In this document: one piece after another, positions 1 to 64,000 of the stretch
Position numbering within the stretch: position 1 is the stretch's first letter
Layout: the number at the start of each line of letters is the position of its first letter
IMG/VR virus record: IMGVR_UViG_3300005613_000001
Location: 463,113 to 527,112 of that record
From: a virus
DNA length: 64,000 bases
Strand: one strand, 5' to 3'
The notes under the pieces: model-generated
The model's database searches: none
What the model saw: only the letters and a program-made list of their open reading frames with translations
Told to the model about the DNA's origin: nothing
Made by a program: the position numbers and the translations under genes

Positions 1-6
1 GGGCTG

Positions 7-876
7 GTGGAAATCGGGTTCGGTATTTTCGGCTCGGTGGCCGATATTACCCCCCAAATGGCGGAGGATTGGTTGGCTACCAACACCAACAATCGTCGGC
101 CAAAAGAACGCTCGATCAAGAAGTATTCGGGCGATATGGCTGAAGGCTACTGGCGGCTCACTCACGAAGCGGTCGCGTTCGGCTTGGATGGTGAACTGAA
201 GGACGGTCAAAACCGCCTCAAGGCGATTGTTCGTTCTAACCAGACCGTCCGTATGATGGTTGTGGTCGGCATTTGCGACGAGGCGAAAGCCGTCATTGAC
301 CAGAACGTTCCCCGCACACCGCTGGATGCCGCCCGCTTTCAGGGGGTGGATGTTGGTCCCAATTCCCGCACCCGCATCGGTGGCGCTAAAATCGCCTATG
401 TTGGGATGAAGGGTCAGTCATTCAGCGTTTCGAACAGCAAGACCCTGGAATTGCTGGACGACTTCTGTGTGCCCCTGGATTTCGTTTGGGATCATCTTGA
501 TCGTGTCAAGGGTGTTTGCGTCGGCGGCGTGATCGGAGCCATCGTGCGGGCATACATCCACTGCCAGGACGATCCCAAGGCTATCGCCCGGCTCAAGCGA
601 TTCTGCGAAATCCTGAGTGACGGGCAGTACGGCAATGTGGACGCCGATGTTGCCGCCTTCCGCCTCCGCGAACGGCTGATGCAGAAGGAGCGTTACGGCA
701 GCACGGGCAGTAAGGAAGCCTACGCCCTGTGCGAAAAGGCGCTGATCTTGTTCTTGGATGGGAAAACCGTTAGCCGGTTGAACCCCGTCAAGGTCGAACA
801 GTTTCTCTTGGCCCACGAAGTGCCGCTCGATGAGTTGCACGAATTGCCCCTCGCGGCACAAAAGCGACGAGACTAA
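7..876 (+). CDS. DGQxRL-motif phage/host protein (ParB-N-like), possibly 5' partial
   Basis: 289 residues from a GTG at position 7; the frame is open to the window edge, so the true start may lie upstream. Residues ~20-75 carry the pattern of a widespread phage family: NxxNRR, a YxxDMxxGxW stretch and DGQNRLKAIV (about residues 65-75), with the DGQ-RL signature shared with ParB/Srx-like N-terminal folds. Function is not known; a DNA-associated role is inference only. Its base composition is clearly GC-rich (third positions mostly G/C), unlike the ~40% GC genes that follow, suggesting recent transfer or a different genomic block. It ends 17 bases before a rho-independent terminator and converges on the restriction-modification operon. 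An open frame on the opposite strand (418-906) is a composition shadow. Confidence 0.75.
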   Translation: MEIGFGIFGSVADITPQMAEDWLATNTNNRRPKERSIKKYSGDMAEGYWRLTHEAVAFGLDGELKDGQNRLKAIVRSNQTVRMMVVVGICDEAKAVIDQNVPRTPLDAARFQGVDVGPNSRTRIGGAKIAYVGMKGQSFSVSNSKTLELLDDFCVPLDFVWDHLDRVKGVCVGGVIGAIVRAYIHCQDDPKAIARLKRFCEILSDGQYGNVDADVAAFRLRERLMQKERYGSTGSKEAYALCEKALILFLDGKTVSRLNPVKVEQFLLAHEVPLDELHELPLAAQKRRD

Positions 877-893
877 ACGTTGCGGAAACCTGG

Positions 894-928
894 AAAGCCG
901 CCTCAATTTTTTGGGGCGGCTTTTTTTT
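894..928 (+). terminator. Rho-independent terminator after the GC-rich gene
   Basis: A 9-bp perfect stem (894-902 with 915-923, AAAGCCGCC/GGCGGCTTT) with a 12-nt loop is followed by eight T residues (921-928). It directly follows the stop at 876 and overlaps the 3' end of the convergent methyltransferase gene. On the minus strand the T-run is too short for a good terminator, so it is read as plus-strand. Confidence 0.85.
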
Positions 929-1952
929 ATCGACTCAAAATGTGTAGGAATTCCTGAGTAGAAGTTCCTTTGTAGTCCCTTTTGCTGTCCGCTTTAAATC
1001 GTGAATAATCCTTTTCACGCATGTCATACTTGCCGTATTTCTCCATTATCTTCTGGATTTCTTCAAATGATAGCAAACCTTCATTGTTGTAACTCAAGAA
1101 GATGTAGTTGAACTTGGCGGCGCTGATTATCTCATCTAGAGATTCGGGCACAGTTTTCTTGGAACAATATGTTGACCGCTCATATTCCCGCAACCCTGTC
1201 TTCCCTCTCGGTAAAAATTCATCATATTTTGCAATCGTATTGAGCAAATGATAGTTAGCACCGTAATCACGTTGGTTATATGGGGGGTCCAGGTAGAGAA
1301 TTCCGCCTTCAATATGATGAATTAACTCGTTGGCATCCTGGTTGTAGGCTATGTTGCTGCCATCGTTAATGGTAAATTCCGGCGCATGCAACTGCATTGT
1401 GCGTATCGCTGTCTTTTTGAACTTCTTTAGGAATGCCCCATAGACAGAAGCAGTGTTGGCAACGCAATCTGCCGCCTCTAATAATGAACATAAGTAGAAG
1501 TAATATTCGTTATCGTTGATTGCGCCGCTGGACAACCATCTTTCTATTTCCATTCTAATAGCATCAATCTTTTTGCCATTCTCATCACTGAAATACATCC
1601 TTTCCGATCCACCAACGCAATAGTTGTTGAAGATAAACCCCTCTACTCCTGGTAGTTCGTTTAAATATTTGAGGCGGTCTACATGTGGAAAATGTTGGTT
1701 GTTGCGGATATAGTTGCGGCAGAAGACATAACTGTAATACTCAATATCGTTAGCAATGACGGATTGAACGTGGGGTTTGAAAAATCTCCCTACGATTCCC
1801 GTACCTGCAAACAGGTCACAGAATACTTGTTGTTCTAAATCTGGTACAGTCTCTTTAATTGTCTGATGAATAAAATCTAAAAGTCTGTATTTAGAACCAA
1901 TATAGTTAATCTGACATTTCGGTTTCATTAAAATTAGCTGGCAACTTAACAT
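927..1952 (-). CDS. DNA adenine methyltransferase, D12/Dam-like class
   Basis: 341 residues. The D12-class N6-adenine methyltransferase layout is visible: motif X as INYIGSK (residues 15-21), SAM-binding motif I as DLFAGTG (46-52), and catalytic motif IV as DPPY (222-225) followed by NQRDYG, as in Dam and M.DpnIIA. It transfers a methyl group from SAM to adenine N6 in a specific DNA site that cannot be predicted here. It is the last gene of a four-gene minus-strand operon and overlaps the upstream methyltransferase by 47 nt; the alternative ATG at codon 9 (1928) would reduce this to 23 nt and begins just before motif X, so it is an equally plausible start. Together with its neighbours it forms a restriction-modification island. 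Confidence 0.88.
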   Translation of the reverse strand: MLSCQLILMKPKCQINYIGSKYRLLDFIHQTIKETVPDLEQQVFCDLFAGTGIVGRFFKPHVQSVIANDIEYYSYVFCRNYIRNNQHFPHVDRLKYLNELPGVEGFIFNNYCVGGSERMYFSDENGKKIDAIRMEIERWLSSGAINDNEYYFYLCSLLEAADCVANTASVYGAFLKKFKKTAIRTMQLHAPEFTINDGSNIAYNQDANELIHHIEGGILYLDPPYNQRDYGANYHLLNTIAKYDEFLPRGKTGLREYERSTYCSKKTVPESLDEIISAAKFNYIFLSYNNEGLLSFEEIQKIMEKYGKYDMREKDYSRFKADSKRDYKGTSTQEFLHILSR

Positions 1953-3057
1953 TCTCTAAAGTCTTTTGGGTAAAGACATATCTCCCACCTGTTTTAAAGC
2001 CCAACTCCTCCCAATCAATTTGGTTGAGTTTGTCTCTCATCATCTCTAGACGCATGGGTATGGTTGGGAATATCGCCAAAATAGAGCCATCATAGTTTTT
2101 ACAAGGGTGTAGAAAGAAAGGATTCTTCGCCCTTGTCTTGCAATTGACATATATTCTGGGCTCATCACTCTTATGGCACTCTCTGCCCCACTTCCACCAA
2201 TCCGCCTCTTTAAATTTCTTAACCCTTCTATTTAAGAGGCGGTCTTTGTGTTGCATGAGGTAGTCATTTTCCACATTGTAGTACATTCTCTTCAGCTTAT
2301 TGGTCGTCCGCGTGTAGGAACAAACGAATTCCTCATTCCCATCTGGATGCTCAAACACTTCATCGAGACCACTAACTGCTCCTACTTTAACAAAGAACAA
2401 ATCTTTAAAATCTAAGGAGTAATCTTTCTTAGTGAAACATATCTGCCCATTCATGCAGACAAAGTTTCTTTCCCCTTTAGTAGTGATGGTCTTTCTGGTG
2501 AGATTATCTTTCTCATACCGCCAAACTGCGCATGTGGGCGAGAAGCCTTTGAATATCTGTTTGTCTCCTAAGTCAAAAAAATGGGTTATTGTTCCTTGAT
2601 CCCATAGAAGTTGATTCAATTTAAAGCTGGAAGTGGCTTTGATGAAATCTCGGGGCGTAATGAAGATGATCTCCCCCTGAGCTTCCAAATGCCGAAAACA
2701 CTTCTCAATAAAAAACAAATATAAATTGGCTCTTTTATCAAACAAATCAAACCGCAATTTGTTTTTGGTGCCTTCTTGTATGTTTTTAAAAGCAACATAG
2801 GGTGGGTTACCCATAATAGTGACGAATTTGTTTTCTATTGAATAATCAAAAAAATCCATACAAAGACAATCATCAGGGCACAACTCTTTGTCCAATTCAA
2901 TACAAGCGCTAGGTTCAAGGAGTGATAAGAAATCTCCCTCTCCCGCACTGGGCTCTAATGCTGTGCCATGATTCCGCCTCAAATGATTCATCTTCCCTAC
3001 AATTTTTTGAGGCGTGAATATTTGACCTAGTTGTTCAACATTTCTGTGGATATCCAT
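1906..3057 (-). CDS. TaqI/Eco57I-like N6-adenine DNA methyltransferase
   Basis: 383 residues. It begins with GQIFTP (residues 11-16), typical of gamma-class adenine methyltransferases. Motif I is EPSAGEGDF (35-43) and catalytic motif IV is NPPY (84-87), in the motif order I before IV of the TaqI/Eco57I class. The C-terminal half (about 200-380) would be the target-recognition domain. The length suits a stand-alone methyltransferase with no fused nuclease. It overlaps the genes on both sides, indicating translational coupling. It is probably the second protective enzyme of the island; three methyltransferases of different classes suggest an asymmetric site needing strand-specific methylation, or two specificities. 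Recognition sequence unknown. Confidence 0.88.
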   Translation of the reverse strand: MDIHRNVEQLGQIFTPQKIVGKMNHLRRNHGTALEPSAGEGDFLSLLEPSACIELDKELCPDDCLCMDFFDYSIENKFVTIMGNPPYVAFKNIQEGTKNKLRFDLFDKRANLYLFFIEKCFRHLEAQGEIIFITPRDFIKATSSFKLNQLLWDQGTITHFFDLGDKQIFKGFSPTCAVWRYEKDNLTRKTITTKGERNFVCMNGQICFTKKDYSLDFKDLFFVKVGAVSGLDEVFEHPDGNEEFVCSYTRTTNKLKRMYYNVENDYLMQHKDRLLNRRVKKFKEADWWKWGRECHKSDEPRIYVNCKTRAKNPFFLHPCKNYDGSILAIFPTIPMRLEMMRDKLNQIDWEELGFKTGGRYVFTQKTLENVKLPANFNETEMSD

Positions 3058-3928
3058 TTTCGATTAGAAGATTTGCCATTCGCACATAATCCATATTAAT
3101 ATCAAATCCATAGGCAGTCATTCCCAAGCTTTTAGCAGCGTATAACTCACCGCCAGTACCAGCGAAAGGAACAACAACAATCCCATCTTCAGGTGGTTTT
3201 GATGCCAAGAGCAGCTTAGTGCTTAATTCCAAAGGTTTTTGTGTGGGGTGGGTAACAATTTCATGTTTATCATGTTCTTTCTTTTTCATAGATGCGAAAA
3301 TATTATCACAATCTTTGCAATAAAAGAACCTTTCTACACGGCCCGCTCCACCGGCTAGGGCTGGAATTTTAAATACATCTCTTGGCAAAGCACCCTTATC
3401 ATGTGCTTTGTATATAGTTGTTTTCCCTTTTGAGGAAAACCGACCCTCTGTATCTTTTCTTTCTTTTCCTGCTGCGTTTTTCAAAAAGGTTGGGGTATAG
3501 GGTTCTCTTACATCATCTAAATTAAAGATTCGATTTTCGTCAGTCTTCCAAATTGCCAGCACAGATTCATGGCTTCGTTGCCAGAATTTATTTGTTGCTG
3601 AATTCTTATTAGTGTAATGCCAAACTAACCACCTACAGGGGTAGTCTATAGTGACAAATAAATGGGCGAGTATTTCAGAAAAGCCATAAATATAAGTTGT
3701 GCCTGAGGGTTTTAAAACCCGCATGGAATGGTGTATCCATTCTTGAGCCCATTCCACATATTCTTCAATCTCCACTTTGCATGTGTTATTCCCGAAATCC
3801 TTTCCAATGTTATACGGAGGATCAATTAAAACGATATCAGAATATTCTCTGGGTAGGTTTCTAAGACCCAAAGTGGCATCCAATAATGTCACTCTATTTG
3901 GAAAGAAATGATTTTTGACTATGCACAT
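3035..3928 (-). CDS. Beta-class DNA methyltransferase (N4-C or N6-A)
   Basis: 297 residues from the ATG at 3928, chosen because a GGGAG ribosome site lies about 10 nt upstream; an in-frame TTG at 3946 would add six residues. The catalytic motif IV, DPPYNIGKDF (residues ~36-45), precedes the SAM-binding motif I near the C-terminus (PFAGTGGE, about 260), the motif order of the beta class. Before it is HPTQKP, usual in this class. A CxxC pair (FYCKDCD, about residue 200) may bind zinc. It overlaps the endonuclease candidate upstream by 10 nt and the next methyltransferase by 23 nt. Role: host-style protection in the restriction-modification island. The chemical target (C4 or A6) cannot be decided by eye. 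Confidence 0.87.
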   Translation of the reverse strand: MCIVKNHFFPNRVTLLDATLGLRNLPREYSDIVLIDPPYNIGKDFGNNTCKVEIEEYVEWAQEWIHHSMRVLKPSGTTYIYGFSEILAHLFVTIDYPCRWLVWHYTNKNSATNKFWQRSHESVLAIWKTDENRIFNLDDVREPYTPTFLKNAAGKERKDTEGRFSSKGKTTIYKAHDKGALPRDVFKIPALAGGAGRVERFFYCKDCDNIFASMKKKEHDKHEIVTHPTQKPLELSTKLLLASKPPEDGIVVVPFAGTGGELYAAKSLGMTAYGFDINMDYVRMANLLIENGYPQKC

Positions 3929-4740
3929 ATTATTGAGGGCTCCCAAAGGAAACTACTGCCATTTTGGAAAACATCAATATAAGGGAAACCATGTGGCAAT
4001 TGCAAGTCATCTCTGTACGAAAAATCGCACCCCAATTTATTAAATGGCACTTCCATTTCAACCAACTTAGTAATTCTTGCGTCCTCTGGGTCATTTGCAA
4101 TAGAATCAAAAAAATCCCTCTTAATGTAATGCCATAATTGATGAGATTGTGTAAACGTTATTTTATGATGAATGTTTGATTTGTCTGCGTTTTTTGTTAT
4201 GTAACCATTATGGTTTCCACTCTTGCCATAGGTTTTTTCCCAATTCTTCGCAGAGGGCACTTTAAGCACTTTTGCTTCTATCCAATACACATAAAGCCTT
4301 AAACAATTTTCTATTAAATCTTCTTGTTGTACTAAAAGCCCAATATAATCATAATGAATAGAACTTATATATTTAACTTTAGCATCTATCTCTGGCAATG
4401 CTGGAAAAACCTTTATGGCACACTGAGTTCTGTAATTGCTTATTTCAACAAATGCGTTTTGCTTACATAAAACAACCTTCTTTTTAAACCGTTTGTTCCG
4501 TCTAATTGGATCATATTTTGTAGTCTTATTAGCAATATTCCCGTCGTCAGCCCTAACATCAGTGCCAGGTGCATGGGAACCCTTCTTCCTCTGCACGTTT
4601 TTGTGACCACTATGTTTCAAAGACTGCTCTGTGATGTGCTCCCAATCAGAATAACCTACTTCTGAAACAACTTTAAGAAGATGTCGCAAATGATCCTCTA
4701 ATGCATTGTGAAATTTCTTATCATATATTTGACGTTCCAT
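3919..4740 (-). CDS. Putative type II restriction endonuclease of the RM island
   Basis: 273 residues, first gene of the island, 23 nt downstream of the start site of a consensus promoter. Residues ~54-72 contain GSHAPGTDV followed by ANKT; the GSHxPGxD...xKT layout, with D61 and K72, resembles the PD-(D/E)xK core of some type II restriction enzymes, giving plausible metal-binding and catalytic residues. A second ExK (WIEAK, about residue 153) is an alternative. The identification rests on this motif plus location ahead of three methyltransferases; no close family member is recognised. Having the nuclease gene first is unusual, because it would be translated before its protective enzymes. Alternative: an unrelated nuclease or a controller-like DNA-binding protein. 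Confidence 0.6.
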   Translation of the reverse strand: MERQIYDKKFHNALEDHLRHLLKVVSEVGYSDWEHITEQSLKHSGHKNVQRKKGSHAPGTDVRADDGNIANKTTKYDPIRRNKRFKKKVVLCKQNAFVEISNYRTQCAIKVFPALPEIDAKVKYISSIHYDYIGLLVQQEDLIENCLRLYVYWIEAKVLKVPSAKNWEKTYGKSGNHNGYITKNADKSNIHHKITFTQSHQLWHYIKRDFFDSIANDPEDARITKLVEMEVPFNKLGCDFSYRDDLQLPHGFPYIDVFQNGSSFLWEPSIICA

Positions 4741-4769
4741 TAATATCCCTTTTAATACTAACTCACAGC

Positions 4770-4798
4770 ATTATAGGGAGATTAAATTAAATTGTCAA
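4770..4798 (-). promoter_or_regulatory. Perfect sigma70 promoter for the RM operon
   Basis: On the minus strand, TTGACA (4798-4793), a 17-bp spacer and TATAAT (4775-4770) match the bacterial consensus exactly. The predicted start near 4763 gives a ~23-nt leader with an AAAAGGG ribosome site before the ATG at 4740. It is divergent from the primase promoter. Confidence 0.85.
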
Positions 4799-4802
4799 AT
4801 AC

Positions 4803-4831
4803 TTGATTTAAAATGCTTCCCATAGTAAAAT
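4803..4831 (+). promoter_or_regulatory. Candidate sigma70 promoter of the primase gene (leaderless)
   Basis: TTGATT (4803-4808), 17-bp spacer, TAAAAT (4826-4831). Seven bases after the -10 box is the ATG at 4838, so the message would be leaderless or nearly so; no ribosome-binding sequence precedes this ATG, which fits. Confidence 0.5.
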
Positions 4832-4837
4832 GTCGCT

Positions 4838-5857
4838 ATGCCTGTAGATTTTGATACATTTGTTGATTGGGCCGAAAGCCGCTTCGGAGATATAATTGTC
4901 TCATATCCCGAAGTTAAAATCAATTCAATATTTAAAGACAATGACCAAGATCATAAACTCTGGTGTAATCCCGATGGCGGAAAAGACAATATTGAACTAG
5001 GCGTCTACCATTGCTGGAAAACAGGGGAAACAGGCACGCTCGCGGGACTTGTTATGGAAGTGGATGGCTGCGCCTTTGAAGATGCAGTTGATATCCTCGG
5101 CGGTGATACGCCACTCACGGAACTCCAAGGGAAAATAGAAGATTTCTTCGATAACCTACAAACAAAAGAGGCGGCAGAAACCGAAGAGTCTGTTGATCTA
5201 AAGCTACCTCATGACACATATGCTATTGATGAATTGCCGCCCTGGAATCCATATCGCCAAAGAGCAGAAATTTATCTTAGAAATAGAAAAATCCCTACCA
5301 CTAATCTAATGGTCTGCACAGAAGGGATCTACAGGAATAGAATTGTTATCCCGTATTATGACGAAAAAGGGAAATTAATCTATTTCAACTGCCGGGCATT
5401 AAATGATAAACAAATACCCAAATACCGTGGACCTGAGAAAGATTTGGGAATCGGGAAGGGCGATGTTATTTTCATGCCCAAATGGCCCCCTAAAGGCGAG
5501 AAATTATATATTACAGAGGGCGAATTCGATGCTCTATCACTCTTTTATTCAGAGCTTTATTCAGCAGCTATGGGCGGTAAAAATCTCTCCGCAAAGCAAA
5601 TTCAACTACTAAAGGATTATATCCCTGTTATCACGGTTGATAATGACGAGGCGGGCAGATTAGCTTTGCTCACCATAGGAGATTACCTACTAGAACAAGG
5701 ATTTGAAGTTTATTACGTCCGACCACCCCAAGGATTTAAAGATTGGAATGCGTTATTTGAGGAATATGACGCCCAAATTATAAAAGGCTATATCTCTACA
5801 AATGAGAAGCTCTACACCGAAAACACCAGTGTAGAGCTTCTTGAAAAGAGCTTGTGA
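4838..5857 (+). CDS. DnaG-type DNA primase with Toprim domain
   Basis: 339 residues. The N-terminal ~80 residues (LWCNPDGG at ~41-48, YHCWKTGETG at ~57-66, then GTLAGLV) match the fold around the primase zinc-binding domain, but only two cysteines remain, so zinc binding is uncertain. The Toprim catalytic core is clear: YITEGEFDALSL (~224-235), AMGGKNLS, and VDNDEAG (~267-273), giving the conserved Glu and DxD acidic residues. It would make RNA primers on the phage replication fork. No helicase domain is fused. It is alone behind its own promoter, divergent from the RM island. A 13-bp perfect inverted repeat lies in its last 15 codons. Confidence 0.85.
   Translation: MPVDFDTFVDWAESRFGDIIVSYPEVKINSIFKDNDQDHKLWCNPDGGKDNIELGVYHCWKTGETGTLAGLVMEVDGCAFEDAVDILGGDTPLTELQGKIEDFFDNLQTKEAAETEESVDLKLPHDTYAIDELPPWNPYRQRAEIYLRNRKIPTTNLMVCTEGIYRNRIVIPYYDEKGKLIYFNCRALNDKQIPKYRGPEKDLGIGKGDVIFMPKWPPKGEKLYITEGEFDALSLFYSELYSAAMGGKNLSAKQIQLLKDYIPVITVDNDEAGRLALLTIGDYLLEQGFEVYYVRPPQGFKDWNALFEEYDAQIIKGYISTNEKLYTENTSVELLEKSL
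5804..5842 (+). other. Long perfect hairpin in the 3' end of the primase gene
   Basis: Arms 5805-5817 and 5829-5841 are perfectly complementary over 13 bp (core GAAGCTCTAC) with an 11-nt loop, entirely within coding sequence 16 nt before the stop. A second, smaller hairpin (TCCAGA-4-TCTGGA) follows at about 5873-5888. There is no T-run, so neither is a classic terminator; RNA 3'-end processing, stabilisation or a DNA-level site are possibilities. Confidence 0.6.
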
Positions 5858-5947
5858 ATAAAACTCGCTTTCTCCAGAACACTCTGGATGAGCGTGCAAC
5901 GATTTATTCTTTACTTATTTTATATAGAACAAACTGGTTAAATTATT

Positions 5948-6478
5948 ATGTCCCAATTAGAATACTTTAATGGTAAGATCGTTACGATACTTACAACTCC
6001 AATCAATCGCAACTTTAAAGAAGAGGCCGCAGCACTAGGAAAACCCAAGCTATTTCCTGCCAACCTCATGGATCACTTTGTCGGGCGTTTTGAGAGTTAT
6101 GATGCACTAGGGGTGATGTTGGCTCACCCTGATGCCGCTGTAGGTACAAAAGCCTACTATTTTTTGGATAAAATTGTAGGGATTGTTGAAGAACAGGAAT
6201 TAAATCCTGACGATCCCCAGGAAGCTGAATTAATTGAAAAATACAAGGCATTAAAGCAAACACCGCCTCAAGATAAGGTGTATTGCCCCAAAGGACATGC
6301 ACTAGATATACCACCTAATATCAAACCTGGATCACTTGTAGCTTGCCCTAAATGTCAAACTCAATTCCAATTGCCTGACGATAATCCGCCTCAAGATAAA
6401 CCCGCCCCAATAAATCAATCCAACTTTGTGGATATTGATGGGATGTCCAAACTAGCAGAAGAAGCTAAATCAAAATAA
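5948..6478 (+). CDS. Small protein with C-terminal zinc ribbon
   Basis: 176 residues, not assigned to a family. The first ~85 residues (GKIVTILT, FVGRFESYDALGVML, FLDKIVGIVEE) have the strand-rich spacing of a Sm/LSm-like barrel, a fold-level guess. Residues ~112-140 hold CPKGH...CPKC, a four-ligand zinc ribbon (C, H/C, C, C). A proline/glutamine linker (PPQD twice) flanks it. A nucleic-acid-binding role is inference. It follows the primase after a 90-nt gap and its last 9 nt overlap the convergent proline-rich gene. Confidence 0.65.
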   Translation: MSQLEYFNGKIVTILTTPINRNFKEEAAALGKPKLFPANLMDHFVGRFESYDALGVMLAHPDAAVGTKAYYFLDKIVGIVEEQELNPDDPQEAELIEKYKALKQTPPQDKVYCPKGHALDIPPNIKPGSLVACPKCQTQFQLPDDNPPQDKPAPINQSNFVDIDGMSKLAEEAKSK

Positions 6479-7573
6479 ATCATCTAAATCATCAAAATGA
6501 TCGTCGTCGGTGGGTGTAGATATAAGCGTATCAATATCACCGGGTTCAGGTGGTGGTGGTATAAACTTTGAAGGTTCAAAAATCTCTGGACCTTCTTTTT
6601 TCTTTGTAGTCTTTTTCTTCGTAGTCTTTTTCTTCTTCTTTTTAGCAGCCGCCGCCTTATCTTCCGCAGAGCGTAATTTAATTGTCATCGGTTTCTTTTT
6701 CTTTGGCGTTGACGTTGGTTTAGATTTTGATTTGGGTTCTGGTTTGGGTTCTGGAGGTTCTGGTTTGGGTTCTGGAGGTTCTGGTTTGGGTTCTGGAGGT
6801 TCTGGTTTGGGTTCTGGAGGTTCTGGTTTGGGTTCTGGTTTGGGATATTGTATGGCTGGTCGTGGGGGTTTACGATGTTTGGTAATATAAACAAGTATAT
6901 CATCACCTTCAACCCCTGCTTCTTTAGCATCAACTATCCACTTCTCCGCTTCAGAAGGCGTCAATTTCATTTTTATCAAACTATCATATACATCTTTCTC
7001 TGCTCCCTCAAATGATGCTCTGGAAGGCTTTGGAGGCTTCTTTTCTTTTTTCTCTTCTTGTGCTTGTGGAATTTTCCCTGCCCGAGTAATAGCAGCATCT
7101 AAATTCCTTCTAAACAGCCTTTTCATGGTGTCTGCAAATTGATTAAGTGCAGCCCCAATGTTATCATTGCCCAATTCATTTTCTAATTGCAGATAAGCAT
7201 TATGGGTATCTTTATAAACTCCCAGACTTGCATGTTCGAGTCCTAGTTTTTTCTTAATAGCTTGCCACCAGCGAGGAGACTCATATTCCGTGCCCGTCTG
7301 TGGGGATTCCCCCGTAGACCAGTTGCGCATCCGATCTCCTGTCGCTTGCATTTTGTCCCCTGCCCTCCATAACCAGTGAGCCAAACCAGAGCCCTTCCCA
7401 GGTTGATTTTGCATTATTTGGGTGTATAAAGAAGCAACCATTCTATCAATTTGTGCATCAATAGAAGGCAAAAGATCACTCATGATTTGATCTTTTGTTA
7501 CACCGGCTTCCAGTTCGTCAGCCTCAATTAATTTTTGGGGATTTGCAAATATTTCATTAAGTGGGAAGTCCAT
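6470..7573 (-). CDS. Pro/Lys-rich repeat protein, unknown function
   Basis: 367 residues. N-terminal ~160 residues are helical and tryptophan-containing; ~195-245 form a small helical unit (DVYDSLIKMKLTPSEAEKWIVDAKEAG) reminiscent of UBA/RuvA-C-like three-helix domains; then come PEPKPEPPEP repeats (about 250-280) and a very basic stretch of lysines and threonines (about 310-330), ending in an acidic tail with DDDHFDDLDDLF. The repeats are encoded by a 21-bp tandem DNA repeat. Such a rigid linker plus basic segment suggests a DNA- or membrane-associated, elongated protein, but no function can be named. It is the last gene of a minus-strand run starting with the actin-like gene and abuts its neighbour at 7573. 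Confidence 0.7.
   Translation of the reverse strand: MDFPLNEIFANPQKLIEADELEAGVTKDQIMSDLLPSIDAQIDRMVASLYTQIMQNQPGKGSGLAHWLWRAGDKMQATGDRMRNWSTGESPQTGTEYESPRWWQAIKKKLGLEHASLGVYKDTHNAYLQLENELGNDNIGAALNQFADTMKRLFRRNLDAAITRAGKIPQAQEEKKEKKPPKPSRASFEGAEKDVYDSLIKMKLTPSEAEKWIVDAKEAGVEGDDILVYITKHRKPPRPAIQYPKPEPKPEPPEPKPEPPEPKPEPPEPKPEPPEPKPEPKSKSKPTSTPKKKKPMTIKLRSAEDKAAAAKKKKKKTTKKKTTKKKEGPEIFEPSKFIPPPPEPGDIDTLISTPTDDDHFDDLDDLF
6733..6846 (-). repeat. 21-bp tandem repeat encoding PEP(K)-type motifs
   Basis: Four near-identical copies of a 21-nt unit (plus-strand core GGTTCTGGAGGTTCTGG) encode the KPEPEPPEP repeats. In-frame copy-number change would alter linker length without breaking the gene. Confidence 0.85.
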
Positions 7574-8082
7574 TAGATACCTTCTAATACATAGTCACCT
7601 ATTTTTTTCAAGGACATAAGGCAGGCATCAAATCTATGAAATTCACTTGACAAATATTGTAATCTCAATTCTTGAAACCCATTCATACCTGTATCTGTTA
7701 AATCGAAAAAGAATGATTGTCCTCTTCTTCCTACCACCTTATTTTTCTTTTTCATAAGTATATAGGCTGCGGCACCTAAATCTGATACTTCCCCTATTTC
7801 CCCGACATTTGGCTCATGTTCTCTCATTTTCTTGAGAGACATTAAGCATGAGTCAAATTTATGAAAATCGCTTGAGAGATACTCAAAATTTAGATTATCA
7901 AAGTCATCAAGCTCAGACTCATTCATAAGGAAATATACTGCTTGTCCTTTCTTTCCGCCGATTTCGTGCTTGTTCATTAGACAAAAAGCAGCGGCACCTA
8001 AATCGGTTACATACTTTACAACTCGTTTTTCTTCCACTTTCTTTACCTTTCTTATACTGCATTTTCTGCGGCGATCAAACAT
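7573..8082 (-). CDS. Tandem-duplicated DUF5659-like domain protein
   Basis: 169 residues made of two homologous ~65-residue halves: DLGAAAFCLM...GKKGQAVYF...YLSSDFHKFDSCLMSLKKM and DLGAAAYILM...GRRGQSFFF...YLSSEFHRFDACLMSLKKI. The pattern (S/T)DLxxAAYxLM ... FxF ... LxxLK resembles small DUF5659-type phage/bacterial domains of unknown function. The N-terminus is basic (RRRKCSIRKVKK). It overlaps the actin-like gene by 31 nt and is followed immediately by the Pro-rich gene, so it may act with the filament protein; that is inference from position. Confidence 0.72.
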   Translation of the reverse strand: MFDRRRKCSIRKVKKVEEKRVVKYVTDLGAAAFCLMNKHEIGGKKGQAVYFLMNESELDDFDNLNFEYLSSDFHKFDSCLMSLKKMREHEPNVGEIGEVSDLGAAAYILMKKKNKVVGRRGQSFFFDLTDTGMNGFQELRLQYLSSEFHRFDACLMSLKKIGDYVLEGI

Positions 8083-9059
8083 CCCCTGCTAACGCTATAA
8101 AGCGGATCAGTAGGACGGATTATCTTACCTATCTTAATTGGCAATTTCGCTTGTTTAATAACATCATTAAACAACGCATCAAACCCATTTGGCAAACTTG
8201 ATCCTCCGGCAATTACAATATCAATTGGATCGTCTGTTCTTGCTTTCTTACCTGCACCTGCCAAACCTTCTTTAATGCCTGTAGCTGTCTTTTCCATCAT
8301 AATTCTATATTGAGTTTGAATGGCTCTTTCTACAAGCGTGCTTGGTTCTTTCGTTAAATCAATATTTCTCTTTTCTTTGTTGATAAAAGTAGCCGTTTCA
8401 CTAACCGCCTTGGCAGCCCTTTTGTCAATCCAGTCACCACTATTAACTAATGAAAAACTAAATACTGGCGCACTGTAAATAGAGAAGCACAGATTTACCA
8501 TTCCCGCCCCAAATGAAATTCCAATGCCTGTATATGCCTTTTTCCCAAGCTCAGCATACACCAATGCTAAGCCCTCGTTAATGGGTTGAGCATTTACTGT
8601 GTGTCCGGTTTCATCTTTAAACGCCTTAAAAATAGCCTCTAAGACTTTACCGTGATAATCTGCATCGGTCTCTTCATTAATGGCATTTGCCGGGACGCTG
8701 TAATATAAGGTTTCTTTGTCCTTAGACACATTATCCAACAGGCTGTGGACCATAATTTTTAAAATCTGAAAGGCATGAATCTCACCCGGATTCACACACC
8801 CTTCTTTCATAGGTCTCTTTAGATTTAACGCACTCATCGTATAAGCCATATCTACGGCTTTCTGTCCCAATGCATAAGCAATATCATCTCGCTCAACAAG
8901 AGGAACGCCTGCATTTTTCATCATATTAAATACAAAACGGTTCTCTAATGGGAATTCAAGGAAGGCATTTACTTCCTTCTTATGAACAAAATTCTTATTT
9001 TCATCTCGCTGACAAGTCACTAAATTATACGTGCCCGCGTCAAAACCGATTCCTGACAT
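8052..9059 (-). CDS. Actin/Hsp70-fold ATPase (ParM/MreB-like)
   Basis: 335 residues. The three signature elements of the actin-Hsp70 superfamily are present: phosphate-1 loop GIGFDAGTYNLV (3-14), connect-1/phosphate-2 region INEGLALVYAE with GISFGAGMVNL (160-190), and the adenosine loop VIAGGSSLPNG (282-292). It is shorter than DnaK (no substrate domain) and in the size range of ParM/AlfA-type filament proteins. A likely role is a nucleotide-driven filament for DNA or virion positioning in the infected cell, as shown for some phage and plasmid actins; this is inference. The 74-residue gene just upstream may be its partner. Start ATG follows GGTAAAG. Confidence 0.82.
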   Translation of the reverse strand: MSGIGFDAGTYNLVTCQRDENKNFVHKKEVNAFLEFPLENRFVFNMMKNAGVPLVERDDIAYALGQKAVDMAYTMSALNLKRPMKEGCVNPGEIHAFQILKIMVHSLLDNVSKDKETLYYSVPANAINEETDADYHGKVLEAIFKAFKDETGHTVNAQPINEGLALVYAELGKKAYTGIGISFGAGMVNLCFSIYSAPVFSFSLVNSGDWIDKRAAKAVSETATFINKEKRNIDLTKEPSTLVERAIQTQYRIMMEKTATGIKEGLAGAGKKARTDDPIDIVIAGGSSLPNGFDALFNDVIKQAKLPIKIGKIIRPTDPLYSVSRGCLIAAENAV

Positions 9060-9071
9060 TGCTTTACCTTT

Positions 9072-9296
9072 CTATTCCTGTACCTGTTCTCCAAATTTAA
9101 TCTTACCCCCCGCCTCAAAATCGGGGACCATAAAGGGCTCATCTTCTTTTTGAGCTATTTTACCCTTGCCATCAACGGAAACCTTTATGTCATTAGTAGT
9201 TATGTTTAAATTAAGGTCTAATGTGATATTAACATCACATTCACCGTCTTTAGTCACAACGGTAACTTTGGGTTTGCCTTTTAATAACTGTACCAT
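9072..9296 (-). CDS. Small acidic protein preceding the actin-like gene
   Basis: 74 residues with a beta-strand pattern (VTVVTKDGECDVNITLDLNLNI) and an acidic C-terminus (EDEPFMVPDFEAGGKIKFGEQVQE). Unrecognised. It lies 12 nt upstream of the actin-like ATPase in the same direction and could be an adaptor or regulator of the filament, as small partner genes often accompany ParM-like genes; only position supports this. A TATAAA-like -10 box sits immediately upstream of its ATG. Confidence 0.55.
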   Translation of the reverse strand: MVQLLKGKPKVTVVTKDGECDVNITLDLNLNITTNDIKVSVDGKGKIAQKEDEPFMVPDFEAGGKIKFGEQVQE

Positions 9297-9344
9297 GCTT
9301 TATATCTATCCTACCAAATACCCATTTAATCTAGTTACTGAGAT

Positions 9345-9506
9345 TTAAAACTCCCAAAAAGGGATGGTTTCGACAGGGATAGGACCATCACCACTACCAC
9401 TAGAACTGGAACTAGAACTGGATGATGTGGGTGGGCGTTGTAGACAATTTTTAATCCAATTAACGAGGCGCTTGAGGGCATCCAATAATTTCTTCAGCCA
9501 TTGCAT
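9345..9506 (-). CDS. 53-residue protein, amphipathic helix plus Ser-rich linker
   Basis: A short gene. ATG at 9506 lies one base after the stop of the glycosyltransferase and is preceded by a strong GGAGG, so it is translationally coupled. The product begins MQWLKKLLDALKRLVNWIKN, a strongly amphipathic cationic helix, continues with CLQRPP, nine serines and GSGDG, and ends PIPVETIPFWEF. The helix could lie on a membrane; the C-terminus could be a docking peptide. Not recognised. It ends the ExbB/ExbD/glycosyltransferase operon. Confidence 0.6.
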   Translation of the reverse strand: MQWLKKLLDALKRLVNWIKNCLQRPPTSSSSSSSSSGSGDGPIPVETIPFWEF

Positions 9507-9507
9507 T

Positions 9508-10503
9508 TTATCCTCCAATGATTTTCAATGGTTGCTTTAACATCTTATCTACTCCTAATAGAATCATGTCTGCTGTAAGTTCTGTCAAACAGGGTTTTGG
9601 ATATGCCTTACTTTTTGGGCAATCGGGCCAATTATAACAAGGTCCACAGTTCCAGTTGCCGTCGTCTCGATGCTTTTGTACAAGTGTCCAATTTTCATAC
9701 CACCTTCCATATACCTTTCCATCGACCATTGTGAAAATACCAACCTGGGGCTTTCCCAAACCCCCGGCCATATGAAAGGTCGCTGTATCGACTGAGACTA
9801 TATAATCCGCTGATGCAACAAAACTCATCCATTTTCTAATAGACCCCATAAGCAAAGGCACTTTTAGATGTTCAAGCATTGGGATTGGACCCGTATGTGT
9901 GTAAAACACATAGCATCCACGCTCCCGTAGTCCGTTTACGACCCCCTCCATTTGATGTGAAATTAAATTTTTAGTCGCCATTGCTGAAATTGGCGAAAAT
10001 AATACTGTTGGTCCACTCTGGGTGCGATGAGACTCAATTTCTCGCTTCGCCTCTATTAATTCTTGTTCACTGAATTGGAAGTGCATATTGTGGTTTTCTA
10101 GTGCAACCCCACAATGGTTAGCCCAAATATCACTTCTATTTTTGCCAGAGAGAGGGGCCATTCTGACTTCATACCGACAGCACGCATTGGTAGTATTATA
10201 AGATGTCAGATAGTCTCCCTGGTCTATTTTTCCAGAATCAACCAGTTCATCTACAAAGGGGTGTCCTTTGATTGCTTGGTGATATATCCCTGGGCAAGCA
10301 AAAACTATCTTAGCATCGGGCATAATCCTTTTAAAATCTTCAAAGATCATTCGGTGAACTAGAATATCCCCTAGTCCCCCATTAGCACGATAAATGAGTA
10401 TAGAATTTCGCTTGTCGCTAAATTCCCTTAAAGACAGATTGGTAGTTCTCTGGCTTTTTTTGACAAGTCTTGATAATAACTTCTTATGCTGAAGTGCTCT
10501 CAT
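9508..10503 (-). CDS. GT9-family (heptosyltransferase-like) glycosyltransferase
   Basis: 331 residues. GT-B fold of the ADP-heptose:LPS heptosyltransferase family: N-terminal RANGGLGDILVHRMIFED (about 36-53), central ILFSPISA-like strand, and the sugar-nucleotide site SADYIVSVDTATFHMAGGLGKPQVGIF (about 240-266). A cysteine-containing C-terminal segment (NCGPCYNWPDCPKSK) is also seen in bacterial members. It transfers a sugar from a nucleotide donor; acceptor unknown, perhaps a virion protein or host glycan. Its start overlaps the preceding membrane-protein gene by ATGA, so it belongs to the ExbB/ExbD-like operon. Confidence 0.8.
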   Translation of the reverse strand: MRALQHKKLLSRLVKKSQRTTNLSLREFSDKRNSILIYRANGGLGDILVHRMIFEDFKRIMPDAKIVFACPGIYHQAIKGHPFVDELVDSGKIDQGDYLTSYNTTNACCRYEVRMAPLSGKNRSDIWANHCGVALENHNMHFQFSEQELIEAKREIESHRTQSGPTVLFSPISAMATKNLISHQMEGVVNGLRERGCYVFYTHTGPIPMLEHLKVPLLMGSIRKWMSFVASADYIVSVDTATFHMAGGLGKPQVGIFTMVDGKVYGRWYENWTLVQKHRDDGNWNCGPCYNWPDCPKSKAYPKPCLTELTADMILLGVDKMLKQPLKIIGG

Positions 10504-11087
10504 TCAAATAATTTCGCAGGGAATTTAGGAGGCGGCAATTGGTAGAACCGGGGTACTTGTCTTTGGCTGAACGACCCGTGCCCACGCCCTTGACCTTCGC
10601 CTTCGCCTTCTCCTTCACCCTCTCCTTCTACACCAAATGGTTGCCCCCTGCCTTTGCTGGGGTCTGTTGTACCTCTAAAGCTACCGCCTCTTTTTAAATG
10701 TTGTTGGATTGCATGTCCTTGTTCGTGTAACGCTCTGGAATAGGGCAATTCATAAACACGGGGCTCATCTTTTTTAACTTCGAATGGACTATCTTTTTCA
10801 TCAGTGGGGTTTAAATCTTTGGCCCAAACGAGGACACCACCTTCATCATTATCACTGGGTTCATTAATAATAATCCAATATACTTGGAATTTTTCTGGCA
10901 TTTGCTCTGTAGACGGCCAGCCGAACAAGCTATTAATTGCAAACCAAACACCAAAGCCCAAGAATAATGTTGCTGTAATGGTTATCATTTTAATTACCCA
11001 CAGACCTTTAGCTCCAATAACAAACCAAAGGATGAGGGCAGACAACACAATGAAAGCTATAGGAATAGCAGACGTTTCTAAACTCAT
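10500..11087 (-). CDS. Membrane protein of the ExbB/ExbD-like operon
   Basis: 195 residues. Two hydrophobic segments (about 8-25 and 30-52) are followed by a soluble part beginning YWIIINEPSDNDEGGVLVWAKDL, then RALHEQGHAIQQHLKRGG (an HxxxH arrangement that could be coincidental), and a low-complexity (EG)n run near residues 155-168 before a proline-rich end. No family recognised. It is coupled by ATGA overlaps to the ExbD-like gene before it and the glycosyltransferase after it, so it is probably a third component of that membrane complex. Confidence 0.68.
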   Translation of the reverse strand: MSLETSAIPIAFIVLSALILWFVIGAKGLWVIKMITITATLFLGFGVWFAINSLFGWPSTEQMPEKFQVYWIIINEPSDNDEGGVLVWAKDLNPTDEKDSPFEVKKDEPRVYELPYSRALHEQGHAIQQHLKRGGSFRGTTDPSKGRGQPFGVEGEGEGEGEGEGQGRGHGSFSQRQVPRFYQLPPPKFPAKLFE

Positions 11088-11734
11088 GGGTCTACCTCCT
11101 CTTCATAATTATTTTCATCAAAACCTCCACCATTAACTGCTTTATCTGCAATGGTCTTGGGCAATTGATTCATACTTACCACGGAGCCCTTTTTGTCTAA
11201 TAAGAACCTGCAAACAGTTTTTTCATCACCATCTTCGTCTAGTGTAACCTTTTTTATAGCCACGGTTTTGAGTGTTGGATTAATTTTATCAATCTGGACG
11301 GTAACCTCAGTAGGTTTATTGGGAGTTCGCTTCGCATACATGTGTACGTTCATTACATACTCACCAGGGATAATACCTCGAATCGTTATAATTTCCCTAT
11401 TTTCGTTATATTTAATTGTCTCACCATCAGGAGTCTTAAAAGTATCATTGCTATGCCCTAAATCGTCACGATCTAAGTGCATTAGTCCATCTTCCCGCCT
11501 CCTAAAGAACACAAGATGGTCAGCGGGGTCTTGCAAATAAGAATCTACATCATTATTTAACTCATTATCCCAAGTGGTTGTAATAACAAACTCAGCTTTG
11601 GCTTCAGAGGCATTATCCAGTTTTGCTTCTGGATTAATTAAAATGTAAGCTATGAAGAATAACGCTACAAATCCCAATAGCGCATTGAATAGCAAATCTA
11701 AGAAGGCTGTATTAGCCCCATAATATTGTCTCAT
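11084..11734 (-). CDS. ExbD/MotB-like proton-channel subunit
   Basis: 216 residues. A single N-terminal transmembrane helix, NTAFLDLLFNALLGFVALFFIAY (about 8-30), carries the conserved Asp at its start that conducts protons in ExbD/TolR/MotB. The rest is an unusual soluble domain with beta strands (EFVITTTWDNELNNDVDSYL, GIIPGEYVMNVHMY) instead of an OmpA peptidoglycan-binding domain. Its ATG overlaps the stop of the ExbB-like gene (TAATG), the usual B-D gene pairing. The complex would use the proton gradient across the host inner membrane to drive movement of the periplasmic part; the target in a phage is unknown. Confidence 0.75.
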   Translation of the reverse strand: MRQYYGANTAFLDLLFNALLGFVALFFIAYILINPEAKLDNASEAKAEFVITTTWDNELNNDVDSYLQDPADHLVFFRRREDGLMHLDRDDLGHSNDTFKTPDGETIKYNENREIITIRGIIPGEYVMNVHMYAKRTPNKPTEVTVQIDKINPTLKTVAIKKVTLDEDGDEKTVCRFLLDKKGSVVSMNQLPKTIADKAVNGGGFDENNYEEEVDP

Positions 11735-12315
11735 TAGATGTCCTTTTTGACTAAATTTAGTCCTTGAGCTAGATTAAAATACTGGATTTTAAGGAGTTGA
11801 GAACAAATTAAACCGATAAGAGTAGTATAGAGGGCTGTAGACATACCTCCACTCATGCTGCTTAACAAATCCTGTACGGACGTGATATCACTTACATCTA
11901 AGGTGCTAAATCCAACGAGCATTAAAATAAAACCACTTACTGTTCCAATCATACCTATATTGACACACATTTCACTTGAAAACCAACCAATTTCTTCCAA
12001 CCTAGATAGCTTCTCAACTTCATCTTCCCACTTTTTTCGTCTTACTTGTTGTCTTTTTCTTTGCTTTGGAGGAAGTGAAGCTTGCGGCCCAGGTCGCGGC
12101 GGCACATCCATATTCAGCACATTACTTAATTTGAATGTTTTCAATCCACACCAAGCTGAGACATATACAAATATCCCAAAAATAACAAAACTAAGTTTGG
12201 TTAAATCTCTTTCCCAAACCTTTTGAAAAGCATCCATATAAAAGGCTGCTACCACTCCCACAAGCACTAAACCGATTACAAGCCACCATTTTAAAAATAA
12301 TTTGTGTTTAATCAT
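11734..12315 (-). CDS. MotA/TolQ/ExbB-family proton channel subunit
   Basis: 193 residues with four hydrophobic segments: about 9-27, 40-58, 115-138 and 155-178. The last two hold the family core, GMIGTVSGFILMLVGF and GGMSTALYTTLIGLICSQLL, including the TT pair that lines the proton path. Between helices 2 and 3 is a basic cytoplasmic loop (PPKQRKRQQVRRKKW). It pairs with the ExbD-like gene directly downstream. It lies just after the terminator of the upstream gene, with GAGAGG before the ATG, so it starts a new transcription unit. Confidence 0.82.
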   Translation of the reverse strand: MIKHKLFLKWWLVIGLVLVGVVAAFYMDAFQKVWERDLTKLSFVIFGIFVYVSAWCGLKTFKLSNVLNMDVPPRPGPQASLPPKQRKRQQVRRKKWEDEVEKLSRLEEIGWFSSEMCVNIGMIGTVSGFILMLVGFSTLDVSDITSVQDLLSSMSGGMSTALYTTLIGLICSQLLKIQYFNLAQGLNLVKKDI

Positions 12316-12348
12316 TATATTTTCCTCTCACAAGTAAGAGAGTAATCG

Positions 12349-12386
12349 AAAAAAAATCTCCTCGGGCCAAAGGACCGAGGAGATTT
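12349..12386 (-). terminator. Strong terminator of the 12.4-13.0 kb virion gene
   Basis: On the minus strand a 12-bp perfect stem (12375-12386 with 12354-12365), with a 9-nt loop that can pair further, runs into eight T residues. It lies 24 nt after the stop of the upstream gene. Confidence 0.92.
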
Positions 12387-12409
12387 ATATTTAATCCGGG
12401 GTTTAATTC

Positions 12410-13021
12410 TTAGCTGTTGCAGCTTGAACGAATGGACAGAAGAACGGCAACATCGGCGTCAGCGGCACCAGATTCACTGTTTGCAACCTGAATCTTGGAG
12501 ACAGCCAAATCACCATTGTTGAAGATCTGCGTATCGGCAGCAGCCAACGTAAAGGTTGCTGTGGTTAGACCATTCAAGCGAACCTGAACAGAACCAGAAC
12601 CATTGTTGGTAATCTGCGTGAACACAGCGGCGGAACCGTATGTGGTCACAACATCTACCTCGTTGTCCGCAAAAGTAGTACCCGCAGTGGCGGAAATCGT
12701 GGTTGCAGCGGGATATGTATTCTCGCCAGCAACGTCAGAATAAACACTACCATCATCACTTACCACTTCAACAATTGCATCTTCAAGAGAGCACTGTGGG
12801 TAAGCAAATCTCTTCCAATAATTACAATCCGTAAATGTCTCCCCGTCAGACAACTTACGATTAATTAAATTTGGACCCATAACATAAACTTGACGTTGCT
12901 TAGAAGGATCAATCTGATCTCCAAGCCCTTGACCCGTAACGGCACCGGCTGATGCGGTGGAGGGGTCTTTGTCCAAAAGGCCCTGTTCAACGTTGTTCAA
13001 CGCAACTCTAAATACGCTCAT
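12410..13021 (-). CDS. Probable abundant virion protein (Ig/beta-rich C-terminus)
   Basis: 203 residues. N-terminal ~100 residues include VYVMGPNLINRKLSDGETFTDCNYWKRFAYPQCSLEDAIVEVVSDDGS; the C-terminal ~95 are Ala/Thr/Gly-rich beta strands with small residues, typical of virion surface or decoration proteins. No family is recognised. It has its own promoter-like sequence, a strong ribosome site (GAGGAG) and a strong terminator, and GC-richer codon usage than its neighbours, all consistent with high late expression. It could be a head decoration, tail or fibre-tip protein; mass spectrometry of virions would decide. Confidence 0.65.
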   Translation of the reverse strand: MSVFRVALNNVEQGLLDKDPSTASAGAVTGQGLGDQIDPSKQRQVYVMGPNLINRKLSDGETFTDCNYWKRFAYPQCSLEDAIVEVVSDDGSVYSDVAGENTYPAATTISATAGTTFADNEVDVVTTYGSAAVFTQITNNGSGSVQVRLNGLTTATFTLAAADTQIFNNGDLAVSKIQVANSESGAADADVAVLLSIRSSCNS

Positions 13022-13040
13022 ACCTAACTCCTCAAATATG

Positions 13041-13068
13041 AATATACAGTATGACTCTCAATCTTCAA
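13041..13068 (-). promoter_or_regulatory. Candidate promoter of the abundant virion protein
   Basis: Minus strand TTGAAG (13068-13063), 16-bp spacer, TATATT (13046-13041), 20 bases before the ATG at 13021, with GAGGAG between. Confidence 0.4.
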
Positions 13069-13089
13069 AAGTATATATGCAGCTATTAA

Positions 13090-13698
13090 CTATTTTAGAT
13101 CCAAGATGTCCCCATTAAACATCTTTTCATAAAGAGAAGTGCCTAAACCAGTGGGTACTAAACTAGTCTTAATACCTTTTGAGGCGGCAAGATAAAGCGG
13201 TCCACACTCAACGCCTATTACCCAACCCGCATTTAGAACATCAGTAGTGATTTCTGGCTCAAACCCCTGTTTTGCAGCCATTTCGATGACCGCCTCTTTT
13301 TGGAAATAGGACATAGATTTGACAGGATGTAAACCTTCAGGGCATATTGCGCACTTGGCTGTGGGATCATGATGGGGAACATCTACCCGTTCGCAAGCAA
13401 TATTGGAATCATCTAATAAACCGATAATAGGATGTGTTCGCATATTAAATTTCAAGGGTTTAATTAAGGCAAAATCATTCTTTTTTTGGGTCATTTTAGA
13501 GTGACCAAACACCCTTGGATTATTAAACCAGCTTACAAGTTCATCTTTACAGCAAATAAAAATTTCAACACCATTTAATTCTCGTTCAAGAGTCGGTAGT
13601 AAACAATTTAATTGTACCACATATTCGGAAGACTCCCCTAAATACGATATACAAATCCTATCTTTTATTTTTGCATATATAGGTAAAGGCATTCCCAT
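13090..13698 (-). CDS. GT9-like glycosyltransferase relative
   Basis: 202 residues. The C-terminal part, GWVIGVECGPLYLAASKGIKTSL, matches the donor-site region of GT9 enzymes (GxExGPLYLAAxxG), and residues ~125-145 hold a CAICPEG cysteine pair as in the other GT9 gene at 9.5 kb. The N-terminal domain is shortened relative to the ~330-residue family norm, so it may be a reduced or degenerate enzyme. Its start at 13698 overlaps by 2 nt the divergent ATG at 13697. Confidence 0.6.
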   Translation of the reverse strand: MGMPLPIYAKIKDRICISYLGESSEYVVQLNCLLPTLERELNGVEIFICCKDELVSWFNNPRVFGHSKMTQKKNDFALIKPLKFNMRTHPIIGLLDDSNIACERVDVPHHDPTAKCAICPEGLHPVKSMSYFQKEAVIEMAAKQGFEPEITTDVLNAGWVIGVECGPLYLAASKGIKTSLVPTGLGTSLYEKMFNGDILDLK

Positions 13699-13900
13699 GA
13701 GTCAATCCGATAAAGAAAAAGCCGCTGCGGCGAGGGCTGGGTTGCTAAGTTTTCTGGGTCAATTTGGCGAACCTGATCCCTATAATAAGATAGTTTTGGA
13801 AGTTCTTTTTGAGGAAATGATAAAACATGAAGGTATTTCTGTATCTGGCGAAAAGGGACAAAACAGGAGTCAAAGTGCTCGCTCATCTAAGAAGCAATAA
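13697..13900 (+). CDS. 67-residue hypothetical protein
   Basis: Short helical protein: MSQSDKEKAAAARAGLLSFL, then LGQFGEPDPYNKIVLEVLFEEMI and a basic Ser-rich tail. Unrecognised. Its final 74 nt overlap the next gene in another frame, typical of compact phage genes. The two genes form a small plus-strand island within the minus-strand late region. Spontaneous ORF cannot be excluded. Confidence 0.5.
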   Translation: MSQSDKEKAAAARAGLLSFLGQFGEPDPYNKIVLEVLFEEMIKHEGISVSGEKGQNRSQSARSSKKQ

Positions 13901-14192
13901 GAGATTATTTGGACGAGTGACCAATCTAAAAGACTTAAATCTCCCGCAAGCATGGGAATCTAGAGTAGAAGGAATCATTCACGAAAACAGAATGTTGTGG
14001 GAACCTTGGGTAGAAACTGCTGAGTCCTATCAAGCATTAAAGAAAGCGATGTTATCTAGGGGTTATACCGCTCTACCAAGCCACTCCATGCCTGTAATTA
14101 GAGGGATAAACGCCTCTGACGAGGTGCAACCTAATAATACAGATAACTTTCAACCATCCAAAACTATGATCCGCAAAGGGAAAAGAAATTAA
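13827..14192 (+). CDS. 121-residue hypothetical protein
   Basis: Basic protein with MKVFLYLAKRDKTGVKVLAHL at the start and a helical middle (WVETAESYQALKKAMLSRGYTAL) and disordered C-terminus. The alternation of strand and helix looks like a real fold, but no family is recognised. Start ATG lies inside the preceding gene; it ends 4 nt into the convergent gene at 14189. Confidence 0.55.
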   Translation: MKVFLYLAKRDKTGVKVLAHLRSNKRLFGRVTNLKDLNLPQAWESRVEGIIHENRMLWEPWVETAESYQALKKAMLSRGYTALPSHSMPVIRGINASDEVQPNNTDNFQPSKTMIRKGKRN

Positions 14193-14497
14193 TCCCTTTT
14201 CTTAACAAAACAACGATGAATAGAAAATCCACCTGTAGAAACTTCAATTAAAAAAGTAGTTCCATCCACATCAGCGATGCTTCCGCCATTCTTTTTAAAA
14301 TCTTCTGCTATTTCATGAAGATTACCGTCAAAAGAGATGACATTTGCCGCAATCCTTTTAGCACTGAGTTTGGATACTACCGCTAGTCCAACCAAACTAG
14401 AACTTTTTGGTTGGTTGAATCGAGCAACATTATCCTTTTGTTCTGCTACCCATTTTTTGAAGTCTTCTAGCGATAAATAATTCATTCCCATTCCCAT
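14189..14497 (-). CDS. 102-residue hypothetical protein
   Basis: Alpha/beta protein (YLSLEDFKKWVAEQKDNVARF, SAKRIAANVISFDGNLHEIAEDFKKNGG, TTFLIEVSTGGFSIHRCFV). Several ATGs open the frame (MGMGM); the fourth codon onward fits the folded part. It is one base from the preceding glycosyltransferase-like gene, so co-expressed. Not recognised. Confidence 0.6.
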   Translation of the reverse strand: MGMGMNYLSLEDFKKWVAEQKDNVARFNQPKSSSLVGLAVVSKLSAKRIAANVISFDGNLHEIAEDFKKNGGSIADVDGTTFLIEVSTGGFSIHRCFVKKRD

Positions 14498-14498
14498 T

Positions 14499-15353
14499 TT
14501 AAGCTCCTTCTATATTGAAAAACTCATATATATCCTCTTCTTGTATATACGCTGCATTCGCATATTTAGGGCCACAAGAATGGTCTTTAATTTCTACATC
14601 TATCATTTCTTGATTCCTCAACCAATATAAATTTCCATCAATAATATCATGTGCTGTATGATGTTGTGGATACATATAGAGTTCATTTTCTAATTTTTCA
14701 GCCCCCGGTCTATTATCTTCAAAAGAATCATCACAGCACATAAGAAGAAGTTTGGTTACGCCGAAATGAAAAGCTAAACCAATTGCGGCACAAATGGGAT
14801 TTCTATAATCATCTATTCTATATGCACATCCCGCCCCTGTTCCTTTATAATCCCTTTGAGGGACAGGGACATACCTATAAAGATGACCCCTATACTTTTC
14901 AATAAATTTATGATATGTTCGGGTAGATGTAATGCATTTGGGGAAATATGAATGTTTCGTTGGGAGATAAGATAAACATTCCTGATAGGGGTTATTTACA
15001 ACATAATAATTAATTGCCCCTTTGTGACTTAAATCCCATTTTCGTAAAGCTGAATTAACAGCTAACACAGCGATTTGCCCTTTAGGTAACTTGCCAATTA
15101 TTTTTTGCTTTTCTTCGAAATTATACCCATCGGAAATGATAATAACATTAGGGTGCTCAATTTTGAGATCATCTATTTGTAATGATTTGTGGGAATTATT
15201 GGCTGTCTCATTATTTAAGAACACACTAAAATCTTTTTTTTGAATTAGCGTGTTTATATCTTGACAATTAGAAGTTTTTGCAAAATTGCGAACCCATATC
15301 CCTGATGTGGTTTGCAAATATTCATTGCCATTTCTGTGATTTTTTATTCTCAT
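14499..15353 (-). CDS. DUF115-like / glycosyltransferase-related protein
   Basis: 284 residues. The segment NVIIISDGYNFEEKQKIIGKLPKGQIAVLAVNSALRKWDL (about 70-110) has the Rossmann-like layout of DUF115/6-hydroxymethylpterin-kinase-like glycosyl-transferring proteins (a SxGxSL-type loop followed by an N-x-A strand); later GAGCAYRIDDYRNPICAAIGLAFHFGVTKLLLMCCDD also fits. The assignment is tentative. It lies immediately after (3 nt) the repeat fibre gene in the same transcript, so modification of that fibre is a reasonable inference. Confidence 0.5.
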   Translation of the reverse strand: MRIKNHRNGNEYLQTTSGIWVRNFAKTSNCQDINTLIQKKDFSVFLNNETANNSHKSLQIDDLKIEHPNVIIISDGYNFEEKQKIIGKLPKGQIAVLAVNSALRKWDLSHKGAINYYVVNNPYQECLSYLPTKHSYFPKCITSTRTYHKFIEKYRGHLYRYVPVPQRDYKGTGAGCAYRIDDYRNPICAAIGLAFHFGVTKLLLMCCDDSFEDNRPGAEKLENELYMYPQHHTAHDIIDGNLYWLRNQEMIDVEIKDHSCGPKYANAAYIQEEDIYEFFNIEGA

Positions 15354-15355
15354 AA

Positions 15356-18300
15356 CTAAACTCTAGGGCAAGGAACAATTGCAACACATTGCAATTCTTC
15401 TTCGCTAGCCCCAGTGAGCTTCTGTATGTCTAAATCAATCTTGACATTGACATCTATTGGCTTGCCCTTGTAAACCATTTCTACTTCCATATCTTCTGGA
15501 GCTTTGAGGTAAATTTCCTCGGGTATATTATGAATTAGAGTAATAGTCTCAGGGATTCCTGTTACTTTAATGCTGTTTGGAATGCCAGAAGCATCTAGCT
15601 GAATCGATTTGGGAAAATCTTCAGGCACTAAAAGATCAATAGATTCAGGTATCGCAGGAGCAATTAATTCAATAGATTTAGGAACATCTGTAGCTGTTAA
15701 CTCAATGGAAGTTGGAATTTCAAAATCAGAAACAATTTTAATTTGTTCTGGGATTTTGGGGCCATCAAATGTAATTTTTTCTGGAATATTCCCTTCTAAC
15801 TTAATAGATTCTGGCAAATCATGCTTTAATTTAATAGCCCTTGGCATCTTGGGGGCAACAACTTGAATAGTAGAAGGAATGCCAAGATCACCAACTTCAA
15901 CAGTCAAAGGGTCATCTTCTTTGAACATATCTTCATCAAAGAATCGTGATGATTGCCTGTTCTTTTTATTCTGCGAAAATGCCTGTGAGGTTGCACTAAC
16001 AGAGCTAGGACACGAAACCGTCACAACACAACTAATAGTGGGTGGATCACTCCATGTAACCGTTAGGTCGGGTGCCTCCATTGTAATCTGAGTTGGTATT
16101 TCACAATCACATACAATTGCAATTTCTGATGGAATATCACAATCACATGTAACATTAATTTCGGAAGGTATATCACAATCACATACAATTGTAATTTCTG
16201 ACGGTAGATCGCCAGAGACATCAGCCCCTAAAACAACTTCAATTTGTGAGGGAAGGGATTGGCTCAAATCATCAGCCGCTCTAATTTCAATTGTCGAAGG
16301 TATTGAACCAGCGCTCTCTCCGGCTTCAATAAGAATAACCGATGTGAAATTCTCCGGCATTGCCCCAAATCCAACCTCAGATGGAATTGGTGTTTCCATT
16401 GGAGCAAATCCAACTTGGGATGGAATTGGTGTGTCCATCGAGCCGAAATCAACTCGGGATGGAATTGGTGTTTCCATTGGAGTAAATCCAACTTGTGATG
16501 GAATTGGTGTGTCCATCGAGCCGAAATTAACTTGGGATGGAATTGATTCCATTGAACCAAATTCCACTACTGAAGGCACAGCATTCCCCGTAAATTCCAC
16601 TACCGAAGGTACAGCATTCCCCGTAAATTCCACTACCGATGGCACCTCATTCCCTGTAAGTGTAATCTCAGATGGAACTGTCCCTGTAAGTGTAATCTCA
16701 GAAGGCAGAGAACTCTCCCCGAATTCAACTACCGATGGCAAAGGACTGTCCGCAAAATCAATTATTGATGGTACATCATTCCCTGTAAGTGTAATCTCAG
16801 AAGGAACACTCAAACCCGTAAGTGTAATCTCAGATGGTATATCATCATTCACCTGAATCATTGATGGCACACTATCTGTAACTGTAATCTCAGACGGCAC
16901 TTCCAAACCCGTAAGCGTAATCTCAGATGGTATGTCATCCATCACCTGAAGCACTGATGGAATATCATGATTTACTTCAATTATTGATGGAATATGATCC
17001 GTAGGTCCAAAATTAATTACCGATGGAATATCATGTTCTACTGTAATTATTGATGGAATATGATCTGTGGGTCCAAATTGAATTAATGATGGAATATCAT
17101 GTTCTACTGTAATTATTGACGGAATATGATCCGTAGGACCAAATTGAATTATTGATGGCAAGTCATGTACTACTTCAATTACCGATGGGAAAGGAAGAGG
17201 TACAGGTCCAAAATTAATTACCGATGGAATATCATGATCTACTACAATTACCGATGGAATATGATCTGTGGGTCCAAATTCAATTATTGATGGTAAATCA
17301 TGCACTACTGAAATAATTGATGGAATATCATTGGGAAAATATCCAAATTCAATTAACGACGGAATATTAACAGGACTAAATGTAATATTCGATGGAATAT
17401 CAACGGGACCAAATGTAATCACAGATGGAATATCAACAGGGCTAAATGTAATCACAGACGGAATTTCAACTTCTCCGAATAAAATAATAGACGGGAAATT
17501 AACCGCGTCTCCAACAACTGAAATTACCGAGGGTATATTGACGGGTCCAAATAAAATAATTGATGGAATGTCAAGAGGCCCAAAATTGATTATTGATGGG
17601 ATTTCAAGAGGCCCAAATTCAATTAATGTTGGGATGAAAATGTCACCAAATGGACTAAAACTTAGAAGAAAACTTGGGATATCAAAATCTAAACTTATAC
17701 AAGGAAATAAAATAGGCGGCACAATAACTTCAGGCGGCAAGAAGTCGCAGTCAGGAATATCACAATTGGGATAATCAGGAACTTCAGGAACCGGAATTTC
17801 CAATATTGGATTTACATACCCCGGAGCAGGCAAATTAGATTGGTGTCGTATAGTAGGTGTTTGCACAACTTGGCAACGAGGGTCTGTTACAATTACCACT
17901 GGGTCAATAGTAGAATTAGGCGCATATCTGTGAGTGCCCTGTGTCTCAGTAGTGGTAAATGTTCCATCACCAAAATCTAATTTATATTGAGTGTATAGCC
18001 CTTCAATGTCTATATTGTATTCTAAATCAACACCAACACACTCATTGCTTGTCTCAGCAACCTTTGTTTCAAAGCTGCCCACTGTCACACAGAAATCATC
18101 TAAACACAAAGGGGTTTCATCAAGACACCGAATACGGAAATCTAAAGTTTCTGTATCAACGTCATAGTTGTAACCTATAAACTCTTCAAGATCTATTACA
18201 GCATCAGCTAACTGGTTGTGGTGTTCGGCAACTACCATACCGCGAACTATTGTGCCTGTTCGGGGGCAAATAGCAGTGCCAGCTATAGTTGAATTATATT

Positions 18301-18595
18301 GTGTTTCTTCACCACCTAGATTTCTTAAAGCCTTTTTGAGAACATTAATTTTACCATTAGCATCATATCCAACATCTGCATAATAAAATAATTCTCCTCC
18401 TATAGTTGCAAAACCGTTGGTAGGCCAGATTTCCGTTTCATTTATCCCAACTGGCACAATATAGACTTCTTCCGACCACGGCTGATTATCAGTCGCCAAC
18501 ACACTCTCTACAGTGTTATTGACTAGATAAAGCGTGTGATTGCTGTTAATCCCCAGGGGATATACAGGAGTTGGGGGGAAGTTTTGTTGTGCCAT
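15356..18595 (-). CDS. Giant fibre protein with PKD domain and ~58 IPSxI repeats
   Basis: 1,079 residues. Residues 1-180 form an N-terminal module shared with the next two fibre genes (marker AEHHNQLADAVIDLEEFIG, about 125-143). A PKD-like domain follows (LDFGDGTFTTTETQGTHRYA, about 205-225). From about residue 300 to 1030 the chain is built from short repeats of the form (I/V/L)PSxI-x-(F/V/L), spaced 8-15 residues; I count about 58, drifting to IPxxI in the last dozen. A block of CDC motifs lies at about 790-820. This regular Pro-Ser/hydrophobic periodicity predicts an extended beta-spiral or solenoid shaft. No enzymatic domain. Role: tail-fibre or whisker, probably host-surface binding. A TATAAAAT box lies ~25 nt upstream of the ATG. 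Confidence 0.8.
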   Translation of the reverse strand: MAQQNFPPTPVYPLGINSNHTLYLVNNTVESVLATDNQPWSEEVYIVPVGINETEIWPTNGFATIGGELFYYADVGYDANGKINVLKKALRNLGGEETQYNSTIAGTAICPRTGTIVRGMVVAEHHNQLADAVIDLEEFIGYNYDVDTETLDFRIRCLDETPLCLDDFCVTVGSFETKVAETSNECVGVDLEYNIDIEGLYTQYKLDFGDGTFTTTETQGTHRYAPNSTIDPVVIVTDPRCQVVQTPTIRHQSNLPAPGYVNPILEIPVPEVPDYPNCDIPDCDFLPPEVIVPPILFPCISLDFDIPSFLLSFSPFGDIFIPTLIEFGPLEIPSIINFGPLDIPSIILFGPVNIPSVISVVGDAVNFPSIILFGEVEIPSVITFSPVDIPSVITFGPVDIPSNITFSPVNIPSLIEFGYFPNDIPSIISVVHDLPSIIEFGPTDHIPSVIVVDHDIPSVINFGPVPLPFPSVIEVVHDLPSIIQFGPTDHIPSIITVEHDIPSLIQFGPTDHIPSIITVEHDIPSVINFGPTDHIPSIIEVNHDIPSVLQVMDDIPSEITLTGLEVPSEITVTDSVPSMIQVNDDIPSEITLTGLSVPSEITLTGNDVPSIIDFADSPLPSVVEFGESSLPSEITLTGTVPSEITLTGNEVPSVVEFTGNAVPSVVEFTGNAVPSVVEFGSMESIPSQVNFGSMDTPIPSQVGFTPMETPIPSRVDFGSMDTPIPSQVGFAPMETPIPSEVGFGAMPENFTSVILIEAGESAGSIPSTIEIRAADDLSQSLPSQIEVVLGADVSGDLPSEITIVCDCDIPSEINVTCDCDIPSEIAIVCDCEIPTQITMEAPDLTVTWSDPPTISCVVTVSCPSSVSATSQAFSQNKKNRQSSRFFDEDMFKEDDPLTVEVGDLGIPSTIQVVAPKMPRAIKLKHDLPESIKLEGNIPEKITFDGPKIPEQIKIVSDFEIPTSIELTATDVPKSIELIAPAIPESIDLLVPEDFPKSIQLDASGIPNSIKVTGIPETITLIHNIPEEIYLKAPEDMEVEMVYKGKPIDVNVKIDLDIQKLTGASEEELQCVAIVPCPRV

Positions 18596-18627
18596 ACCTA
18601 ATTATTTACATTCTATTTTATAGATTT

Positions 18628-19323
18628 TTACCGGATGTTGCTATTTTTCCTACGCTGATTAACTTCTGTGAGACCTTGTGAATTACACCAACCGTTTGTT
18701 TGGCTATGACAATTAGGACATAAAAATTGCAAATTAACAGGTCTATCGTCTAAAACATTTCCATTCTTGTGATCTACTTGCAATCTCAATTCTTCTCCAC
18801 ACCATGAATCTCCAATTCCGCACTTCTCACAAATATATTTTCTTCCACTTTCAATCAAAGCTCGCCGCAGGACATAAGATAGATGTCTTCTACCCTCTTT
18901 TCTTTTTACAAGTATTTCATTAGCACTTTTCCTTTTATTTCCACCTTTATGTCTTTTGCCCGAGTTTGCCTTTCTTCCCAAAAAATGGCTTGTATCTATT
19001 TGATATTCTTTAATTCTTGTTTTTAAATAATTGTGAATTCCACCGTGCCACTTTACGCCCAAATGATTACAAAGTTCTGCATACGATACACTTTTGGCTA
19101 CTGCATCTTGCAATACTTCTTTAGTATATTTGCGTGGATGATTTCGCCCGACAAAGTGTGATGTGTTTATTCCAAACAATTTAGCTTTCTTTTGCACGTT
19201 GCAAATGTTTCCTCCATGTACAGGCAGTCCCAAACCCCTCACTACGCCACTCCAAGTTATATTTTCGGAAATCAAATATTGTAATTTTTCTTTGTCCATA
19301 TGTTTATATATTAAATCATCCAC
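18628..19323 (-). CDS. HNH homing-type endonuclease
   Basis: 231 residues. The C-terminus (about 165-210) is an HNH nuclease: CEKCG, LRLQVDHKNGNVLDDRPVNLQFLCPNCHSQT, with the DH...N...H catalytic set and two CxxC zinc pairs. The N-terminal ~130 residues carry two copies of a DNA-binding unit ending DTSHFxGR / NTSHFVGR preceded by HTH-like helices, a common arrangement in phage free-standing homing endonucleases. It lies between two fibre genes with little spacing, as expected for an intron-less mobile gene that cuts related phages. Confidence 0.88.
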   Translation of the reverse strand: MDDLIYKHMDKEKLQYLISENITWSGVVRGLGLPVHGGNICNVQKKAKLFGINTSHFVGRNHPRKYTKEVLQDAVAKSVSYAELCNHLGVKWHGGIHNYLKTRIKEYQIDTSHFLGRKANSGKRHKGGNKRKSANEILVKRKEGRRHLSYVLRRALIESGRKYICEKCGIGDSWCGEELRLQVDHKNGNVLDDRPVNLQFLCPNCHSQTNGWCNSQGLTEVNQRRKNSNIR

Positions 19324-19344
19324 TTTTTTTCATCATCCACTGGT

Positions 19345-21756
19345 CTAATATATTGCCATCATCCATTGATCGCCAGAAGGTCTTGCTCCTAGAGATGAAA
19401 ATGTAAGGTCCGCCTCATTAAATTTAATAAAGGCATTAGGACTATAATCAAAGCTCATATAAGCCCTTCTGTCATCATCCGACACAGCAAGAAGTGGCTG
19501 GTCTAAATTACTAAATCCTGCCACGGTTTTATCTTGAAGTGATCCAAAAGCAACAGAATTTGTTCCTGCACCACCTGTTTCCCATACGCCGCTTGTATCG
19601 TTGTAAGCGGAAATATTAGCTGAGTTATTTAAAAAGTACATGCCACTTGTTAAACCAACCAATTGACCTTCTAGTTTTGTAGTGCCAGCTATATCCACTA
19701 GTTTTTTAAGATCCCTAAGGGGATTTGATAAAATGCCTTCCGTTCGGTAGAAGCTTTTGATTCTAAAAAATGCTCCAACACCATCATTTCTTGCAAAATA
19801 TCCAACATTATTTTTTGTTGCAGCCCGATAAACACTGAAATGTCCTTCTTCTGGCACACCTGTTGTGGGGTCATAGTTTGCTATATTTTGCTGAAGTTCG
19901 TCCGCCCCATTTAAATAATTAGCAAATTGAAAGTCAACTGAAGTGCTAGACAAGTCTGTTACATCTACGGCGAGTTTTGCTGCATTTGTAGGAGATGTAT
20001 CAGGCGGTATTACAGCATCGGTTGTATTTCCTAGAATGAAGTAAGCATTAGAATAGATGTTCATACCTACCCAATTCCACGGTCTTGAAACTGTAGGAAC
20101 ACCGGGAGTGATATAAACGTCATCAAACCCATTAAACTCTCTAATTTTAATTTTCTCTGTGGCAGGAGACGCTGCGGAATCTCGTCCACCAGCCCAAAAC
20201 AGCAACGATGTGCCATGAGCAACAGCCCCAGATGTAGTTGTAGATCGTTGAGAGAAGAATGTATTTCTTTTAAATTCTCTTAACAACTGTTCTGCATTAT
20301 CATGGTCTTTAAGAAAATCTGTGTTTCTGCTGATAGTCAAAGGCGTTGATCGCGTTTTAAAGGTTTCGCTAATCAACCCAAATTCGCGTACTGAAGCTTG
20401 TCCGTTTGAATATATCCACAACCATACATTTTCTCGCTCTACTACATCAAATGCATCTTCATAAGTTGTAATTCTATAAGCACCATATTCTGTATCGACT
20501 CTTAAAATTAAATCATATAATCCACCAACACTATAAGAAGCCCTGGTAGAGCGGGCGTTTCCATGCGTTAAGTCATCACTAAGCTCCCAGTTGTAATCTA
20601 CAATTGGATCAATAGCGCTACCTTGAGCATCCAATAACTCCCCGGCATATGAAACACTTGGAGTATTGGGATTTTCCCCTTCCGCTATCACTAAATCTAT
20701 AAAAGTATCTACAGGTGTTTTGATAAAGGGTGTTGTTACAAAAGGCCCGCCCAATGGACTACCCTGTGTAACATCTTGTCCGCTTCTCTGGTCAATTTCA
20801 ATAATAGCTTCATCTGGGGCGGGGATTCTCGCTTGGATATAATCGTAAAATGTAACTGTGTCCGTCCCATATCTATTTCTCACCGTGAAACTAACATCAT
20901 ATTTGCCCGGAGAAGTATATGTTTTAGTAATATTGCCACCATCAATGTCTAGCACCTTTACTCCTACCTGCTCCACAGGAACTACACTAGCTACTGAAAT
21001 GGTTGAAGGGCAACCTGATATATCAAGATAATTACAATGTTCCACTAAAGCACAAGATATAGATGATATTGTTGAGATTGTTGAAATACAAGAAATATTA
21101 GAAATACACGATATCATTGAACAATCATAATCACCAAAATCCCATTCAAAAACCGTGGGAGATACAAGGCAGTATTTTTCATTTGTGCCATACCAATTGC
21201 CCCCCATATTAAAACTTTTCTCTGTAAATGTAACCTTGAAAGGAACTAAACCAACTTGCTTATCCACCGAAAACCAAGCTCTCGGTTGTAAGACCAATCG
21301 GTGTAGGAAGTTGATGCGCCCCTCCATTGTGTCGCCATAAGGAGCTAAATCAATAGTTCCCTTGATTCCAACAAAGGTTTCAATAGCAATAATGGCATCT
21401 TTTAAAGCATTGTGATATTCCGCCATTACGTTTTGAGTGACATTAGTGACCCTTTTCGGCTTGGCAACATCTGTATGTGTTGATAGTAAAGACAAACCAC
21501 TGAAAGTAAATGAATTATCACTCTCCTGTGATTTTGCACTATAATTGAAAGATATAGCACGATCATCTACATCACTACATTGCTCCGTAAGAGTGATATA
21601 TCCTGTAGAGGGGAAATTGTTATAAATATCAACATCGCCCTCAACACTAATACTTGTGTCCCCAGGAGTATAATCATCTGTTAATCGCAACCTTAAAGCA
21701 TCATGGGCAATTAATAAATTTTGTTCTGTATCAAGTGACTCTGGATAATTACTCAT
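19345..21756 (-). CDS. Large PKD-domain fibre protein
   Basis: 803 residues. N-terminal module homologous to the two neighbouring fibre genes (VMAEYHNALKDAIIAIETFVG, about 109-129). A PKD domain follows (VFEWDFGDYDC ... VSFTVRNRYGTDTVTF), interrupted by an odd Cys-Ile-Ser stretch (SCISNISCISTISTISSIS). A second PKD-like unit lies near 370-440 (DYNWELSDDLTHG ... DLILRVDTEYG). The C-terminal ~350 residues resemble a beta-propeller/kelch-like receptor-binding part (repeated strands such as GTSLLFWAGGRDS, LAVSDDDRRAYMSF). Role: virion fibre, likely adhesion. Confidence 0.78.
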   Translation of the reverse strand: MSNYPESLDTEQNLLIAHDALRLRLTDDYTPGDTSISVEGDVDIYNNFPSTGYITLTEQCSDVDDRAISFNYSAKSQESDNSFTFSGLSLLSTHTDVAKPKRVTNVTQNVMAEYHNALKDAIIAIETFVGIKGTIDLAPYGDTMEGRINFLHRLVLQPRAWFSVDKQVGLVPFKVTFTEKSFNMGGNWYGTNEKYCLVSPTVFEWDFGDYDCSMISCISNISCISTISTISSISCALVEHCNYLDISGCPSTISVASVVPVEQVGVKVLDIDGGNITKTYTSPGKYDVSFTVRNRYGTDTVTFYDYIQARIPAPDEAIIEIDQRSGQDVTQGSPLGGPFVTTPFIKTPVDTFIDLVIAEGENPNTPSVSYAGELLDAQGSAIDPIVDYNWELSDDLTHGNARSTRASYSVGGLYDLILRVDTEYGAYRITTYEDAFDVVERENVWLWIYSNGQASVREFGLISETFKTRSTPLTISRNTDFLKDHDNAEQLLREFKRNTFFSQRSTTTSGAVAHGTSLLFWAGGRDSAASPATEKIKIREFNGFDDVYITPGVPTVSRPWNWVGMNIYSNAYFILGNTTDAVIPPDTSPTNAAKLAVDVTDLSSTSVDFQFANYLNGADELQQNIANYDPTTGVPEEGHFSVYRAATKNNVGYFARNDGVGAFFRIKSFYRTEGILSNPLRDLKKLVDIAGTTKLEGQLVGLTSGMYFLNNSANISAYNDTSGVWETGGAGTNSVAFGSLQDKTVAGFSNLDQPLLAVSDDDRRAYMSFDYSPNAFIKFNEADLTFSSLGARPSGDQWMMAIY

Positions 21757-21763
21757 TTCACTC

Positions 21764-22795
21764 CTATAAAACTACCAATTGCTCGGTTAAAACGCCTCGT
21801 TTTTGTAATGTGCTCCCAAACACTAACAATAATGAAGGCTCATATGTACCAGGCTGTTGATATACGTGTTCGGTAGCATGTATGTTGGGATCAAGTTCCA
21901 CTTCTTTTTCAGTATCACCAAAAGCCCAATATCTCTGCATAATGTCCCCATCGGTTTGATCTACAAAACTAAATGTTGTTGGGGAAACGCCTAATTCCGC
22001 TGCCGTTTCTACAGAGTAAGCTTTGGAACCGCCATCTTTGGGAACAACATAAAAGAAAGGCTCTATCTGTTCTTCATCTACAATTATATATGCCGCCTTG
22101 GTCGTTATTCCAGTTCCGCCCAGGTCCGTTACTACGTCTAACCTTACGGTATAATGACCTTCTGCTAAATAAGTATGACTTGGACTGCGCTCTGAAGATG
22201 TTGTGCCATCCCCAAAATCCCACAAAAATCGCAATGAATGACCTAATGTGAAATTGTGAAATGAAACTTTTAGAGGCGGGGGTCCAACTACGGGGTGGGC
22301 TCTAAAAATAGCTCTAGGTGCTAACCATTTTTCTTCTAAAGCCTGAAGAATATAATTTAATGATCCTTCTGCTGGCTCATCTTCCACTCCTAAGTTTGTT
22401 TCAATGTTAACAAGTGCATCTCTTAATGCATTGTGATGCTCGGCCATTACCCCATGAATGACGGGACTTCCAATAGACCACCTATTTTGACGAGTTTTAG
22501 CAAAACCACGGTGTAAATCAGAAAAAACCCCATTAGTTCTAGAATCATACCAAATTAACTCATGACTCCCCGGAACGCCTGGTTCTGTTCCTATGCGTAA
22601 TAATCCCTTTTGAGGGAAAGCTGAGGCATCATTAACAATTATTCGTGATCCTGTAAAGCTTAGAGTTTGTTTTAGGGTTGTTTGCGCATTATTAGTAACA
22701 ATATGCAAATCGTCCCGGTCGTCTACAACCTCGGGATAAACAGACAAATCTCCTATCGTATATCCGTCGTCAAGGGATGAAATCTTCTCTACCAT
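21764..22795 (-). CDS. PKD-domain fibre/connector protein
   Basis: 343 residues. N-terminal shared module (VMAEHHNALRDALVNIETNLG, about 115-135). Then two PKD domains: FLWDFGDGTTSSERSPSHTY (about 194-213) with HYTVRLDVVTDLGG, and RYWAFGDTEKEVELDPN (about 288-304) with TYEPSLLLVFG. It is the shortest of the three paralogues and may be the virion-proximal connector. It is 7 nt upstream of the 803-residue fibre gene in the same transcript. Confidence 0.78.
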   Translation of the reverse strand: MVEKISSLDDGYTIGDLSVYPEVVDDRDDLHIVTNNAQTTLKQTLSFTGSRIIVNDASAFPQKGLLRIGTEPGVPGSHELIWYDSRTNGVFSDLHRGFAKTRQNRWSIGSPVIHGVMAEHHNALRDALVNIETNLGVEDEPAEGSLNYILQALEEKWLAPRAIFRAHPVVGPPPLKVSFHNFTLGHSLRFLWDFGDGTTSSERSPSHTYLAEGHYTVRLDVVTDLGGTGITTKAAYIIVDEEQIEPFFYVVPKDGGSKAYSVETAAELGVSPTTFSFVDQTDGDIMQRYWAFGDTEKEVELDPNIHATEHVYQQPGTYEPSLLLVFGSTLQKRGVLTEQLVVL

Positions 22796-22803
22796 TATAA
22801 CTC

Positions 22804-23499
22804 CTATTTATCATGCTTTTCCAGGCTTTTTTTAAGTTTCTGATCTTGCTTCACATGCATGAGTTGAACCTTTTCTATTATATTTACCAATTCTTTTTTA
22901 ATTGGCGCATCATCATTTAAAGATAAAATGGTTTTAGCTAATTCTACATCAATTGGATGATGCAATAGCAGCCTCAAATTCATATCTTGACGGAGGCGTT
23001 CATCCCAGTATTGCTTTTGAGATTCTAGGTCGTCAAAAGGCTTTAAAGGCTCTATTTTCTGCAATTCCTCTAAAGTCCGTAGGAACCATTCGGACTCTTC
23101 TGTGGTTTCTTTCATTCTCACTTTCAACTCAGAAATAGAACTATTAACTGCATCCATGTGCCTGTTAAATTTTCTTAATTTAATAGCAGATTCATCAAGA
23201 TGTAGCCTATTTTCATCATCTGAATAGGGCAAAGTCTCTTTTACCTTCTCCTCGGTCATTTTTTGCCTTCTTATCTCAATTTCCAACAACTCCTTCTGAT
23301 CTTGGCTTTCTGCGATCTCCCGACGTAGATTTTCAAGAGTATCCTTCCTGGTCCGTATTTCCCTAATGCATTGCCACATCTTACTTTGTAACGTAGGCTC
23401 TTTATTTACAATGAAATGTTGAAGCTGAAAGAAGCTCATCCGATTAACAATATCGTTTTCTAAGACCTTATTCATCTCGGTTACTATATCTCTTGACAT
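22804..23499 (-). CDS. Coiled-coil protein upstream of the fibre genes
   Basis: 231 residues, almost entirely charged heptad-type helix (about 40-170), e.g. RRQKMTEEKVKETL and SISELKVRMKETTEES. The C-terminal ~60 residues include LLLHHPIDVELAKTILSLNDD. No enzyme motif. Position directly before three fibre genes suggests a fibre assembly chaperone or coiled-coil structural rod; inference only. Confidence 0.6.
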   Translation of the reverse strand: MSRDIVTEMNKVLENDIVNRMSFFQLQHFIVNKEPTLQSKMWQCIREIRTRKDTLENLRREIAESQDQKELLEIEIRRQKMTEEKVKETLPYSDDENRLHLDESAIKLRKFNRHMDAVNSSISELKVRMKETTEESEWFLRTLEELQKIEPLKPFDDLESQKQYWDERLRQDMNLRLLLHHPIDVELAKTILSLNDDAPIKKELVNIIEKVQLMHVKQDQKLKKSLEKHDK

Positions 23500-23550
23500 T
23501 TTATTCTCCTTTGGTAATAATAGAGTTGGGCATATTCAGAAAGGAAGGGA

Positions 23551-24132
23551 ATGACAGGATTACTCAAGCGTTTTAATTGCCTTACTAGCAAACTCACCGA
23601 GTCCGTAGTGCCGCCGACAAGCGTTTTACAAGGCAAACGTGGATACCTTAGCGGACCCATTGAAAATGATGCTACAAACTTTAACTGGCGAGTAGAACCA
23701 CTTAGAGTTTTGCGTGATGAATTCAAAATTAACATGTTTGATCCTCATGCTGATCCCAAACAACAATGGGTTCCAATTTTAAGAGAGGCAAGAGATAAAA
23801 GGGATTACGGAAAAATAGCCCATATCGCTAGAGATTTTGTTAGAAAAGACCTAGCAATGGTAGATCGTTCTGACCTCTTAATTGCCTATCTACCTCGCAA
23901 TGTTTATACAACTGGCACTCATCATGAAGTGATTAATAGCGATAGCGCTAAAAAACCTACACTTTTGATCTGTCCAGAAGGGAAGGAACACATTCCAATT
24001 TGGTATCACGGGTTTATTCCTCACGAATTTATGTTTGGTAGTTGGGAAAGTCTGTATGAGTATTTAAGGGAAGTTAATGAGTGCAAACATACGGAAAATC
24101 GTAGGTGGCATTTCGTCTATGGGTTAATCTGA
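23551..24132 (+). CDS. Nucleoside 2-deoxyribosyltransferase-like protein
   Basis: 193 residues. The family pattern is present: an N-terminal strand GYLSGPIE (about 31-38), a helix with VEPLRVLRDEF, and the later FVRKDLAMVDRSDLLIAYLPRNVYTTGTHHEVINS...KPTLLICPEG (about 97-150), in which Asp and Glu correspond to the nucleoside-binding and catalytic residues of NDT/DUF4406-type enzymes. It would exchange or hydrolyse bases on deoxyribonucleosides, a nucleotide-salvage or base-modification role. It is the only plus-strand gene in the 14-48 kb late region and its end overlaps the convergent gene by 9 nt. Confidence 0.72.
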   Translation: MTGLLKRFNCLTSKLTESVVPPTSVLQGKRGYLSGPIENDATNFNWRVEPLRVLRDEFKINMFDPHADPKQQWVPILREARDKRDYGKIAHIARDFVRKDLAMVDRSDLLIAYLPRNVYTTGTHHEVINSDSAKKPTLLICPEGKEHIPIWYHGFIPHEFMFGSWESLYEYLREVNECKHTENRRWHFVYGLI

Positions 24133-24498
24133 TTTTGCCCAACTGACAGTTACATATTCATATTCTTTTATACTTAAAGTTACGTCAGTAAAATGACAAT
24201 AACCTATAACACCAGAAAATTCAGCCACTAGAAGCACGTCTTTATAATAATAATTTATAACTGCCTTCCCTGCTTTGCTATAATACACAAACTCCAATTC
24301 AGATACCTCTGTGGCGTCAGTGCTTATTTTAAACGCCTCTCTAATTTCAACATTTTCAACTTTAAATGTGCGATTATTAAATGGACTAATAGGTTGAATT
24401 TGAACGGGTTCAAAAACTATCTTTTTGTTTTTGAACCCAGTTGCCATCCAACAATCTTTAGGCTTATCTGCTATTCTTTCTAACCAATAATTCTTCAT
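24124..24498 (-). CDS. Hypothetical protein with MKNxWLExI N-terminus
   Basis: 124 residues from the ATG at 24498, which overlaps the preceding stop (ATGA); an upstream in-frame start at 24564 lies inside the previous gene and is less likely. MKNYWLERIADKPK matches the start of the preceding gene (MKNHWLEKIKDK). The rest is beta-rich (KIVFEPVQIQPISP, LEFVYYSKAGKAVINYYYKDVLLVAEF). Unrecognised; probable small structural protein. Confidence 0.6.
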   Translation of the reverse strand: MKNYWLERIADKPKDCWMATGFKNKKIVFEPVQIQPISPFNNRTFKVENVEIREAFKISTDATEVSELEFVYYSKAGKAVINYYYKDVLLVAEFSGVIGYCHFTDVTLSIKEYEYVTVSWAKSD

Positions 24499-24713
24499 AC
24501 CGGACCTTTCGGACCCTTTACCCCTTTTGGCCCTTTGGGGCAAGTGTGTCCTCTTAATTGCCAAGCATCTTTTACTTGAGTTGTATCTAATATTTTCTTA
24601 AGATGCTTAGCAAAAGATTCTAAATCTTTATGGTGTGACAAATCATGCATCTGTGCTGCTTTTTTCTTTAACAATTCTTTATCTTTAATCTTTTCTAACC
24701 AATGATTTTTCAT
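24495..24713 (-). CDS. 72-residue helical protein with short collagen-like tail
   Basis: Helical body with histidines (QMHDLSHHKDLESFAKHLKKIL) and C-terminus CPKGPKGVKGPKGPV, a five-triplet Gly-x-y run. The N-terminus MKNHWLEKIKDK is nearly repeated in the next gene. Coupled to both neighbours by ATGA overlaps. Unrecognised. Confidence 0.55.
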   Translation of the reverse strand: MKNHWLEKIKDKELLKKKAAQMHDLSHHKDLESFAKHLKKILDTTQVKDAWQLRGHTCPKGPKGVKGPKGPV

Positions 24714-25237
24714 AGGATAGCTGCTCCCAAAATAGCCTTAAATTTAGTTTTACATGACGCGGTGGCAATTAAAGCCCATCTTTCTTTACACTGTTCAATC
24801 TGGCCCTGTTCTTGAAATGGCCCTGCTTTTTTAAATGTTTTCTTATTTATACACAATCCATTCAATGTGGCCTGCTTAAAATTTGAAATTCTATCTACAA
24901 TGGGGAATAATACGTCCGCCTCGTTTGTTGCGAATCTTGAATACTTTACAGGCAAATTGCGGCGTATCCAAGTGCCTGCCATTGTAAATATCCCCCAATT
25001 AGACGGCACATTTCGCATACCCGTGTTTAACAATGAGGTAATGGTGTCCTTAGCTCGGAAAACAGGGCATATTGCTTTCATTTCATTAACAACATCTGCT
25101 TTGAAATTATTCGGGATCACAGCGATAAAATCATTGGGATAGCCTAATTTCAAAGATTTAACTGTACTTTGAAGTAAAATAGCATTTGGTTCAGTGCATA
25201 ATATAATGAAGCTGAACTCTTCACTCTTAAATGGCAT
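24710..25237 (-). CDS. GT-A-like glycosyltransferase-related protein
   Basis: 175 residues. SFIILCTEPNAILLQSTVKSLK resembles the first strand-helix of GT2-type enzymes, and NWGIFTMAGTWIRR sits where the DxD-type donor site is found, but no DxD is present, so it may be an inactive or divergent relative. TLNGLCINKKTFKKAGPF is reminiscent of the acceptor region. It lies among fibre and structural genes; a role in glycan addition or recognition is inference. Confidence 0.45.
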   Translation of the reverse strand: MPFKSEEFSFIILCTEPNAILLQSTVKSLKLGYPNDFIAVIPNNFKADVVNEMKAICPVFRAKDTITSLLNTGMRNVPSNWGIFTMAGTWIRRNLPVKYSRFATNEADVLFPIVDRISNFKQATLNGLCINKKTFKKAGPFQEQGQIEQCKERWALIATASCKTKFKAILGAAIL

Positions 25238-25252
25238 CTATTATCTCTTTAC

Positions 25253-26020
25253 TTATAACTGCACATCAAAATCAATTCTAATTACATCACTGGCTGTGAT
25301 TGCTGTATCTAATTTAAACGTCCCTGCGGCAGCGGTAGGGGTGAACTTATTTAAAGTCCAAGCATCGGTGGGTAATTCGCCTGGAACATATATGGCTTCA
25401 TCTTCGCCTAATCTGGTTCCATTAATGTAGACTCTAAGGCTTCCTGTCATATATGGAGTGCTAACAGAATTTACCTTATAATTCTTGTAGTTGGAAACAT
25501 GAACAGGCTGTATGTCATAATAATGTCTATGAATTGCTGTTAATGGGAAATTTAAATCCAAGTACATCTTGCCTGTCTGGTATCGCCAAGCGGTGCTAAC
25601 GGAATCTGCCATTACTACCGTACCATTCTCAAAAAGCACCGGCGTATTAGAAGCCCCTGCTGTCTCAAAGTTAAATTCAATTAAATTAGATTCATCTTCA
25701 ATCAAAGTGAGCTTATCCCGCTCAGCACTCAGCATTCTGACATATGTGGAACTATCAGTGTGTTCTTCAATATCATGTAATGCCGCATCCACAGCACTTG
25801 TCTTTAAAGCACCACTATCCTGTAGAGAGGCAGAAAGTCTAGCGTTCACGCTACTTGCTGAACCATGAGCACCATCTAGCTCATTGCGGTTTGTATCTAC
25901 AGCGTTATTAATAATAGTTTGTCTGCCCAGGATGTTACGAAGGGGCATATTGTCAAATTCATGACGGTAGGGCATTAAGCCTGTGTAATATACTTCTGGA
26001 ATAGAATAAATATTTGGCAT
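25253..26020 (-). CDS. Tail/baseplate structural protein
   Basis: 255 residues. N-terminus PEVYYTGLMPYRHEFDNMPL; the middle (about 45-130) is helical with NNAVDTNRNELDGAHGSASSVNARL and HDIEEHTDSSTYVRM; the C-terminal part is beta-rich with GSLRVYINGTRLGEDEAIYVPG and IRIDFDVQL, the kind of strand pattern found in phage fibre attachment proteins. Not assigned to a named family. Located between baseplate and fibre genes, suggesting a connector. Confidence 0.62.
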   Translation of the reverse strand: MPNIYSIPEVYYTGLMPYRHEFDNMPLRNILGRQTIINNAVDTNRNELDGAHGSASSVNARLSASLQDSGALKTSAVDAALHDIEEHTDSSTYVRMLSAERDKLTLIEDESNLIEFNFETAGASNTPVLFENGTVVMADSVSTAWRYQTGKMYLDLNFPLTAIHRHYYDIQPVHVSNYKNYKVNSVSTPYMTGSLRVYINGTRLGEDEAIYVPGELPTDAWTLNKFTPTAAAGTFKLDTAITASDVIRIDFDVQL

Positions 26021-26084
26021 TATTTCCTCACAATTTCCCTTATGCGATCAAGATTATATAGCCCTACATTGCCAAAGATTTGCT

Positions 26085-26393
26085 TCAATCAAAATCATCT
26101 TTATTGGGTGTCATAATTAAAAGTGACTCGGTGGCCTTCCAATTAAAGTAATAAGTCTTGCCTTCTATGGTCAGGGGCACTACTTCTCCCGCTGAAAGTG
26201 TAGTATGGGTACTTGCTAAATCTTCATCTATTACTACAATGTTAATTTTGGAATTTAATGTAGGGCCTACTAATTCAGATTTATTTTTGCCATCTTCTAT
26301 AAATTCAACGACTACAAAAATGTAGCCTATCACACAAAGTAGCCCTACTACAACTAATGACCAAAAGATCATCCTATGCATTGATCGCCTCAT
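26085..26393 (-). CDS. Small membrane-anchored protein
   Basis: 102 residues with one N-terminal transmembrane helix (IFWSLVVVGLLCVIGYIFVVVEF, about 9-31) after a basic start (MRRSMHRM), and a small soluble beta domain (LSAGEVVPLTIEGKTYYFNWKATESLLI). Type II membrane orientation or signal anchor. Unrecognised; could be a tail-associated or lysis accessory protein. Confidence 0.6.
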   Translation of the reverse strand: MRRSMHRMIFWSLVVVGLLCVIGYIFVVVEFIEDGKNKSELVGPTLNSKINIVVIDEDLASTHTTLSAGEVVPLTIEGKTYYFNWKATESLLIMTPNKDDFD

Positions 26394-26400
26394 TTATTTC

Positions 26401-26868
26401 TTAAACAAAATTCAATCGCCAATTCCAGGTAATTTGCATTTGGTTGGTTTTGGTAAGATCGGGGAAAGTAACCATACTGTATAGTTGGCCGTTTTGCATT
26501 CGGAGAGCCATTTCATTTAATATGGCTGAATTAGCTTCTGTAAAACTAATCACGGAGGTAAAAATCACTTGTGTTTCATCTCTGCTTGCAATTACAGATT
26601 TGGAGAGTTCCGTAACGCCAAACAAACCTGTACGGCTAGCTGCCACAAATTTTTGAACACCACCACTTGCACCATTTGTCCCAAAAATCATTTGGGAAAT
26701 ATAGAAGTCATAAGTATCATCTACTTCATTTGCTAGTGATTTCGCCAAGGCAATACGACCGTTGCGAAGAATGGTATTTTTGAAGGTTTTAACTTCCTTT
26801 CGCCCATCACGATAATCAATAATTCGTTCTATTGTGCCCTCGGGCTGTATCTGTTCATTAACGTTCAT
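26401..26868 (-). CDS. Baseplate/tail accessory structural protein
   Basis: 155 residues from the ATG at 26868, which overlaps the preceding stop (ATGA). Contains KTFKNTILRNGRIALAKSLANE (about 28-50) followed by a beta-rich body (ISQMIFGTNGASGG, TQVIFTSVISFTEANSAILNEMALRMQNG), the pattern of small phage virion proteins that begin KxxxNxxxxxGr. Coupled to the large gpI-like baseplate gene. Exact role unknown. Confidence 0.65.
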   Translation of the reverse strand: MNVNEQIQPEGTIERIIDYRDGRKEVKTFKNTILRNGRIALAKSLANEVDDTYDFYISQMIFGTNGASGGVQKFVAASRTGLFGVTELSKSVIASRDETQVIFTSVISFTEANSAILNEMALRMQNGQLYSMVTFPDLTKTNQMQITWNWRLNFV

Positions 26869-29800
26869 ATTTCTCCTTTTTCTTCTAAGCCGCTTGCCCA
26901 CTCAATATTGAATGAAATATCCTCGGATTGCTGAATAGTCTCAACAATTTCATCTTTGTTTGCGGCATTTAACATTGCAGCCTTAAATGCCATAGGGGCT
27001 GCTGTTTCCACAGTATTTACAATGATATCTTTACCCCTTCTATCTACGAAATCAAATGCATGTCCCGGTCCTGCCGGATCTCTTTGTGGTCGCACGGTCA
27101 AGTCCTCTTTCATTGCTTTATAAATAGTAAAATCTGTATTAGCCACCCCAGCGGTTCCCCAAACTTGAGCAGGACCGCCAAGAGTAATTTCTGTTCCATT
27201 TATGTCATTAATAACAAAATAATCTGCATCAACATAAAGTAGAAAGTCTTCTTTAAAATGCCCATCGCTAAATGGCGGAGTCCATTCGGTTGAAGGGGCA
27301 TCTGTTCCCGTGCCTTGTTCTAAGAACCCACCATCTTCCCAAGGGTATCCTGGCGCACTAGCTCCGTTCTGGATATTTAGATTAGTTTCATAATTTGTAC
27401 TTGTAGTAAGTGTAGCACCGGAATATGCCACATACCCCACTTCATTATCTACCAATCTACGATATACGCTAATTGCGCCCGCACCAGCGACTCCGTTGTA
27501 ATCCATATAAAGGGTCTTAGAGGCTCCCTCTTCAAATCCTATAACTTCATATTCAGAACCGCCCCAAACTACGTAATCCCCAATATTAATTAAAATTCTA
27601 ATATCAGACGTTGCGGCATCTGTGATTACAACCTTGCCCCTTGCTGTTACCGTTAATGCCCCAGTTGTGCTTGTCGTAATAGGAACAGAACCATCATCTA
27701 GAAGGGTATAGGTTATTCCTGTGCCCGCTACACCACCATCATCTATCAATAGTGTGCCATCTGGAAGGGTGGTAAGAATGGTATAAGTGGAAGCACCTAT
27801 TTTAATCTCCCATGCTCCTCCGCTGTAGTCTGCATCATTATCTACATCCCACTGTGTCTTTACTCCCAATAATCCAAAATTAACAGAGGCGTCAGAGAAG
27901 TTATTGACATCATCGCGTGAAATGGTATTCACGGCGTTGGTATAAACAATATTGGATAGCCTGAATGTAAATTCGCCTGTGCGAAAAGGACTTTCAGAGA
28001 TCGTATCAGGACTAGCTGGGTCAATCCATATTGTATTTTTAGTTGGTTCTCCTGAGACTGTGTAAGTTCCCGCCCTACCAATAGCCGGAGCTAAAATTTC
28101 AAGCACATTATCATTAGTTCCTGCCACATAGGCAGCAGGATCATTAATGTATGTGGAATTATTAAAATTAAGCTCTTGGAAATCTACATTAGGCGCATAA
28201 AGAACAATGTGATCGTTACTTACAGTACCCTTCACACCTGTCACCACGGCCCGCAAATCAGCGGTCTCAGTTCTTTTGACCATTTCAGGTGGCATCTCCC
28301 ACATATTGTGTTCCATTGATCTACTAAAGATGGTTTGAGCCGTACCACAATAAACATTTTCATCTACAGCTACCGTAACCAAAGCTTCAACTTCCTCCAC
28401 ACCGCAGTTTACAAACTCTTCAACTCCCCCGGAGAAATTCATAGTATGAAGAACGGCATGAAATGGCTTAAATTCATCTATAATTGATAATGCTTCAATA
28501 ATCCTATCATCTGACAAACTCTCAATTTCAATATCTACTGTAAATTTGCTACCCAAACATTTCGTACAGCAGTCTAAGAAGTCTTTGTCAATATCACAAG
28601 GGTCAGTTGAATCCCTTAAACTACCATTATACTCCTCCATATTGTAAATATTTTCTGAGAACGGGAACTCAGTTCTTATCTGACCAAAAACAACTGCCGG
28701 AGTGTAAGGTTGCCTGTCGGGTATGATAACGTCAAATAGAGGATCATCCTCCTCAATAACACGTACATTCCAGTTTTTCAACGGATATGTTTGATCCCTG
28801 AAATCTCTTTGATCGTCTAACGGTAATGTTCTAATATAATCCTCAATAGATTGTTGAGTGGCATTAGGAACGTTGTTTACTTCATACGTTATCTTTAAAA
28901 GGTCATCTTCTGCTAAAACAATGGGGCTCATAGAAAGTTGATGACCTACCCATGTCATCGTGGTTACGCCATCCACTGTTACAAATGTAACGTAGTCTGA
29001 TGTTAAATCAACAAAATCATCACTTCCCGCTGGGCGAATGGAAAGTTCAAAATTATTAGTATCAATAGGCAAAATTGGGTTTTTGTCTAATGTGAATTCT
29101 GTTTGTCCATTGCTTGATACCAATAACCCTTCTACCCAAGTATAAGGAGAAACAACCTGCCAAAGTCTTGTTAATTTAGTCAAAACAATGTCTGCTTGTG
29201 CAAGTGCCTCTTCCAATGCTAAATATGTTCCTTTTCGCTTAAATAATGGAATGGACCTCTTGATCTGCCTCCTCCACAATGTAGGATCACCACTTCTAAG
29301 CTGAAGATTGAACATGTTTGCCAGCAAGTTTAAAAATGATTCATTGGTTACATTGGCATCCATTAAATCAATTAGTTGATTGGCTAAATCTTCTACAAAA
29401 GTGAATCCTTTTGCTATCGCCCCATTAAAATTGTCTATAACTTCAGGTGTCAAATCATGGTCACCCAAGTAACTCTTAAACATTTGAGGCGTATATCTAT
29501 CCAACAGAGTGTCATACTTGAGAGGATCAGTAAAATGCGTGGGAACAGCGGTAGTAATTTGTGTTGCGCCAAAAAGATCAAATTGTCGGTAATTTGTTGA
29601 AGTATCCCCGGCTACATTCACAGTCCAAGTCCAACAAACAAAATATTGTCCCTCTCGCCTTCCATCGGGCTCCCAAGTCAGTTGGAAAGTACCTGTGCTT
29701 GTTCTTTCTAAAATGGCATTATCTGTGTCGGTAGACAGCCAGGCGGGAAACAACTCGGTGCCAAAGTTATCAGAAGGGGTTGCTTCATTATAATAAAAAG

Positions 29801-30104
29801 TAGAGGCAACCACACTTTGTTCTGCATCTTGTCTTAACTTGGTTGCATTTTCAATATTATCAGCAGTTGGAGTCGTGCAAGCCAATTCTTCAGCAGCAAT
29901 CGCAGCAGTTAGCTTGTCTTGATTGTAATTTTTAGATTCATGCTCTCTAAGGTTGCCACTAATAAAATCCCTTTCAATGAAGTAGATTGTCACATTGTCA
30001 ACTTTATATGGATCAACCAAACACCCATCGGTATCTGTTGTTTCTAAATCAATAAGCACTGTGTCCGCCATTGTAGGCGATTCATCAAGTGTTTTTATTG
30101 CCAT
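26865..30104 (-). CDS. Large baseplate protein with tail-protein-I domain
   Basis: 1,079 residues. The central region (about 200-335) matches phage tail protein I: ...LLDRYTPQMF, EDLANQLIDLMDAN, LANMFNLQL, RRQIKRSIPLFKRKGTYLALEEAL. N-terminal part is beta-rich with Thr/Asp; the C-terminal ~450 residues hold repeated beta strands (e.g. LLIDDGG, GYVAYSGATLT), an enlargement beyond P2 gpI (~180 residues). In myoviruses this protein binds gpJ in the baseplate wedge. Followed in this operon order (gp25, gpJ, gpI) it confirms a contractile tail. Confidence 0.78.
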   Translation of the reverse strand: MAIKTLDESPTMADTVLIDLETTDTDGCLVDPYKVDNVTIYFIERDFISGNLREHESKNYNQDKLTAAIAAEELACTTPTADNIENATKLRQDAEQSVVASTFYYNEATPSDNFGTELFPAWLSTDTDNAILERTSTGTFQLTWEPDGRREGQYFVCWTWTVNVAGDTSTNYRQFDLFGATQITTAVPTHFTDPLKYDTLLDRYTPQMFKSYLGDHDLTPEVIDNFNGAIAKGFTFVEDLANQLIDLMDANVTNESFLNLLANMFNLQLRSGDPTLWRRQIKRSIPLFKRKGTYLALEEALAQADIVLTKLTRLWQVVSPYTWVEGLLVSSNGQTEFTLDKNPILPIDTNNFELSIRPAGSDDFVDLTSDYVTFVTVDGVTTMTWVGHQLSMSPIVLAEDDLLKITYEVNNVPNATQQSIEDYIRTLPLDDQRDFRDQTYPLKNWNVRVIEEDDPLFDVIIPDRQPYTPAVVFGQIRTEFPFSENIYNMEEYNGSLRDSTDPCDIDKDFLDCCTKCLGSKFTVDIEIESLSDDRIIEALSIIDEFKPFHAVLHTMNFSGGVEEFVNCGVEEVEALVTVAVDENVYCGTAQTIFSRSMEHNMWEMPPEMVKRTETADLRAVVTGVKGTVSNDHIVLYAPNVDFQELNFNNSTYINDPAAYVAGTNDNVLEILAPAIGRAGTYTVSGEPTKNTIWIDPASPDTISESPFRTGEFTFRLSNIVYTNAVNTISRDDVNNFSDASVNFGLLGVKTQWDVDNDADYSGGAWEIKIGASTYTILTTLPDGTLLIDDGGVAGTGITYTLLDDGSVPITTSTTGALTVTARGKVVITDAATSDIRILINIGDYVVWGGSEYEVIGFEEGASKTLYMDYNGVAGAGAISVYRRLVDNEVGYVAYSGATLTTSTNYETNLNIQNGASAPGYPWEDGGFLEQGTGTDAPSTEWTPPFSDGHFKEDFLLYVDADYFVINDINGTEITLGGPAQVWGTAGVANTDFTIYKAMKEDLTVRPQRDPAGPGHAFDFVDRRGKDIIVNTVETAAPMAFKAAMLNAANKDEIVETIQQSEDISFNIEWASGLEEKGEI

Positions 30105-30115
30105 ATTTTTCTCCG

Positions 30116-31669
30116 TTACTCATAAATGAATGAAATAGTCACATCGTCATAACGGATTATTTCATTAAAATCGGCTGTGACGGTCAATCCACTATTATCA
30201 GGGTCAGAAGTTGTAAGCGTAATGTCGCTATTAGTAACTTCTCTTACATCGGATAAGATTTTAATTATATCTGTATCTTTCAAATCTTGACCATATTCCC
30301 AATTGTTTAAAGCAAAAAATGAATCAATACGCCTTACAATCCTTGTTCTTATTTCTTCCTCATATTTTCTTCGTGCTCTAGCTACGGTGACATCTAAACT
30401 GACATCTACTTCAATGATTACACCATCTCGAATACATAATTCATCCGTAAACATTTTTTTCTCATCTAACTCATTCTGCAAATCAACTTTTAATTCATTT
30501 GAAGCTTCTTCTAATCCATCTGAACCATCTTTTGCTAATATGTATAGATCAATAATGTTTGCTGCACATCCATAGTTTCTCAATACCGCCGTTGATTTGC
30601 CAACTTGACCATGATAAACACTTGCAAATTGATCTGCCAATGTTTTATAATCGGTTCCGGTGACTGCTCTATCTTGTGTGCGGATATACCGGGGTAGCTT
30701 CTGACGAATCTCTTCAATACCATCTCCGTTATATCCATATTCACCTTTGGTGTAGTTGGTAAATTCTACTGCCACCCCAAAAGGAAACACATCTATACCA
30801 ATTGCGCCTTGTGCCGTAACGCCTCCCGTAACAATATTCCCTCTGGTTCCGCCACCAACACGATAAACCACTTTAATTTCTGCGCCTTCACTTGGAATCA
30901 TACCCGCACGATTATTACCAAAAACAACATAAGCTGAATAATCGGGATTATATTCTAAACGAAATTCCCTTCTAGGTTGAGAATCTGTGAAATATTCAAC
31001 TTGATCCCATTGAACGCCTTCCACATAAACACGGACGGATTGATAAATAATTGGCAAATTGGGAATTAAAACCGTCTGCCCAATACTGCCGTCTCCTTCA
31101 AAGAAGGCTTCTATTGTCACACCTTCTAAACCAACTATATTAGATATTGTAGTTTTTCCAGCGGGAACTACAATATCTTCATCTAAAATAGGGTTATCAT
31201 CAGAGTCAGCAGGGAAAAGCTCAATTGTAATAGCACCCTCATTAGTTCCACTTTCAATTGTATAAGGCGTAGGAATAGTCAGATGTTCTGTCAAAACCTT
31301 ATTTGTTGTTGCTGTCCACATTGATTTTGATGCTATTGGAGGCAATGGATCAAAGCCAACCAACTTAGACAGCCTAAATGCATTGTCAATTTCTGTTACT
31401 GTGTCAATGAAAATTTCATTGGCTATTTGATCGATTTTAAAACTTAAGGTATCTCCGATGAAAGCAAAATTCTCCATCAACATAATTGCCAAAGACGACT
31501 CTACAAAGTCATTAAAGTCATCGGAAAACTTTTCATTAATAAAATTGATTAATCTACTTTTAATTGACCAAAAATCTTGGTTCGTATAATTAAAATTAGC
31601 TATATTTGTAGTCGAAATAGGCTCTGATATGTCATAGGGCCTTACTTCAAAAGGACAATTAACTGCCAT
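30116..31669 (-). CDS. Baseplate wedge protein J (gp6-like)
   Basis: 517 residues from the ATG at 31669, chosen for the GGAGG eight bases upstream; a TTG at 31681 also opens the frame. Family features: N-terminal FINEKFSDDFNDFVESSLAIMLMENFAFIGDTLSFKIDQIANEIF, RLSKLVGFDPLPP, central YVVFGNNRAGMIPSEGAEIKVVYRVGGGTRGN (about 250-280), then GYNGDGIEEIRQKLPRYIRTQDRAVTGTDYKTLADQF, the hallmark of gpJ/gp6. It forms the inner baseplate ring. Neighbours: gp25-like upstream by 12 nt, gpI-like downstream by 12 nt. Confidence 0.9.
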   Translation of the reverse strand: MAVNCPFEVRPYDISEPISTTNIANFNYTNQDFWSIKSRLINFINEKFSDDFNDFVESSLAIMLMENFAFIGDTLSFKIDQIANEIFIDTVTEIDNAFRLSKLVGFDPLPPIASKSMWTATTNKVLTEHLTIPTPYTIESGTNEGAITIELFPADSDDNPILDEDIVVPAGKTTISNIVGLEGVTIEAFFEGDGSIGQTVLIPNLPIIYQSVRVYVEGVQWDQVEYFTDSQPRREFRLEYNPDYSAYVVFGNNRAGMIPSEGAEIKVVYRVGGGTRGNIVTGGVTAQGAIGIDVFPFGVAVEFTNYTKGEYGYNGDGIEEIRQKLPRYIRTQDRAVTGTDYKTLADQFASVYHGQVGKSTAVLRNYGCAANIIDLYILAKDGSDGLEEASNELKVDLQNELDEKKMFTDELCIRDGVIIEVDVSLDVTVARARRKYEEEIRTRIVRRIDSFFALNNWEYGQDLKDTDIIKILSDVREVTNSDITLTTSDPDNSGLTVTADFNEIIRYDDVTISFIYE

Positions 31670-31681
31670 CAAATCCTCCAA

Positions 31682-32113
31682 TTACGCCAATGGTACTTCC
31701 AATACTAACTCTTGAACCGACTGTATATCTTCAGGATCATACAATGTAATCCGAATGCCTAAAATATGCTCCAAATCTTGCATCGCATCTGATTCGTTTA
31801 TACTGTCTTCCCAATCACTATGCGATCCTATCTTTATATCTATCTGATCCACTACAACTCTTGGCTCCCAAGCCTGAATTGAAGTTGAAATCATAGATTT
31901 TGCCTGTTCAATGATTTCCTGGTCATTTGGATTAAAAAACAATTTCTTAAGAGGCGTGCCAAATTCGGGCAACATTACTCGTTCCCCAATATTCGTTAAT
32001 AATAATATGAGTAAATCTGATTTAATTGTATTTAAACCAGTTTGAGTACGAAGATACCCTCTAGGGTGTGTGTTAATTGGATATGGTGCGCCTCTAAATT
32101 TTTCTTCTGCCAT
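31682..32113 (-). CDS. gp25-like baseplate wedge protein
   Basis: 143 residues. Matches the T4 gp25/P2 gpW family: IKSDLLILLLTNIGERVMLPEFGTPLKKLFFNPND (about 30-65), including the EFG loop conserved in baseplate forms, then AWEPRVVVDQI and RITLYD near the C-terminus. It initiates sheath polymerisation on the baseplate in characterised phages. It lies between the spike and gpJ genes. Confidence 0.9.
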   Translation of the reverse strand: MAEEKFRGAPYPINTHPRGYLRTQTGLNTIKSDLLILLLTNIGERVMLPEFGTPLKKLFFNPNDQEIIEQAKSMISTSIQAWEPRVVVDQIDIKIGSHSDWEDSINESDAMQDLEHILGIRITLYDPEDIQSVQELVLEVPLA

Positions 32114-32117
32114 TGTT

Positions 32118-34268
32118 TTATCCTATTACTGGACCTATTCTTGGTACATCAAATACTCCTTCGCATTCATCCGGCCTCTTAGCGGAAGCAAATACTCTTT
32201 CACTCAAAGATTTTTCGGTAATGTGCAATAACATTGGGAAAATCGGGCACCTAGTAATACATCTGCCCACTAATACGGGATATAAACACGGACCCATTTC
32301 TTCGGGAGTGGGATTATCAACACCAGGCGGGGGACAATCACGACCAGCAAACAGTAAAATATACTTTTCAGCAAAGAAAATATGTTGATCTGCGTGATTG
32401 AAGTATAAATCTTTAGGAATATCTATTAAATATTTACCATTTAAAACAAATAAAGTTTTATCGGTTGGGCCTAAGCACCCTTCTTCATCTCCTACTATTA
32501 CGTGTTCATGTCCCAATGTGTGCCTTATGTAATCCCCGCCTGCTCGCACGAATATCTGCCCGCAGGTGTTGTTGGTATTTTCTTGCAATCTGATTTCATG
32601 ATGACCACAACAAGATCCCTTTTGAGGAGCCACTATTCTAATATATTGCTGATCCATTACCTCCTGAGATTGAGCATCATTCATCTCCATCATTAGACCA
32701 TAACCTGATCTAATTCTTACATAAGCATTCTTAGCCTTAGGGGCCGGAACTCCACCCTCTCTTCTTTTTGAAGATGGTTGCTCATTGTTAAAGTCAATCA
32801 TCTCAAGTGTGTGATTGCTTGTGCTTTGCATGGTAATCCCACGACTCGGACCACCTATATCGCCAGGAAGTGTATCATCATTTAATTCAACTCTATTCCC
32901 ATTAGCAGTTAATAGGAGAATTCCATTTCTAGCTGGACGAGGACGGGGAACCATATCAAGATCTTCATTGATCTGAGATGGAAGTGCCGTTACATCCCAA
33001 GGATCGTATTCTCCATCATCTGCTGGTGTCCTGCCCCCTCTTAAACCAGGAGGAGAATTTTCATCCCCGCCCCCAGGTTGATATTCTTCGTCATTTAATT
33101 CAACACGGTGTCCCGTCATAGATTTAAATAACATCTTACCCTTACACTCGTTCCTGCAACCCCAGTCAAAAGGTTCCTGTGATCGTTCCCATTTTGGTAT
33201 ACCTATAGGCTCGGCAACTGAATCGTCAAAAATTGCTGTGTGACCACCAAAAGTTAAAATTTGGATACCACTTTGAGGTAATTCTGCCTTATTATTTTGA
33301 GGCGTGCCTGGCCCCGTATAAGGCCGACATTCATTTTTATGTTTAAAATATTTATTTTGACATTCTCCTTGGAGAACAGCCTTATCATCACAGCTTTCCA
33401 TTTTTTCAATGGGGTTGCCTTCTTCATCAAGACAATCAGCATTCCCCGATGTGTTACCACAACATTGAGGGTGAGCCCACTGCCCAGCGTCATGCATATG
33501 ATCGTCTTTAAAGATCATCCAGTTTCCCGTACTGGACATAAGCTCCATTCTCTTCCAACGATAATTACACTTAGGGTCACCATCATCCATTTTAAGCATG
33601 TGTTTTTGAACACTCTTGATGCCCGATTGGTGTGGAATAGTGGCTCTTAGAAATGCATCAGGATCAACTTCAATTTCATTTAAAGAATCAGGGTCAAACA
33701 TCTGATAATTGTCAGTGTTCCACGGCGGTAAAACTTGTGATTCATCATTAGGGTCGCCCTCTCCTGGTCCAATGAAATATCCTTTTCGGGTGCCTTCATG
33801 AATATCATCATATTCCTTCATGGTCACAATGCTATCCCAAATCCTTGACCCTGACGTTCCTCTGTTTCTAGTCCAAATTGAACCTAAATAATATGGGGCA
33901 AGACTATGACCAGCCTCAAAAATAACCATAATAGTCGAACCGGCAGGCGGCACTGCTACCATTCCTGAATCATCAAAACCACTATAAGATGAGATTGGCG
34001 AAGCAAAAGGATATTTCTTGGTATTCATATCCGGCTTATGAAGATAAGGGCTAAAAAATCGCACCCGACCTTGTAAATGCGGATCTTCTGTGCTAATCAC
34101 CCACGCCTTATACACAGACATCTCAGCGGGATTTCGATGGGGAACTTGATCTGTGCTATGTTTTATACTCCCAACAAATTGTGCCATGCTGAAAAGTTCA
34201 TCTGATAACTTTTCTTCAAGCGATCTTATCCTTTGTCGTGATTCGTGTACTACTGAAAAAAATGACAT
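32118..34268 (-). CDS. gp5/VgrG-like baseplate spike protein
   Basis: 716 residues. Residues ~45-135 form the OB-fold of gp5/VgrG spikes (VYKAWVISTEDPHLQGRVRFFSP ... VAVPPAGSTIMVIFEAGHSLAPYYLGSIW). The middle is Cys-, Asn- and Asp-rich (CCGNTSGNADC..., KCNYRWKRMELM) with repeated GHRVELNDEE / GNRVELNDD / NHTLEMIDF units (about 390-500) that suit a beta-helix needle; the last ~60 residues are Cys-rich. No lysozyme domain is seen. It would be the central membrane-puncturing spike. Coupled to the hub gene just upstream by adjacency. Confidence 0.8.
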   Translation of the reverse strand: MSFFSVVHESRQRIRSLEEKLSDELFSMAQFVGSIKHSTDQVPHRNPAEMSVYKAWVISTEDPHLQGRVRFFSPYLHKPDMNTKKYPFASPISSYSGFDDSGMVAVPPAGSTIMVIFEAGHSLAPYYLGSIWTRNRGTSGSRIWDSIVTMKEYDDIHEGTRKGYFIGPGEGDPNDESQVLPPWNTDNYQMFDPDSLNEIEVDPDAFLRATIPHQSGIKSVQKHMLKMDDGDPKCNYRWKRMELMSSTGNWMIFKDDHMHDAGQWAHPQCCGNTSGNADCLDEEGNPIEKMESCDDKAVLQGECQNKYFKHKNECRPYTGPGTPQNNKAELPQSGIQILTFGGHTAIFDDSVAEPIGIPKWERSQEPFDWGCRNECKGKMLFKSMTGHRVELNDEEYQPGGGDENSPPGLRGGRTPADDGEYDPWDVTALPSQINEDLDMVPRPRPARNGILLLTANGNRVELNDDTLPGDIGGPSRGITMQSTSNHTLEMIDFNNEQPSSKRREGGVPAPKAKNAYVRIRSGYGLMMEMNDAQSQEVMDQQYIRIVAPQKGSCCGHHEIRLQENTNNTCGQIFVRAGGDYIRHTLGHEHVIVGDEEGCLGPTDKTLFVLNGKYLIDIPKDLYFNHADQHIFFAEKYILLFAGRDCPPPGVDNPTPEEMGPCLYPVLVGRCITRCPIFPMLLHITEKSLSERVFASAKRPDECEGVFDVPRIGPVIG

Positions 34269-35933
34269 TTAAGGTTTTAATCTCCCATTTAAATAATCTA
34301 TACCACAGGAATCCCGGCCTCCCAATGGCACATCTTTATTCATTACTACGCCCGGCGCTCGCAATCCCAACTTTAATATAGTGTGATATGAACCCTCTTT
34401 TATCTGGTGGTCTACCCCTTCAATTAGCCAATTTCTATTAGTCAACAAAGGATTACAAGGTGGCTTTACTGTATAATCGCCGCAATTAGTTTGATTATCA
34501 CTTCCCCGTAGGTGGAAAGGATTGACAACAACTACAGTAACATACCTACTTGTCAACAGTAATACTTTTGAATAAAAAGGATCACCCTGAATAATAAGAT
34601 TTGCTGAAACTGCATCAGCATGAATAAGCTGCGCTTTCTCATTGGCTTCTAATGATGTTGCTTGTTCTTCGGCTGCCTTATCTTTAAATTGATGTTGTAT
34701 ATCATCTGGAATTGGAGCACTCGATCCTTCTCCCTGCCCTGTTATTTGAGGACAAATTCTTGACTGTGGCTCTTTTTGAGCCGCTGGTTTACCACCAGCA
34801 TCACTAATACTACTCCCAGGATGTACCGTGGGCGGAAATACAGTAATTTTTGGATCAAATTTAATAACCGGACTACACGAACCTCCATGAACAATATATG
34901 TACCAACATTTAAGGGGGTAGAAGTGTTCATAGTGCCATCGCAATCTGGTTCTCCCGATTCCCAGAAAATTACAATAGGTAATCCCTTGACTGAATTATC
35001 TGTCCTTATTATAAATCCCTTGTCATTAGTTGTCCTATAGCTTTGTAACCATTGTGATGCTGCCTCAATAGGGTTCCTTTGATTCGGTTGCCATCCCCAT
35101 CGTTTCCCATTAATGTCTTCATAATTCCCATAAAAGGCCCATTCATATAAACCTCCAAGATCCATAGCTCCTGATGGTACAAGATTGTGTTCTTCGCCAA
35201 GTTGTGCTGATGCTTTCCTAGTTCCAGGCCCGGCCTTTCTAGTTAAAAATAAAACACCTATACTGTACCTTGCAAAAAGTATTCTGATTGCCTTTTTTAA
35301 AGCAATCCGATCTTTTTCTTCTCCCTCTACTTCTCCTATTGTCCCAGAGTCGGAAGTTTGCGCCATCAATGCAGGCACCCAGTTGGCATGAATTGTAAAT
35401 TTAATTTTACCTTGTTCAAATTCAATATCTATTCCTGTTGGCATTGCAAAATTGTTCTTAGGCGATGACTGAGCAGCCTCGCGGCCTCCTGAAATCCCAT
35501 CCACTGTACCGGAAGCATGACATGAAGTGGTTGTCCATCCATATTCAAACCTCATTGAAAATGCTTCCTGTATAGTTTGCCCCATGTCTCGATTTTTAGG
35601 CCATGAATCTAATATAAAAGCTTCAAAGTCACCCCCCTCTTCATCAAATACTTCTACTGTAACTTCATCTGATGCATTCGGTCCACCTCCAAAAGCAAAA
35701 TGAAAAGATTTAATTACTGCTGAGTTTTTTAATGCCCCCTCTGCGACTCCCATATTTGAAGATTCATTTCCCACAGTAATTATGCGGCCACTATCGGCAA
35801 CACATTCTATTCTAACCCAGGGAGCTATTCCCTCTGCATTTATTGGCTTGTTAAATTTAGGTGAAGCACTAGAACACCCGCATTTAGACAAAAAGGCAGT
35901 ACAAGATGCCCTGTTTGGTTTATACGCTGGCAT
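34269..35933 (-). CDS. Baseplate hub, gpD/gp27-like
   Basis: 554 residues. N-terminal half has the late-control-D layout: VRIECVADSGRIITV, IKSFHFAFGGGPNASDEVTVEVFDEEGGDF, FEYGWTT, KIKFTIHANWVPAL; the C-terminal half (about 470-550) includes SRYVTVVVVNPFHL, RNWLIEGVDHQIKEGSYHTILKLGLRAPG, the strand pattern closing gp27/gpD tube domains. A Pro/Gln-rich linker lies near 390-420. It joins the tail tube to the spike. Between gp53-like and spike genes, as in related myoviruses. Confidence 0.75.
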   Translation of the reverse strand: MPAYKPNRASCTAFLSKCGCSSASPKFNKPINAEGIAPWVRIECVADSGRIITVGNESSNMGVAEGALKNSAVIKSFHFAFGGGPNASDEVTVEVFDEEGGDFEAFILDSWPKNRDMGQTIQEAFSMRFEYGWTTTSCHASGTVDGISGGREAAQSSPKNNFAMPTGIDIEFEQGKIKFTIHANWVPALMAQTSDSGTIGEVEGEEKDRIALKKAIRILFARYSIGVLFLTRKAGPGTRKASAQLGEEHNLVPSGAMDLGGLYEWAFYGNYEDINGKRWGWQPNQRNPIEAASQWLQSYRTTNDKGFIIRTDNSVKGLPIVIFWESGEPDCDGTMNTSTPLNVGTYIVHGGSCSPVIKFDPKITVFPPTVHPGSSISDAGGKPAAQKEPQSRICPQITGQGEGSSAPIPDDIQHQFKDKAAEEQATSLEANEKAQLIHADAVSANLIIQGDPFYSKVLLLTSRYVTVVVVNPFHLRGSDNQTNCGDYTVKPPCNPLLTNRNWLIEGVDHQIKEGSYHTILKLGLRAPGVVMNKDVPLGGRDSCGIDYLNGRLKP

Positions 35934-35941
35934 GATGACTC

Positions 35942-36268
35942 CTATATTTTATGTGGGATTCTAATATTCTTACCGGCTGTGAATTCAAAAACATCCCATA
36001 TGTTGTTAATTTGCATGATCTTCCACCAATAGTCAGGGAAGCCATAAACGTCATATGAAAGTAAATCCGGTCTATATTCATATTTTGCTGATAGCAAAGT
36101 GAATTGATCGTCGGCGGACTCTTGCACTTCATTTTCATTTCGCTTGTATGTTTCAAATGTTAAATATCCCTGCTCAGAATATCTCAAAACAGTTGAACCT
36201 GAATATCTACTTGAATTTGTTACAAGCGTAGTAGCTTTAATGTCGGTTACTTCAATAAGATTAGCCAT
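35942..36268 (-). CDS. gp53/LysM-like baseplate wedge protein
   Basis: 108 residues. The C-terminal ~50 residues, RPDLLSYDVYGFPDYWWKIMQINNIWDVFEFTAGKNIRIPH, match T4 gp53-type baseplate proteins with a LysM-like fold (D-x-YGxPxxWW...NNIxDPF...GxxLxIP). The N-terminus is short beta strands. It contributes to wedge-to-hub contact. Separated from neighbours by 1-8 nt. Confidence 0.83.
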   Translation of the reverse strand: MANLIEVTDIKATTLVTNSSRYSGSTVLRYSEQGYLTFETYKRNENEVQESADDQFTLLSAKYEYRPDLLSYDVYGFPDYWWKIMQINNIWDVFEFTAGKNIRIPHKI

Positions 36269-36269
36269 T

Positions 36270-36860
36270 TTATTTGCCTATTTGCCATATTCTATTTTGA
36301 TTGGGCAAATGATCGCTCCGATATACCACTCGCCATTTTGAACTTATATTAAATTTAAAAGGAATTAGAGTGGCAGGGTCAAAAGGAACACTTGTATCAA
36401 ATTTTACGCTGTAATTATCTAAAACCATACATATGCCTTCTATCGGGTTACTTTGACTCCCTGTTATCATTTGACCACAACGAAATTTACAAACAGGAGG
36501 CGGGACATAAGGGGCTTCTGATGTTGGTCCTCGCGGATAAGCAGCACTCTCAACGGCTCTTAAAATTGCCTTATTGTATAAAAAACTCCCTGGTTCTGAT
36601 TCACTCCCATTATTTGTTGCAATCAAAGGTATATCAATAGTTATCATTCGTATATCAGAGTGCGAGTAAGTCGTAAGTGGCGTTGCTCGCCCCATAATAG
36701 GCTCATCATTCCATTTTGCGCCTTTTGAATCTTGAATGATTGGCATAGTATTAAAACGCACAGTTCTTGCGCCAGGAATATCCAAAGCGCAACCTGGAAT
36801 TTCATTAAGTTGTCCTTGTGGATCTGTTGCTTTAGGATATGGACCTGTTCTTCTTGCCAT
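36270..36860 (-). CDS. Baseplate/tail-tube structural protein
   Basis: 196 residues, beta-rich: IPGARTVRFNTMPIIQDSKGAKW, YSHSDIRMITIDIPLIATN, KFRCGQMITGSQ, GICMVLDNYSVKFDTSVPFDPATLIPFKFNISSKWRVVY. The alternation with GxCMV-LDNYSV fits the tail-tube or tube-initiator fold (gp19/gp48/gp54 type), which also fits its place between tape measure and baseplate genes; the exact assignment is not certain. Confidence 0.6.
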   Translation of the reverse strand: MARRTGPYPKATDPQGQLNEIPGCALDIPGARTVRFNTMPIIQDSKGAKWNDEPIMGRATPLTTYSHSDIRMITIDIPLIATNNGSESEPGSFLYNKAILRAVESAAYPRGPTSEAPYVPPPVCKFRCGQMITGSQSNPIEGICMVLDNYSVKFDTSVPFDPATLIPFKFNISSKWRVVYRSDHLPNQNRIWQIGK

Positions 36861-36872
36861 TTTATCTTCCTA

Positions 36873-39800
36873 TTAGTAAGGTCTAGTGGATTGGCCGAAT
36901 CTACCCTGTCGTCCTGGGCTCGCTGCGGCAAGTCCAACATTTAGTGCTGGGTACTTAGCGGGGGCAATAGGTTTTGAGGAGCCTGGAGAAGCATCGCCCA
37001 TAGAATTATCTTCATAAGGTATAATCTCGGACCCTTCGCCCATAATGCTAACCATTTCTATTAAGTGAGCATTCATTGCTGTTAAAAGGTCAACATTTTT
37101 CTTTAAATGTGTAACCATTTCACTTAATTCTTCGCCTGCTACCTTTGTAGTGGTAGGTTCGCCGCCAGCTTGTTCTTTCTTGATTTCATCATGAACTTCT
37201 GGCAATGCTGTAGTAGCAACTGGGGCTGCCTCACCCATCAAGGCTGTAGTAGCTGTAGCTGCGGCACCTGTGAAGTCACCGCTTAACAATTTACCACCCG
37301 CCTCTGTAAGTCCTCCCATAACTCCGAGAGGATCATCAATTAATCTACCACCTACAGTTTTTAATGTTTCATAAGATTTAGAAACGAAACCTTTTGCTGT
37401 TTCGCCTAATCCTTTGATTGTATCCATAGGATTCGTAGCAAAATTAATTGCAGCACCTTTTATCTTATCAAATGCACCACCAAGGAAGCCCCCAACCTTC
37501 TTTACAGTCTCTAAAGGATTCATAGCCATATTGGTTATGTTTTTGAAAGACTTACCAATAAAGCCGGTAACGCCATCCAACACGCCTCGGAACGGACCAT
37601 CCCCTTCAGCCTTTATTCCTTTTAGAGCTTCATTAGGTATAACCGCTTCCCCTTCATGCAAAACACCAAGACCAGTTTTTGTGATTTCTCTACTTCCTTC
37701 TTTAAACCAATTAAATGGATTTAAAGCTGAACCAACGGCTTTCACGCCACCCCAAGCTGCTTTTGCTGTTCCCGTAACCGCACCAACACCTGTTTCTAAA
37801 GCCCCACCTGCAATTTTACCTGCACCTTGAAGCAAATCGCCCTTAAGCATGTCACCAACACCACCGGCCATTCCTCCAAGTCCGTGCATTACGCCTGGAC
37901 CCTCTGTTAGCATAGTGTTCATTTGCTCGCCAGCAGTTTCTCCATATCCTTTAGAGGCGTCAGCGGCAGCACCACCAAATAAATTCTTAACCCAAGCAGG
38001 TATTGCATCAATAAGAGCACCAATGGTGTGATCCCAAAGCCAAGTGCCTAAATTAGCAAGACCTTGTGTAACTGAAGTGAATAGCCAAACTGGGAAATCA
38101 AGGAATACACTTTTCATTCCTCCAAGTAATGACTGTCCGAGCCAAATTGGGAAATCAATAAGCGTAGCCTTTAATCCGCTTAGCAAACTACTACCAAGCC
38201 AAATTGGGAAATCAATAAGTGTAGCCTTTAATCCGCTTAGCAAACTACTACCAAGCCAAATTGGGAAATCAACAAACACTGCCTGCAACCCGTTTAAGAA
38301 ATAGCCTCCCAATATCTTAGGAATTTCCCAGAAGACCGCTTTTATGGTGCCTCCAAGCGAAGTGAAAATGCCACCAACTAAGCTAACAAATCCATCCCAA
38401 ATTCTTTTGAATCCTTCTTTGATTTTATCCCAATCAAATGTTAATATTCCTGTTAAAATGTGTACGAATCCAGCAATAGAATTTACTACGCCTCCAATAA
38501 TTTTACCAATACCCATAATGGCTGGTTTGAGCAGGGTAACAATTACTTTAACAACAACCCCAATAGTGTTAATTAGGAATTTTGCTGCCAAACCAAGCCC
38601 TTGTATTCCCACTTGCAATGGTACAAGTGCCGCGCTTGCAACCCAACCGACTACTGTTCCAAGTGGTTTTAATACTGTACCGATTAACCATCCAATTTGC
38701 TTAGCCACCCACCCAATAGCTCCTACAATGCCGCCCAATGCTGTTCCTAACATTCCAAAGAATCCAGAAACACTAGCTAATCCTGATTTAACATCTAACA
38801 ACGGCCCAAAGAACGGTTGGAAAACGGTCATCAAGGTATTCTTGATATCACTGAACACACCTTTGAGCATTGCAAAGGTGGCTTCAAATGGTTCAATGAT
38901 TCCCATTATCACACCTTTAATGCTATTCCACCCATCTAACATAGGTTGGAAAATAGGAGCGAAAATACCCTTAGAAAGACTTTCCAAACCACTACTAATG
39001 GCATTCATTAAATACTTTGGCAAATCAACAAATATTTTGCCAAACATATTCAAGAAGAATTGAGGCACATTACCGACCACAGCTATAAGTGATTTGCCGA
39101 TCATGCCAATAACATTTCCAACCATATTTGGCAGAGCTATGATGGCTCGTCCAAATCCTTCTTTAATTGTTTCAAAATCAAAACTAAACAATCCAACCAC
39201 CGTGCTAAACAAACCACCAAGAACGCCACCTATTCCCCCGGCTATTTCACCAATGAGCTTAAATGGTGTCAAAATAGTCTTTAATATAGCCCCAATCGGA
39301 CCTGTAACCTTGTCCGCCATTCCGCCTATACTGGTAAAGATGCCAGCCACAGCCTGATATAATAACTGCGGGAGCTTTAATATCACTGCTGCAAAATACT
39401 TAGGCAATGCGATAATTTGTTTGCCAATTGCTGGGACGATTGCCACGACACTCTTGTATAGCATTTTTGGAACTGCGAGTAGCATTGTCACCAGCCCATC
39501 ACCCATAGATTTAAAATCAAGAGTAAAGAGCCCCTTAATGACTTGCCATGCTCCACTAAATGTTGCTTTTATGCCCTCGGCTAGATATTTTAATGGTTTA
39601 ATAATTGCATCAATGCCTGGTGCCCATGACATGAGAAATTTTCTTAGAGGCGACCCAGCATCGGTCATTATTTTATATAGTTCAGCTACACCACCACTAA
39701 CAGCACCAGCAATAGCTCCCATGCCTGTGCCAATAACGGGAACAACACTACCAAGAGCAGCACCAGCCATTGCCCCTGTTCCAGCAGCACCCATGATGCC

Positions 39801-42800
39801 CATAGCTTCATCCCCAGCACCGCCTTTTTTAATGCCAAAGAATCTACTAAACATACTGCCTGTGTCTGCGCCTCCGGTTAATGCTCCTAATATGGAAGAT
39901 TCAACAGCACCGGCTATACCTTCGCCCTTAAACACGCCGGTTGCAGCATCTCTTTCAAGGAAGCCACTAAGAGCACCCAACATATGACTAAGACCAGGAA
40001 TCTTTAAAACTTTTCCCGCACCCTTACCTACAGTGCCAGCGGCTTTACTAAGAGCAGAAACAGGGGCTACCTTTAATGCCTTTATGCCTCTATCAAGTGC
40101 TTTAGCCCCATCAGCAATTTTAGCTGCGGCTGGCGTCATCATCTTCGTCACAACAGGCGGAGAGATGCCCTTAGCCACACCCTTAGCAGTGGTTAATGCT
40201 TTTGCAATTTTACCACTTTCTACAACTGGTTTTGCTCCCCCACCCACCAGCATTCCAGCTTTTCTCATCTGTTCAACTTGTGCTGCTTTTTTGGCTCCTT
40301 CTGCTGCCTTTGTGGCTTTTTCAATTGCTGTCGCCATTTTGCCGGGAGCCTCACCAATAGCTTTTATTGCCTGCGCAACATATGGTGGCGTCACTTGTTT
40401 AACAACTTCTGCTGCCTTGAGACCTTTAATCCATTCTTTTGCCATGCCAGCCTTAGCAATTACATTAGATTTAGCTGCCGCTGCAAACTTTCCCGCTCTG
40501 GTTGCGGGTGGCATTTTAGCTGCCGAGAATGGAACCACAGGAGCTTTTGTAATTCCAAGAGCTTGTGATACGTCTTTTACTGTTTTCCCAAATCTACTAC
40601 CAGCGATAGCCTTGGCTCCTCTTTCTGTCAAAGCTACTGCTCTCCCTAGAACTGGAATTCTCTTAGAGAATTCCAGCATTCTCTTCCCATATTTAATTAA
40701 ATTGGTTGCTCGACTTGCAGTGTAGATGGCAGTAAAAGCTTTCCTGCCATAATTTACCATTTTCGCAAAAATACTAGCAGTTTGTTTGCCCCATTTAGCG
40801 GCCTCATCTGTCAGACCTGTCATAAACTTTCCAACATTACCAAATTCTATTTGTTTGGTATATTGAAGGAATCTAAAGGCATGATCTTTAGCGGCTGCCA
40901 TTCCCACTCTTGCATAATCAGTCATCCTTGATATGTCTTTATTTCTAAACACACCAGCAGCTACGTCGCCAAGAGCAGAAAGATGTTGTTTGCCCTTCAT
41001 AGTAACTGATGTCATAGCCTGGTTGAACATTGGAATTTGTTTAGCCGCAACAAAGTTCATCAAGGCTGGGGAGAAAGGCATTCCGCCCTCTGCCGCAGTT
41101 TTATAATCTCTTGCTGGTTCTGCCATTTGTGCAAAATTCATAGCCGCTATTTCAGGGGCAACGCCGACAACACCACCCTCAGCGAAATGAGGAAGCGAAG
41201 AACCATATCGATCTTTTAAGAATTGCAAAACACCAGCCACACCCTTTGCGGTATAGTCAGCAGGAATAATAAGTTCTCCCCCATGAACAACAGCCGGGAC
41301 AGCCCCGGAACCTGGAACTTTACCACCATCTTCCCAAAGCCAACCACGACCAACTAAAGCCGACCCAAATCCAGCTATACCCTCAGCCGCACCACCTATC
41401 ATCTTGCCTGCGCCAACTACTCTACCCACTGTATGTCCATACAAACCACCTTCTTCACTCCCCGTGACTACATCTGCAAGTCCACCACCCCAACGACCAG
41501 CACCTCTAGCCATTCCCCAACTTTCACCTTCCATACCAGCAGCACCAGCTTGGAAGTTTTTAACCATCTCAGAATTAACTATTGCTTCTTTTGTTTCTTT
41601 CCAAGGACGGGTGATAACACTCCAAAGCCAATCACCTATACCAATTAATGCTTCTGTAATTGTAGTCCATAAGAATGAACCAACTTTCTGTATGGCTTTT
41701 GGAAGAGCCCGGAAAGCCCCTCCAATTGTCTCGAAGATCACCCCAGGCAGTCTAAGGAATACCCCTACTAGCATTTCCCAAATAAATTGCCCAGCACCAT
41801 AAAGTGCCGTTCTTAATCCATCTGTGAACATAGTGCCATCAAGCGTGAAAATGCCTTTTAAGATTTTTCCTATGCCACTAAAGAATTTCATAAGTGCCTT
41901 CACTACAGGCAACACAACTTTCAAGACGCCTTTAACCAAACCGGCAAGTGCTCCAACAATCAATCTAATTGGAACTAAAACAACGCGGATAATCCAACCA
42001 ACAACCCATCCAATTTGTTTTAATACCCAACCAATAGCTTTTCCTACCCCCCCGATTACGGAAGCTAGTGTTTCCACGATACCAATAGCATCTTTGGCTT
42101 TCATCCCAAATCCACCAAAGGCTTTTTGGAAATCCTTAAAGATATCGCCCAGCATTTCCCCAAACTCTTGGAAAGGCTTAAATATCTCTTTTATACCATC
42201 CCATAACCCAATGAATACATTTTTAATAAATCTTCCTATACCCTTAAGAATTCCCCAAAGTATCTTTACGGGTATCATTACTGTTTGTAGTGCCCAAGCA
42301 AGAGGCGGGAAAGCATCAAACAGAAGAGCAAGTTTCTGAGTCAGCCACCCGGTAGGTCCAAGAGCCCCTTTGAATAATCCAAATGTAAGGGTATTCAACA
42401 CTCCGGTCATAAATCCAGCACCCTCAGCGGCCCACTTTTGGTTTAAAGTCAATTCGTCTAACGAAGTATTAAATATATCTGTGGCGTGTTCGGCAGCATG
42501 GAATGCATGTACTATTCCACCTATTGCTCCCGCAACTGCCCCAATGGCAAGTAGCCCTGTAGCTGCGCCGCCACCCAACGCTCCACCAACCATGCCAAGT
42601 CCACCCTTCACACCGACACCACCGGCACTCAAAAGATGAAGCCCTTTACCAATGTTTATCAGCCCACCACTCAATTCCCCGAAGATTGATTTAAACGTTC
42701 CTGTCATGACACCCAGGCCAGCAATTGCAATTCCACCAGCCCCTAACAAGGTGAACATATAATTCATAATTTTCCCTGTGTTTGAAGCAACCAATTCATT

Positions 42801-44837
42801 TGCTTCCATTATGCGGTACTGAATAGATTTAACAGGGTCTAACTTCCTCTCCCTAGCAGTTTCTATTTTTTGCAAGTCTTCATTTAAGGTGCTCATTGCT
42901 TCACGAATTAATGAATCTCTCTTATCCTCCGGGCCTTGTAATGCTTTCTGCATCATTTTAGAAGTAGATTTTATATCAACATCAAATTCATTTCCCATTT
43001 TAGCAACAAGATCAAAACGAGTTTTGTATAGCCCATTTATTTTTTCTTCATGTGATGCACCCGCTAATCCTAATTTGGCAAATGCGCCCGTGCTACGTTC
43101 CATTTCCTGTTGGAATCTTGCCCCACTTCCTGCAAACATCTCTTCTAAGGGGGCTCCTGCAAGATCTAACTTTTCAGCCTTTGTAATTGCAGTGCTATAC
43201 TCATTCAACAATTGACCCGTTTTCTGCAATGTGGTGCTGGCTATCTTTTGCTGATATTGCATATACTCTTGAGTTGTTCTAAAGTTTTGATCTCGTTCAG
43301 TTTCTAATTGCTTCATCCTTTGCTCAAAGCTCATAAAGCCTTCTTCAGTGGCTTTAATTGCCATCTGCATATCACCCAAACCCTTAAATGTCCCTCCTGT
43401 TATTTGTTGTGTTACCTCATTTAAGTATTGCCTGATTTCAAATGGAATATCTTGCAAATCAGCTTCTAGTATGTTGCCCGATAAAGCCTTCCTTATTTCT
43501 TTAGGAGCTAAACTTACAATGTGCTCCATGTGTTTTTTCAAACCACCAACAAATCGCTGCCCAAGTCTAGGATCATGCATTACTTCTGTGGTGAAAACTT
43601 CATGTGCAACTCCGGCAAGTTCACCGGCTCGCATTAAGAACGCTCTAAACCCAGCATCGGCTCGTCTAAAATCACTCAAACTACTGAGTGCTTGTTGTAT
43701 CGAAGAAACCTGTTCTTCAACACCATATTTTTGTGCCGCTGCCGTCATTGCAATCATATTCTTAGCAGCGGTGGTAGATAGGTTTGCTGAGTTTCGAAGA
43801 TTCTTCATGAACTTATCTGAAGCCTGCACAGCTTGCTCTAAATTCTCTCCCGTAACCCCTGTCATCTTGGCTATTTCACCCGTTGCACCACTTAAAACTT
43901 GCAACTCCCCTGTATTTAATCTAAGTTGCATATGCCAATCATGAAATCTTGAGGCGGTTGCGTCTACATTCATTCCTAATTGTTTGGCTGTAAACAACCC
44001 AAGCTGCGTCACCTTCAAGCTTTGCTGTTGGCTCTTAATGCCTTTCTTGAGGTTTTTCATATAGGCTGCTAAGAATTTATGCCTGATGACCCCTGTGTAT
44101 TTAACCTGTTTTCCTATCTCTCTTAATCGCCCCTGAATATTAAACATGGATGAATCAAGTGCATCAGTTTGATATGCAATTTCTCTCATCCCCCGAATGA
44201 ATTTATATTCTTCTACCAATGCTCCTTCAAATATTGATTGAAAAGCAATTGCTGTGCCACCAATTTCTGCAATTCGCCTCATACCGCTCATAAACCCGCG
44301 ACCTAACCTGCCACCTCCCCAATTCCAGCCACCACCTCCTTGACTCCCAACATCAGCGCCACCACCCATACCTGCATTAATTAAATCATCTATATTATCA
44401 ATAACAACGTGCTGGGCGCTTCCGAACACAAAGCGATTATTTTGTTTAACGGTTACATCGAGCAATTTCCTAACTTGCCCCATTAATGAACCTAAATTAT
44501 TAAGAGGCGAAGAAACACTTCCCAAATCGCCACCTAAAGCAGTTTGGAATCCTCTCACCATCTCTCGCATAGACATGCCCATCCCCACATCCTTGAGTTT
44601 GGGGGATCTAGTCTTAGGTTCCCTTTTAGCATCCTTAGCATCACGCCTTTCTTTATAGTCGTCACTTACAGATTTAATAAGTTTTGAGGCACTCTCTAAT
44701 CGATCACCAAAATTATCAGCAAACTTGTCTAAAATTGCCTGCAACTCTTCAGCAACATCAGATTTTTTGACAGTTTCCCCTTGGGCAACTTCTGCTGTCA
44801 TTCCTCTTACTAGATCATCAACTGTAAAATCTGCCAT
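36873..44837 (-). CDS. Tail tape-measure protein
   Basis: 2,654 residues, the longest gene here. N-terminal ~150 residues are charged helix; ~190-800 are long coiled-coil helices (e.g. MQYQQKIASTTLQKTGQLL); then many hydrophobic Gly/Ile/Val-rich segments (GGVGVKGGLGMVGGALGGG, IGKIIGGVVNSIAGFVHIL). Two copies of the tape-measure hallmark are present: VPAVVHGGELIIP (about 1195) and LGVLHEGEAVIP. A 19-residue unit, DFPIWLGSSLLSGLKATLI, is tandemly repeated near residue 2,200. At ~0.15 nm per residue the length implies a tail near 400 nm if fully helical, an estimate. It fixes tail length and is threaded through the tail tube. Confidence 0.93.
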   Translation of the reverse strand: MADFTVDDLVRGMTAEVAQGETVKKSDVAEELQAILDKFADNFGDRLESASKLIKSVSDDYKERRDAKDAKREPKTRSPKLKDVGMGMSMREMVRGFQTALGGDLGSVSSPLNNLGSLMGQVRKLLDVTVKQNNRFVFGSAQHVVIDNIDDLINAGMGGGADVGSQGGGGWNWGGGRLGRGFMSGMRRIAEIGGTAIAFQSIFEGALVEEYKFIRGMREIAYQTDALDSSMFNIQGRLREIGKQVKYTGVIRHKFLAAYMKNLKKGIKSQQQSLKVTQLGLFTAKQLGMNVDATASRFHDWHMQLRLNTGELQVLSGATGEIAKMTGVTGENLEQAVQASDKFMKNLRNSANLSTTAAKNMIAMTAAAQKYGVEEQVSSIQQALSSLSDFRRADAGFRAFLMRAGELAGVAHEVFTTEVMHDPRLGQRFVGGLKKHMEHIVSLAPKEIRKALSGNILEADLQDIPFEIRQYLNEVTQQITGGTFKGLGDMQMAIKATEEGFMSFEQRMKQLETERDQNFRTTQEYMQYQQKIASTTLQKTGQLLNEYSTAITKAEKLDLAGAPLEEMFAGSGARFQQEMERSTGAFAKLGLAGASHEEKINGLYKTRFDLVAKMGNEFDVDIKSTSKMMQKALQGPEDKRDSLIREAMSTLNEDLQKIETARERKLDPVKSIQYRIMEANELVASNTGKIMNYMFTLLGAGGIAIAGLGVMTGTFKSIFGELSGGLINIGKGLHLLSAGGVGVKGGLGMVGGALGGGAATGLLAIGAVAGAIGGIVHAFHAAEHATDIFNTSLDELTLNQKWAAEGAGFMTGVLNTLTFGLFKGALGPTGWLTQKLALLFDAFPPLAWALQTVMIPVKILWGILKGIGRFIKNVFIGLWDGIKEIFKPFQEFGEMLGDIFKDFQKAFGGFGMKAKDAIGIVETLASVIGGVGKAIGWVLKQIGWVVGWIIRVVLVPIRLIVGALAGLVKGVLKVVLPVVKALMKFFSGIGKILKGIFTLDGTMFTDGLRTALYGAGQFIWEMLVGVFLRLPGVIFETIGGAFRALPKAIQKVGSFLWTTITEALIGIGDWLWSVITRPWKETKEAIVNSEMVKNFQAGAAGMEGESWGMARGAGRWGGGLADVVTGSEEGGLYGHTVGRVVGAGKMIGGAAEGIAGFGSALVGRGWLWEDGGKVPGSGAVPAVVHGGELIIPADYTAKGVAGVLQFLKDRYGSSLPHFAEGGVVGVAPEIAAMNFAQMAEPARDYKTAAEGGMPFSPALMNFVAAKQIPMFNQAMTSVTMKGKQHLSALGDVAAGVFRNKDISRMTDYARVGMAAAKDHAFRFLQYTKQIEFGNVGKFMTGLTDEAAKWGKQTASIFAKMVNYGRKAFTAIYTASRATNLIKYGKRMLEFSKRIPVLGRAVALTERGAKAIAGSRFGKTVKDVSQALGITKAPVVPFSAAKMPPATRAGKFAAAAKSNVIAKAGMAKEWIKGLKAAEVVKQVTPPYVAQAIKAIGEAPGKMATAIEKATKAAEGAKKAAQVEQMRKAGMLVGGGAKPVVESGKIAKALTTAKGVAKGISPPVVTKMMTPAAAKIADGAKALDRGIKALKVAPVSALSKAAGTVGKGAGKVLKIPGLSHMLGALSGFLERDAATGVFKGEGIAGAVESSILGALTGGADTGSMFSRFFGIKKGGAGDEAMGIMGAAGTGAMAGAALGSVVPVIGTGMGAIAGAVSGGVAELYKIMTDAGSPLRKFLMSWAPGIDAIIKPLKYLAEGIKATFSGAWQVIKGLFTLDFKSMGDGLVTMLLAVPKMLYKSVVAIVPAIGKQIIALPKYFAAVILKLPQLLYQAVAGIFTSIGGMADKVTGPIGAILKTILTPFKLIGEIAGGIGGVLGGLFSTVVGLFSFDFETIKEGFGRAIIALPNMVGNVIGMIGKSLIAVVGNVPQFFLNMFGKIFVDLPKYLMNAISSGLESLSKGIFAPIFQPMLDGWNSIKGVIMGIIEPFEATFAMLKGVFSDIKNTLMTVFQPFFGPLLDVKSGLASVSGFFGMLGTALGGIVGAIGWVAKQIGWLIGTVLKPLGTVVGWVASAALVPLQVGIQGLGLAAKFLINTIGVVVKVIVTLLKPAIMGIGKIIGGVVNSIAGFVHILTGILTFDWDKIKEGFKRIWDGFVSLVGGIFTSLGGTIKAVFWEIPKILGGYFLNGLQAVFVDFPIWLGSSLLSGLKATLIDFPIWLGSSLLSGLKATLIDFPIWLGQSLLGGMKSVFLDFPVWLFTSVTQGLANLGTWLWDHTIGALIDAIPAWVKNLFGGAAADASKGYGETAGEQMNTMLTEGPGVMHGLGGMAGGVGDMLKGDLLQGAGKIAGGALETGVGAVTGTAKAAWGGVKAVGSALNPFNWFKEGSREITKTGLGVLHEGEAVIPNEALKGIKAEGDGPFRGVLDGVTGFIGKSFKNITNMAMNPLETVKKVGGFLGGAFDKIKGAAINFATNPMDTIKGLGETAKGFVSKSYETLKTVGGRLIDDPLGVMGGLTEAGGKLLSGDFTGAAATATTALMGEAAPVATTALPEVHDEIKKEQAGGEPTTTKVAGEELSEMVTHLKKNVDLLTAMNAHLIEMVSIMGEGSEIIPYEDNSMGDASPGSSKPIAPAKYPALNVGLAAASPGRQGRFGQSTRPY
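38141..38280 (-). repeat. 57-bp tandem repeat within the tape measure
   Basis: Two near-perfect 57-bp copies (38141-38197 and 38198-38254; one base differs) and a decayed third encode 19-residue in-frame units. The length is a whole number of codons, so recombination between copies would change tail length stepwise. Confidence 0.85.
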
Positions 44838-44845
44838 TTATTACC

Positions 44846-45472
44846 TTAAATTTGCTCCGGTGGTGCCACAGGAGGAGGATTATTTATATCTATGAAACCT
44901 TGTTGCTGTTGTCCTCGCATCATTTCTATGTATTTACCTGATAACTCTTCTGCCTTAGGTTGAGCCCGCCTCCTAATTTGTTCTTGGATTACTTTGCGTA
45001 GATTATCGACTTCATTAGGATCTAACGCACGAACAGAGGCGAGAACATGCAGAATAAAATCACAATCTAGGGTTTTAAGTCTTTTTATGCCTGCACGTTT
45101 ATATGTTCTAAAGGCATTTACTATATATTGATCTCCTCTAATGTTATAATAAGAAAAGCCATTATTATCACAGTTAGCTTGTAACAAATTTTTAATATAG
45201 GGAAAAGTCAGGTAGTGTAGATTTACGCCTCGGATATACAAGGGGAAAATATCAGTAACGACAACAAGGGGATATGGGTCGTGTTGCCAGAACTGATAAT
45301 TAAAGTGGACTAAACTGCCTTTACCGATAGGTTTAACACTTGGTCCATACTGGTTGGCAGCGACTCGGCGTACTGGTCCTTGCTGTTGGGTAATTCTTTT
45401 GAATTGATTTTGCATACTAGCGGGGATGCCGAGTCCCGCTGGTAATCCCATACTATTCCTAATTGGAGGCAT
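44846..45472 (-). CDS. Conserved phage virion-assembly protein (NLHYL motif)
   Basis: 208 residues. The core GSLVHFNYQFWQHDPYPLVVVTDIFPLYIRGVNLHYLTFPYIKNLL (about 52-98) matches a family found in large myoviruses (FPL...GxNLHYL...), followed by FRTYKRAGIKRLKTLDCDFIL. The family has no role I can state with certainty. N-terminus MPPIRNSMGLPAGLG, C-terminus Gln/Pro-rich. Its start codon and ribosome site lie in a 16-bp hairpin with the stop region of the previous gene. The tape-measure gene follows after 8 nt. Confidence 0.65.
   Translation of the reverse strand: MPPIRNSMGLPAGLGIPASMQNQFKRITQQQGPVRRVAANQYGPSVKPIGKGSLVHFNYQFWQHDPYPLVVVTDIFPLYIRGVNLHYLTFPYIKNLLQANCDNNGFSYYNIRGDQYIVNAFRTYKRAGIKRLKTLDCDFILHVLASVRALDPNEVDNLRKVIQEQIRRRAQPKAEELSGKYIEMMRGQQQQGFIDINNPPPVAPPEQI
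44881..44888 (-). promoter_or_regulatory. T4-late-like promoter box before the tape measure
   Basis: TATAAATA on the minus strand (44888-44881), identical to the T4 late consensus, lies 44 bases upstream of the tape-measure ATG, inside the 3' end of the preceding gene. No -35 element is expected for that class. One octamer could be chance. Confidence 0.4.
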
Positions 45473-45495
45473 ATTTTATATATGCCTCCAATTAG
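45459..45495 (-). promoter_or_regulatory. Hairpin sequestering ribosome site and start codon
   Basis: Arms 45459-45474 and 45480-45495 are perfectly complementary over 16 bp with a 5-nt loop. On the minus-strand mRNA one arm contains GGAGG, the other the ATG and first four codons (ATGCCTCCAATTAG) of the gene at 45472; the stop of the upstream gene is also within the arm. Ribosomes finishing the upstream gene would open it, giving tight translational coupling. It also contains a TATAAAATA box, so a promoter role is possible. Confidence 0.7.
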
Positions 45496-46001
45496 TTTGT
45501 TGTTGTTCCGTGGGTCCATCCTTGGACCTGATTGGCGTAATCCGTGCCAGTAGTTCGTACTGTGACTCTACCGAGTGGGTCACCAGATTTATCAAATTCT
45601 GATTGTTTCAATTCGTTTTCGGCTTCTGCACTTTTTTGAAAAAACCTGTTTAATTCTTCAACAATAGATTTTATTACTGCTTTACCGGCTTTTTCTTGAT
45701 TTTTGGTATCTGTCATATAATCGGAGAACATGTCCTCTATATCTAGGGGGTATGCTTTACCGAACGGATGTGTTTTTTCTTCTCTTTGAATACGATAAGC
45801 TAGAGAGTCTGCGATTTTATAGATTCTTACACCATCAAATGAGGTTCTGCCATCGGGGCATTTCAGGAACAAATGAGGCTCTTCATCTTCACGGTGGTCG
45901 CCAACAATTTGATTATTTTTTTCTAGTATTTTTTTAACAATACCAAGTTGTTTCTTAGCTTCTCTTGACTTTTTATCAATAAATTCATTAAATGTATTCA
46001 T
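45492..46001 (-). CDS. Probable internal/head protein with capsid-targeting-like N-terminus
   Basis: 169 residues. N-terminus MNTFNEFIDKK resembles the T4 capsid-targeting motif (M-K-x-[FY]-x-[EK]-[FWY]-hydrophobic). Body: KKQLGIVKKILEKNNQIVGD, then PHLFLKCPDGRTSFDGVRIYKI and an acidic helical C-terminal half. No family recognised. It abuts the next gene upstream by 1 nt and couples to the hairpin-controlled gene downstream. Confidence 0.6.
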   Translation of the reverse strand: MNTFNEFIDKKSREAKKQLGIVKKILEKNNQIVGDHREDEEPHLFLKCPDGRTSFDGVRIYKIADSLAYRIQREEKTHPFGKAYPLDIEDMFSDYMTDTKNQEKAGKAVIKSIVEELNRFFQKSAEAENELKQSEFDKSGDPLGRVTVRTTGTDYANQVQGWTHGTTTN

Positions 46002-46204
46002 TAGAATTGTGGCTCCACTTCATCTCCGCATTGAGTACACCAAAAACGATTGCCTTTTCTGAGAATTCTGCCATCGTGTCTGCATTTGTACACGCTAACA
46101 CCTAAACCAGAACCTACACGGGCGGCTCCCTGTTCCCGTTCTTTTCTTCGGTCGGGATCTCTCGTTCTGAAATCTACTTCCGCTAACCATTGTTTAAATT
46201 TCAT
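46001..46204 (-). CDS. 67-residue zinc-ribbon protein with capsid-targeting-like start
   Basis: N-terminus MKFKQWLAEVDFR, with an L-x-E after eight residues that would suit a prohead-protease cleavage (LAE/V). The rest is a small zinc ribbon: YKCRHDGRILRKGNRFWCTQCGDE (C-x3-D..., CxxC). A packaged nucleic-acid-binding peptide is a reasonable inference. Overlaps both neighbours by 1 nt. Confidence 0.6.
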   Translation of the reverse strand: MKFKQWLAEVDFRTRDPDRRKEREQGAARVGSGLGVSVYKCRHDGRILRKGNRFWCTQCGDEVEPQF

Positions 46205-46464
46205 TAGTGGTGATCCCCTTCAACCTTTTTCAACTTTGTATAGTATTTAGGGTCTTCTCTAAGATGAGCCACAGCAATTTTCATAATTGTTCCCTTGTCA
46301 TGACCAGGAACTACATCTGTGTCTTTGCCCATCTTATCGTCGTGTTCCTTTTCTACTTCCATGCCCATCGCCAACTCTTTCATATTTACGCCTTTAATAT
46401 CTACTTTTGCTGTTTTGGCGATTTGTTCTAAACTATTTGATTCAAAAAACTGTTTAAAATTCAT
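46204..46464 (-). CDS. DUF5661-like small protein
   Basis: 86 residues. N-terminus MNFKQFFES (targeting-like, with FFE). The C-terminal ~50 residues, LAMGMEVEKEHDDKMGKDTDVVPGHDKGTIMKIAVAHLREDPKYYTKL, match the DUF5661 pattern (GxxVExEH...kIAxxHLxExPxYYxxL). Function of the family is unknown. Single-base overlaps with neighbours show coupling. Confidence 0.75.
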   Translation of the reverse strand: MNFKQFFESNSLEQIAKTAKVDIKGVNMKELAMGMEVEKEHDDKMGKDTDVVPGHDKGTIMKIAVAHLREDPKYYTKLKKVEGDHH

Positions 46465-47777
46465 TATGGATTCCTCAGCAGCATTTCACTGACATCTGGC
46501 ACACTTCTAGATAAAGCCTTTAAGTCACTTGGGTTGCCATTATAGGGTATTTCTTTAAAACTCATTCCCTGCAAGGTGGAAGCTGCATTCTGAAGCAGTT
46601 CTACATCTGCCAACAAGAACAACATTCCATCTCTCCGTTCCATAAATGGGAGCTTTTGCATCTCTTTAGCTCCACTAGCATCAAGCTTTCCTGTAGGTTT
46701 TAAGTAATCAATTTTTAAATCCAACATAGGCACAATTGATCCATTGTCATCAATCATTGCCTCTGAATTTTCAGACCTAACTGCTCTGACTACCATTTTG
46801 CCTTCTTTGTATGCGCCTCTTAATGAATTGGATAAATCCCATCCAAGGCAATAAACTGTACCGTCTTCACCTACAACACTTATTAAAAATGCTCTTGTCT
46901 TATACTTGTTAGCAATAGATTCCATTACCACACGCCTACGGAGCACATCGCGTTCTTCAGGGCTTCCTTCTTCCATTCGGTCCAACTCAGGCTCTTCCAG
47001 GTAAGTTTCAGGGTCATCCTCTTGCAATGCCCACTTCCCGATTAGAACGTCACCAAATTCAGAATTAAATCTTGTAGAAATACCAATAGAGAACTCTCGC
47101 TCATTAAAGACAACATCCTCTTTTGTAGAACCAGAACCCACTTGTACGCCTCCAATTAAAGAGGCGATGTATTTTCTATGTGCATCCCCTTTAGCCCCAT
47201 ATAGCCCAGTCATCTTAATAAATACATTATTCAATTCGGGCATGGTTTTAAGAACATCTTGTATGTGATTGCATAAACTGGTCGCAGGATTGTTTTGATC
47301 CAATTGATCTCTGATGAGCTTTCTAACCTTATCTGACGCCTGTTTGACATTAGCGTTTTGACGAAGATATTGAACTTGAATATTATCTTCAACAAATTTT
47401 CTTTCATATGGTTCTAACTCTCTATTGCGAACACCTTTAAGTAATTCCAAAAGATCATTAGGATCACCCTTCACAGATTCTTTAATATATTTTTGTTTCC
47501 ATTCCTCAAAATCTAGATCTTCCCGGTCTTCTGGCATATCTGGGGCCGGAGGATCATTTGTAATATCTTCTGGGGGCTGCTCTGGCATCCCTTGATTGGT
47601 GATGTTGGGATCAGGAGGCTGATTAGGGTCAGGCTGTTGTGCGGTTTGGTCAGGATAACCGCCTGGTCCTGCACCTAAAGGATTTGCCCCGCCTGGTCCT
47701 GCACCCGCATCCGGTTGCCCACCAAGCGACGGAATATCAAACTCTGCCAGCCAATCGTCATAAACAATATCGCTCAT
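46464..47777 (-). CDS. Large virion/assembly protein, unknown
   Basis: 437 residues. N-terminal YDDWLAEFDIP, then ~70 residues of Pro/Gly/Asn-rich disorder, an acidic helix (EDREDLDFEEWKQKYI), a helical section (about 110-190) and a mixed domain with FSIGISTRFNSEFGDVLIGKW, RAFLISVVGEDGTVYCLGWDLSNSLRG and DLKIDYLKPTGKLDASG. The WLAEFD near the start matches the targeting-like WLAEVD of the 46.0 kb gene. No portal or protease signature. First large gene of the minus-strand late run. Confidence 0.55.
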   Translation of the reverse strand: MSDIVYDDWLAEFDIPSLGGQPDAGAGPGGANPLGAGPGGYPDQTAQQPDPNQPPDPNITNQGMPEQPPEDITNDPPAPDMPEDREDLDFEEWKQKYIKESVKGDPNDLLELLKGVRNRELEPYERKFVEDNIQVQYLRQNANVKQASDKVRKLIRDQLDQNNPATSLCNHIQDVLKTMPELNNVFIKMTGLYGAKGDAHRKYIASLIGGVQVGSGSTKEDVVFNEREFSIGISTRFNSEFGDVLIGKWALQEDDPETYLEEPELDRMEEGSPEERDVLRRRVVMESIANKYKTRAFLISVVGEDGTVYCLGWDLSNSLRGAYKEGKMVVRAVRSENSEAMIDDNGSIVPMLDLKIDYLKPTGKLDASGAKEMQKLPFMERRDGMLFLLADVELLQNAASTLQGMSFKEIPYNGNPSDLKALSRSVPDVSEMLLRNP

Positions 47778-48238
47778 TTTTTACCCTTTTTACTATGTTT
47801 ATCTATTTCATCCATGAGCATTTGTTTGGCATCTTCCTCTGATTTGTTAGGGCCAAAATTGTAAGTGTTGTGCTGTTGTGCTGCTAAGTAACCCGGCATC
47901 GTATTCCGCTCTTTAAGCTTAATTCGTGTCATCAGGTCAGCAATCTTAATTTTTTTGTCTGCTGTGTCTGCTTTTAATTTCATTAAATTAACAATAGCTT
48001 CCTTTGCCGCAGCACTAGACTCACCATCATTTGTTACCATATCTATGAATGTCGCAAGCAACTCACTCGCCTCATCTCTGTCCTTTTCTATCTGATCTAA
48101 TACACTGTCATAAACGCCTAATAATTTATCGTCTGTGACTAGTGGATTTTCTTCGCCTTGAGCTTGTAATTCAGTAGATTTAGCCTTTTCCAATGCTACA
48201 CTTTCGTCTATAATTTCCGGTTCTTTGATTTCTTTCAT
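47774..48238 (-). CDS. Small helical protein at the head of the late run
   Basis: 154 residues from the ATG at 48238; an upstream ATG (48256) adds MIYIYV from the promoter region. Two charged helices (about 35-110: EKDRDEASELLATFIDMV, KEAIVNLMKLKADTADKKIKIADLMTRIKLKE) then PGYLAAQQHNTYNFGPNKSEEDAKQMLMDEI. The layout, helical core followed by a short peptide with basic end, resembles small terminase-like or scaffold proteins but no HTH is evident. ATGA overlap with the next gene. Confidence 0.5.
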   Translation of the reverse strand: MKEIKEPEIIDESVALEKAKSTELQAQGEENPLVTDDKLLGVYDSVLDQIEKDRDEASELLATFIDMVTNDGESSAAAKEAIVNLMKLKADTADKKIKIADLMTRIKLKERNTMPGYLAAQQHNTYNFGPNKSEEDAKQMLMDEIDKHSKKGKK

Positions 48239-48296
48239 AACGTAAATATATATCAATATAGTACAGTATTCCGAAAGTAATTAGGTACATATAAGT

Positions 48297-48662
48297 ATGG
48301 CTGACTTTGAAAATCAAGTTTCTGAATCTATCCGATCCCTGTATGAATTAACCTCTCGTATCGATGAGAGAGTAAAGAATATGGGTAGTTCACTATCTAC
48401 AACGGATGGTAAAATAGAAAAAGATCGCCAAAGTCAAACTGAATTACTACAGAGAATAGCAGCGCTGGAAAGTAAAAATGGGGCGGGGGCTCAAATTAAA
48501 GAATTGGGCGACCGGCTGCGAAAACTAGAGTTGCAAGTTGGAGCCGTAGAAATTATATCTACCGGAAATCAAAGCAAATGGGCGCTGATGACCGATGCAT
48601 TTATGAAAATCGCTGTCATCCTCGCAGCATCCATCCTTATTTGGAAATTGGGTATAAATTAA
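48297..48662 (+). CDS. Coiled-coil protein with C-terminal membrane anchor (XhlA-like)
   Basis: 121 residues: a heptad helix (about 5-80, e.g. LYELTSRIDERVKNMGSSL, IAALESKNGAGAQIKELGDRLRKLELQV) and a single C-terminal transmembrane helix (IAVILAASILIWKLGIN). This is the topology of haemolysin XhlA/lysis-accessory proteins that sit under the holin system, but such tail-anchored coils have other uses. It is divergent from the late run and followed 1 nt later by the nucleotidyltransferase gene. Confidence 0.6.
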   Translation: MADFENQVSESIRSLYELTSRIDERVKNMGSSLSTTDGKIEKDRQSQTELLQRIAALESKNGAGAQIKELGDRLRKLELQVGAVEIISTGNQSKWALMTDAFMKIAVILAASILIWKLGIN

Positions 48663-48663
48663 T

Positions 48664-50283
48664 ATGAGAACATTTAAAGAATACGTTTCATTAAAAGAGG
48701 CGGCTGGAAAAGAGTCAAGCGGGGAGAATATTGTTGCCAAAAATACCACTATCTTAGGTAAAGATGAAGAAGGCGTTGAACCCTTCATGGTTGGCGCACA
48801 ATATAACCGGAAAAACCTTGGCACACTTGTTAAAGCATTTCTTGCCAGCCCCGAAGTAGAATTTGGTCCCAATATGCTTGATAGCAAAGCCACGACAAAC
48901 CCAGGGCAAAGCACAAGCGGTTTGACCAAAAACAAGCTAAAAAAGAAGACCTTGTATCTCGTTGGAGGGGCAGTAAGAGATCACATGTTGGGCCAAACCC
49001 CCAGTGATTATGACTTGGCTACCGATGCTACAATGGATGAAATCCGCCTCATTTTAAAACATGCTGGATTTGCAGAACTTAGACCACAAACTGCGGTGGA
49101 TAAGAAAAAAGAGGATAAAAAGCCTGATCCAAAATACGACAATCTCCCCGCTGCTTCTGATAATCCGAAAAAGTTCTATGTAAAAGGCACAGACATTAAA
49201 GGCACAGAATTCGTCATGGGAGCTAAAATTCATGGCGAAGAATTTGAAATTGCCACCTTTAGAAAAGATTCCAAAGGGGAAAGCGACGGTAGAACAACTC
49301 GTATGAGCTTCACACCCAAGCTTGAAGAGGACGCTGCAAGGCGTGATTTTACAGTCAATTCAATGTATATCCCACTAACAAGTGAGAATGGCCCAAATAA
49401 TAAATTAATTGATATTTATGGTGGGGTGAGAGACTTAAAACGCAAAAAAGTAAGATTCGTAGGCGATCCAAAAGAAAGATTAGAAGAAGATGAATTGCGG
49501 GCTCTTCGTTATGCTAGATTTGCCTCAATTTTTGAAGATTTGGACATGCCAGATGATATTGTAGATGCCATCGGACAAATGGCTGGACTTAAATCTCTAC
49601 AACCGTTCACTGATAAAGCAGGAAGGCAAAGAGATAGAAGAAAAAGAATTCGTGATGAATTCTTAAAAACAATGAAGAAGGCAAGTGTTAATCCTAAAAA
49701 ATACTTGATGGCGTTAAAAAGACTAGGATTAATACCAGCTATATTCCCTAATTTAAAAATTAGATTAGATGGGCCTGATGATATAAGCGATAAAAGAGAA
49801 AAACATTTAGCTATCGCCTGGTTGCTTAAAGACAATGATCCAGCTAGTGTTTATAGTATACTTACAGATGCACACTGGACTCAAGATGAAGCAAAGCGAA
49901 TTAGTTTTCTAATTAAATTCCTTCACTTCCACCCAGAAATTGATCCTGATAACCTCAACCAAATGTCTTCTGCTTTTATGAAAAGTGGCTTATCAAGTGG
50001 TTACCTCGGCGGAAAAGAAATGGGACAAAAATCACTACTTTCAACTTGGGCTCAAATGAATCCTGATAGATTCCCCGAAGGCTCTGTTGATGCTTTCTTG
50101 AAACACGTTAGCCACGGCCCAATTAAAGTATCCCATGAAGATCCAATGTTCGCTGATTTGTTCGTAGTTGATCCCTTCAGCGGCAAAAGGCGTGGAACAC
50201 CAGGCATTGCACAAAGACAAGCAGAATTGGCACATAAGAGATTTTTAGATATCTTTAAAAGCGGCCAAGCAAAAAATGTATGA
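48664..50283 (+). CDS. CCA-adding/poly(A) polymerase-type nucleotidyltransferase with targeting-like N-terminus
   Basis: 539 residues. Class II nucleotidyltransferase motifs are complete: LVGGAVRD (about 97-104), SDYDLATDA (113-121) with the catalytic DxD, RRDFTVNSMY (about 228-237), GDPKERLEEDELRALRYARF (about 265-284) and a RIRDEFLK motif (~327). It extends CCA or A tails on RNA 3' ends using CTP/ATP. The first ~90 residues are extra, beginning MRTFKEYVSLKEAA, like a T4 capsid-targeting peptide with a cleavable L-x-E. That suggests the enzyme is carried in the virion. Overlaps the next gene by 8 nt. Confidence 0.85.
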   Translation: MRTFKEYVSLKEAAGKESSGENIVAKNTTILGKDEEGVEPFMVGAQYNRKNLGTLVKAFLASPEVEFGPNMLDSKATTNPGQSTSGLTKNKLKKKTLYLVGGAVRDHMLGQTPSDYDLATDATMDEIRLILKHAGFAELRPQTAVDKKKEDKKPDPKYDNLPAASDNPKKFYVKGTDIKGTEFVMGAKIHGEEFEIATFRKDSKGESDGRTTRMSFTPKLEEDAARRDFTVNSMYIPLTSENGPNNKLIDIYGGVRDLKRKKVRFVGDPKERLEEDELRALRYARFASIFEDLDMPDDIVDAIGQMAGLKSLQPFTDKAGRQRDRRKRIRDEFLKTMKKASVNPKKYLMALKRLGLIPAIFPNLKIRLDGPDDISDKREKHLAIAWLLKDNDPASVYSILTDAHWTQDEAKRISFLIKFLHFHPEIDPDNLNQMSSAFMKSGLSSGYLGGKEMGQKSLLSTWAQMNPDRFPEGSVDAFLKHVSHGPIKVSHEDPMFADLFVVDPFSGKRRGTPGIAQRQAELAHKRFLDIFKSGQAKNV

Positions 50284-51019
50284 ACTTAATGTCTTAACTT
50301 GTAGACCTGATTACTTTTATATCACCCTGGCATCTTTGTTGTCTTCCGATTGGACCGATGATATTAATATATGCCTGGGTGTGGCAAATGGAAGATATAT
50401 TACACAATACCTGCAAGAAGGTAGAATTAAATTAAGAAGATTACATACTAAAAAATCTTATGCTGAAATTAAAGAATGGTTGAAACAAAGACAAGCCTCT
50501 TGGAATTTCTCTAAAATATTAAGAGGCGCTAATAGAAATAAAAGGGGCATCTTTGTTCTTGAAGATGATATAATTCTAAATCCCGATTGGTTCGCACACG
50601 CACATGAAGTAATAAATGAAATAGAAAAAATATCAGATAAGTTCATTCTGTCCATATATAGCCCACATAGGAAAATGGAAGTGGGTGAAAACGGTTTCGC
50701 AGAATACCCAATTGATAGGTTCTTTGGCACGCAAGGGATGTATTACACTCCTTCTGTTGCAATTAAATTGGGGCGGTTCCTACGCGATGGTAATTACCAG
50801 CCAGGACATGATGTGATGATGCATGATTTTTGCAAAGATGAGAAAATAAAAGTGTATGTTCCAAACCGCATAACAATTCAACATATTGGTGAGAAATCAG
50901 CATTTCATGGCACCACGCTCAAAAAAGGACAAGGACCAGTACCCGGTTACTTGTGGCCGACAACTTACGAAATGCCACACTTCCACACTTCAAAGAAATA
51001 CAAGCATCAAAATCTCTAA
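50276..51019 (+). CDS. Glycosyltransferase (GT-A; GT25/GT54-like)
   Basis: 247 residues. N-terminal strand YELNVLTCRPDYFYITLASLLSSDW, the donor site VLEDDIILNPDW (about 97-108) with the DDx acidic cluster, FFGTQGMYYTPSVAIKL (about 149-165), and IQHIGEKSAFHG near the end are the layout of GT54/GT25-type enzymes. Acceptor unknown. Its start overlaps the poly(A)-polymerase-like gene. One of at least four confident or tentative glycosyltransferases in the window. Confidence 0.72.
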   Translation: MYELNVLTCRPDYFYITLASLLSSDWTDDINICLGVANGRYITQYLQEGRIKLRRLHTKKSYAEIKEWLKQRQASWNFSKILRGANRNKRGIFVLEDDIILNPDWFAHAHEVINEIEKISDKFILSIYSPHRKMEVGENGFAEYPIDRFFGTQGMYYTPSVAIKLGRFLRDGNYQPGHDVMMHDFCKDEKIKVYVPNRITIQHIGEKSAFHGTTLKKGQGPVPGYLWPTTYEMPHFHTSKKYKHQNL

Positions 51020-51020
51020 T

Positions 51021-51063
51021 CGAAAAGAAAGACCCCTTATCGTTGTTTCCAACAATAAGGGGT
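51021..51063 (-). terminator. Terminator of the structured RNA locus
   Basis: On the minus strand a 13-bp stem with one A-C mismatch closes on a GAAA tetraloop (stem 51032-51045 with 51050-51063) and is followed by TCTTTCTTTTC. On the plus strand no T-run follows, so it serves the minus-strand RNA that converges on the glycosyltransferase gene. Confidence 0.85.
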
Positions 51064-52064
51064 ATTCCCAGCAAGCACGTTCAGGATTCAGCACTCGTTA
51101 GAATAACTAAACCCTCCATTGAGTTCCATCACCTTTTGCCAGTCTCCGCAGGTAGTGCTTACCTTGAGGCTTTTAACCTCACCGCACGCAATTGGTATAA
51201 CCTACGGCGTGATAGTTGTGGGTAGTTTACCTGTTACTTGAACTTTCCGTGCTTCTGATGATTAAATTCCAACATGCTGCTGTTACCACAGTTTAGCTGG
51301 GCCTAATCTCAGGGTGTCACTTGAGCCCTTATAACGGCTCTACTCCTCAACTTCCCATTTTGTTTCGTGGTTGGATTCCACGTCGTTTCTGAATGCCATT
51401 AGGTTGGCATTAGGCTCAACGTTGCTATACAGCCCGACGACTGTGCCCGATATTCTCGGGGGATTTGCTCACAAGCAACTGGCTGCTTGTGGTCTATCCC
51501 GCAACGTGCTAGGGTGTCAGTAAATCCTCAGTTTATCGGCACCAAGCGATCACTTGGCTCCGTATCCGACTGAAGATGCTGATGTTGGGCTGACTTTGTT
51601 CCTTGTCACATTTCTGCGCACAAGGTTTATGTGCCAATCCCACCCTCTAGACGCTTACCACGTTAAATTCGCCTGACTGACAGTTCAGACAAAACCTAAT
51701 ATGGTTGGAAGAGAGACCTACAAATTAATGCTGGGTAGCTGTCAACAACCCGTCTCTAATCCACGCCTCGCATCGAAGCCTGCCTGTGAGTATCCGGTTT
51801 GAATTCTCAGACTTTGCCGTTTCGGCGCTGTCTGTTTCATCATTCCGTGACTTCAAGCTAAAAGGCTCTTTAGAATACCCGTCCGAAGACAAGCTCCCTT
51901 GGATACCTCCGCCTGAGAGTCCCCACCCCTTTTTATGCGGATTGGGGTTTTGTACCCGTGGTCCTATTTTTCAAGAGCCATCGGGTTCCACAGGACTCCT
52001 TGAGGCCACTTACACTTTACAGTATAAGTGCGGAACTCAGTACCAAATTGTCAAAGATCAAAGT

Positions 52065-52235
52065 GAACAGAGCAGGGCTTGCACCTGCATTTCCTGGTTT
52101 ATCTAGTAGTTAAACTAAATTCCCAAGCGTTCTACAAAATTGATACACCTGTTGGGGTGTCCTCTAATCTCAACTTACCGGAGGCAGTGATAAAATTAGA
52201 GGCGAGATCAACTCCGTTAATTGAACTATCTGTTC
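52065..52235 (-). other. tRNA-like module B within the ncRNA
   Basis: The 5' strand GAACAGA (52235-52229) is complementary over 7 bp to TCTGTTC (52071-52065). Directly before the latter lies a T-arm-like hairpin GCAGG-TGCAAGC-CCTGC (52088-52072), the exact acceptor/T-arm geometry of a tRNA, and an A follows as discriminator. The interior is ~130 nt of other hairpins, including CCTCTAAT/ATTAGAGG and ACACC/GGTGT, instead of an anticodon arm. The T-loop lacks the usual TTC. Confidence 0.5.
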
Positions 52236-52238
52236 AGG

Positions 52239-52368
52239 CGAACAGGGCAGGATTCTCACCTGCATTTCCGGTAGCGGTGCTTTGGACAACGCTTCCAGCG
52301 TTTTGCACTATTCACTTGACACTGCCGGATGGCCGAGCAACTAATTAGTGCAGTTAAACTACCTGTTC
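52239..52368 (-). other. tRNA-like module A within the ncRNA
   Basis: GAACAGG (52368-52362) pairs over 7 bp with CCTGTTC (52246-52240), preceded by a T-arm-like hairpin GCAGG-TGAGAAT-CCTGC (52263-52247) and followed by G. Interior: AACT/AGTT small arm and a long arm CCGGCAGTG...CGCTACCGG with an AACGC/GCGTT tip. It shares the GAACAGRTAGTT start and AAATGCAGGTG with module B and lies 3 bases from it. A competing hairpin CTGTTC-GCCT-GAACAG spans the A/B junction. Confidence 0.5.
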
Positions 52369-52386
52369 TTGTGTTTCGTTCCCAGC

Positions 52387-52414
52387 ATTTTAACAAATCA
52401 TTTGGCTGTGTCAA
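52387..52414 (-). promoter_or_regulatory. Promoter P2 of the structured RNA
   Basis: TTGACA (52414-52409), 16-bp spacer, TAAAAT (52392-52387); predicted start near 52380, about 12 nt before tRNA-like module A. Confidence 0.78.
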
Positions 52415-52475
52415 GCCCAATTTTTTGTCCGGTCTGCTGAGTAACCTTTGCCTTCTTCTCTGTTCTGTGCCCAGC

Positions 52476-52503
52476 ATTTTAACAAATCATTTGGCTGTGT
52501 CAA
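52476..52503 (-). promoter_or_regulatory. Promoter P1 of the structured RNA
   Basis: Same elements as P2, TTGACA (52503-52498), 16-bp spacer, TAAAAT (52481-52476); start near 52469. Transcripts from P1 would carry an extra ~89-nt leader containing P2. Confidence 0.75.
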
Positions 52504-52512
52504 GCCCAATTT

Positions 52513-52908
52513 GTTCGGACTGCTGGTGACCTTTTGCTAAATTTTTCTCAATTCACTTATCAACCGTAGTTGATGCATTGTGATTGCGAATGGCTTTAGC
52601 TGCCTGGGTTCCCTCCACATGATTGACAACTTTTCCGAAGAGGTTGTCACAGTTTTTTTTCAGGGCTCCTCTTGTACTCCGTTGCCACACGGGCGGGTTC
52701 CCAAATCTCTCAAGGTGGCTTTATGATAACGACTTCTCCTCTTCTGTCAAGGGCAGAAGTTTGGGGATCGCTGCCTCTCTCCCTAGAGGCAGCAATTCCC
52801 CAGGAGCGTTAAAGGCTTCCATCGCCACCGATTGTGTTTTCAAAGAACGTTTGCCCCGAAGGACGAGAGCCAAGTATAGCGGTTTGCCAAATCCATGCAA
52901 CCCCAATT
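52513..52908 (-). other. Non-coding interval with strong hairpins upstream of the RNA promoters
   Basis: Between the end of the 52.9-55.2 kb gene and promoter P1. It holds a 9-bp perfect hairpin GCTGCCTCT/AGAGGCAGC (about 52771-52794) enclosed by GGGGA/TCCCC, a 6-bp CTTCTG/CAGAAG, and a 7-bp TGACAAC/GTTGTCA (about 52624-52650). A 63-codon minus-strand frame starting with GTG at 52912 is present but resembles nothing known and has no ribosome site; I treat it as unproven. The segment may be a separate small RNA or the 3' untranslated region of the upstream gene. Confidence 0.45.
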
Positions 52909-55164
52909 TCACCGCTTGGAGGACTTTTTCTTGGAGAAGCGTAGCTTTTTAAATTTTCTACGCATATTGTCTTTTTTGTCTATCTCACCAGGAGGGTCGG
53001 AGTCACCGCATTGTCCCCTAAATGCCCCGCTTCCATCACCACTAGAAGAAAATGTATTCAGATCACCGTCTTCCCAAAAGCGGTTTTCTCCAAGACTACC
53101 GAGGAACTCACTATGATGTTTCCGAATATCAGCAGCATCTTTGGAACTAATTATACCTAATTTCTGTTGAAAGTCTATCCAATCACTAAGGGCTTCGCCT
53201 CCCCATGATATTCTTTCAAACCCGCTTAGTTTATTAAGAGGTTTAAACCGTACTGCTTTATCAATATGGTCTAACTTTTCTTCTCCTGGGTAGTTAATTT
53301 GGAAGAATTTTTTAGCCCTACGAATATTTGGTACAAATGCCTGGCCGTAAGATTTCCTGTCAGGAAGCTCATCTGATTCCATTGCATCGTGAAGATGCTT
53401 AAGCCTTCTTAAGAATTCGGACATATACACTTTCATGTCGGCATCTTGCATTGCTTGATCGTAAAACCTTTTAAGTATTTGACGATTATTCAAGGATGGT
53501 TTTTCTTTTGTTAATTTTCGCCAAGAATAAACTAAGTGTATTGCATGTGTTGTCTGTCTTATTGCTCTTTTTTCCCAATCTTCACGCTTTGAATCTACTG
53601 CCGCCTCTATTACTTCAAGCGTTTTCCTTAGAGTTGTTTCCAAAGAATGTTTTGTCATTTCCTCTGTGGTGCCTCTAATTGAAGAGCGATTTTTATAACC
53701 GGATGATCTACCATAGGAAACTATACTGTGAGCGCCTCTGTCTTCATCCCAATAATCAGCTTCATCTTTTAGATTGTTAAACCAATCATTGAATTCCCCG
53801 GTTAATTCAACCGAATCACTTATATCAAAATCTTGAGGAAGTCCTTTCCGTTTCCTCCACTCCGCCTTTAGGAAACTTTTCCACAAATTCATATCCCAAA
53901 GATATTCATTAGAAACTTTATATTGTCTTCTAAATTGATCTGCTAATTGGGCATATTTCAAACTAGGTCGTCCTTCAACTTGTTTATGTGTAGGATTTTC
54001 AAAGTTTGGAACTGTTGCAACGTGTTCCCAAGTACCAGGCGTAAGAAAAACAGCTTGCGTTGGCTCAGACGCATAAATAGTATCCGTCCCTATATCAGAG
54101 ATCCCAGAGACTCCCATTTTTCTTAGAATAGCTGACCACGTAATCCACGGGCGAGTATCACTAAGTTTGTCTGACCATCGTTTTGCCACCTGATAGAGAA
54201 CACCTATATCTGAATTGAAGCTATTTGATTTCACCCATTCTTTTGTTTTCTCAAAATCAACCTCAGGATGTTTTTCAGCAAATTTTTTCAACACATCCTC
54301 AAAAGGAATTCTACCCTGTTTACCCCTTTTGATTAATCTTTTTACATGCGTCCAATATTCTTTAAGTGTCTTGTTTATAAAGCGTATTGATTTTTCGCCA
54401 AGATTTTCTTCAATATCTAAATACTCACTGTTTTTCAAAATATCCCAAAAACCATCAACAAGCTCGTCCCAATTCACCTTTTTTATATCTCTAATAGAAC
54501 CAGACAAAGTAAGACTTTTATAAAGTGACTGCTGTAATGAATCTAGTGCTCTTGCTATCACTTGATACCATTGAACTTCATCCCTGGGTTCTCCAAAAAA
54601 CTCCTCAAGGTCTTCATTTTCTATTTTCCACACTTTCTGTAAGTGCTTAGAGATAACCATTCTATACTGATTTAACAAATACAAAGGATCTCGCCCGGCA
54701 TTGATAGACGAAGTTTGCATCATCTTGCCTTTATCATTCTTCTTCTTTGTTATTAAGACTTGAATCCAAGGCTTAGCAGAGGCAAACAAATCATCTGGGT
54801 TATCTCTCATCATTTTGATTGCATAACGAATTGGATATGCATAAAGACCTATAGGCGTCTCTGTCCATGTTGTCTTGGGATTAATGCCTAATTTTTCAAG
54901 ATCAGTGAAACTAACCCATATTTCCTTGGGATGTACACCTTTAGTTTTTAAAGCTTTTTTAATAAACTCTAAATGTGTTATTCTTTCATCATAACGATAT
55001 GTCCGCCCCGTTTTTGGATTGATAAGAGGGTGTTTCACATGGGCGGGAACTATCTTCTTTTGACCTTCTAAGATAGACTCAATGAGCATCTCCATCTCCG
55101 TGTTGTGGAGATCAAGTAAAATGTCCTCACATTCGGAGGTTATTAAATACTCAGAGAACTTCAT
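52909..55164 (-). CDS. Large protein with capsid-targeting-like N-terminus, unknown function
   Basis: 751 residues from the ATG at 55164. An earlier in-frame start (55323) would overlap the divergent heat-shock gene and its leader, and the sequence there is not protein-like. The chosen start gives MKFSEYLITSECEDILLDLHN, similar to T4 targeting peptides. Beyond residue ~45 is a Lys-rich segment containing PAHVKHPLINPKTGRTYRYDERITHL, then long mixed helices with many Trp/Lys. No catalytic motif is recognised; C-terminus very basic (RRKFKKLRFSKKKSSKR). A packaged, possibly injected, DNA-binding protein is inference. Confidence 0.65.
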   Translation of the reverse strand: MKFSEYLITSECEDILLDLHNTEMEMLIESILEGQKKIVPAHVKHPLINPKTGRTYRYDERITHLEFIKKALKTKGVHPKEIWVSFTDLEKLGINPKTTWTETPIGLYAYPIRYAIKMMRDNPDDLFASAKPWIQVLITKKKNDKGKMMQTSSINAGRDPLYLLNQYRMVISKHLQKVWKIENEDLEEFFGEPRDEVQWYQVIARALDSLQQSLYKSLTLSGSIRDIKKVNWDELVDGFWDILKNSEYLDIEENLGEKSIRFINKTLKEYWTHVKRLIKRGKQGRIPFEDVLKKFAEKHPEVDFEKTKEWVKSNSFNSDIGVLYQVAKRWSDKLSDTRPWITWSAILRKMGVSGISDIGTDTIYASEPTQAVFLTPGTWEHVATVPNFENPTHKQVEGRPSLKYAQLADQFRRQYKVSNEYLWDMNLWKSFLKAEWRKRKGLPQDFDISDSVELTGEFNDWFNNLKDEADYWDEDRGAHSIVSYGRSSGYKNRSSIRGTTEEMTKHSLETTLRKTLEVIEAAVDSKREDWEKRAIRQTTHAIHLVYSWRKLTKEKPSLNNRQILKRFYDQAMQDADMKVYMSEFLRRLKHLHDAMESDELPDRKSYGQAFVPNIRRAKKFFQINYPGEEKLDHIDKAVRFKPLNKLSGFERISWGGEALSDWIDFQQKLGIISSKDAADIRKHHSEFLGSLGENRFWEDGDLNTFSSSGDGSGAFRGQCGDSDPPGEIDKKDNMRRKFKKLRFSKKKSSKR

Positions 55165-55169
55165 AAAAA

Positions 55170-55177
55170 TATTTATA
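55170..55177 (-). promoter_or_regulatory. T4-late-like TATAAATA box abutting the start codon
   Basis: TATAAATA on the minus strand (55177-55170) ends five bases before the ATG at 55164, so transcription would begin at or next to the start codon (leaderless). No ribosome site is present. A -35-like TTGGAC lies 18 bp upstream. Confidence 0.4.
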
Positions 55178-55309
55178 GTTTGGCACTCAATTTGCGTCCA
55201 AATTAACTTAATTAAATTAGCTGTCAATATGGCAGCTAGAAGCCTAGACCTTGTAGGATGGGCTAACTGGACGTAGTTACGACAGTTTTTATAGAAAGAG
55301 AGGTATAGT

Positions 55310-55813
55310 ATGTTACGTCGCAATCGTCATGGGCATGGACACGGTAGATGCCGAAATGATTTTCTTTTCCCAATTGAAACGCAACTCAATAAGCTTTTTG
55401 ACCAATTCTTTGAAAGTGATGGTTTAAAAGATTCTGTCAAATCAACTCAGGGATATCCAAAAATGGATGTTATTGAAGATGATAATTGTTTGCAATTCAA
55501 ATTGGCGGTTCCTGGTGTGAAGTTAGATGATCTTCAAATTGAAGTTGAGGACTTTTTGGACAGGGTATCGCCCCATAGAATTTTAACAATCTCGGGTAAA
55601 ATGTCGGAAGAGTACGCTTCAAAAGATGATGCTGTATTCCACATCAGAGAACTAAGACACTCCCAATTCCAGAGAGTGCTTCAAATTCCTGATCTTGTAG
55701 AAGGAGAACCTGAAGCTGAACTTCATGATGGCATTTTGGTTCTCAAATGGAAAATCAAAAAGGAAGAATTGCCTCCTACAAAGAAAGCAATTCCAATTAA
55801 AACTACTGAATAA
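55310..55813 (+). CDS. Small heat-shock protein (Hsp20/alpha-crystallin)
   Basis: 167 residues. His/Gly/Arg-rich start (RRNRHGHGHGRC), then the alpha-crystallin domain from about residue 48 to 150: PKMDVIEDDNCLQFKLAVPGVKLDDLQIEVED, RILTISGKM, FHIRELRHSQFQRVLQIPDLV, AELHDGILVLKWKIKK, ending with a proline tail. The usual A-x-x-x-n-GvL motif appears as AELHDGILVLKW. It is an ATP-independent chaperone; several phages carry one, probably for capsid assembly or stress. Ribosome site GAGAGG, and a strong terminator follows. Confidence 0.92.
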   Translation: MLRRNRHGHGHGRCRNDFLFPIETQLNKLFDQFFESDGLKDSVKSTQGYPKMDVIEDDNCLQFKLAVPGVKLDDLQIEVEDFLDRVSPHRILTISGKMSEEYASKDDAVFHIRELRHSQFQRVLQIPDLVEGEPEAELHDGILVLKWKIKKEELPPTKKAIPIKTTE

Positions 55814-55818
55814 CCGAA

Positions 55819-55855
55819 AGAAACGCCCCGGTTTTACCGGGGCGTTTCTCTTTTA
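55819..55855 (+). terminator. Terminator after the heat-shock gene
   Basis: 13-bp perfect stem (AGAAACGCCCCGG/CCGGGGCGTTTCT) with a 5-nt loop, followed by CTTTTAA. It isolates the heat-shock gene as a one-gene unit. Confidence 0.92.
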
Positions 55856-55860
55856 ATTCT

Positions 55861-56703
55861 ATGGATTATCTAGTTATCATTGACAATACGCCCCATTTTC
55901 ATTGGCAAGCCGAACTGCTTATCGAAAGCTTTAAAATGAAAGGCTTAGAAGATAAGCTGGCTATAGGAATCGTTGATAATAGATCAAAACAAAGAGTTAA
56001 TCATACGCGAAACCTCATTGACCATAAAAGAAACTTCTCATTTAAGGGGCGGACAACACAATACGACCCCTCTAATTTCCCCTATGGGGCCTATTTGGCA
56101 ATTAAAGAGGAGATCATTAAACAACCATTCGTTTTATTGCACGCTGATACAATATTATTAAAACCCATAGAAGCGGAAGAAACAAATGTCACCTTTTCCC
56201 GTGATGATGACCCCCTAGAAGAAATCTTAGAGCATACTGATTTTAAAACATATTTTAATTTAATTTTAAAGAGAAGAGAAATTCCTACCCTCAACATCTC
56301 TCCCGTTGGTGGCATTTGTCAATTTAATGATATCCCGCCTCTGTTTTTTGAACAAATGATCATGTGGGCTGACTCTTTGACAAATAAATGGTCTGAAAGA
56401 AATTGGAAATATATAAACAAAGCCGCATTGATGTTGACTTTAACGGACTTTTTAGGGATACTAACCCTCCAAGGTAAAAATTATGAAGTGCCTTTAATTG
56501 CTCATTTGGGGGAACATAATTTCATTCATTACTCCAAAGGCTTGCCGCCTCATTTTCATAAATCAATGTTTACCTATAGTCCGACAAAGGTTGCATTTTC
56601 TAATATTGATAACCCCTTCCAGGTATTGTTAGAAAACAACCCGACTACGACTACCGATTATGTACAAAACGTTATCAATTCATATAAAAGAAGGAAAACA
56701 TGA
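55861..56703 (+). CDS. Glycosyltransferase-like protein
   Basis: 280 residues. Begins YLVIIDNTPHFHWQAELLIESFK, has FVLLHADTILLKPIE (about 89-104) with a DxD-like HADT donor site, later SPVGGICQFN, and ends with a basic tail. This is the layout of GT-A enzymes that act on protein-bound or nucleotide sugars. Acceptor unknown. It starts immediately after the terminator and its stop overlaps the next ATG. Confidence 0.6.
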   Translation: MDYLVIIDNTPHFHWQAELLIESFKMKGLEDKLAIGIVDNRSKQRVNHTRNLIDHKRNFSFKGRTTQYDPSNFPYGAYLAIKEEIIKQPFVLLHADTILLKPIEAEETNVTFSRDDDPLEEILEHTDFKTYFNLILKRREIPTLNISPVGGICQFNDIPPLFFEQMIMWADSLTNKWSERNWKYINKAALMLTLTDFLGILTLQGKNYEVPLIAHLGEHNFIHYSKGLPPHFHKSMFTYSPTKVAFSNIDNPFQVLLENNPTTTTDYVQNVINSYKRRKT

Positions 56704-56888
56704 GAAAATCATTAGCATCATTAACAACTGGGATAGCTGGCATCATTTGCTTTGTAGGCGCTTGGAAAATCTGTGAGGCGGGGAACCCTAATTGGCCCTG
56801 GTTTCTATTAGCTGGGACGGCGGCGGTACTTCTAAGCTGTGCAACTGCGGCGGTTCCCGAAGAGGAAAAAGAAGACGAAGACCTATGA
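56700..56888 (+). CDS. 62-residue membrane protein
   Basis: Two short hydrophobic segments (SLASLTTGIAGIICFVGAWKI and WPWFLLAGTAAVLLSCATAAV) with an acidic tail (EEEKEDEDL). ATG overlaps the preceding stop and its stop overlaps the next ATG (ATGA both times). Small holin-like topology, but nothing proves it. Confidence 0.6.
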   Translation: MRKSLASLTTGIAGIICFVGAWKICEAGNPNWPWFLLAGTAAVLLSCATAAVPEEEKEDEDL

Positions 56889-57724
56889 TGTATCATGGTG
56901 ATGCAATTAAATTGCTTCCCACTTTAGACCCAGGATTTGATGCTGCTATTGTTGACCCCCCGTACAGCACCGCATTTGTTGGTAAGTTCTATAACGTCCT
57001 AAAGAAATATCAAAAAAAAGCCTCCCTGAGTGAAAAGAGAGATTGCAACGCATGGGCGTGGGGTGGGTTGCCCGGCTATTGGTCGGACCAGTTTTATAAG
57101 ACAAGCCCTGAGTTCGAACAATTTACTGAGGCGTGGATGAAAGAGGTTTTCCGTCTTTTAAAGCCAGGGAGCTTCTTCGCCTGTTTTGGCACGAACAAGT
57201 TGGTCCATGTGAATGTCCGATTAGCGGAGTCAGTAGGCTTCCAAAATAGGGACTTGCTCATCTGGCGTTACACCCCTACATTTACCAAAGGATACTCTCT
57301 CAAACGGATTGATGGAAAGCCTGAATCCAAACGGTTTTCCACGGCACTAGCCGCCTCTTATGAGCCAATCATGCTTTTCCAGAAACCGTTTTCAGGAACC
57401 AATAAAGACAATTACGCTCAGAACCAAACGGGCTTTTTGGACACAGAGGCACTTCCATCTAACATCATTGAAATAAATAAACCAGATAAAGCAGAGAAGG
57501 TTGATAATCCACATTATGCTATCAAACCCCTCAAATTAATGGAAGTTTTATGCAAAGGACTAAGAGCAACGAGAATAATTGATCCTTTTATGGGGTCAGG
57601 TCCATTGGCTGTAGCTAGTGCAAAATTGCGTTGTGAATACGTGGGCATGGAATTAGAACGTGAATTTTATGATTATGCCCTTGACTCAGTTCAGCATTTT
57701 TTTATAACTAAAGGGCATGTCTGA
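56885..57724 (+). CDS. Solitary DNA methyltransferase, beta-class
   Basis: 279 residues from the ATG at 56885, which overlaps the upstream stop (ATGA). Catalytic motif AAIVDPPYSTAF (about 17-28) precedes the SAM motif IIDPFMGSGPLAVASAKLRCEYVGME (about 230-255), the beta-class order, with HYAIKPLKLME before it. WDxYGxQWY-type target region not obvious. It stands apart from the RM island and from any nuclease, so is probably an orphan enzyme that modifies phage DNA or regulates replication. Confidence 0.87.
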   Translation: MMYHGDAIKLLPTLDPGFDAAIVDPPYSTAFVGKFYNVLKKYQKKASLSEKRDCNAWAWGGLPGYWSDQFYKTSPEFEQFTEAWMKEVFRLLKPGSFFACFGTNKLVHVNVRLAESVGFQNRDLLIWRYTPTFTKGYSLKRIDGKPESKRFSTALAASYEPIMLFQKPFSGTNKDNYAQNQTGFLDTEALPSNIIEINKPDKAEKVDNPHYAIKPLKLMEVLCKGLRATRIIDPFMGSGPLAVASAKLRCEYVGMELEREFYDYALDSVQHFFITKGHV

Positions 57725-57944
57725 ATTAGCCTTCCACACAAATGAAGAACTAATCAGCGAACTGCTCTCCCGAGCCACATTCGCTGGTTTCATCGTTCGC
57801 CCCAAAAGACCTACTGAAGAGGCTGAAAAAGAAGCCTCAGTAGAATTTGATTTAAGTTGGAGTCCCCGCCTCAGAATTGTTGTTGTAAAAGAGCTTCTTA
57901 AAGAGGCTTTGTGCAAATTAGAACCCATTGATGAAACGAATTAG
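57717..57944 (+). CDS. 75-residue hypothetical protein
   Basis: Alpha/beta: LAFHTNEELISELLSRATFAGFIVRPKR, then ASVEFDLSWSPRLRIVVVKELLKEAL. Overlaps the methyltransferase end by 8 nt; 9 nt before the AAA gene. Similar in composition to small phage adaptor proteins, not recognised. Confidence 0.58.
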   Translation: MSELAFHTNEELISELLSRATFAGFIVRPKRPTEEAEKEASVEFDLSWSPRLRIVVVKELLKEALCKLEPIDETN

Positions 57945-57952
57945 GTGATTAC

Positions 57953-59278
57953 ATGAATGGCTGTTGTAACCCTGACCCCGCCCCAGTTGATCTTAACAAG
58001 CCCGAACGATGGACTCCCTGCTATCCGGGTCTGCTTGAATTAAAACAAGCCATGCCCAAAATAGCGGAATTGTTAGACACAACCACGGATAACCTTAATG
58101 TTATTGAATTTTGGAGCTTTCCTACACACCACATGGCGAGTTCATTCAATGATCGGCCAATAAAAAGCCGAGGGCTTCACGGAGATTTGCCTCTCATCCA
58201 AAGTGGTCCCCTTCATGGTAAAAAGGGTCGCCCCGGTTTGGGGATGTTTTTGTATCAATGTCGTAACATAGATGATCCTAAATTGTTAGTGGGAACAGAT
58301 ATTGCGGAAGAGCGTGGTGATTATGTTTTATACAACACAAAGAATCTCAGCGGTTGGACCGACACCTATATAATTTGCCGAAAAGGAGAGGCATATAGAA
58401 TCATAAGGAATTGCCACCGCCTCGCTAAATTGGCTAATGTTGAAGAGAAGCCGGTTTTAGAAGAGGGATTAATGGAAGAAATTGTTGCTTCTAGTATTCA
58501 TTTCCTTTTGAACTCTAAACAGATTGAAAAGTATGGTGTGAGAATTAAAAGAGGCATTCTATTAGATGGACCTCCGGGTAACGGCAAAACGATGGCTTGT
58601 CGTTATATTCAAAATCTATGTACTGCCAACGATATTGACTGGGGAACTGTAAATGCCAGCGATATTGATAAGGCGTATGCAGACAACGAAATGGAACATC
58701 TTTTCAATCGTTACACCGTGACTTTCTTTGACGATATCGATATTTCGTATCTCAGTCGTAAGCACGGCAACGGGAAAATGGCTTGTTCCATCTTAACGTG
58801 TATGGATGGTATGTCCCGCACAAGTCATGCTGTGCGAATTTTTACCACCAACGAAGCAATTGACGATTTGGACCGTGCTTTTATCAGACCAGGAAGAATT
58901 GATAAGCGGTTCATCTTTAACATCCCAACTGCCGCTTTGCGGGCTCGTTTATTGGAAACTTGGCCTGAAGAAATTACTGACAATATCGATACCGCGAAAC
59001 TCGTAAAAGCGACACACGACAACTCATTTGCAGAGATTGAGGCCATTCGGGCTAATTTGGTGACTAACTTCATCTTTGGGGATCAAACTTGGGATTTGGA
59101 AAAAGCACTTGATGACTTCAAGAACAGCGCAGGATCGTTCTTCTTGAAGAAAAACAACGTGGGTTTCTCAAAACAATCCGGTGTGGAGCCCCATGTGCCA
59201 GATGCCTCTGAGCCAGATATAACAGAGAACCCCCCAAGCAGGAGGGGTAATGGGCAACCAATCCGAGTTGGTTTTTAA
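57953..59278 (+). CDS. BCS1-like AAA ATPase
   Basis: 441 residues. AAA module of the BCS1 clade: Walker A GPPGNGKT (about 205-212), Walker B FFDDID (about 259-264), sensor TTNEAIDDLD, then the diagnostic RPGRIDKRF arginine-finger region (about 310-318). The preceding ~190 residues are family-specific with Cys at NGCC. BCS1-type proteins translocate folded proteins in mitochondria; bacterial and phage relatives may remodel protein complexes. In a phage, a role in DNA-protein or virion assembly is inferred. Ribosome site TTAGGTGA before the ATG. Confidence 0.83.
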   Translation: MNGCCNPDPAPVDLNKPERWTPCYPGLLELKQAMPKIAELLDTTTDNLNVIEFWSFPTHHMASSFNDRPIKSRGLHGDLPLIQSGPLHGKKGRPGLGMFLYQCRNIDDPKLLVGTDIAEERGDYVLYNTKNLSGWTDTYIICRKGEAYRIIRNCHRLAKLANVEEKPVLEEGLMEEIVASSIHFLLNSKQIEKYGVRIKRGILLDGPPGNGKTMACRYIQNLCTANDIDWGTVNASDIDKAYADNEMEHLFNRYTVTFFDDIDISYLSRKHGNGKMACSILTCMDGMSRTSHAVRIFTTNEAIDDLDRAFIRPGRIDKRFIFNIPTAALRARLLETWPEEITDNIDTAKLVKATHDNSFAEIEAIRANLVTNFIFGDQTWDLEKALDDFKNSAGSFFLKKNNVGFSKQSGVEPHVPDASEPDITENPPSRRGNGQPIRVGF

Positions 59279-59323
59279 AATCACTTACCATTAGCTTAAT
59301 CTATGGTAGAGTGTAAATAAGGT

Positions 59324-60013
59324 ATGAAGACGGAGATCATCGCTCATAGAGGCATCAAAACCCACTGGGCTCCTGAAAATACCTTACATGCCATCGCTGG
59401 AGCTTGGAAACGGAATATCAGTGCAGAAATCGATATCCGCCTCACAAAAGACGGAAGAATCGCTGTCATTCACGATTCTAACACAAAACGGTTACTTAGG
59501 AAGAATTGGCAAGTTAGCAAAACACCCCTGAAACGACTGGCTTCTAGGAAGATTGTAGATTCCAATAAAACCATTTCTGCTTTAGGACAAATCCTAAAAC
59601 GATTTCCCAAAGGAAATTCCCGCCTCTTTATTGAAATCAAATGTGGAGATGCAATTCTTCCGGTGTTAAAGAATTGCTTGTTAAGGTTTCCTGATAAACT
59701 AGATCAAATTGCCATTGTCTCTTTTCATCTTAACATGCTTGCGAAGTGTGTAGATGAACTTCCTAAAACCAAACTTTATTGGACGGGACCAAAAGTAAGG
59801 GATCACCGAGGAATTCCAATTAGCGGCTTCTTGTGTCGTTGGATATCCGAAGAAAGTGTTAAAGTTGCTCACGAACAAGGACATGAGATATACGCTTGGA
59901 CTATTAATTCATACGATAGAGCCCAATGCCTTATAAATTGGGGCGTGGATGGCATTATCACCGATAGAGCATTGCAAATTCTGGAATTCTTAAAAAGACG
60001 GATCAGGTTGTAA
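59324..60013 (+). CDS. Glycerophosphodiester phosphodiesterase (GDPD)
   Basis: 229 residues. The GDPD TIM-barrel signature is complete: EIIAHRGIKTHWAPENTLHAI (4-24) with the catalytic His, AEIDIRLTKDGRIAVIHD (about 34-51) with metal-binding Glu and Asp, LFIEIK, and a C-terminal GHEIYAWTINSYDRAQCLINWGVDGIITD. It cleaves glycerophosphodiesters to glycerol-3-phosphate. In a phage it may attack host membrane or wall polymers or recycle lipid; inference. It overlaps the next gene by one base (TAATG). Confidence 0.9.
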   Translation: MKTEIIAHRGIKTHWAPENTLHAIAGAWKRNISAEIDIRLTKDGRIAVIHDSNTKRLLRKNWQVSKTPLKRLASRKIVDSNKTISALGQILKRFPKGNSRLFIEIKCGDAILPVLKNCLLRFPDKLDQIAIVSFHLNMLAKCVDELPKTKLYWTGPKVRDHRGIPISGFLCRWISEESVKVAHEQGHEIYAWTINSYDRAQCLINWGVDGIITDRALQILEFLKRRIRL

Positions 60014-61521
60014 TGGATAGCAAATACAAATTTGTCAGACATGGCAAATCAGCTTTTGTCGTAGAGGGAAAAGGAAGAGGAAGTGTAATTGTTCGTCTAG
60101 ATGCCCTCGGTAGATCAATTGAGATACAAACCGCAAATGAGTACATAAAAGAAAAAGAGGCAACGGGCGTCTTTTCAACGGGAAAGGGTAGCCTCTCAGG
60201 GTTAGGATTTGAACCTTGTAGTCTGGGGCATGGCAGGCAAAAGAATAAATTTAAACTACATGCCTTTCGGATGTTGATTAGATCGGTAGTCAACCTCCTT
60301 TGGACTAGAGAAGCTGTAGAGAGTTTGCAACCGCCACCTGGAAAAAAACAATTCCCCAAAATCAAAGCGTGGGCGACACAGAAAACTGGAAAGGCTATAT
60401 GTCATAGATTCAAAGAAGAGTGGAAATATTTACTGTCACAGGTTGAGCCGCAAGTCATTGAATTGGACAAGCGGCTTTTTCATTGCACCTTTAGAAATGA
60501 ACCTACTCCATTCTTAAAAATACCTAACATCTTAGAAGAAAAGTATTTAATTTCAGATGTTTTAAAATATAGAGCAGCAGCTTGCGTGATGGATGCTCAT
60601 GATTATTTTATCCCTGACGATATGTTTATCTCTAATGATATGGATTGGGGTGCTCGGCTGGATGCTTTAAAAGATTGGAAGTCGTTATTTGCCTTGGATG
60701 GCAAAACTTATACAAGTCTCAATCGAACACTAATGAATCTTCCGGGTGGTATTCCTCCCCAAATGTTAAGGTATTTTAATCGGGTTCGATTAGAAAGACC
60801 CATTTTTGATAGACTAGAACTCCTGTTCCTTCTAGCAGCCGTCAGTAATAATCGTAATGTGTTTTTTCACGATCATGAAGCCTTTGGGCCAAACGTACAC
60901 ATATTCCAACACACAACAAGAAAACAGCTTAAGACTGCAATGAAACGTGTAGGGGAGCATACTAGAAATCGTTATAGTGCCCGAAAATTACGCCACATTA
61001 CAGATGTAGTGCTGTTTTTAATGGATTATCCAGTAAGACACTCTGGAAATGTCGTGGGTTTAGCTACAAAATCTATTCGTTGGCATCGACAACAACGATT
61101 AGATCGCTTTAAGCGGAGTATGAAGGACTATAACCTCCAAGATGAAGTTGCAAAACCTACCATTGAATTGCCTGACGATCCTAGAATAAAATTCTTGGCA
61201 ACCGTCCAAGATATTTTAAATGAAGCTCAAGACATGAATCATTGCATTAATGGTTATGTCAAGTACGCAATGAGGGGGGATTGCTATTTGTTCCACGTTG
61301 AGTATAAGGGGGAACACGCCTCTATTGAAGTTGATCCTTTTGGTCAAGTAAGGCAATCCCACGGACCTTACAACAAAGACAATGAGGCGAGTAAATGGGG
61401 AAGAAGGCGATTGGGGCGTTGGGCAAAAGAGATATTAGGAGAACGGCCCCGCCCCACCACTAATCCCTGTGCGGAAATACCAATTCCTGCGAATTTTGTA
61501 GAAGAGTTAGCTCAACTCTAA
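60013..61521 (+). CDS. PcfJ-like protein
   Basis: 502 residues. The C-terminal part (about 400-450), EAQDMNHCINGYVKYAMRGDCYLFHVEYKGEHASIEVDPFGQVRQSHGPYN, matches the PcfJ domain (HCxxxY...i..v......aTlEi......Q..G..N), found on plasmids and mobile elements. The N-terminal ~350 residues are mixed helix with basic stretches (RQQRLDRFKRSMK). The role of PcfJ is unknown; it was named from conjugative plasmids. Translationally coupled to GDPD. Confidence 0.8.
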   Translation: MDSKYKFVRHGKSAFVVEGKGRGSVIVRLDALGRSIEIQTANEYIKEKEATGVFSTGKGSLSGLGFEPCSLGHGRQKNKFKLHAFRMLIRSVVNLLWTREAVESLQPPPGKKQFPKIKAWATQKTGKAICHRFKEEWKYLLSQVEPQVIELDKRLFHCTFRNEPTPFLKIPNILEEKYLISDVLKYRAAACVMDAHDYFIPDDMFISNDMDWGARLDALKDWKSLFALDGKTYTSLNRTLMNLPGGIPPQMLRYFNRVRLERPIFDRLELLFLLAAVSNNRNVFFHDHEAFGPNVHIFQHTTRKQLKTAMKRVGEHTRNRYSARKLRHITDVVLFLMDYPVRHSGNVVGLATKSIRWHRQQRLDRFKRSMKDYNLQDEVAKPTIELPDDPRIKFLATVQDILNEAQDMNHCINGYVKYAMRGDCYLFHVEYKGEHASIEVDPFGQVRQSHGPYNKDNEASKWGRRRLGRWAKEILGERPRPTTNPCAEIPIPANFVEELAQL

Positions 61522-61531
61522 GGAGTCCATC

Positions 61532-61693
61532 ATGGACATTGCTTGCGCTCTAGAAGCAAGAATTAGGCGACTAGCTTACGACAATTGGGAGGCGGCTGGA
61601 TGCCCCATGACCACGGATGAAGACCGCCAGAAATTTTGGTATGAAGCCGAAAAAAGCGTTCTGGCAGAGGACAGTGAAAAACAAAAGGAATGA
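61532..61693 (+). CDS. DUF2934-like 53-residue protein
   Basis: A short gene with a good ribosome site (AAGGAG). Product MDIACALEARIRRLAYDNWE followed by AAGCPMTTDEDRQKFWYEAEKSVLAED matches the DUF2934 pattern (IRxRAYxxWExxGxP...xxWxxAExxL). Function unknown. Eleven bases after the PcfJ-like stop and four before the next gene. Confidence 0.75.
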   Translation: MDIACALEARIRRLAYDNWEAAGCPMTTDEDRQKFWYEAEKSVLAEDSEKQKE

Positions 61694-61696
61694 AAC

Positions 61697-61882
61697 ATGC
61701 TTCTAGATGGCTTTTTGTTCGGGCTAGGAATTATCTTAGCCGTAACTGCATTTATCGCTGTATTCTCTGGAATCACAATAGGAGTTGTTCACTTATGGGA
61801 ACGACACGATAAGAAGAAGGAAAAACAGCAAACTCCTGTGTTTGTAAATAGGTTGAAAGAATATGAGCGAAGCAACAACTGA
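61697..61882 (+). CDS. 61-residue single-span membrane protein
   Basis: N-terminal hydrophobic helix (FLFGLGIILAVTAFIAVFSGITIGVV) and a basic cytoplasmic tail (HLWERHDKKKEKQQ). Small accessory membrane protein; not recognised. Overlaps the next gene by 20 nt. Confidence 0.62.
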   Translation: MLLDGFLFGLGIILAVTAFIAVFSGITIGVVHLWERHDKKKEKQQTPVFVNRLKEYERSNN

Positions 61883-62108
61883 AAAACTTAAACAACTCCT
61901 TAAAGAGTGCATCAACCCACTTAGCCAATGTGGTTGTCCCACTGCAAAGAATTTAGCGCATAAAATACGAGACGAACTTAACATTCAAACTAGTGTTTGG
62001 GAAAGACTACCCAATTCTTGCTCTCCTAACTATGACGATCCCAAAAATACAAGAGAAGGACAAATAAGGAGAATAATGCAGTGCTTAGAAGAGACATGCT
62101 TAAAATAA
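61863..62108 (+). CDS. 81-residue Cys-rich hypothetical protein
   Basis: Helical start (TTEKLKQLLKECINPLSQCGCPTAKNLAHKIRDEL), seven cysteines overall, including CGC. Unrecognised. Overlaps the terminase-like gene by 28 nt in another frame. Confidence 0.55.
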   Translation: MSEATTEKLKQLLKECINPLSQCGCPTAKNLAHKIRDELNIQTSVWERLPNSCSPNYDDPKNTREGQIRRIMQCLEETCLK

Positions 62109-62950
62109 TGGGAGGCGCAGTTCTACTGCCTTCACTTCCCGCCCCAAAAAAAGAAGTTAAACCTTTTGTGGAGCTTTCCCCTTTTGTTAATTTTGCACGA
62201 CGCGCCAAAATTAAGAATTCATCGTTTTACGTAGGGCATTATTTTTATGATCCCACAAGTGCCCAATTGCGAGTAGTAGATGCATTTGACAATTACGATT
62301 ATGTAATTATCAACAAGTCGCGTCAAGTAGGCATGACTACAACTGCCGCTCTTTGGGCGTTGCAGAAATGCATGACCCAAGAAAACCAAACCATCGTAAT
62401 AGCGGTAATTGGTCATGGGCTTGCAATGCGTATATGGGATATAATTACCTCGGCAGAAGGAAATGTGCTTGCAGAGGGAAATTTGTCCTGGTCTAATTCT
62501 ATCAGGGGTTATCTTGGTGTTAAAGAATTTCCACGCACACGCAGCCATTTAATTCTTGATTGGGAACACCGCAACCGATATCAAGCCCCTGTATATAAAA
62601 ACACAGAATTTACCTATATTCTTGATGAAGCTGCATTTATTAAAGACATGGGCAACTATTGGCATGACATAATGAGAAAGGATGCTAAAGTTGTAGCTTA
62701 TAGTACGCCTAATGGTTCGCCTAATGGGCGTGATTGGTTTGCAACAGCCTATCATTACCCACATTTTAACTGGGAAAGAAATTGGTTTGCTACTAGAGGT
62801 TCGAATCCTCTCGGGGATACTCATAAAGCCTTGCTGGCGAAACACTGGCTCGGGACAGGCCACCAATTCCACAAAGAAGTTATCACACGCGAAGAAATAC
62901 CATATGGCGGTGTACCCCCCCCCACATTTGGTACAATTCACAACTTTTGA
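62081..62950 (+). CDS. Terminase large subunit-like ATPase, truncated, with Tat-like leader
   Basis: 289 residues from GTG at 62081 (AAGGAG ten bases upstream). Residues 1-25 (LRRDMLKIMGGAVLLPSLPA) look like a twin-arginine signal. Then terminase ATPase motifs: Walker A NKSRQVGMTTT (78-88), Walker B YILDEAAF (about 177-185), coupling motif STPNGSP (about 207). The chain stops shortly after and lacks the nuclease domain of normal 500-600-residue terminases. A C9 run at 62914-62922 precedes the last ten codons; reading with one extra C continues as LGEKAWRSEYNNEFIG, a normal terminase-like continuation, for ~30 residues. A tRNA T-arm-like sequence lies at 62795-62811. Probably a remnant or domesticated fragment rather than the packaging motor. 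Confidence 0.7.
   Translation: MLRRDMLKIMGGAVLLPSLPAPKKEVKPFVELSPFVNFARRAKIKNSSFYVGHYFYDPTSAQLRVVDAFDNYDYVIINKSRQVGMTTTAALWALQKCMTQENQTIVIAVIGHGLAMRIWDIITSAEGNVLAEGNLSWSNSIRGYLGVKEFPRTRSHLILDWEHRNRYQAPVYKNTEFTYILDEAAFIKDMGNYWHDIMRKDAKVVAYSTPNGSPNGRDWFATAYHYPHFNWERNWFATRGSNPLGDTHKALLAKHWLGTGHQFHKEVITREEIPYGGVPPPTFGTIHNF
62099..62156 (+). repeat. 58-bp leader repeat, copy 1
   Basis: Matches 63036-63093 with a single mismatch; it encodes LKIMGGAVLLPSLPAPKK(E) in both genes. The downstream proteins are unrelated. Confidence 0.95.
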
Positions 62951-63017
62951 GAAGACATTTAGGCGAAAAAGCCTGGCGTAGTGAGTATAATAATGAATTC
63001 ATAGGAAAGGGAATAGA

Positions 63018-63533
63018 ATGCTAAGACGAGATGCACTTAAAATAATGGGAGGCGCAGTTCTACTGCCCTCACTTCCCGCCCCAAAAAAAGAAGAACCCAT
63101 ATTCATTCCCAGAACCCCTCTAAAACTGAGGCTTCTCCCTCCTTACAGGTTGAAAATGTGGCATAACGGTATTGATACTGTTATCGCTGAAAACATTGAC
63201 GAGGCGAGACTATTAGTTGCTAAGACCTATTTTGGGGAAACAGCATGCCCTGGAGCAAAGCAAGGTGAGCCGAATATATGGGGATTCCATATAACCACCA
63301 CGCCACGATCCGCCAAGTTCATGGCGAAATTTCCCAACGCTACGCCTACCGTAATGGATGGAATGAATGATATTTATTACGACGAAGTAGATGGTTATGG
63401 AAATTGGACGCACCTACTTCCTGGTCAAACTTTCACCCTTTGGGACTACCACCCAACTAACGAAACAACCAAACCCGTACAAGAATGGATAGATGAACAT
63501 GGCAAAGGATACTTCGCCTCCACAGAATACTAA
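63018..63533 (+). CDS. Unknown protein with duplicated Tat-like leader
   Basis: 171 residues. MLRRDALKIMGGAVLLPSLP is nearly identical to the leader of the terminase-like gene. The mature part (about 26-171) is alpha/beta with KMWHNGIDTVIAENIDEARLLVAKTYFG, GFHITTTPRSAKFMAKFPN and aromatic-rich end (PGQTFTLWDYHPT). No family recognised. If the RR-x-x-LK leader works, the protein would be exported folded through Tat. Ribosome site AGGAAAGGG. Confidence 0.65.
   Translation: MLRRDALKIMGGAVLLPSLPAPKKEEPIFIPRTPLKLRLLPPYRLKMWHNGIDTVIAENIDEARLLVAKTYFGETACPGAKQGEPNIWGFHITTTPRSAKFMAKFPNATPTVMDGMNDIYYDEVDGYGNWTHLLPGQTFTLWDYHPTNETTKPVQEWIDEHGKGYFASTEY
63036..63093 (+). repeat. 58-bp leader repeat, copy 2
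   Basis: Second copy of the 62099-62156 repeat, one mismatch (T versus C). It contains one of the GAGGCG hexamers. Confidence 0.95.
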
Positions 63534-63750
63534 AGTAAGTGGATTTAAACAAAGTATGAAATTAGTAATACTGGCATTAGCCATAATTTGTGGCATTTTA
63601 GTTATCCAAACATTCAGGGCAAATCGGACAAAACCTGAAACATTTGAACAACATAGACAAACTTGCCCCGAATGCGGTCAGGATAATCCAAATGTTCCCC
63701 TGTGCGAACGTGGATTTGAACTCATGAAGGAGGCTCTTAAAAATGAATGA
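63493..63750 (+). CDS. 85-residue membrane protein with CxxC
   Basis: One transmembrane segment (LVILALAIICGILVIQTF, about 24-41) and a CPECGQDNPNVPLC cluster (about 60-73), a likely zinc- or redox-active site. Overlaps the preceding gene by 41 nt. ATG at 63493 or two codons later (63499). Confidence 0.6.
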   Translation: MNMAKDTSPPQNTKVSGFKQSMKLVILALAIICGILVIQTFRANRTKPETFEQHRQTCPECGQDNPNVPLCERGFELMKEALKNE

Positions 63751-63925
63751 CGATTTAAAAAATGGCGATTCATTCCGTCTAAAGCATGATACCGGAACTG
63801 AATCCGTTGGTTATAATCGGCGGCGTAAAACCATGACATTTTTGCAACGCAAAAATGCTGGCACTGAAAGTGAGTTGAGCGAAGCGAGACGAACGAAAGT
63901 GCCAGCCCTTGGGTCGTGGATGTAA
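63743..63925 (+). CDS. 60-residue hypothetical protein
   Basis: ATG at 63743 follows GAAGGAGGC, a strong ribosome site inside the upstream gene. Product basic (NRRRKTMTFLQRKNAG), acidic-basic mix at the end. Unrecognised; the last third is encoded by an inverted repeat. Confidence 0.5.
   Translation: MNDDLKNGDSFRLKHDTGTESVGYNRRRKTMTFLQRKNAGTESELSEARRTKVPALGSWM
63857..63906. repeat. Inverted repeat with 9-bp arms near the window end
   Basis: GCTGGCACT (63857-63865) and AGTGCCAGC (63898-63906) are complementary; the interior contains GAGCGAAGCGAG-type sequence. It overlaps the 3' end of the last gene. Possible REP-like or processing structure. Confidence 0.6.
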
Positions 63926-64000
63926 GCCGCCATAGTGGAAAATAATTTTGAGAAAAGTTATATAAAAATAACAGAAGAATACTATATAATAGTATGCTGT

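Follow-up and report, generated by a model that had tools for sequence, protein, structure and literature searches.

The window analysed here, the final 64 kb of a 527,112-bp record of an uncultured virus (phage), contains a gene (15356..18595, minus strand; a single ORF with an ATG start) whose 1079-aa product carries a long array of short repeat units between two conserved ends. The repeat protein is real and uncharacterised, literature searches having found no published description of it; the kind of object it would represent, a repeat-built viral fibre, is already known. With modest confidence, we favour the view that it is a tail fibre (or whisker) attached to the baseplate of a huge phage of myovirus type, its shaft β-structured, probably trimeric, and tunable in length. 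In most phage fibres the base is constant and the tip varies. In the family described here both are constant, and it is the middle that changes, by whole repeat units.

Layout of the gene and its repeat units

Read from its N-terminus (coordinates in this section are on the minus strand), the protein begins with a domain of residues ~1-160 that carries the motif AEHHNQLADAVIDLE (18116..18595; profile A2). There follow a PKD-like β-sandwich (residues 168-252, 17840..18094), a Pro-rich neck that forms the conserved left boundary of the array (residues 253-300, 17696..17839; alignments A6 and A8), repeat zone 1 (residues 306-843, 16067..17680), a non-repeat linker with the conserved right boundary PPT(V/I)SC.V.V.CPS (residues 844-905, 15881..16066; alignment A4), repeat zone 2 (residues 906-1034, 15494..15880), and a conserved C-terminal tip, VEMVYKGKPI ... 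CVAIVPC (15359..15493; alignment A4). An earlier note on this DNA had described over 700 residues that follow one repeat rhythm. The array itself stands, but it consists of two zones of differing consensus split by the linker, and that description was incomplete in missing the shared N-terminal domain, the PKD domain, the conserved C-terminus, and the family pattern of constant ends around a replaced middle.

The N-terminal domain also opens both neighbouring PKD proteins, PKD343 and PKD803, as seen with profile A2 in several phages, and is the probable anchor of the repeat protein. Since they have this domain in common, the three proteins probably attach to a common structure; together with gene order, this sharing suggests that the domain would anchor the repeat protein beside its two sister proteins, with the PKD sandwich serving as a spacer. 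To judge from its model, the sandwich is securely the sole part of the repeat protein with a known fold. Its sequence match is weak (PF18911, PKD_4, E 0.0014, below the cut-off; a Pfam match is present in 10 of 28 homologues), and its modelled structure clearly matches 4l9d (Foldseek TMt 0.71; VIA Z 9.1, rmsd 2.5).

The earlier estimate of about 58 IPSxI-type repeats was close: with three non-repeat matches left out, we count 57 units, 45 in zone 1 ([IVLF]P[ST]x[IVL]x[FVLI], mostly 10-13 residues; motif count and TRF arrays) and 12 in zone 2 (IPxxIx[LV]; motif count and alignment), and the IPxxI units of zone 2 are found in nearly all C-terminal homologues. Shuffling the sequence 1000 times gave the loose motif [ILVMF]Pxx[IVLM] a mean of 11.4 and a maximum of 20 matches, where the protein has 60; for the strict motif [IVLF]PSx[IVL]x[FVLI] the shuffled mean was 0.31 and the maximum 3, where the protein has 43. 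These counts bear out the description of a long, regular, β-prone array. Spacing between units is 9-16 residues and mostly 10-13; the proposed rhythm of 8-15 did not separate one step of 28 residues and one of 73, the latter mostly non-repeat linker. In the periodicity of the window's array, lag 11 is highest (0.247) and lag 8 is at background (0.054).

Position 0 of the unit is I, V, L, or F throughout (M once, in zone 2), position 1 is P throughout, position 4 is I, V, or L throughout, and position 6 is nearly always F, V, L, or I; positions 3 and 5 are variable. Judged from its residues, the unit alternates in the manner of a short β-strand capped by Pro at its start. The unit proline is invariant (57/57) yet uses four codons, and the zone-1 serine, present in 43 of 45 units, uses five (Ser or Thr occurs in all 45). 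Such mixed codons indicate that the motif is kept by selection and not by recent copying alone. At the DNA level the gene contains nested tandem arrays of 33, 36, 39, 66, 78, 93, 135, and 201 bp (TRF), and these support the suggestion that the array grew by successive local expansions. The longest exact DNA repeat in the window's array is 33 bp, so the array is not an obvious assembly artefact. Three CDC clusters, which the earlier note suggested may form disulfides or bind metal, are present in three tandem 12-residue units (residues 805-831, 16103..16183); Cys-rich units occur in relatives too (PPSFDCISFC in L002, L061, and L100).

Constant ends and a variable middle

Profile searches of IMG/VR recovered 56 N-terminal and 36 C-terminal loci, and about 90 contigs carry the family; one further family contig was found in a genome collection. 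Among the 50,697 records of INPHARED the family occurs in one, LR756511, a 595-kb uncultured phage in which the gene is unannotated; no other INPHARED record has the repeat protein, its array, DS284 (the gene directly downstream), or PKD803. The LR756511 homologue shares the gene cassette and the succession of N-domain, PKD-like region, array, linker, IPxxI zone, and tip, and differs in its length of 674 aa and its array unit, PPSFDCISFC[QH]. The family offers a marker by which a broad group of huge uncultured phages, almost absent from curated collections, can be recognised. Of the 56 N-terminal loci, 26 run open within the repeat gene, one of them (L051) because the stretch analysed stopped there, so that in 25 the contig itself ends inside the gene; contigs break there so often that repeat counts from short-read assemblies need care. 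A metagenome-assembled genome labelled as a Neisseriaceae bacterium (L101 and L111) has one contig that carries the phage cassette and stops within the array, and a second with a 284-aa frame matching PF01973, and these contigs probably belong to a huge phage binned with the bacterium.

Homologues share 35-54% identity with the window protein over the N-terminal 240 aa and mostly 32-56% over the C-terminal 180 aa (23% in L041). For the 33 proteins with both boundaries located, array length runs from ~12 to ~1050 aa (555 in the window). Nearly all of the significantly periodic stretches have units of 10, 11, 12, or 13 residues, and a few have units of 8-9; the consensus changes by phage (IPSxIxFGPxx, GPAPTIPTSITF, SPASFTFGPAPKI, PPSFDCISFC, IPTSIHINTPN, DDIPTTISVY). 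Close relatives differ by single units: L080 and L081 are identical save for one 11-aa unit, and the arrays of L072 and L073 differ by one 13-aa unit. The arrays also differ in L021 versus L022 and in L033 versus L059, but polymorphism or misassembly may be the cause, and we draw no proof from these pairs. The sequences show that units come and go singly or in small numbers, through tandem duplication or slippage.

Larger changes are also seen. Within one homologue (L027:5992-7890) the array goes from 10-residue IPSIISV units to 8-residue (I/V)xDIxL(I/L)G-like units, and in L049, L050, L051, and L055 the centre is swapped for Pro/Thr-rich, Cys-rich, or other unrelated modules (the C-termini of L049, L050, and L055 differ as well). 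These replaced centres mark the middle of the protein as a modular slot. Absence of the repeat from homologues had been named in the earlier note as evidence that would tell against a repeat-built fibre. Such absence is partial: L099 is almost without a central array, and the four proteins just listed carry another module, yet wherever the C-terminal half exists the IPxxI units are kept.

The ratio dN/dS was taken from two pairs, L072/L073 and L079/L083, since dS is saturated or high in more distant ones. It is 0.07 and 0.12 in the array, 0.06 and 0.09 in the N-terminal part, and 0.03-0.04 in the C-terminal part. The low array values show that the array is functional and constrained by purifying selection. 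Selection of this kind preserves the strand pattern, and the length and surface of the putative shaft change quickly between fixed ends. By these sequence comparisons the C-terminus is the most constrained part, which would be unusual for a fibre tip. The conserved C-terminus thus counts against the fibre reading, most phage fibres having tips that vary.

Fold of the array

If the protein is a fibre, the array would be its shaft. Each 10-13-residue unit would give one short strand plus a turn of variable length, with the hydrophobic residues 0, 4, and 6 facing inward and the start of the strand capped by Pro. Stacking of the units would probably give a β-helix or β-spiral made of several chains, most likely three, and zone 2 together with the C-terminal tip probably registers or trimerises the chains, or joins a second part of the virion. 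AlphaFold2, run on the full-length single chain with 27 sequences, placed one short (4-residue) strand in most units, with pLDDT up to ~83 around residues 590-680 and overall values of pLDDT 56 and pTM 0.33. The C-terminal zone alone (37 sequences, single chain) gave pLDDT 57.6, pTM 0.16, and zero strands. The strandless C-terminal zone and the low pTM of the full model are points against a fibre, as is the failure of any known fibre family to match by sequence.

The statement in the earlier note that the array could not be matched to a known fibre fold agrees with our searches, which returned none by Pfam, PHROGs, PDB sequence, Foldseek, or VIA-align. At the sequence level, neither the window protein nor 28 homologues matched a Pfam repeat (leucine-rich or FNIP), and the 28 homologues had no Pfam match to the adenovirus-type shaft family at E up to 0.01. 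Several candidates were set aside: a circular-LRR match to CroV588 (rmsd 26.6 Å, uninformative), the best Foldseek BFVD match, the SP-15 pectate lyase (rmsd 32 Å, meaningless), and a PDB sequence match to 9oh5 (E 0.025, taken as chance). PHROG matches to baseplate-wedge and virion proteins (L072, L074) fall on a small insertion in the N-domain, residues ~80-167, rather than on the array, and so cannot name the family.

Two known shafts invite comparison. The adenovirus triple β-spiral has a repeat of about 15 residues with two strands and Pro/Gly turns, and its length is set by repeat number. The array resembles it in its tandem short repeats, Pro/Gly turns, and alternating hydrophobics, and differs in having units of ~11 residues, one predicted strand, and no Pfam match. 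The triple-stranded β-helix of T4 gp5, also part of a phage tail protein, likewise repeats a short unit of strand plus turn (PMC4576200). It differs in its octapeptide, VxGxxxxx, from the window's units of ~11 residues with a Pro-capped IPSxIxF strand (the window protein has 3 VxG and none in tandem), although the 8-residue units of the L027 homologue are close to the octapeptide in length. One chain of an interdigitated trimer such as gp5 would not be expected to fold by itself (PMC4576200). An arrangement of this type would explain the poor monomer models obtained here, and their low confidence neither supports nor refutes a trimer.

The strand predicted in most units of the monomer would also be accounted for if the array were a monomeric β-solenoid stalk on a tail or baseplate protein, in which each unit supplies one strand and two or three units make up a coil, and not an intertwined trimer. 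Part of the model does match the RsaA S-layer β-solenoid region (VIA Z 9.1, rmsd 4.7 over 245 residues), but that model is of low confidence, as its mean pLDDT and its pTM attest, and Z values of about 8-9 are close to the range that VIA calls a common arrangement. Moreover, the units of a single array vary in length between 9 and 16 residues, a spread that would be hard to accommodate in a strict coil. We regard such a stalk as unlikely.

Borg elements carry amino-acid tandem repeats that are described as perfect and commonly disordered (PMC9879509), and they resemble the present case in belonging to a huge extrachromosomal genome and in the fast turnover of in-frame tandem repeats under selection. 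That resemblance, the low AlphaFold2 confidence, and a content of 13% Pro and 19% Ser plus Thr would fit an intrinsically disordered or elastic tether, but we give this explanation the least credence, since the units here are diverged, 38% of the array is large hydrophobics (I/L/V/F/M/Y/W) in strict strand-like alternation, a strand is predicted per unit, and the array lies on the folded side of the charge-hydropathy line (0.55 versus 0.46; composition only).

Should the shaft prove to be an ordered oligomeric β-repeat, the homologues, with their range of array lengths and several unit lengths and sequences, would be a natural series showing how short repeats code for a fibre and how its length is set. 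The fold of the array and its link to DS284 are the parts most worth testing.

The tail cassette and DS284

Synteny across 67 loci entries shows a conserved gene order, given here with window coordinates (all minus strand): a 231-aa gene that starts the linked cassette (22804..23499), PKD343 (21764..22795), PKD803 (19345..21756), the repeat protein, DS284 (14499..15353), and the small gene DS102 (14189..14497). Pfam, profile, and synteny together identify the two PKD proteins. In the window an HNH endonuclease gene (18628-19323, minus strand; phrog_10822, E 1.4e-57) lies between PKD803 and the repeat protein; similar sequence at this site occurs only in L012 and L077/L078, the sparse distribution expected of a homing element. 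Beyond the cassette lie a gpI-like baseplate protein (Tail_P2_I, PF09684, E 3.5e-7; 26865..30104, minus strand), a Phage_base_V protein (32118-34268; profile match), and a 2654-aa protein judged by eye to be tape-measure-like (36873-44837). The conserved cassette, close to Tail_P2_I and Phage_base_V, places the gene in a tail or baseplate module, in support of the fibre reading.

DS284 directly follows the repeat gene in nearly all loci whose DNA extends that far, and this adjacency bears on what the array may carry. Maf proteins, which contain pfam01973, O-glycosylate flagellin on Ser and Thr (PMC11339370), and PF01973 matches are found in 22 of 38 DS284 homologues at E up to 0.1 (best E 2.5e-6). 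A Maf/MptE-like DS284 might add sugars to the regularly spaced Ser/Thr residues, present in every zone-1 unit, and so make the array a surface-glycosylated sleeve that shields the virion or binds the host surface; a GT9-type (heptosyltransferase-like) glycosyltransferase gene near the cassette (9508-10503, minus strand; PF01075, E 4.5e-7) is also consistent with this. Against it, ten DS284 homologues inspected singly scored 14-23 bits with PF01973, below the curated cut-off of 34.6, or had no match, and the window's own DS284 has none. DS284 is collinear with 30 bacterial PF01973 proteins over the domain, but weakly (hhalign E 0.032, probability 1.6%), the nucleotide-loop region is altered, with the GGPSL-like loop of Maf reading SDGYxF, and no CMP-sugar synthetase (PF02348) was found in the record. 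From sequence, then, the array may be glycosylated, which we treat as a lead and not a result; the sleeve as a whole seems to us improbable, and it is compatible with the fibre reading.

The strict adjacency and co-conservation would equally suit fibre assembly chaperones, whose usual place is directly downstream of the fibre gene. We doubt that DS284 and DS102 have this role, for DS284 matches no known tail-fibre chaperone family and has its weak match to an enzyme fold.

Taken with the fibre reading, the Maf-like resemblance raises the speculative prospect, to which we attach little probability, of an undescribed class of huge-phage fibre. Its ends would be conserved and its freely adjustable middle built of a new Pro-capped oligomeric β-repeat (unit 8-16 residues) modified by a dedicated adjacent Maf-like enzyme; its length, pattern, and glycan surface would then vary between a constant anchor and a constant tip.

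Other genes of the region were recorded in passing. By eye, LR756511 has a similar GT9-type gene after its cassette (L002:12287-13291). The window encodes a MotA/TolQ/ExbB proton-channel-like protein (11734-12315, minus strand; PF01618, E 1.6e-8) and a 335-aa actin-family protein (8052-9059, minus strand; Volactin, PF25216, E 1.7e-66). A literature search on volactin with phage found nothing relevant; a Volactin-like protein is also visible by eye in LR756511 (L002:13534-14553). At 6735-6838, within the ORF at 6470-7573, the window has a perfect 21-bp tandem repeat in 5 copies.

Follow-up and report, generated by a model that had tools for sequence, protein, structure and literature searches.

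A CCA-type nucleotidyltransferase of a huge phage carries a predicted T4-type capsid-targeting tag and may be delivered at infection

Phage head proteins injected together with the DNA are at work before any host response is possible, and the known ones of T4 counter first-line defences. In T4 the capsid-targeting sequence (CTS) consists of the first 10 residues of IPIII, where targeting depends on positions 4 and 7 and processing on positions 8 and 10; L/I-x-E marks the point after which the gp21 protease cleaves (PMC9026906). IPIII is needed on one host strain and acts in the cytoplasm, so packaged proteins can serve as a first-response counter-defence (PMC9391042). Enzymes can travel the same way: the ADP-ribosyltransferase Alt is packaged into the T4 head, cleaved by gp21, injected and active on host machinery (PMC9026906; T4 annotation). 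CCA-adding enzymes and RNA-repair genes of jumbo phages have been proposed to function in tRNA maturation and repair (PMC7824862; RaK2 gp031, PMC3622015), yet in the open-licence papers that we found there is no report of a CCA enzyme that is CTS-tagged or delivered by the virion.

The window analysed here, a stretch of 64,000 nucleotides, is the final 64 kb of a 527,112-base IMG/VR virus record that represents a phage of ~527 kb. On its plus strand, at 48664..50283, lies a 539-aa open reading frame for a class II (CCA/PAP-type) nucleotidyltransferase with an N-terminal extension, the single copy of a CCA-type gene in the genome and, like the jumbo-phage enzymes above, a member of this class in a large phage. 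The protein matches Pfam PolyA_pol, the head domain of the poly(A)/CCA family (E=3e-28), and PHROG 2244, 'tRNA nucleotidyltransferase' (E=1e-42). The catalytic head, placed at residues 97-290 by motifs and alignment (48952..49533, plus strand), has intact class II motifs, GGAVRD and DYD (101-117), RRDF (226-229) and EEDELR (274-279), and an insert of ~40 residues after motif A. Residues 291-539 (49534..50280, plus strand) were assigned to the neck, body and tail region from Pfam, AlphaFold and Foldseek. The Pfam and PHROG matches and the motifs thus bear out the reading, in an earlier note on this DNA, of a full class II nucleotidyltransferase, and its extension of ~90 residues is real since the head domain begins at about residue 95-97. 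The enzyme shares GGAVRD, DxD, RRD, EDxxR and a class II body with the CCA-adding enzymes of bacteria and mitochondria but differs from them in its N-terminal tag, a further piece of ~40 residues and the insert after motif A. The upstream partner ORF (121 aa; 48297..48662, plus strand) reads as a probable coiled coil with a hydrophobic C-terminus and stays beside the CCA gene both in the related sequence L054 and in LR756511.1, a 595-kb relative whose own CCA-enzyme ortholog is 43-49% identical.

The extension is not one unit: it comprises a 12-aa tag, a variable linker, a small folded piece and a second loop. Residues 1-12, MRTFKEYVSLKE (48664..48699, plus strand), form a predicted capsid-targeting propeptide by the tag profile, ortholog conservation and the T4 CTS rules. 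Aromatics stand at positions 4 and 7 (F4, Y7), followed by an L-x-E site (L10-K11-E12) before A13, and cleavage by the prohead protease is predicted after E12, between LKE and A. The linker, residues 13-25 (48700..48738, plus strand), differs in length among orthologs and is of low confidence, with pLDDT <50 over residues 11-25 of the AlphaFold model. The small structured piece at residues ~26-69 (48739..48870, plus strand; AlphaFold and alignment) occurs only in the closest orthologs, at 43-78% identity, and the model places its folded part at about 27-66 and the second loop at residues 70-88. Eight orthologs all share M1, T3, F4, E6, L10 and E12 and have an aromatic residue (F/Y) at position 7; only three positions are invariant over the 24 residues after E12, and ortholog length changes begin at residue 13. 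Orthologs as distant as 43-48% identity retain the starting peptide. The likeness to the T4 internal proteins IPI, IPII and IPIII lies in the aromatics at positions 4 and 7 (MKTFKEF in ipI, MKTYQEF in ipII and ipIII, MRTFKEY here) and, for ipII and ipIII, in a peptide with L/I-x-E as its last residues, ahead of A; the start of ipIII in the T4 record reads MKTYQEFIAE, followed by A, and that of ipI reads MKTFKEF.

The targeting-like peptide that the earlier note saw at the start of the protein is therefore present and conserved and, as an N-terminal motif across the genome, far from chance, but it is not peculiar to this protein, as the note had supposed: dozens of proteins have it. Genes were called from overlapping 20-kb pieces with a simple ORF rule, so start sites are approximate. 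With a strict motif, M-x(1-3)-[FY]-[KRQ]-[EQD]-[FWY], 17 starts were found in this phage against 0.4 (shuffles) to 0.95 (internal Mets) expected, or 23 when any Met in the first 40 residues was allowed, and 17 in LR756511.1 against 0.8-1.6 expected. Because this motif was formulated after the data were seen, a profile was trained on one of the two phages and tested on the other. At scores of at least 14 the cross-trained profile found 20 and 15 starts, compared with none in shuffles and none among >2000 internal Mets. A combined profile at scores of at least 8 found 36 and 47 proteins in the two phages, a few of them expected to be false. We estimate about 30-35 tagged proteins in this phage and about 40 in the relative. 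As a positive control, the combined profile ranked ipIII, ipI and ipII first, third and fifth among 268 T4 ORFs. Tagged proteins also more often have [IL]xE within residues 7-22, in 15 of 23 versus 118 of 754 untagged proteins in this phage (p=2e-7) and in 8 of 22 versus 155 of 994 in the relative (p=0.016). For each huge phage the profile thus nominates about 30-40 candidates for ejection that can be tested, mostly without an assigned function and encoded by phages not yet grown in culture. The second-ranked T4 ORF was 61.1 (NC_000866 18966-19130), a 54-aa protein that begins MKTFKEFIKED and may be an overlooked T4 internal protein.

Other members of this cohort lie within the window on the minus strand. 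By motif and profile, these include a tagged small protein beginning MKFKQWLAE, followed by V (46004..46204), and a DUF5661 protein (Pfam) beginning MNFKQFFESN (46207..46464), whose tag is kept but re-lettered in L054 (MKTFLEFCESK) and precedes ~75 extra residues in LR756511.1. A tag-like N-terminus, MNTFNEFIDKK, is found at 45492..46001, with MLEFKEFIDKK and MIKFIEFIDKK in its orthologs. Most tagged proteins match no family. Exceptions in this phage include an AAA_33 P-loop kinase (polynucleotide-kinase-like), a Nudix protein and a GNAT-like protein. In the relative they include a C39-type peptidase, a fungal-tRNA-ligase-type phosphodiesterase and a Swiss-Army-knife HAD phosphatase encoded directly downstream of the CCA gene; HAD_SAK was found only in the relative and is absent from this phage. 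As separate observations, two large proteins, at 52909-55323 of the window and at G000 432266-436144, have tag-like starts (MKFSEYLITSE and MSGSKLEFADFF) and, behind these, a similar stretch (KTGRTYRYDERITHLEFI / TPIGLYAYPI); the former has no Pfam match.

The machinery on which such a tag would act is encoded in the same genome. A peptidase S77, the T4-type prohead protease of the gp21 family (record 426124-426855, E=5e-27), a gp23 capsid protein (E=2e-83), a gp22-like scaffold gene (record 425196-426131) and the portal gene are all adjacent, and the N-terminus of the capsid protein has a conserved TGLLE (an LLE site) in both phages. S77 was detected in 6 of 18 related contigs, all six >130 kb; the 12 without a match include several short fragments but also some large contigs (e.g. 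of 381 kb and 508 kb). The portal gene (G000 429339-431912), as read from its translation, has an apparent intein or Hint-type insertion within its first third. The phage thus resembles T4 in having a gp21-family protease, a gp22-like scaffold and gp23 alongside tagged proteins. It differs in the scale and nature of the cohort: T4 has three internal proteins (perhaps four with 61.1), which are small and anti-defence where their role is known, whereas here there are dozens of tagged proteins, including a large enzyme of RNA 3'-end metabolism. Packaging has been measured only in T4 and is predicted here from sequence. Alt offers a precedent for an enzyme as head cargo, and the same fate is predicted for the CCA enzyme, although Alt has an unrelated fold and target and was not among the top tag-profile matches in T4.

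Our combined findings suggest that a tag of T4's kind has been placed on a new kind of cargo. The suggestion in the earlier note that the enzyme is a virion protein, more precisely an internal head protein, is, as a prediction, well supported by sequence (the T4-type tag with L-x-E, the prohead protease, the cohort in two phages and the conservation among orthologs). Since the enzyme starts with an address tag of the T4 kind, the virus may bring with it, at infection, an enzyme that finishes or repairs tRNAs. What was computed directly is the enzyme's fold and catalytic motifs, the presence of the tag here and across the genome, the genes for protease, scaffold and capsid, and the lack of encoded CCA in the tRNA genes; from these we infer docking, cleavage, packaging, ejection, activity and substrate. 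The precursor would carry the 12-residue T4-type CTS, which late in infection would dock it onto the prohead scaffold. The phage gp21/S77 protease would then cut after LKE, and a mature enzyme of about 527 aa would be retained in the head alongside the DNA. At the next infection the enzyme would be ejected with the genome and would act at once on tRNA 3' ends, both those of the phage's own CCA-less tRNAs upon their transcription and those of tRNAs damaged by host defence RNases. We consider it probable that the protein is a CCA-adding class II nucleotidyltransferase that is packaged, cleaved and ejected in this way and that finishes or repairs tRNA 3' ends. If so, tRNA 3' ends would be a battleground in the first minutes of infection, and a phage with 59 tRNA genes would bring its own tool to finish them.

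Potential substrates are abundant. ARAGORN found 59 tRNA genes in this phage (G000 record 55-168 kb and 309-321 kb) and 63, in clusters, plus a tmRNA in the relative, and CCA is encoded in none of the 59 and none of the 63. A CCA-adding activity, from host or phage, is therefore needed for the phage tRNAs. This same need gives the strongest competing explanation its force: the enzyme could work only inside the infected cell, maturing the 59 CCA-less tRNAs, with the tag a relic or a sorting signal for a destination other than the head (e.g. a replication or assembly site). The need exists without packaging, and maturation in the cell is the usual reading of jumbo-phage CCA enzymes (PMC7824862; PMC3622015). 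However, the tag with its L-x-E site is maintained in 8 of 8 orthologs, the tag profile retrieves the packaged internal proteins of T4, and a prohead-protease site is not what one would expect at the end of a tag with another destination. We thus regard a purely intracellular role as unlikely, though it is the most serious rival to delivery from the virion. For a delivered enzyme too, the phage's own 59 CCA-less tRNAs and/or damaged tRNAs are likelier substrates than an RNA at 52 kb (see below). Several features of these genes stand on their own. About 56 of the 59 tRNA genes, and about 57 of the 63 in the relative, continue with C-T directly behind the discriminator base and so read NCU rather than NCCA, and the conservation of this 3' boundary is striking; putative suppressor tRNAs (CTA, TTA) are present; and the tmRNA gene of LR756511.1 (L034:47280-47632) encodes the tag peptide ANPEFAMAA.

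A second alternative concerns the reaction itself. The protein, whether or not it is packaged, could instead tail mRNA and not tRNA, as a poly(A) polymerase or some other enzyme that extends RNA 3' ends. Class II poly(A) polymerases and CCA enzymes have common catalytic motifs, and the best raw NCBIfam score was to the PcnB subfamily (112 bits, against a cut-off of 306), with the CCA models close behind. All NCBIfam CCA and PcnB models were below cut-off for the 539-aa protein, so that a choice between the two activities from family models fails. Structure points the other way. An AlphaFold model built from 17 aligned sequences (mean pLDDT 79.7, pTM 0.74) has the overall class II fold, a head followed by a helical neck, body and tail, and its best Foldseek match is the human mitochondrial CCA-adding enzyme 4x4w (E=2e-14); the best matches in a PDB sequence search are also CCA-adding enzymes (human mitochondrial entries 8cbm/4x4w), and the fold alignments to CCA-adding enzymes have 16-23% identity. 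In addition, the PHROG family is that of tRNA nucleotidyltransferases, an ortholog has its top NCBIfam score with a CCA model, and the phage has its 59 tRNAs without CCA. We therefore hold a poly(A)-type activity to be improbable; CCA addition is the likelier activity but unproven, because no curated specificity model for either activity reaches its cut-off. Least plausible by far is a mainly structural or binding head protein on an old nucleotidyltransferase fold with dispensable catalysis. In its favour, orthologs L057/L058 (DYN) and L061/L062 (NYD) have one of the two DxD aspartates replaced by Asn and may have lost activity or taken on another role; against it, this enzyme and most relatives keep every motif, and GGAVRD and RRD are among the best-conserved parts across orthologs.

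We also looked at the N-termini of CCA enzymes from other phages. A single-sequence search of IMG/VR for relatives of the enzyme found none, and a search with a two-sequence alignment found 80. Distant phage CCA enzymes begin with different short peptides, many of which end in x-x-E (LRE before G, VNE before S). At 16 of 40 distinct loci such peptides resemble the starts of unrelated neighbours on the same contig (score of at least 20), compared with 4% when the enzyme was set against neighbours from other contigs (loci swapped); the corresponding p=1e-8 is optimistic because the contigs are partly related. We infer that these other peptides may have the same role as the T4-type tag. The peptide looks like a plug-in, because some enzyme cores occur both with and without it (L091, MKNEIRQILREGQIMEQ-RIKFDIPIP, versus L101/L103, with MSEK-RIKFDIPIP in L103). 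As a point against packaging, the CCA enzymes of the three cultured phages checked (Atu_ph07, ME3 and S-CBWM1) are untagged. It is a tentative extension, possible rather than probable, that a CCA-adding enzyme is routine head cargo of huge T4-like phages, and of phage lineages that use different tags, and travels with some other RNA and nucleotide enzymes as a virion-delivered kit for tRNA maturation and repair that acts before phage gene expression. In the two phages its members would include the polynucleotide-kinase-like P-loop protein, the Nudix protein, the Swiss-Army-knife HAD phosphatase and the tRNA-ligase-type phosphodiesterase. The RNA ligases of both phages are without a tag, which led us to reject tagging of the entire RNA-repair set, and a complete packaged repair kit is not supported. 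Among the relatives, L066, L068 and L069 are viral ORFs of 995-1302 aa in which an N-terminal nucleotidylyltransferase-like domain (FGGGFKPPTKGH / GRFHPFHSGH) is fused to a CCA-type head.

Tagged genes also tend to share an upstream element. CTAAATA, mostly at -11 to -14, precedes 7 of 31 tagged versus 9 of 746 other genes in this phage (p=7e-7) and 6 of 34 versus 14 of 982 in the relative (p=2e-5), and has the look of a shared promoter, possibly a late one. The T4 late promoter TATAAATA was not enriched at tagged genes and was rejected as their signal. The CCA gene itself has no CTAAATA, another point against packaging; it stands second in a two-gene unit, and upstream of the first gene there is only GTAAATA, at about -54.

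Finally, the earlier note had proposed that the enzyme might service a neighbouring tRNA-like RNA at 52 kb. No recognisable tRNA was found in the window, and no tRNA or Rfam family at 52 kb; ARAGORN detected no tRNA there at its default or at a 90% threshold, and its weak calls at thresholds of 70-80% do not match those made in the L054 homologue of the stretch. A link between the enzyme and this region is therefore unsupported, closeness alone connecting the two. The region has features of its own. At 51020-52908 on the minus strand there are ~1.9 kb without genes, with the same flanking genes in L054, and 51020-52600 is ~80% identical there, with indels. The region contains direct repeats of 55 nt and 30 nt, and minus-strand folding was more stable than in mononucleotide shuffles in 7 of 7 200-base windows (z -2.3 to -4.1). 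It may thus encode a large structured non-coding RNA.
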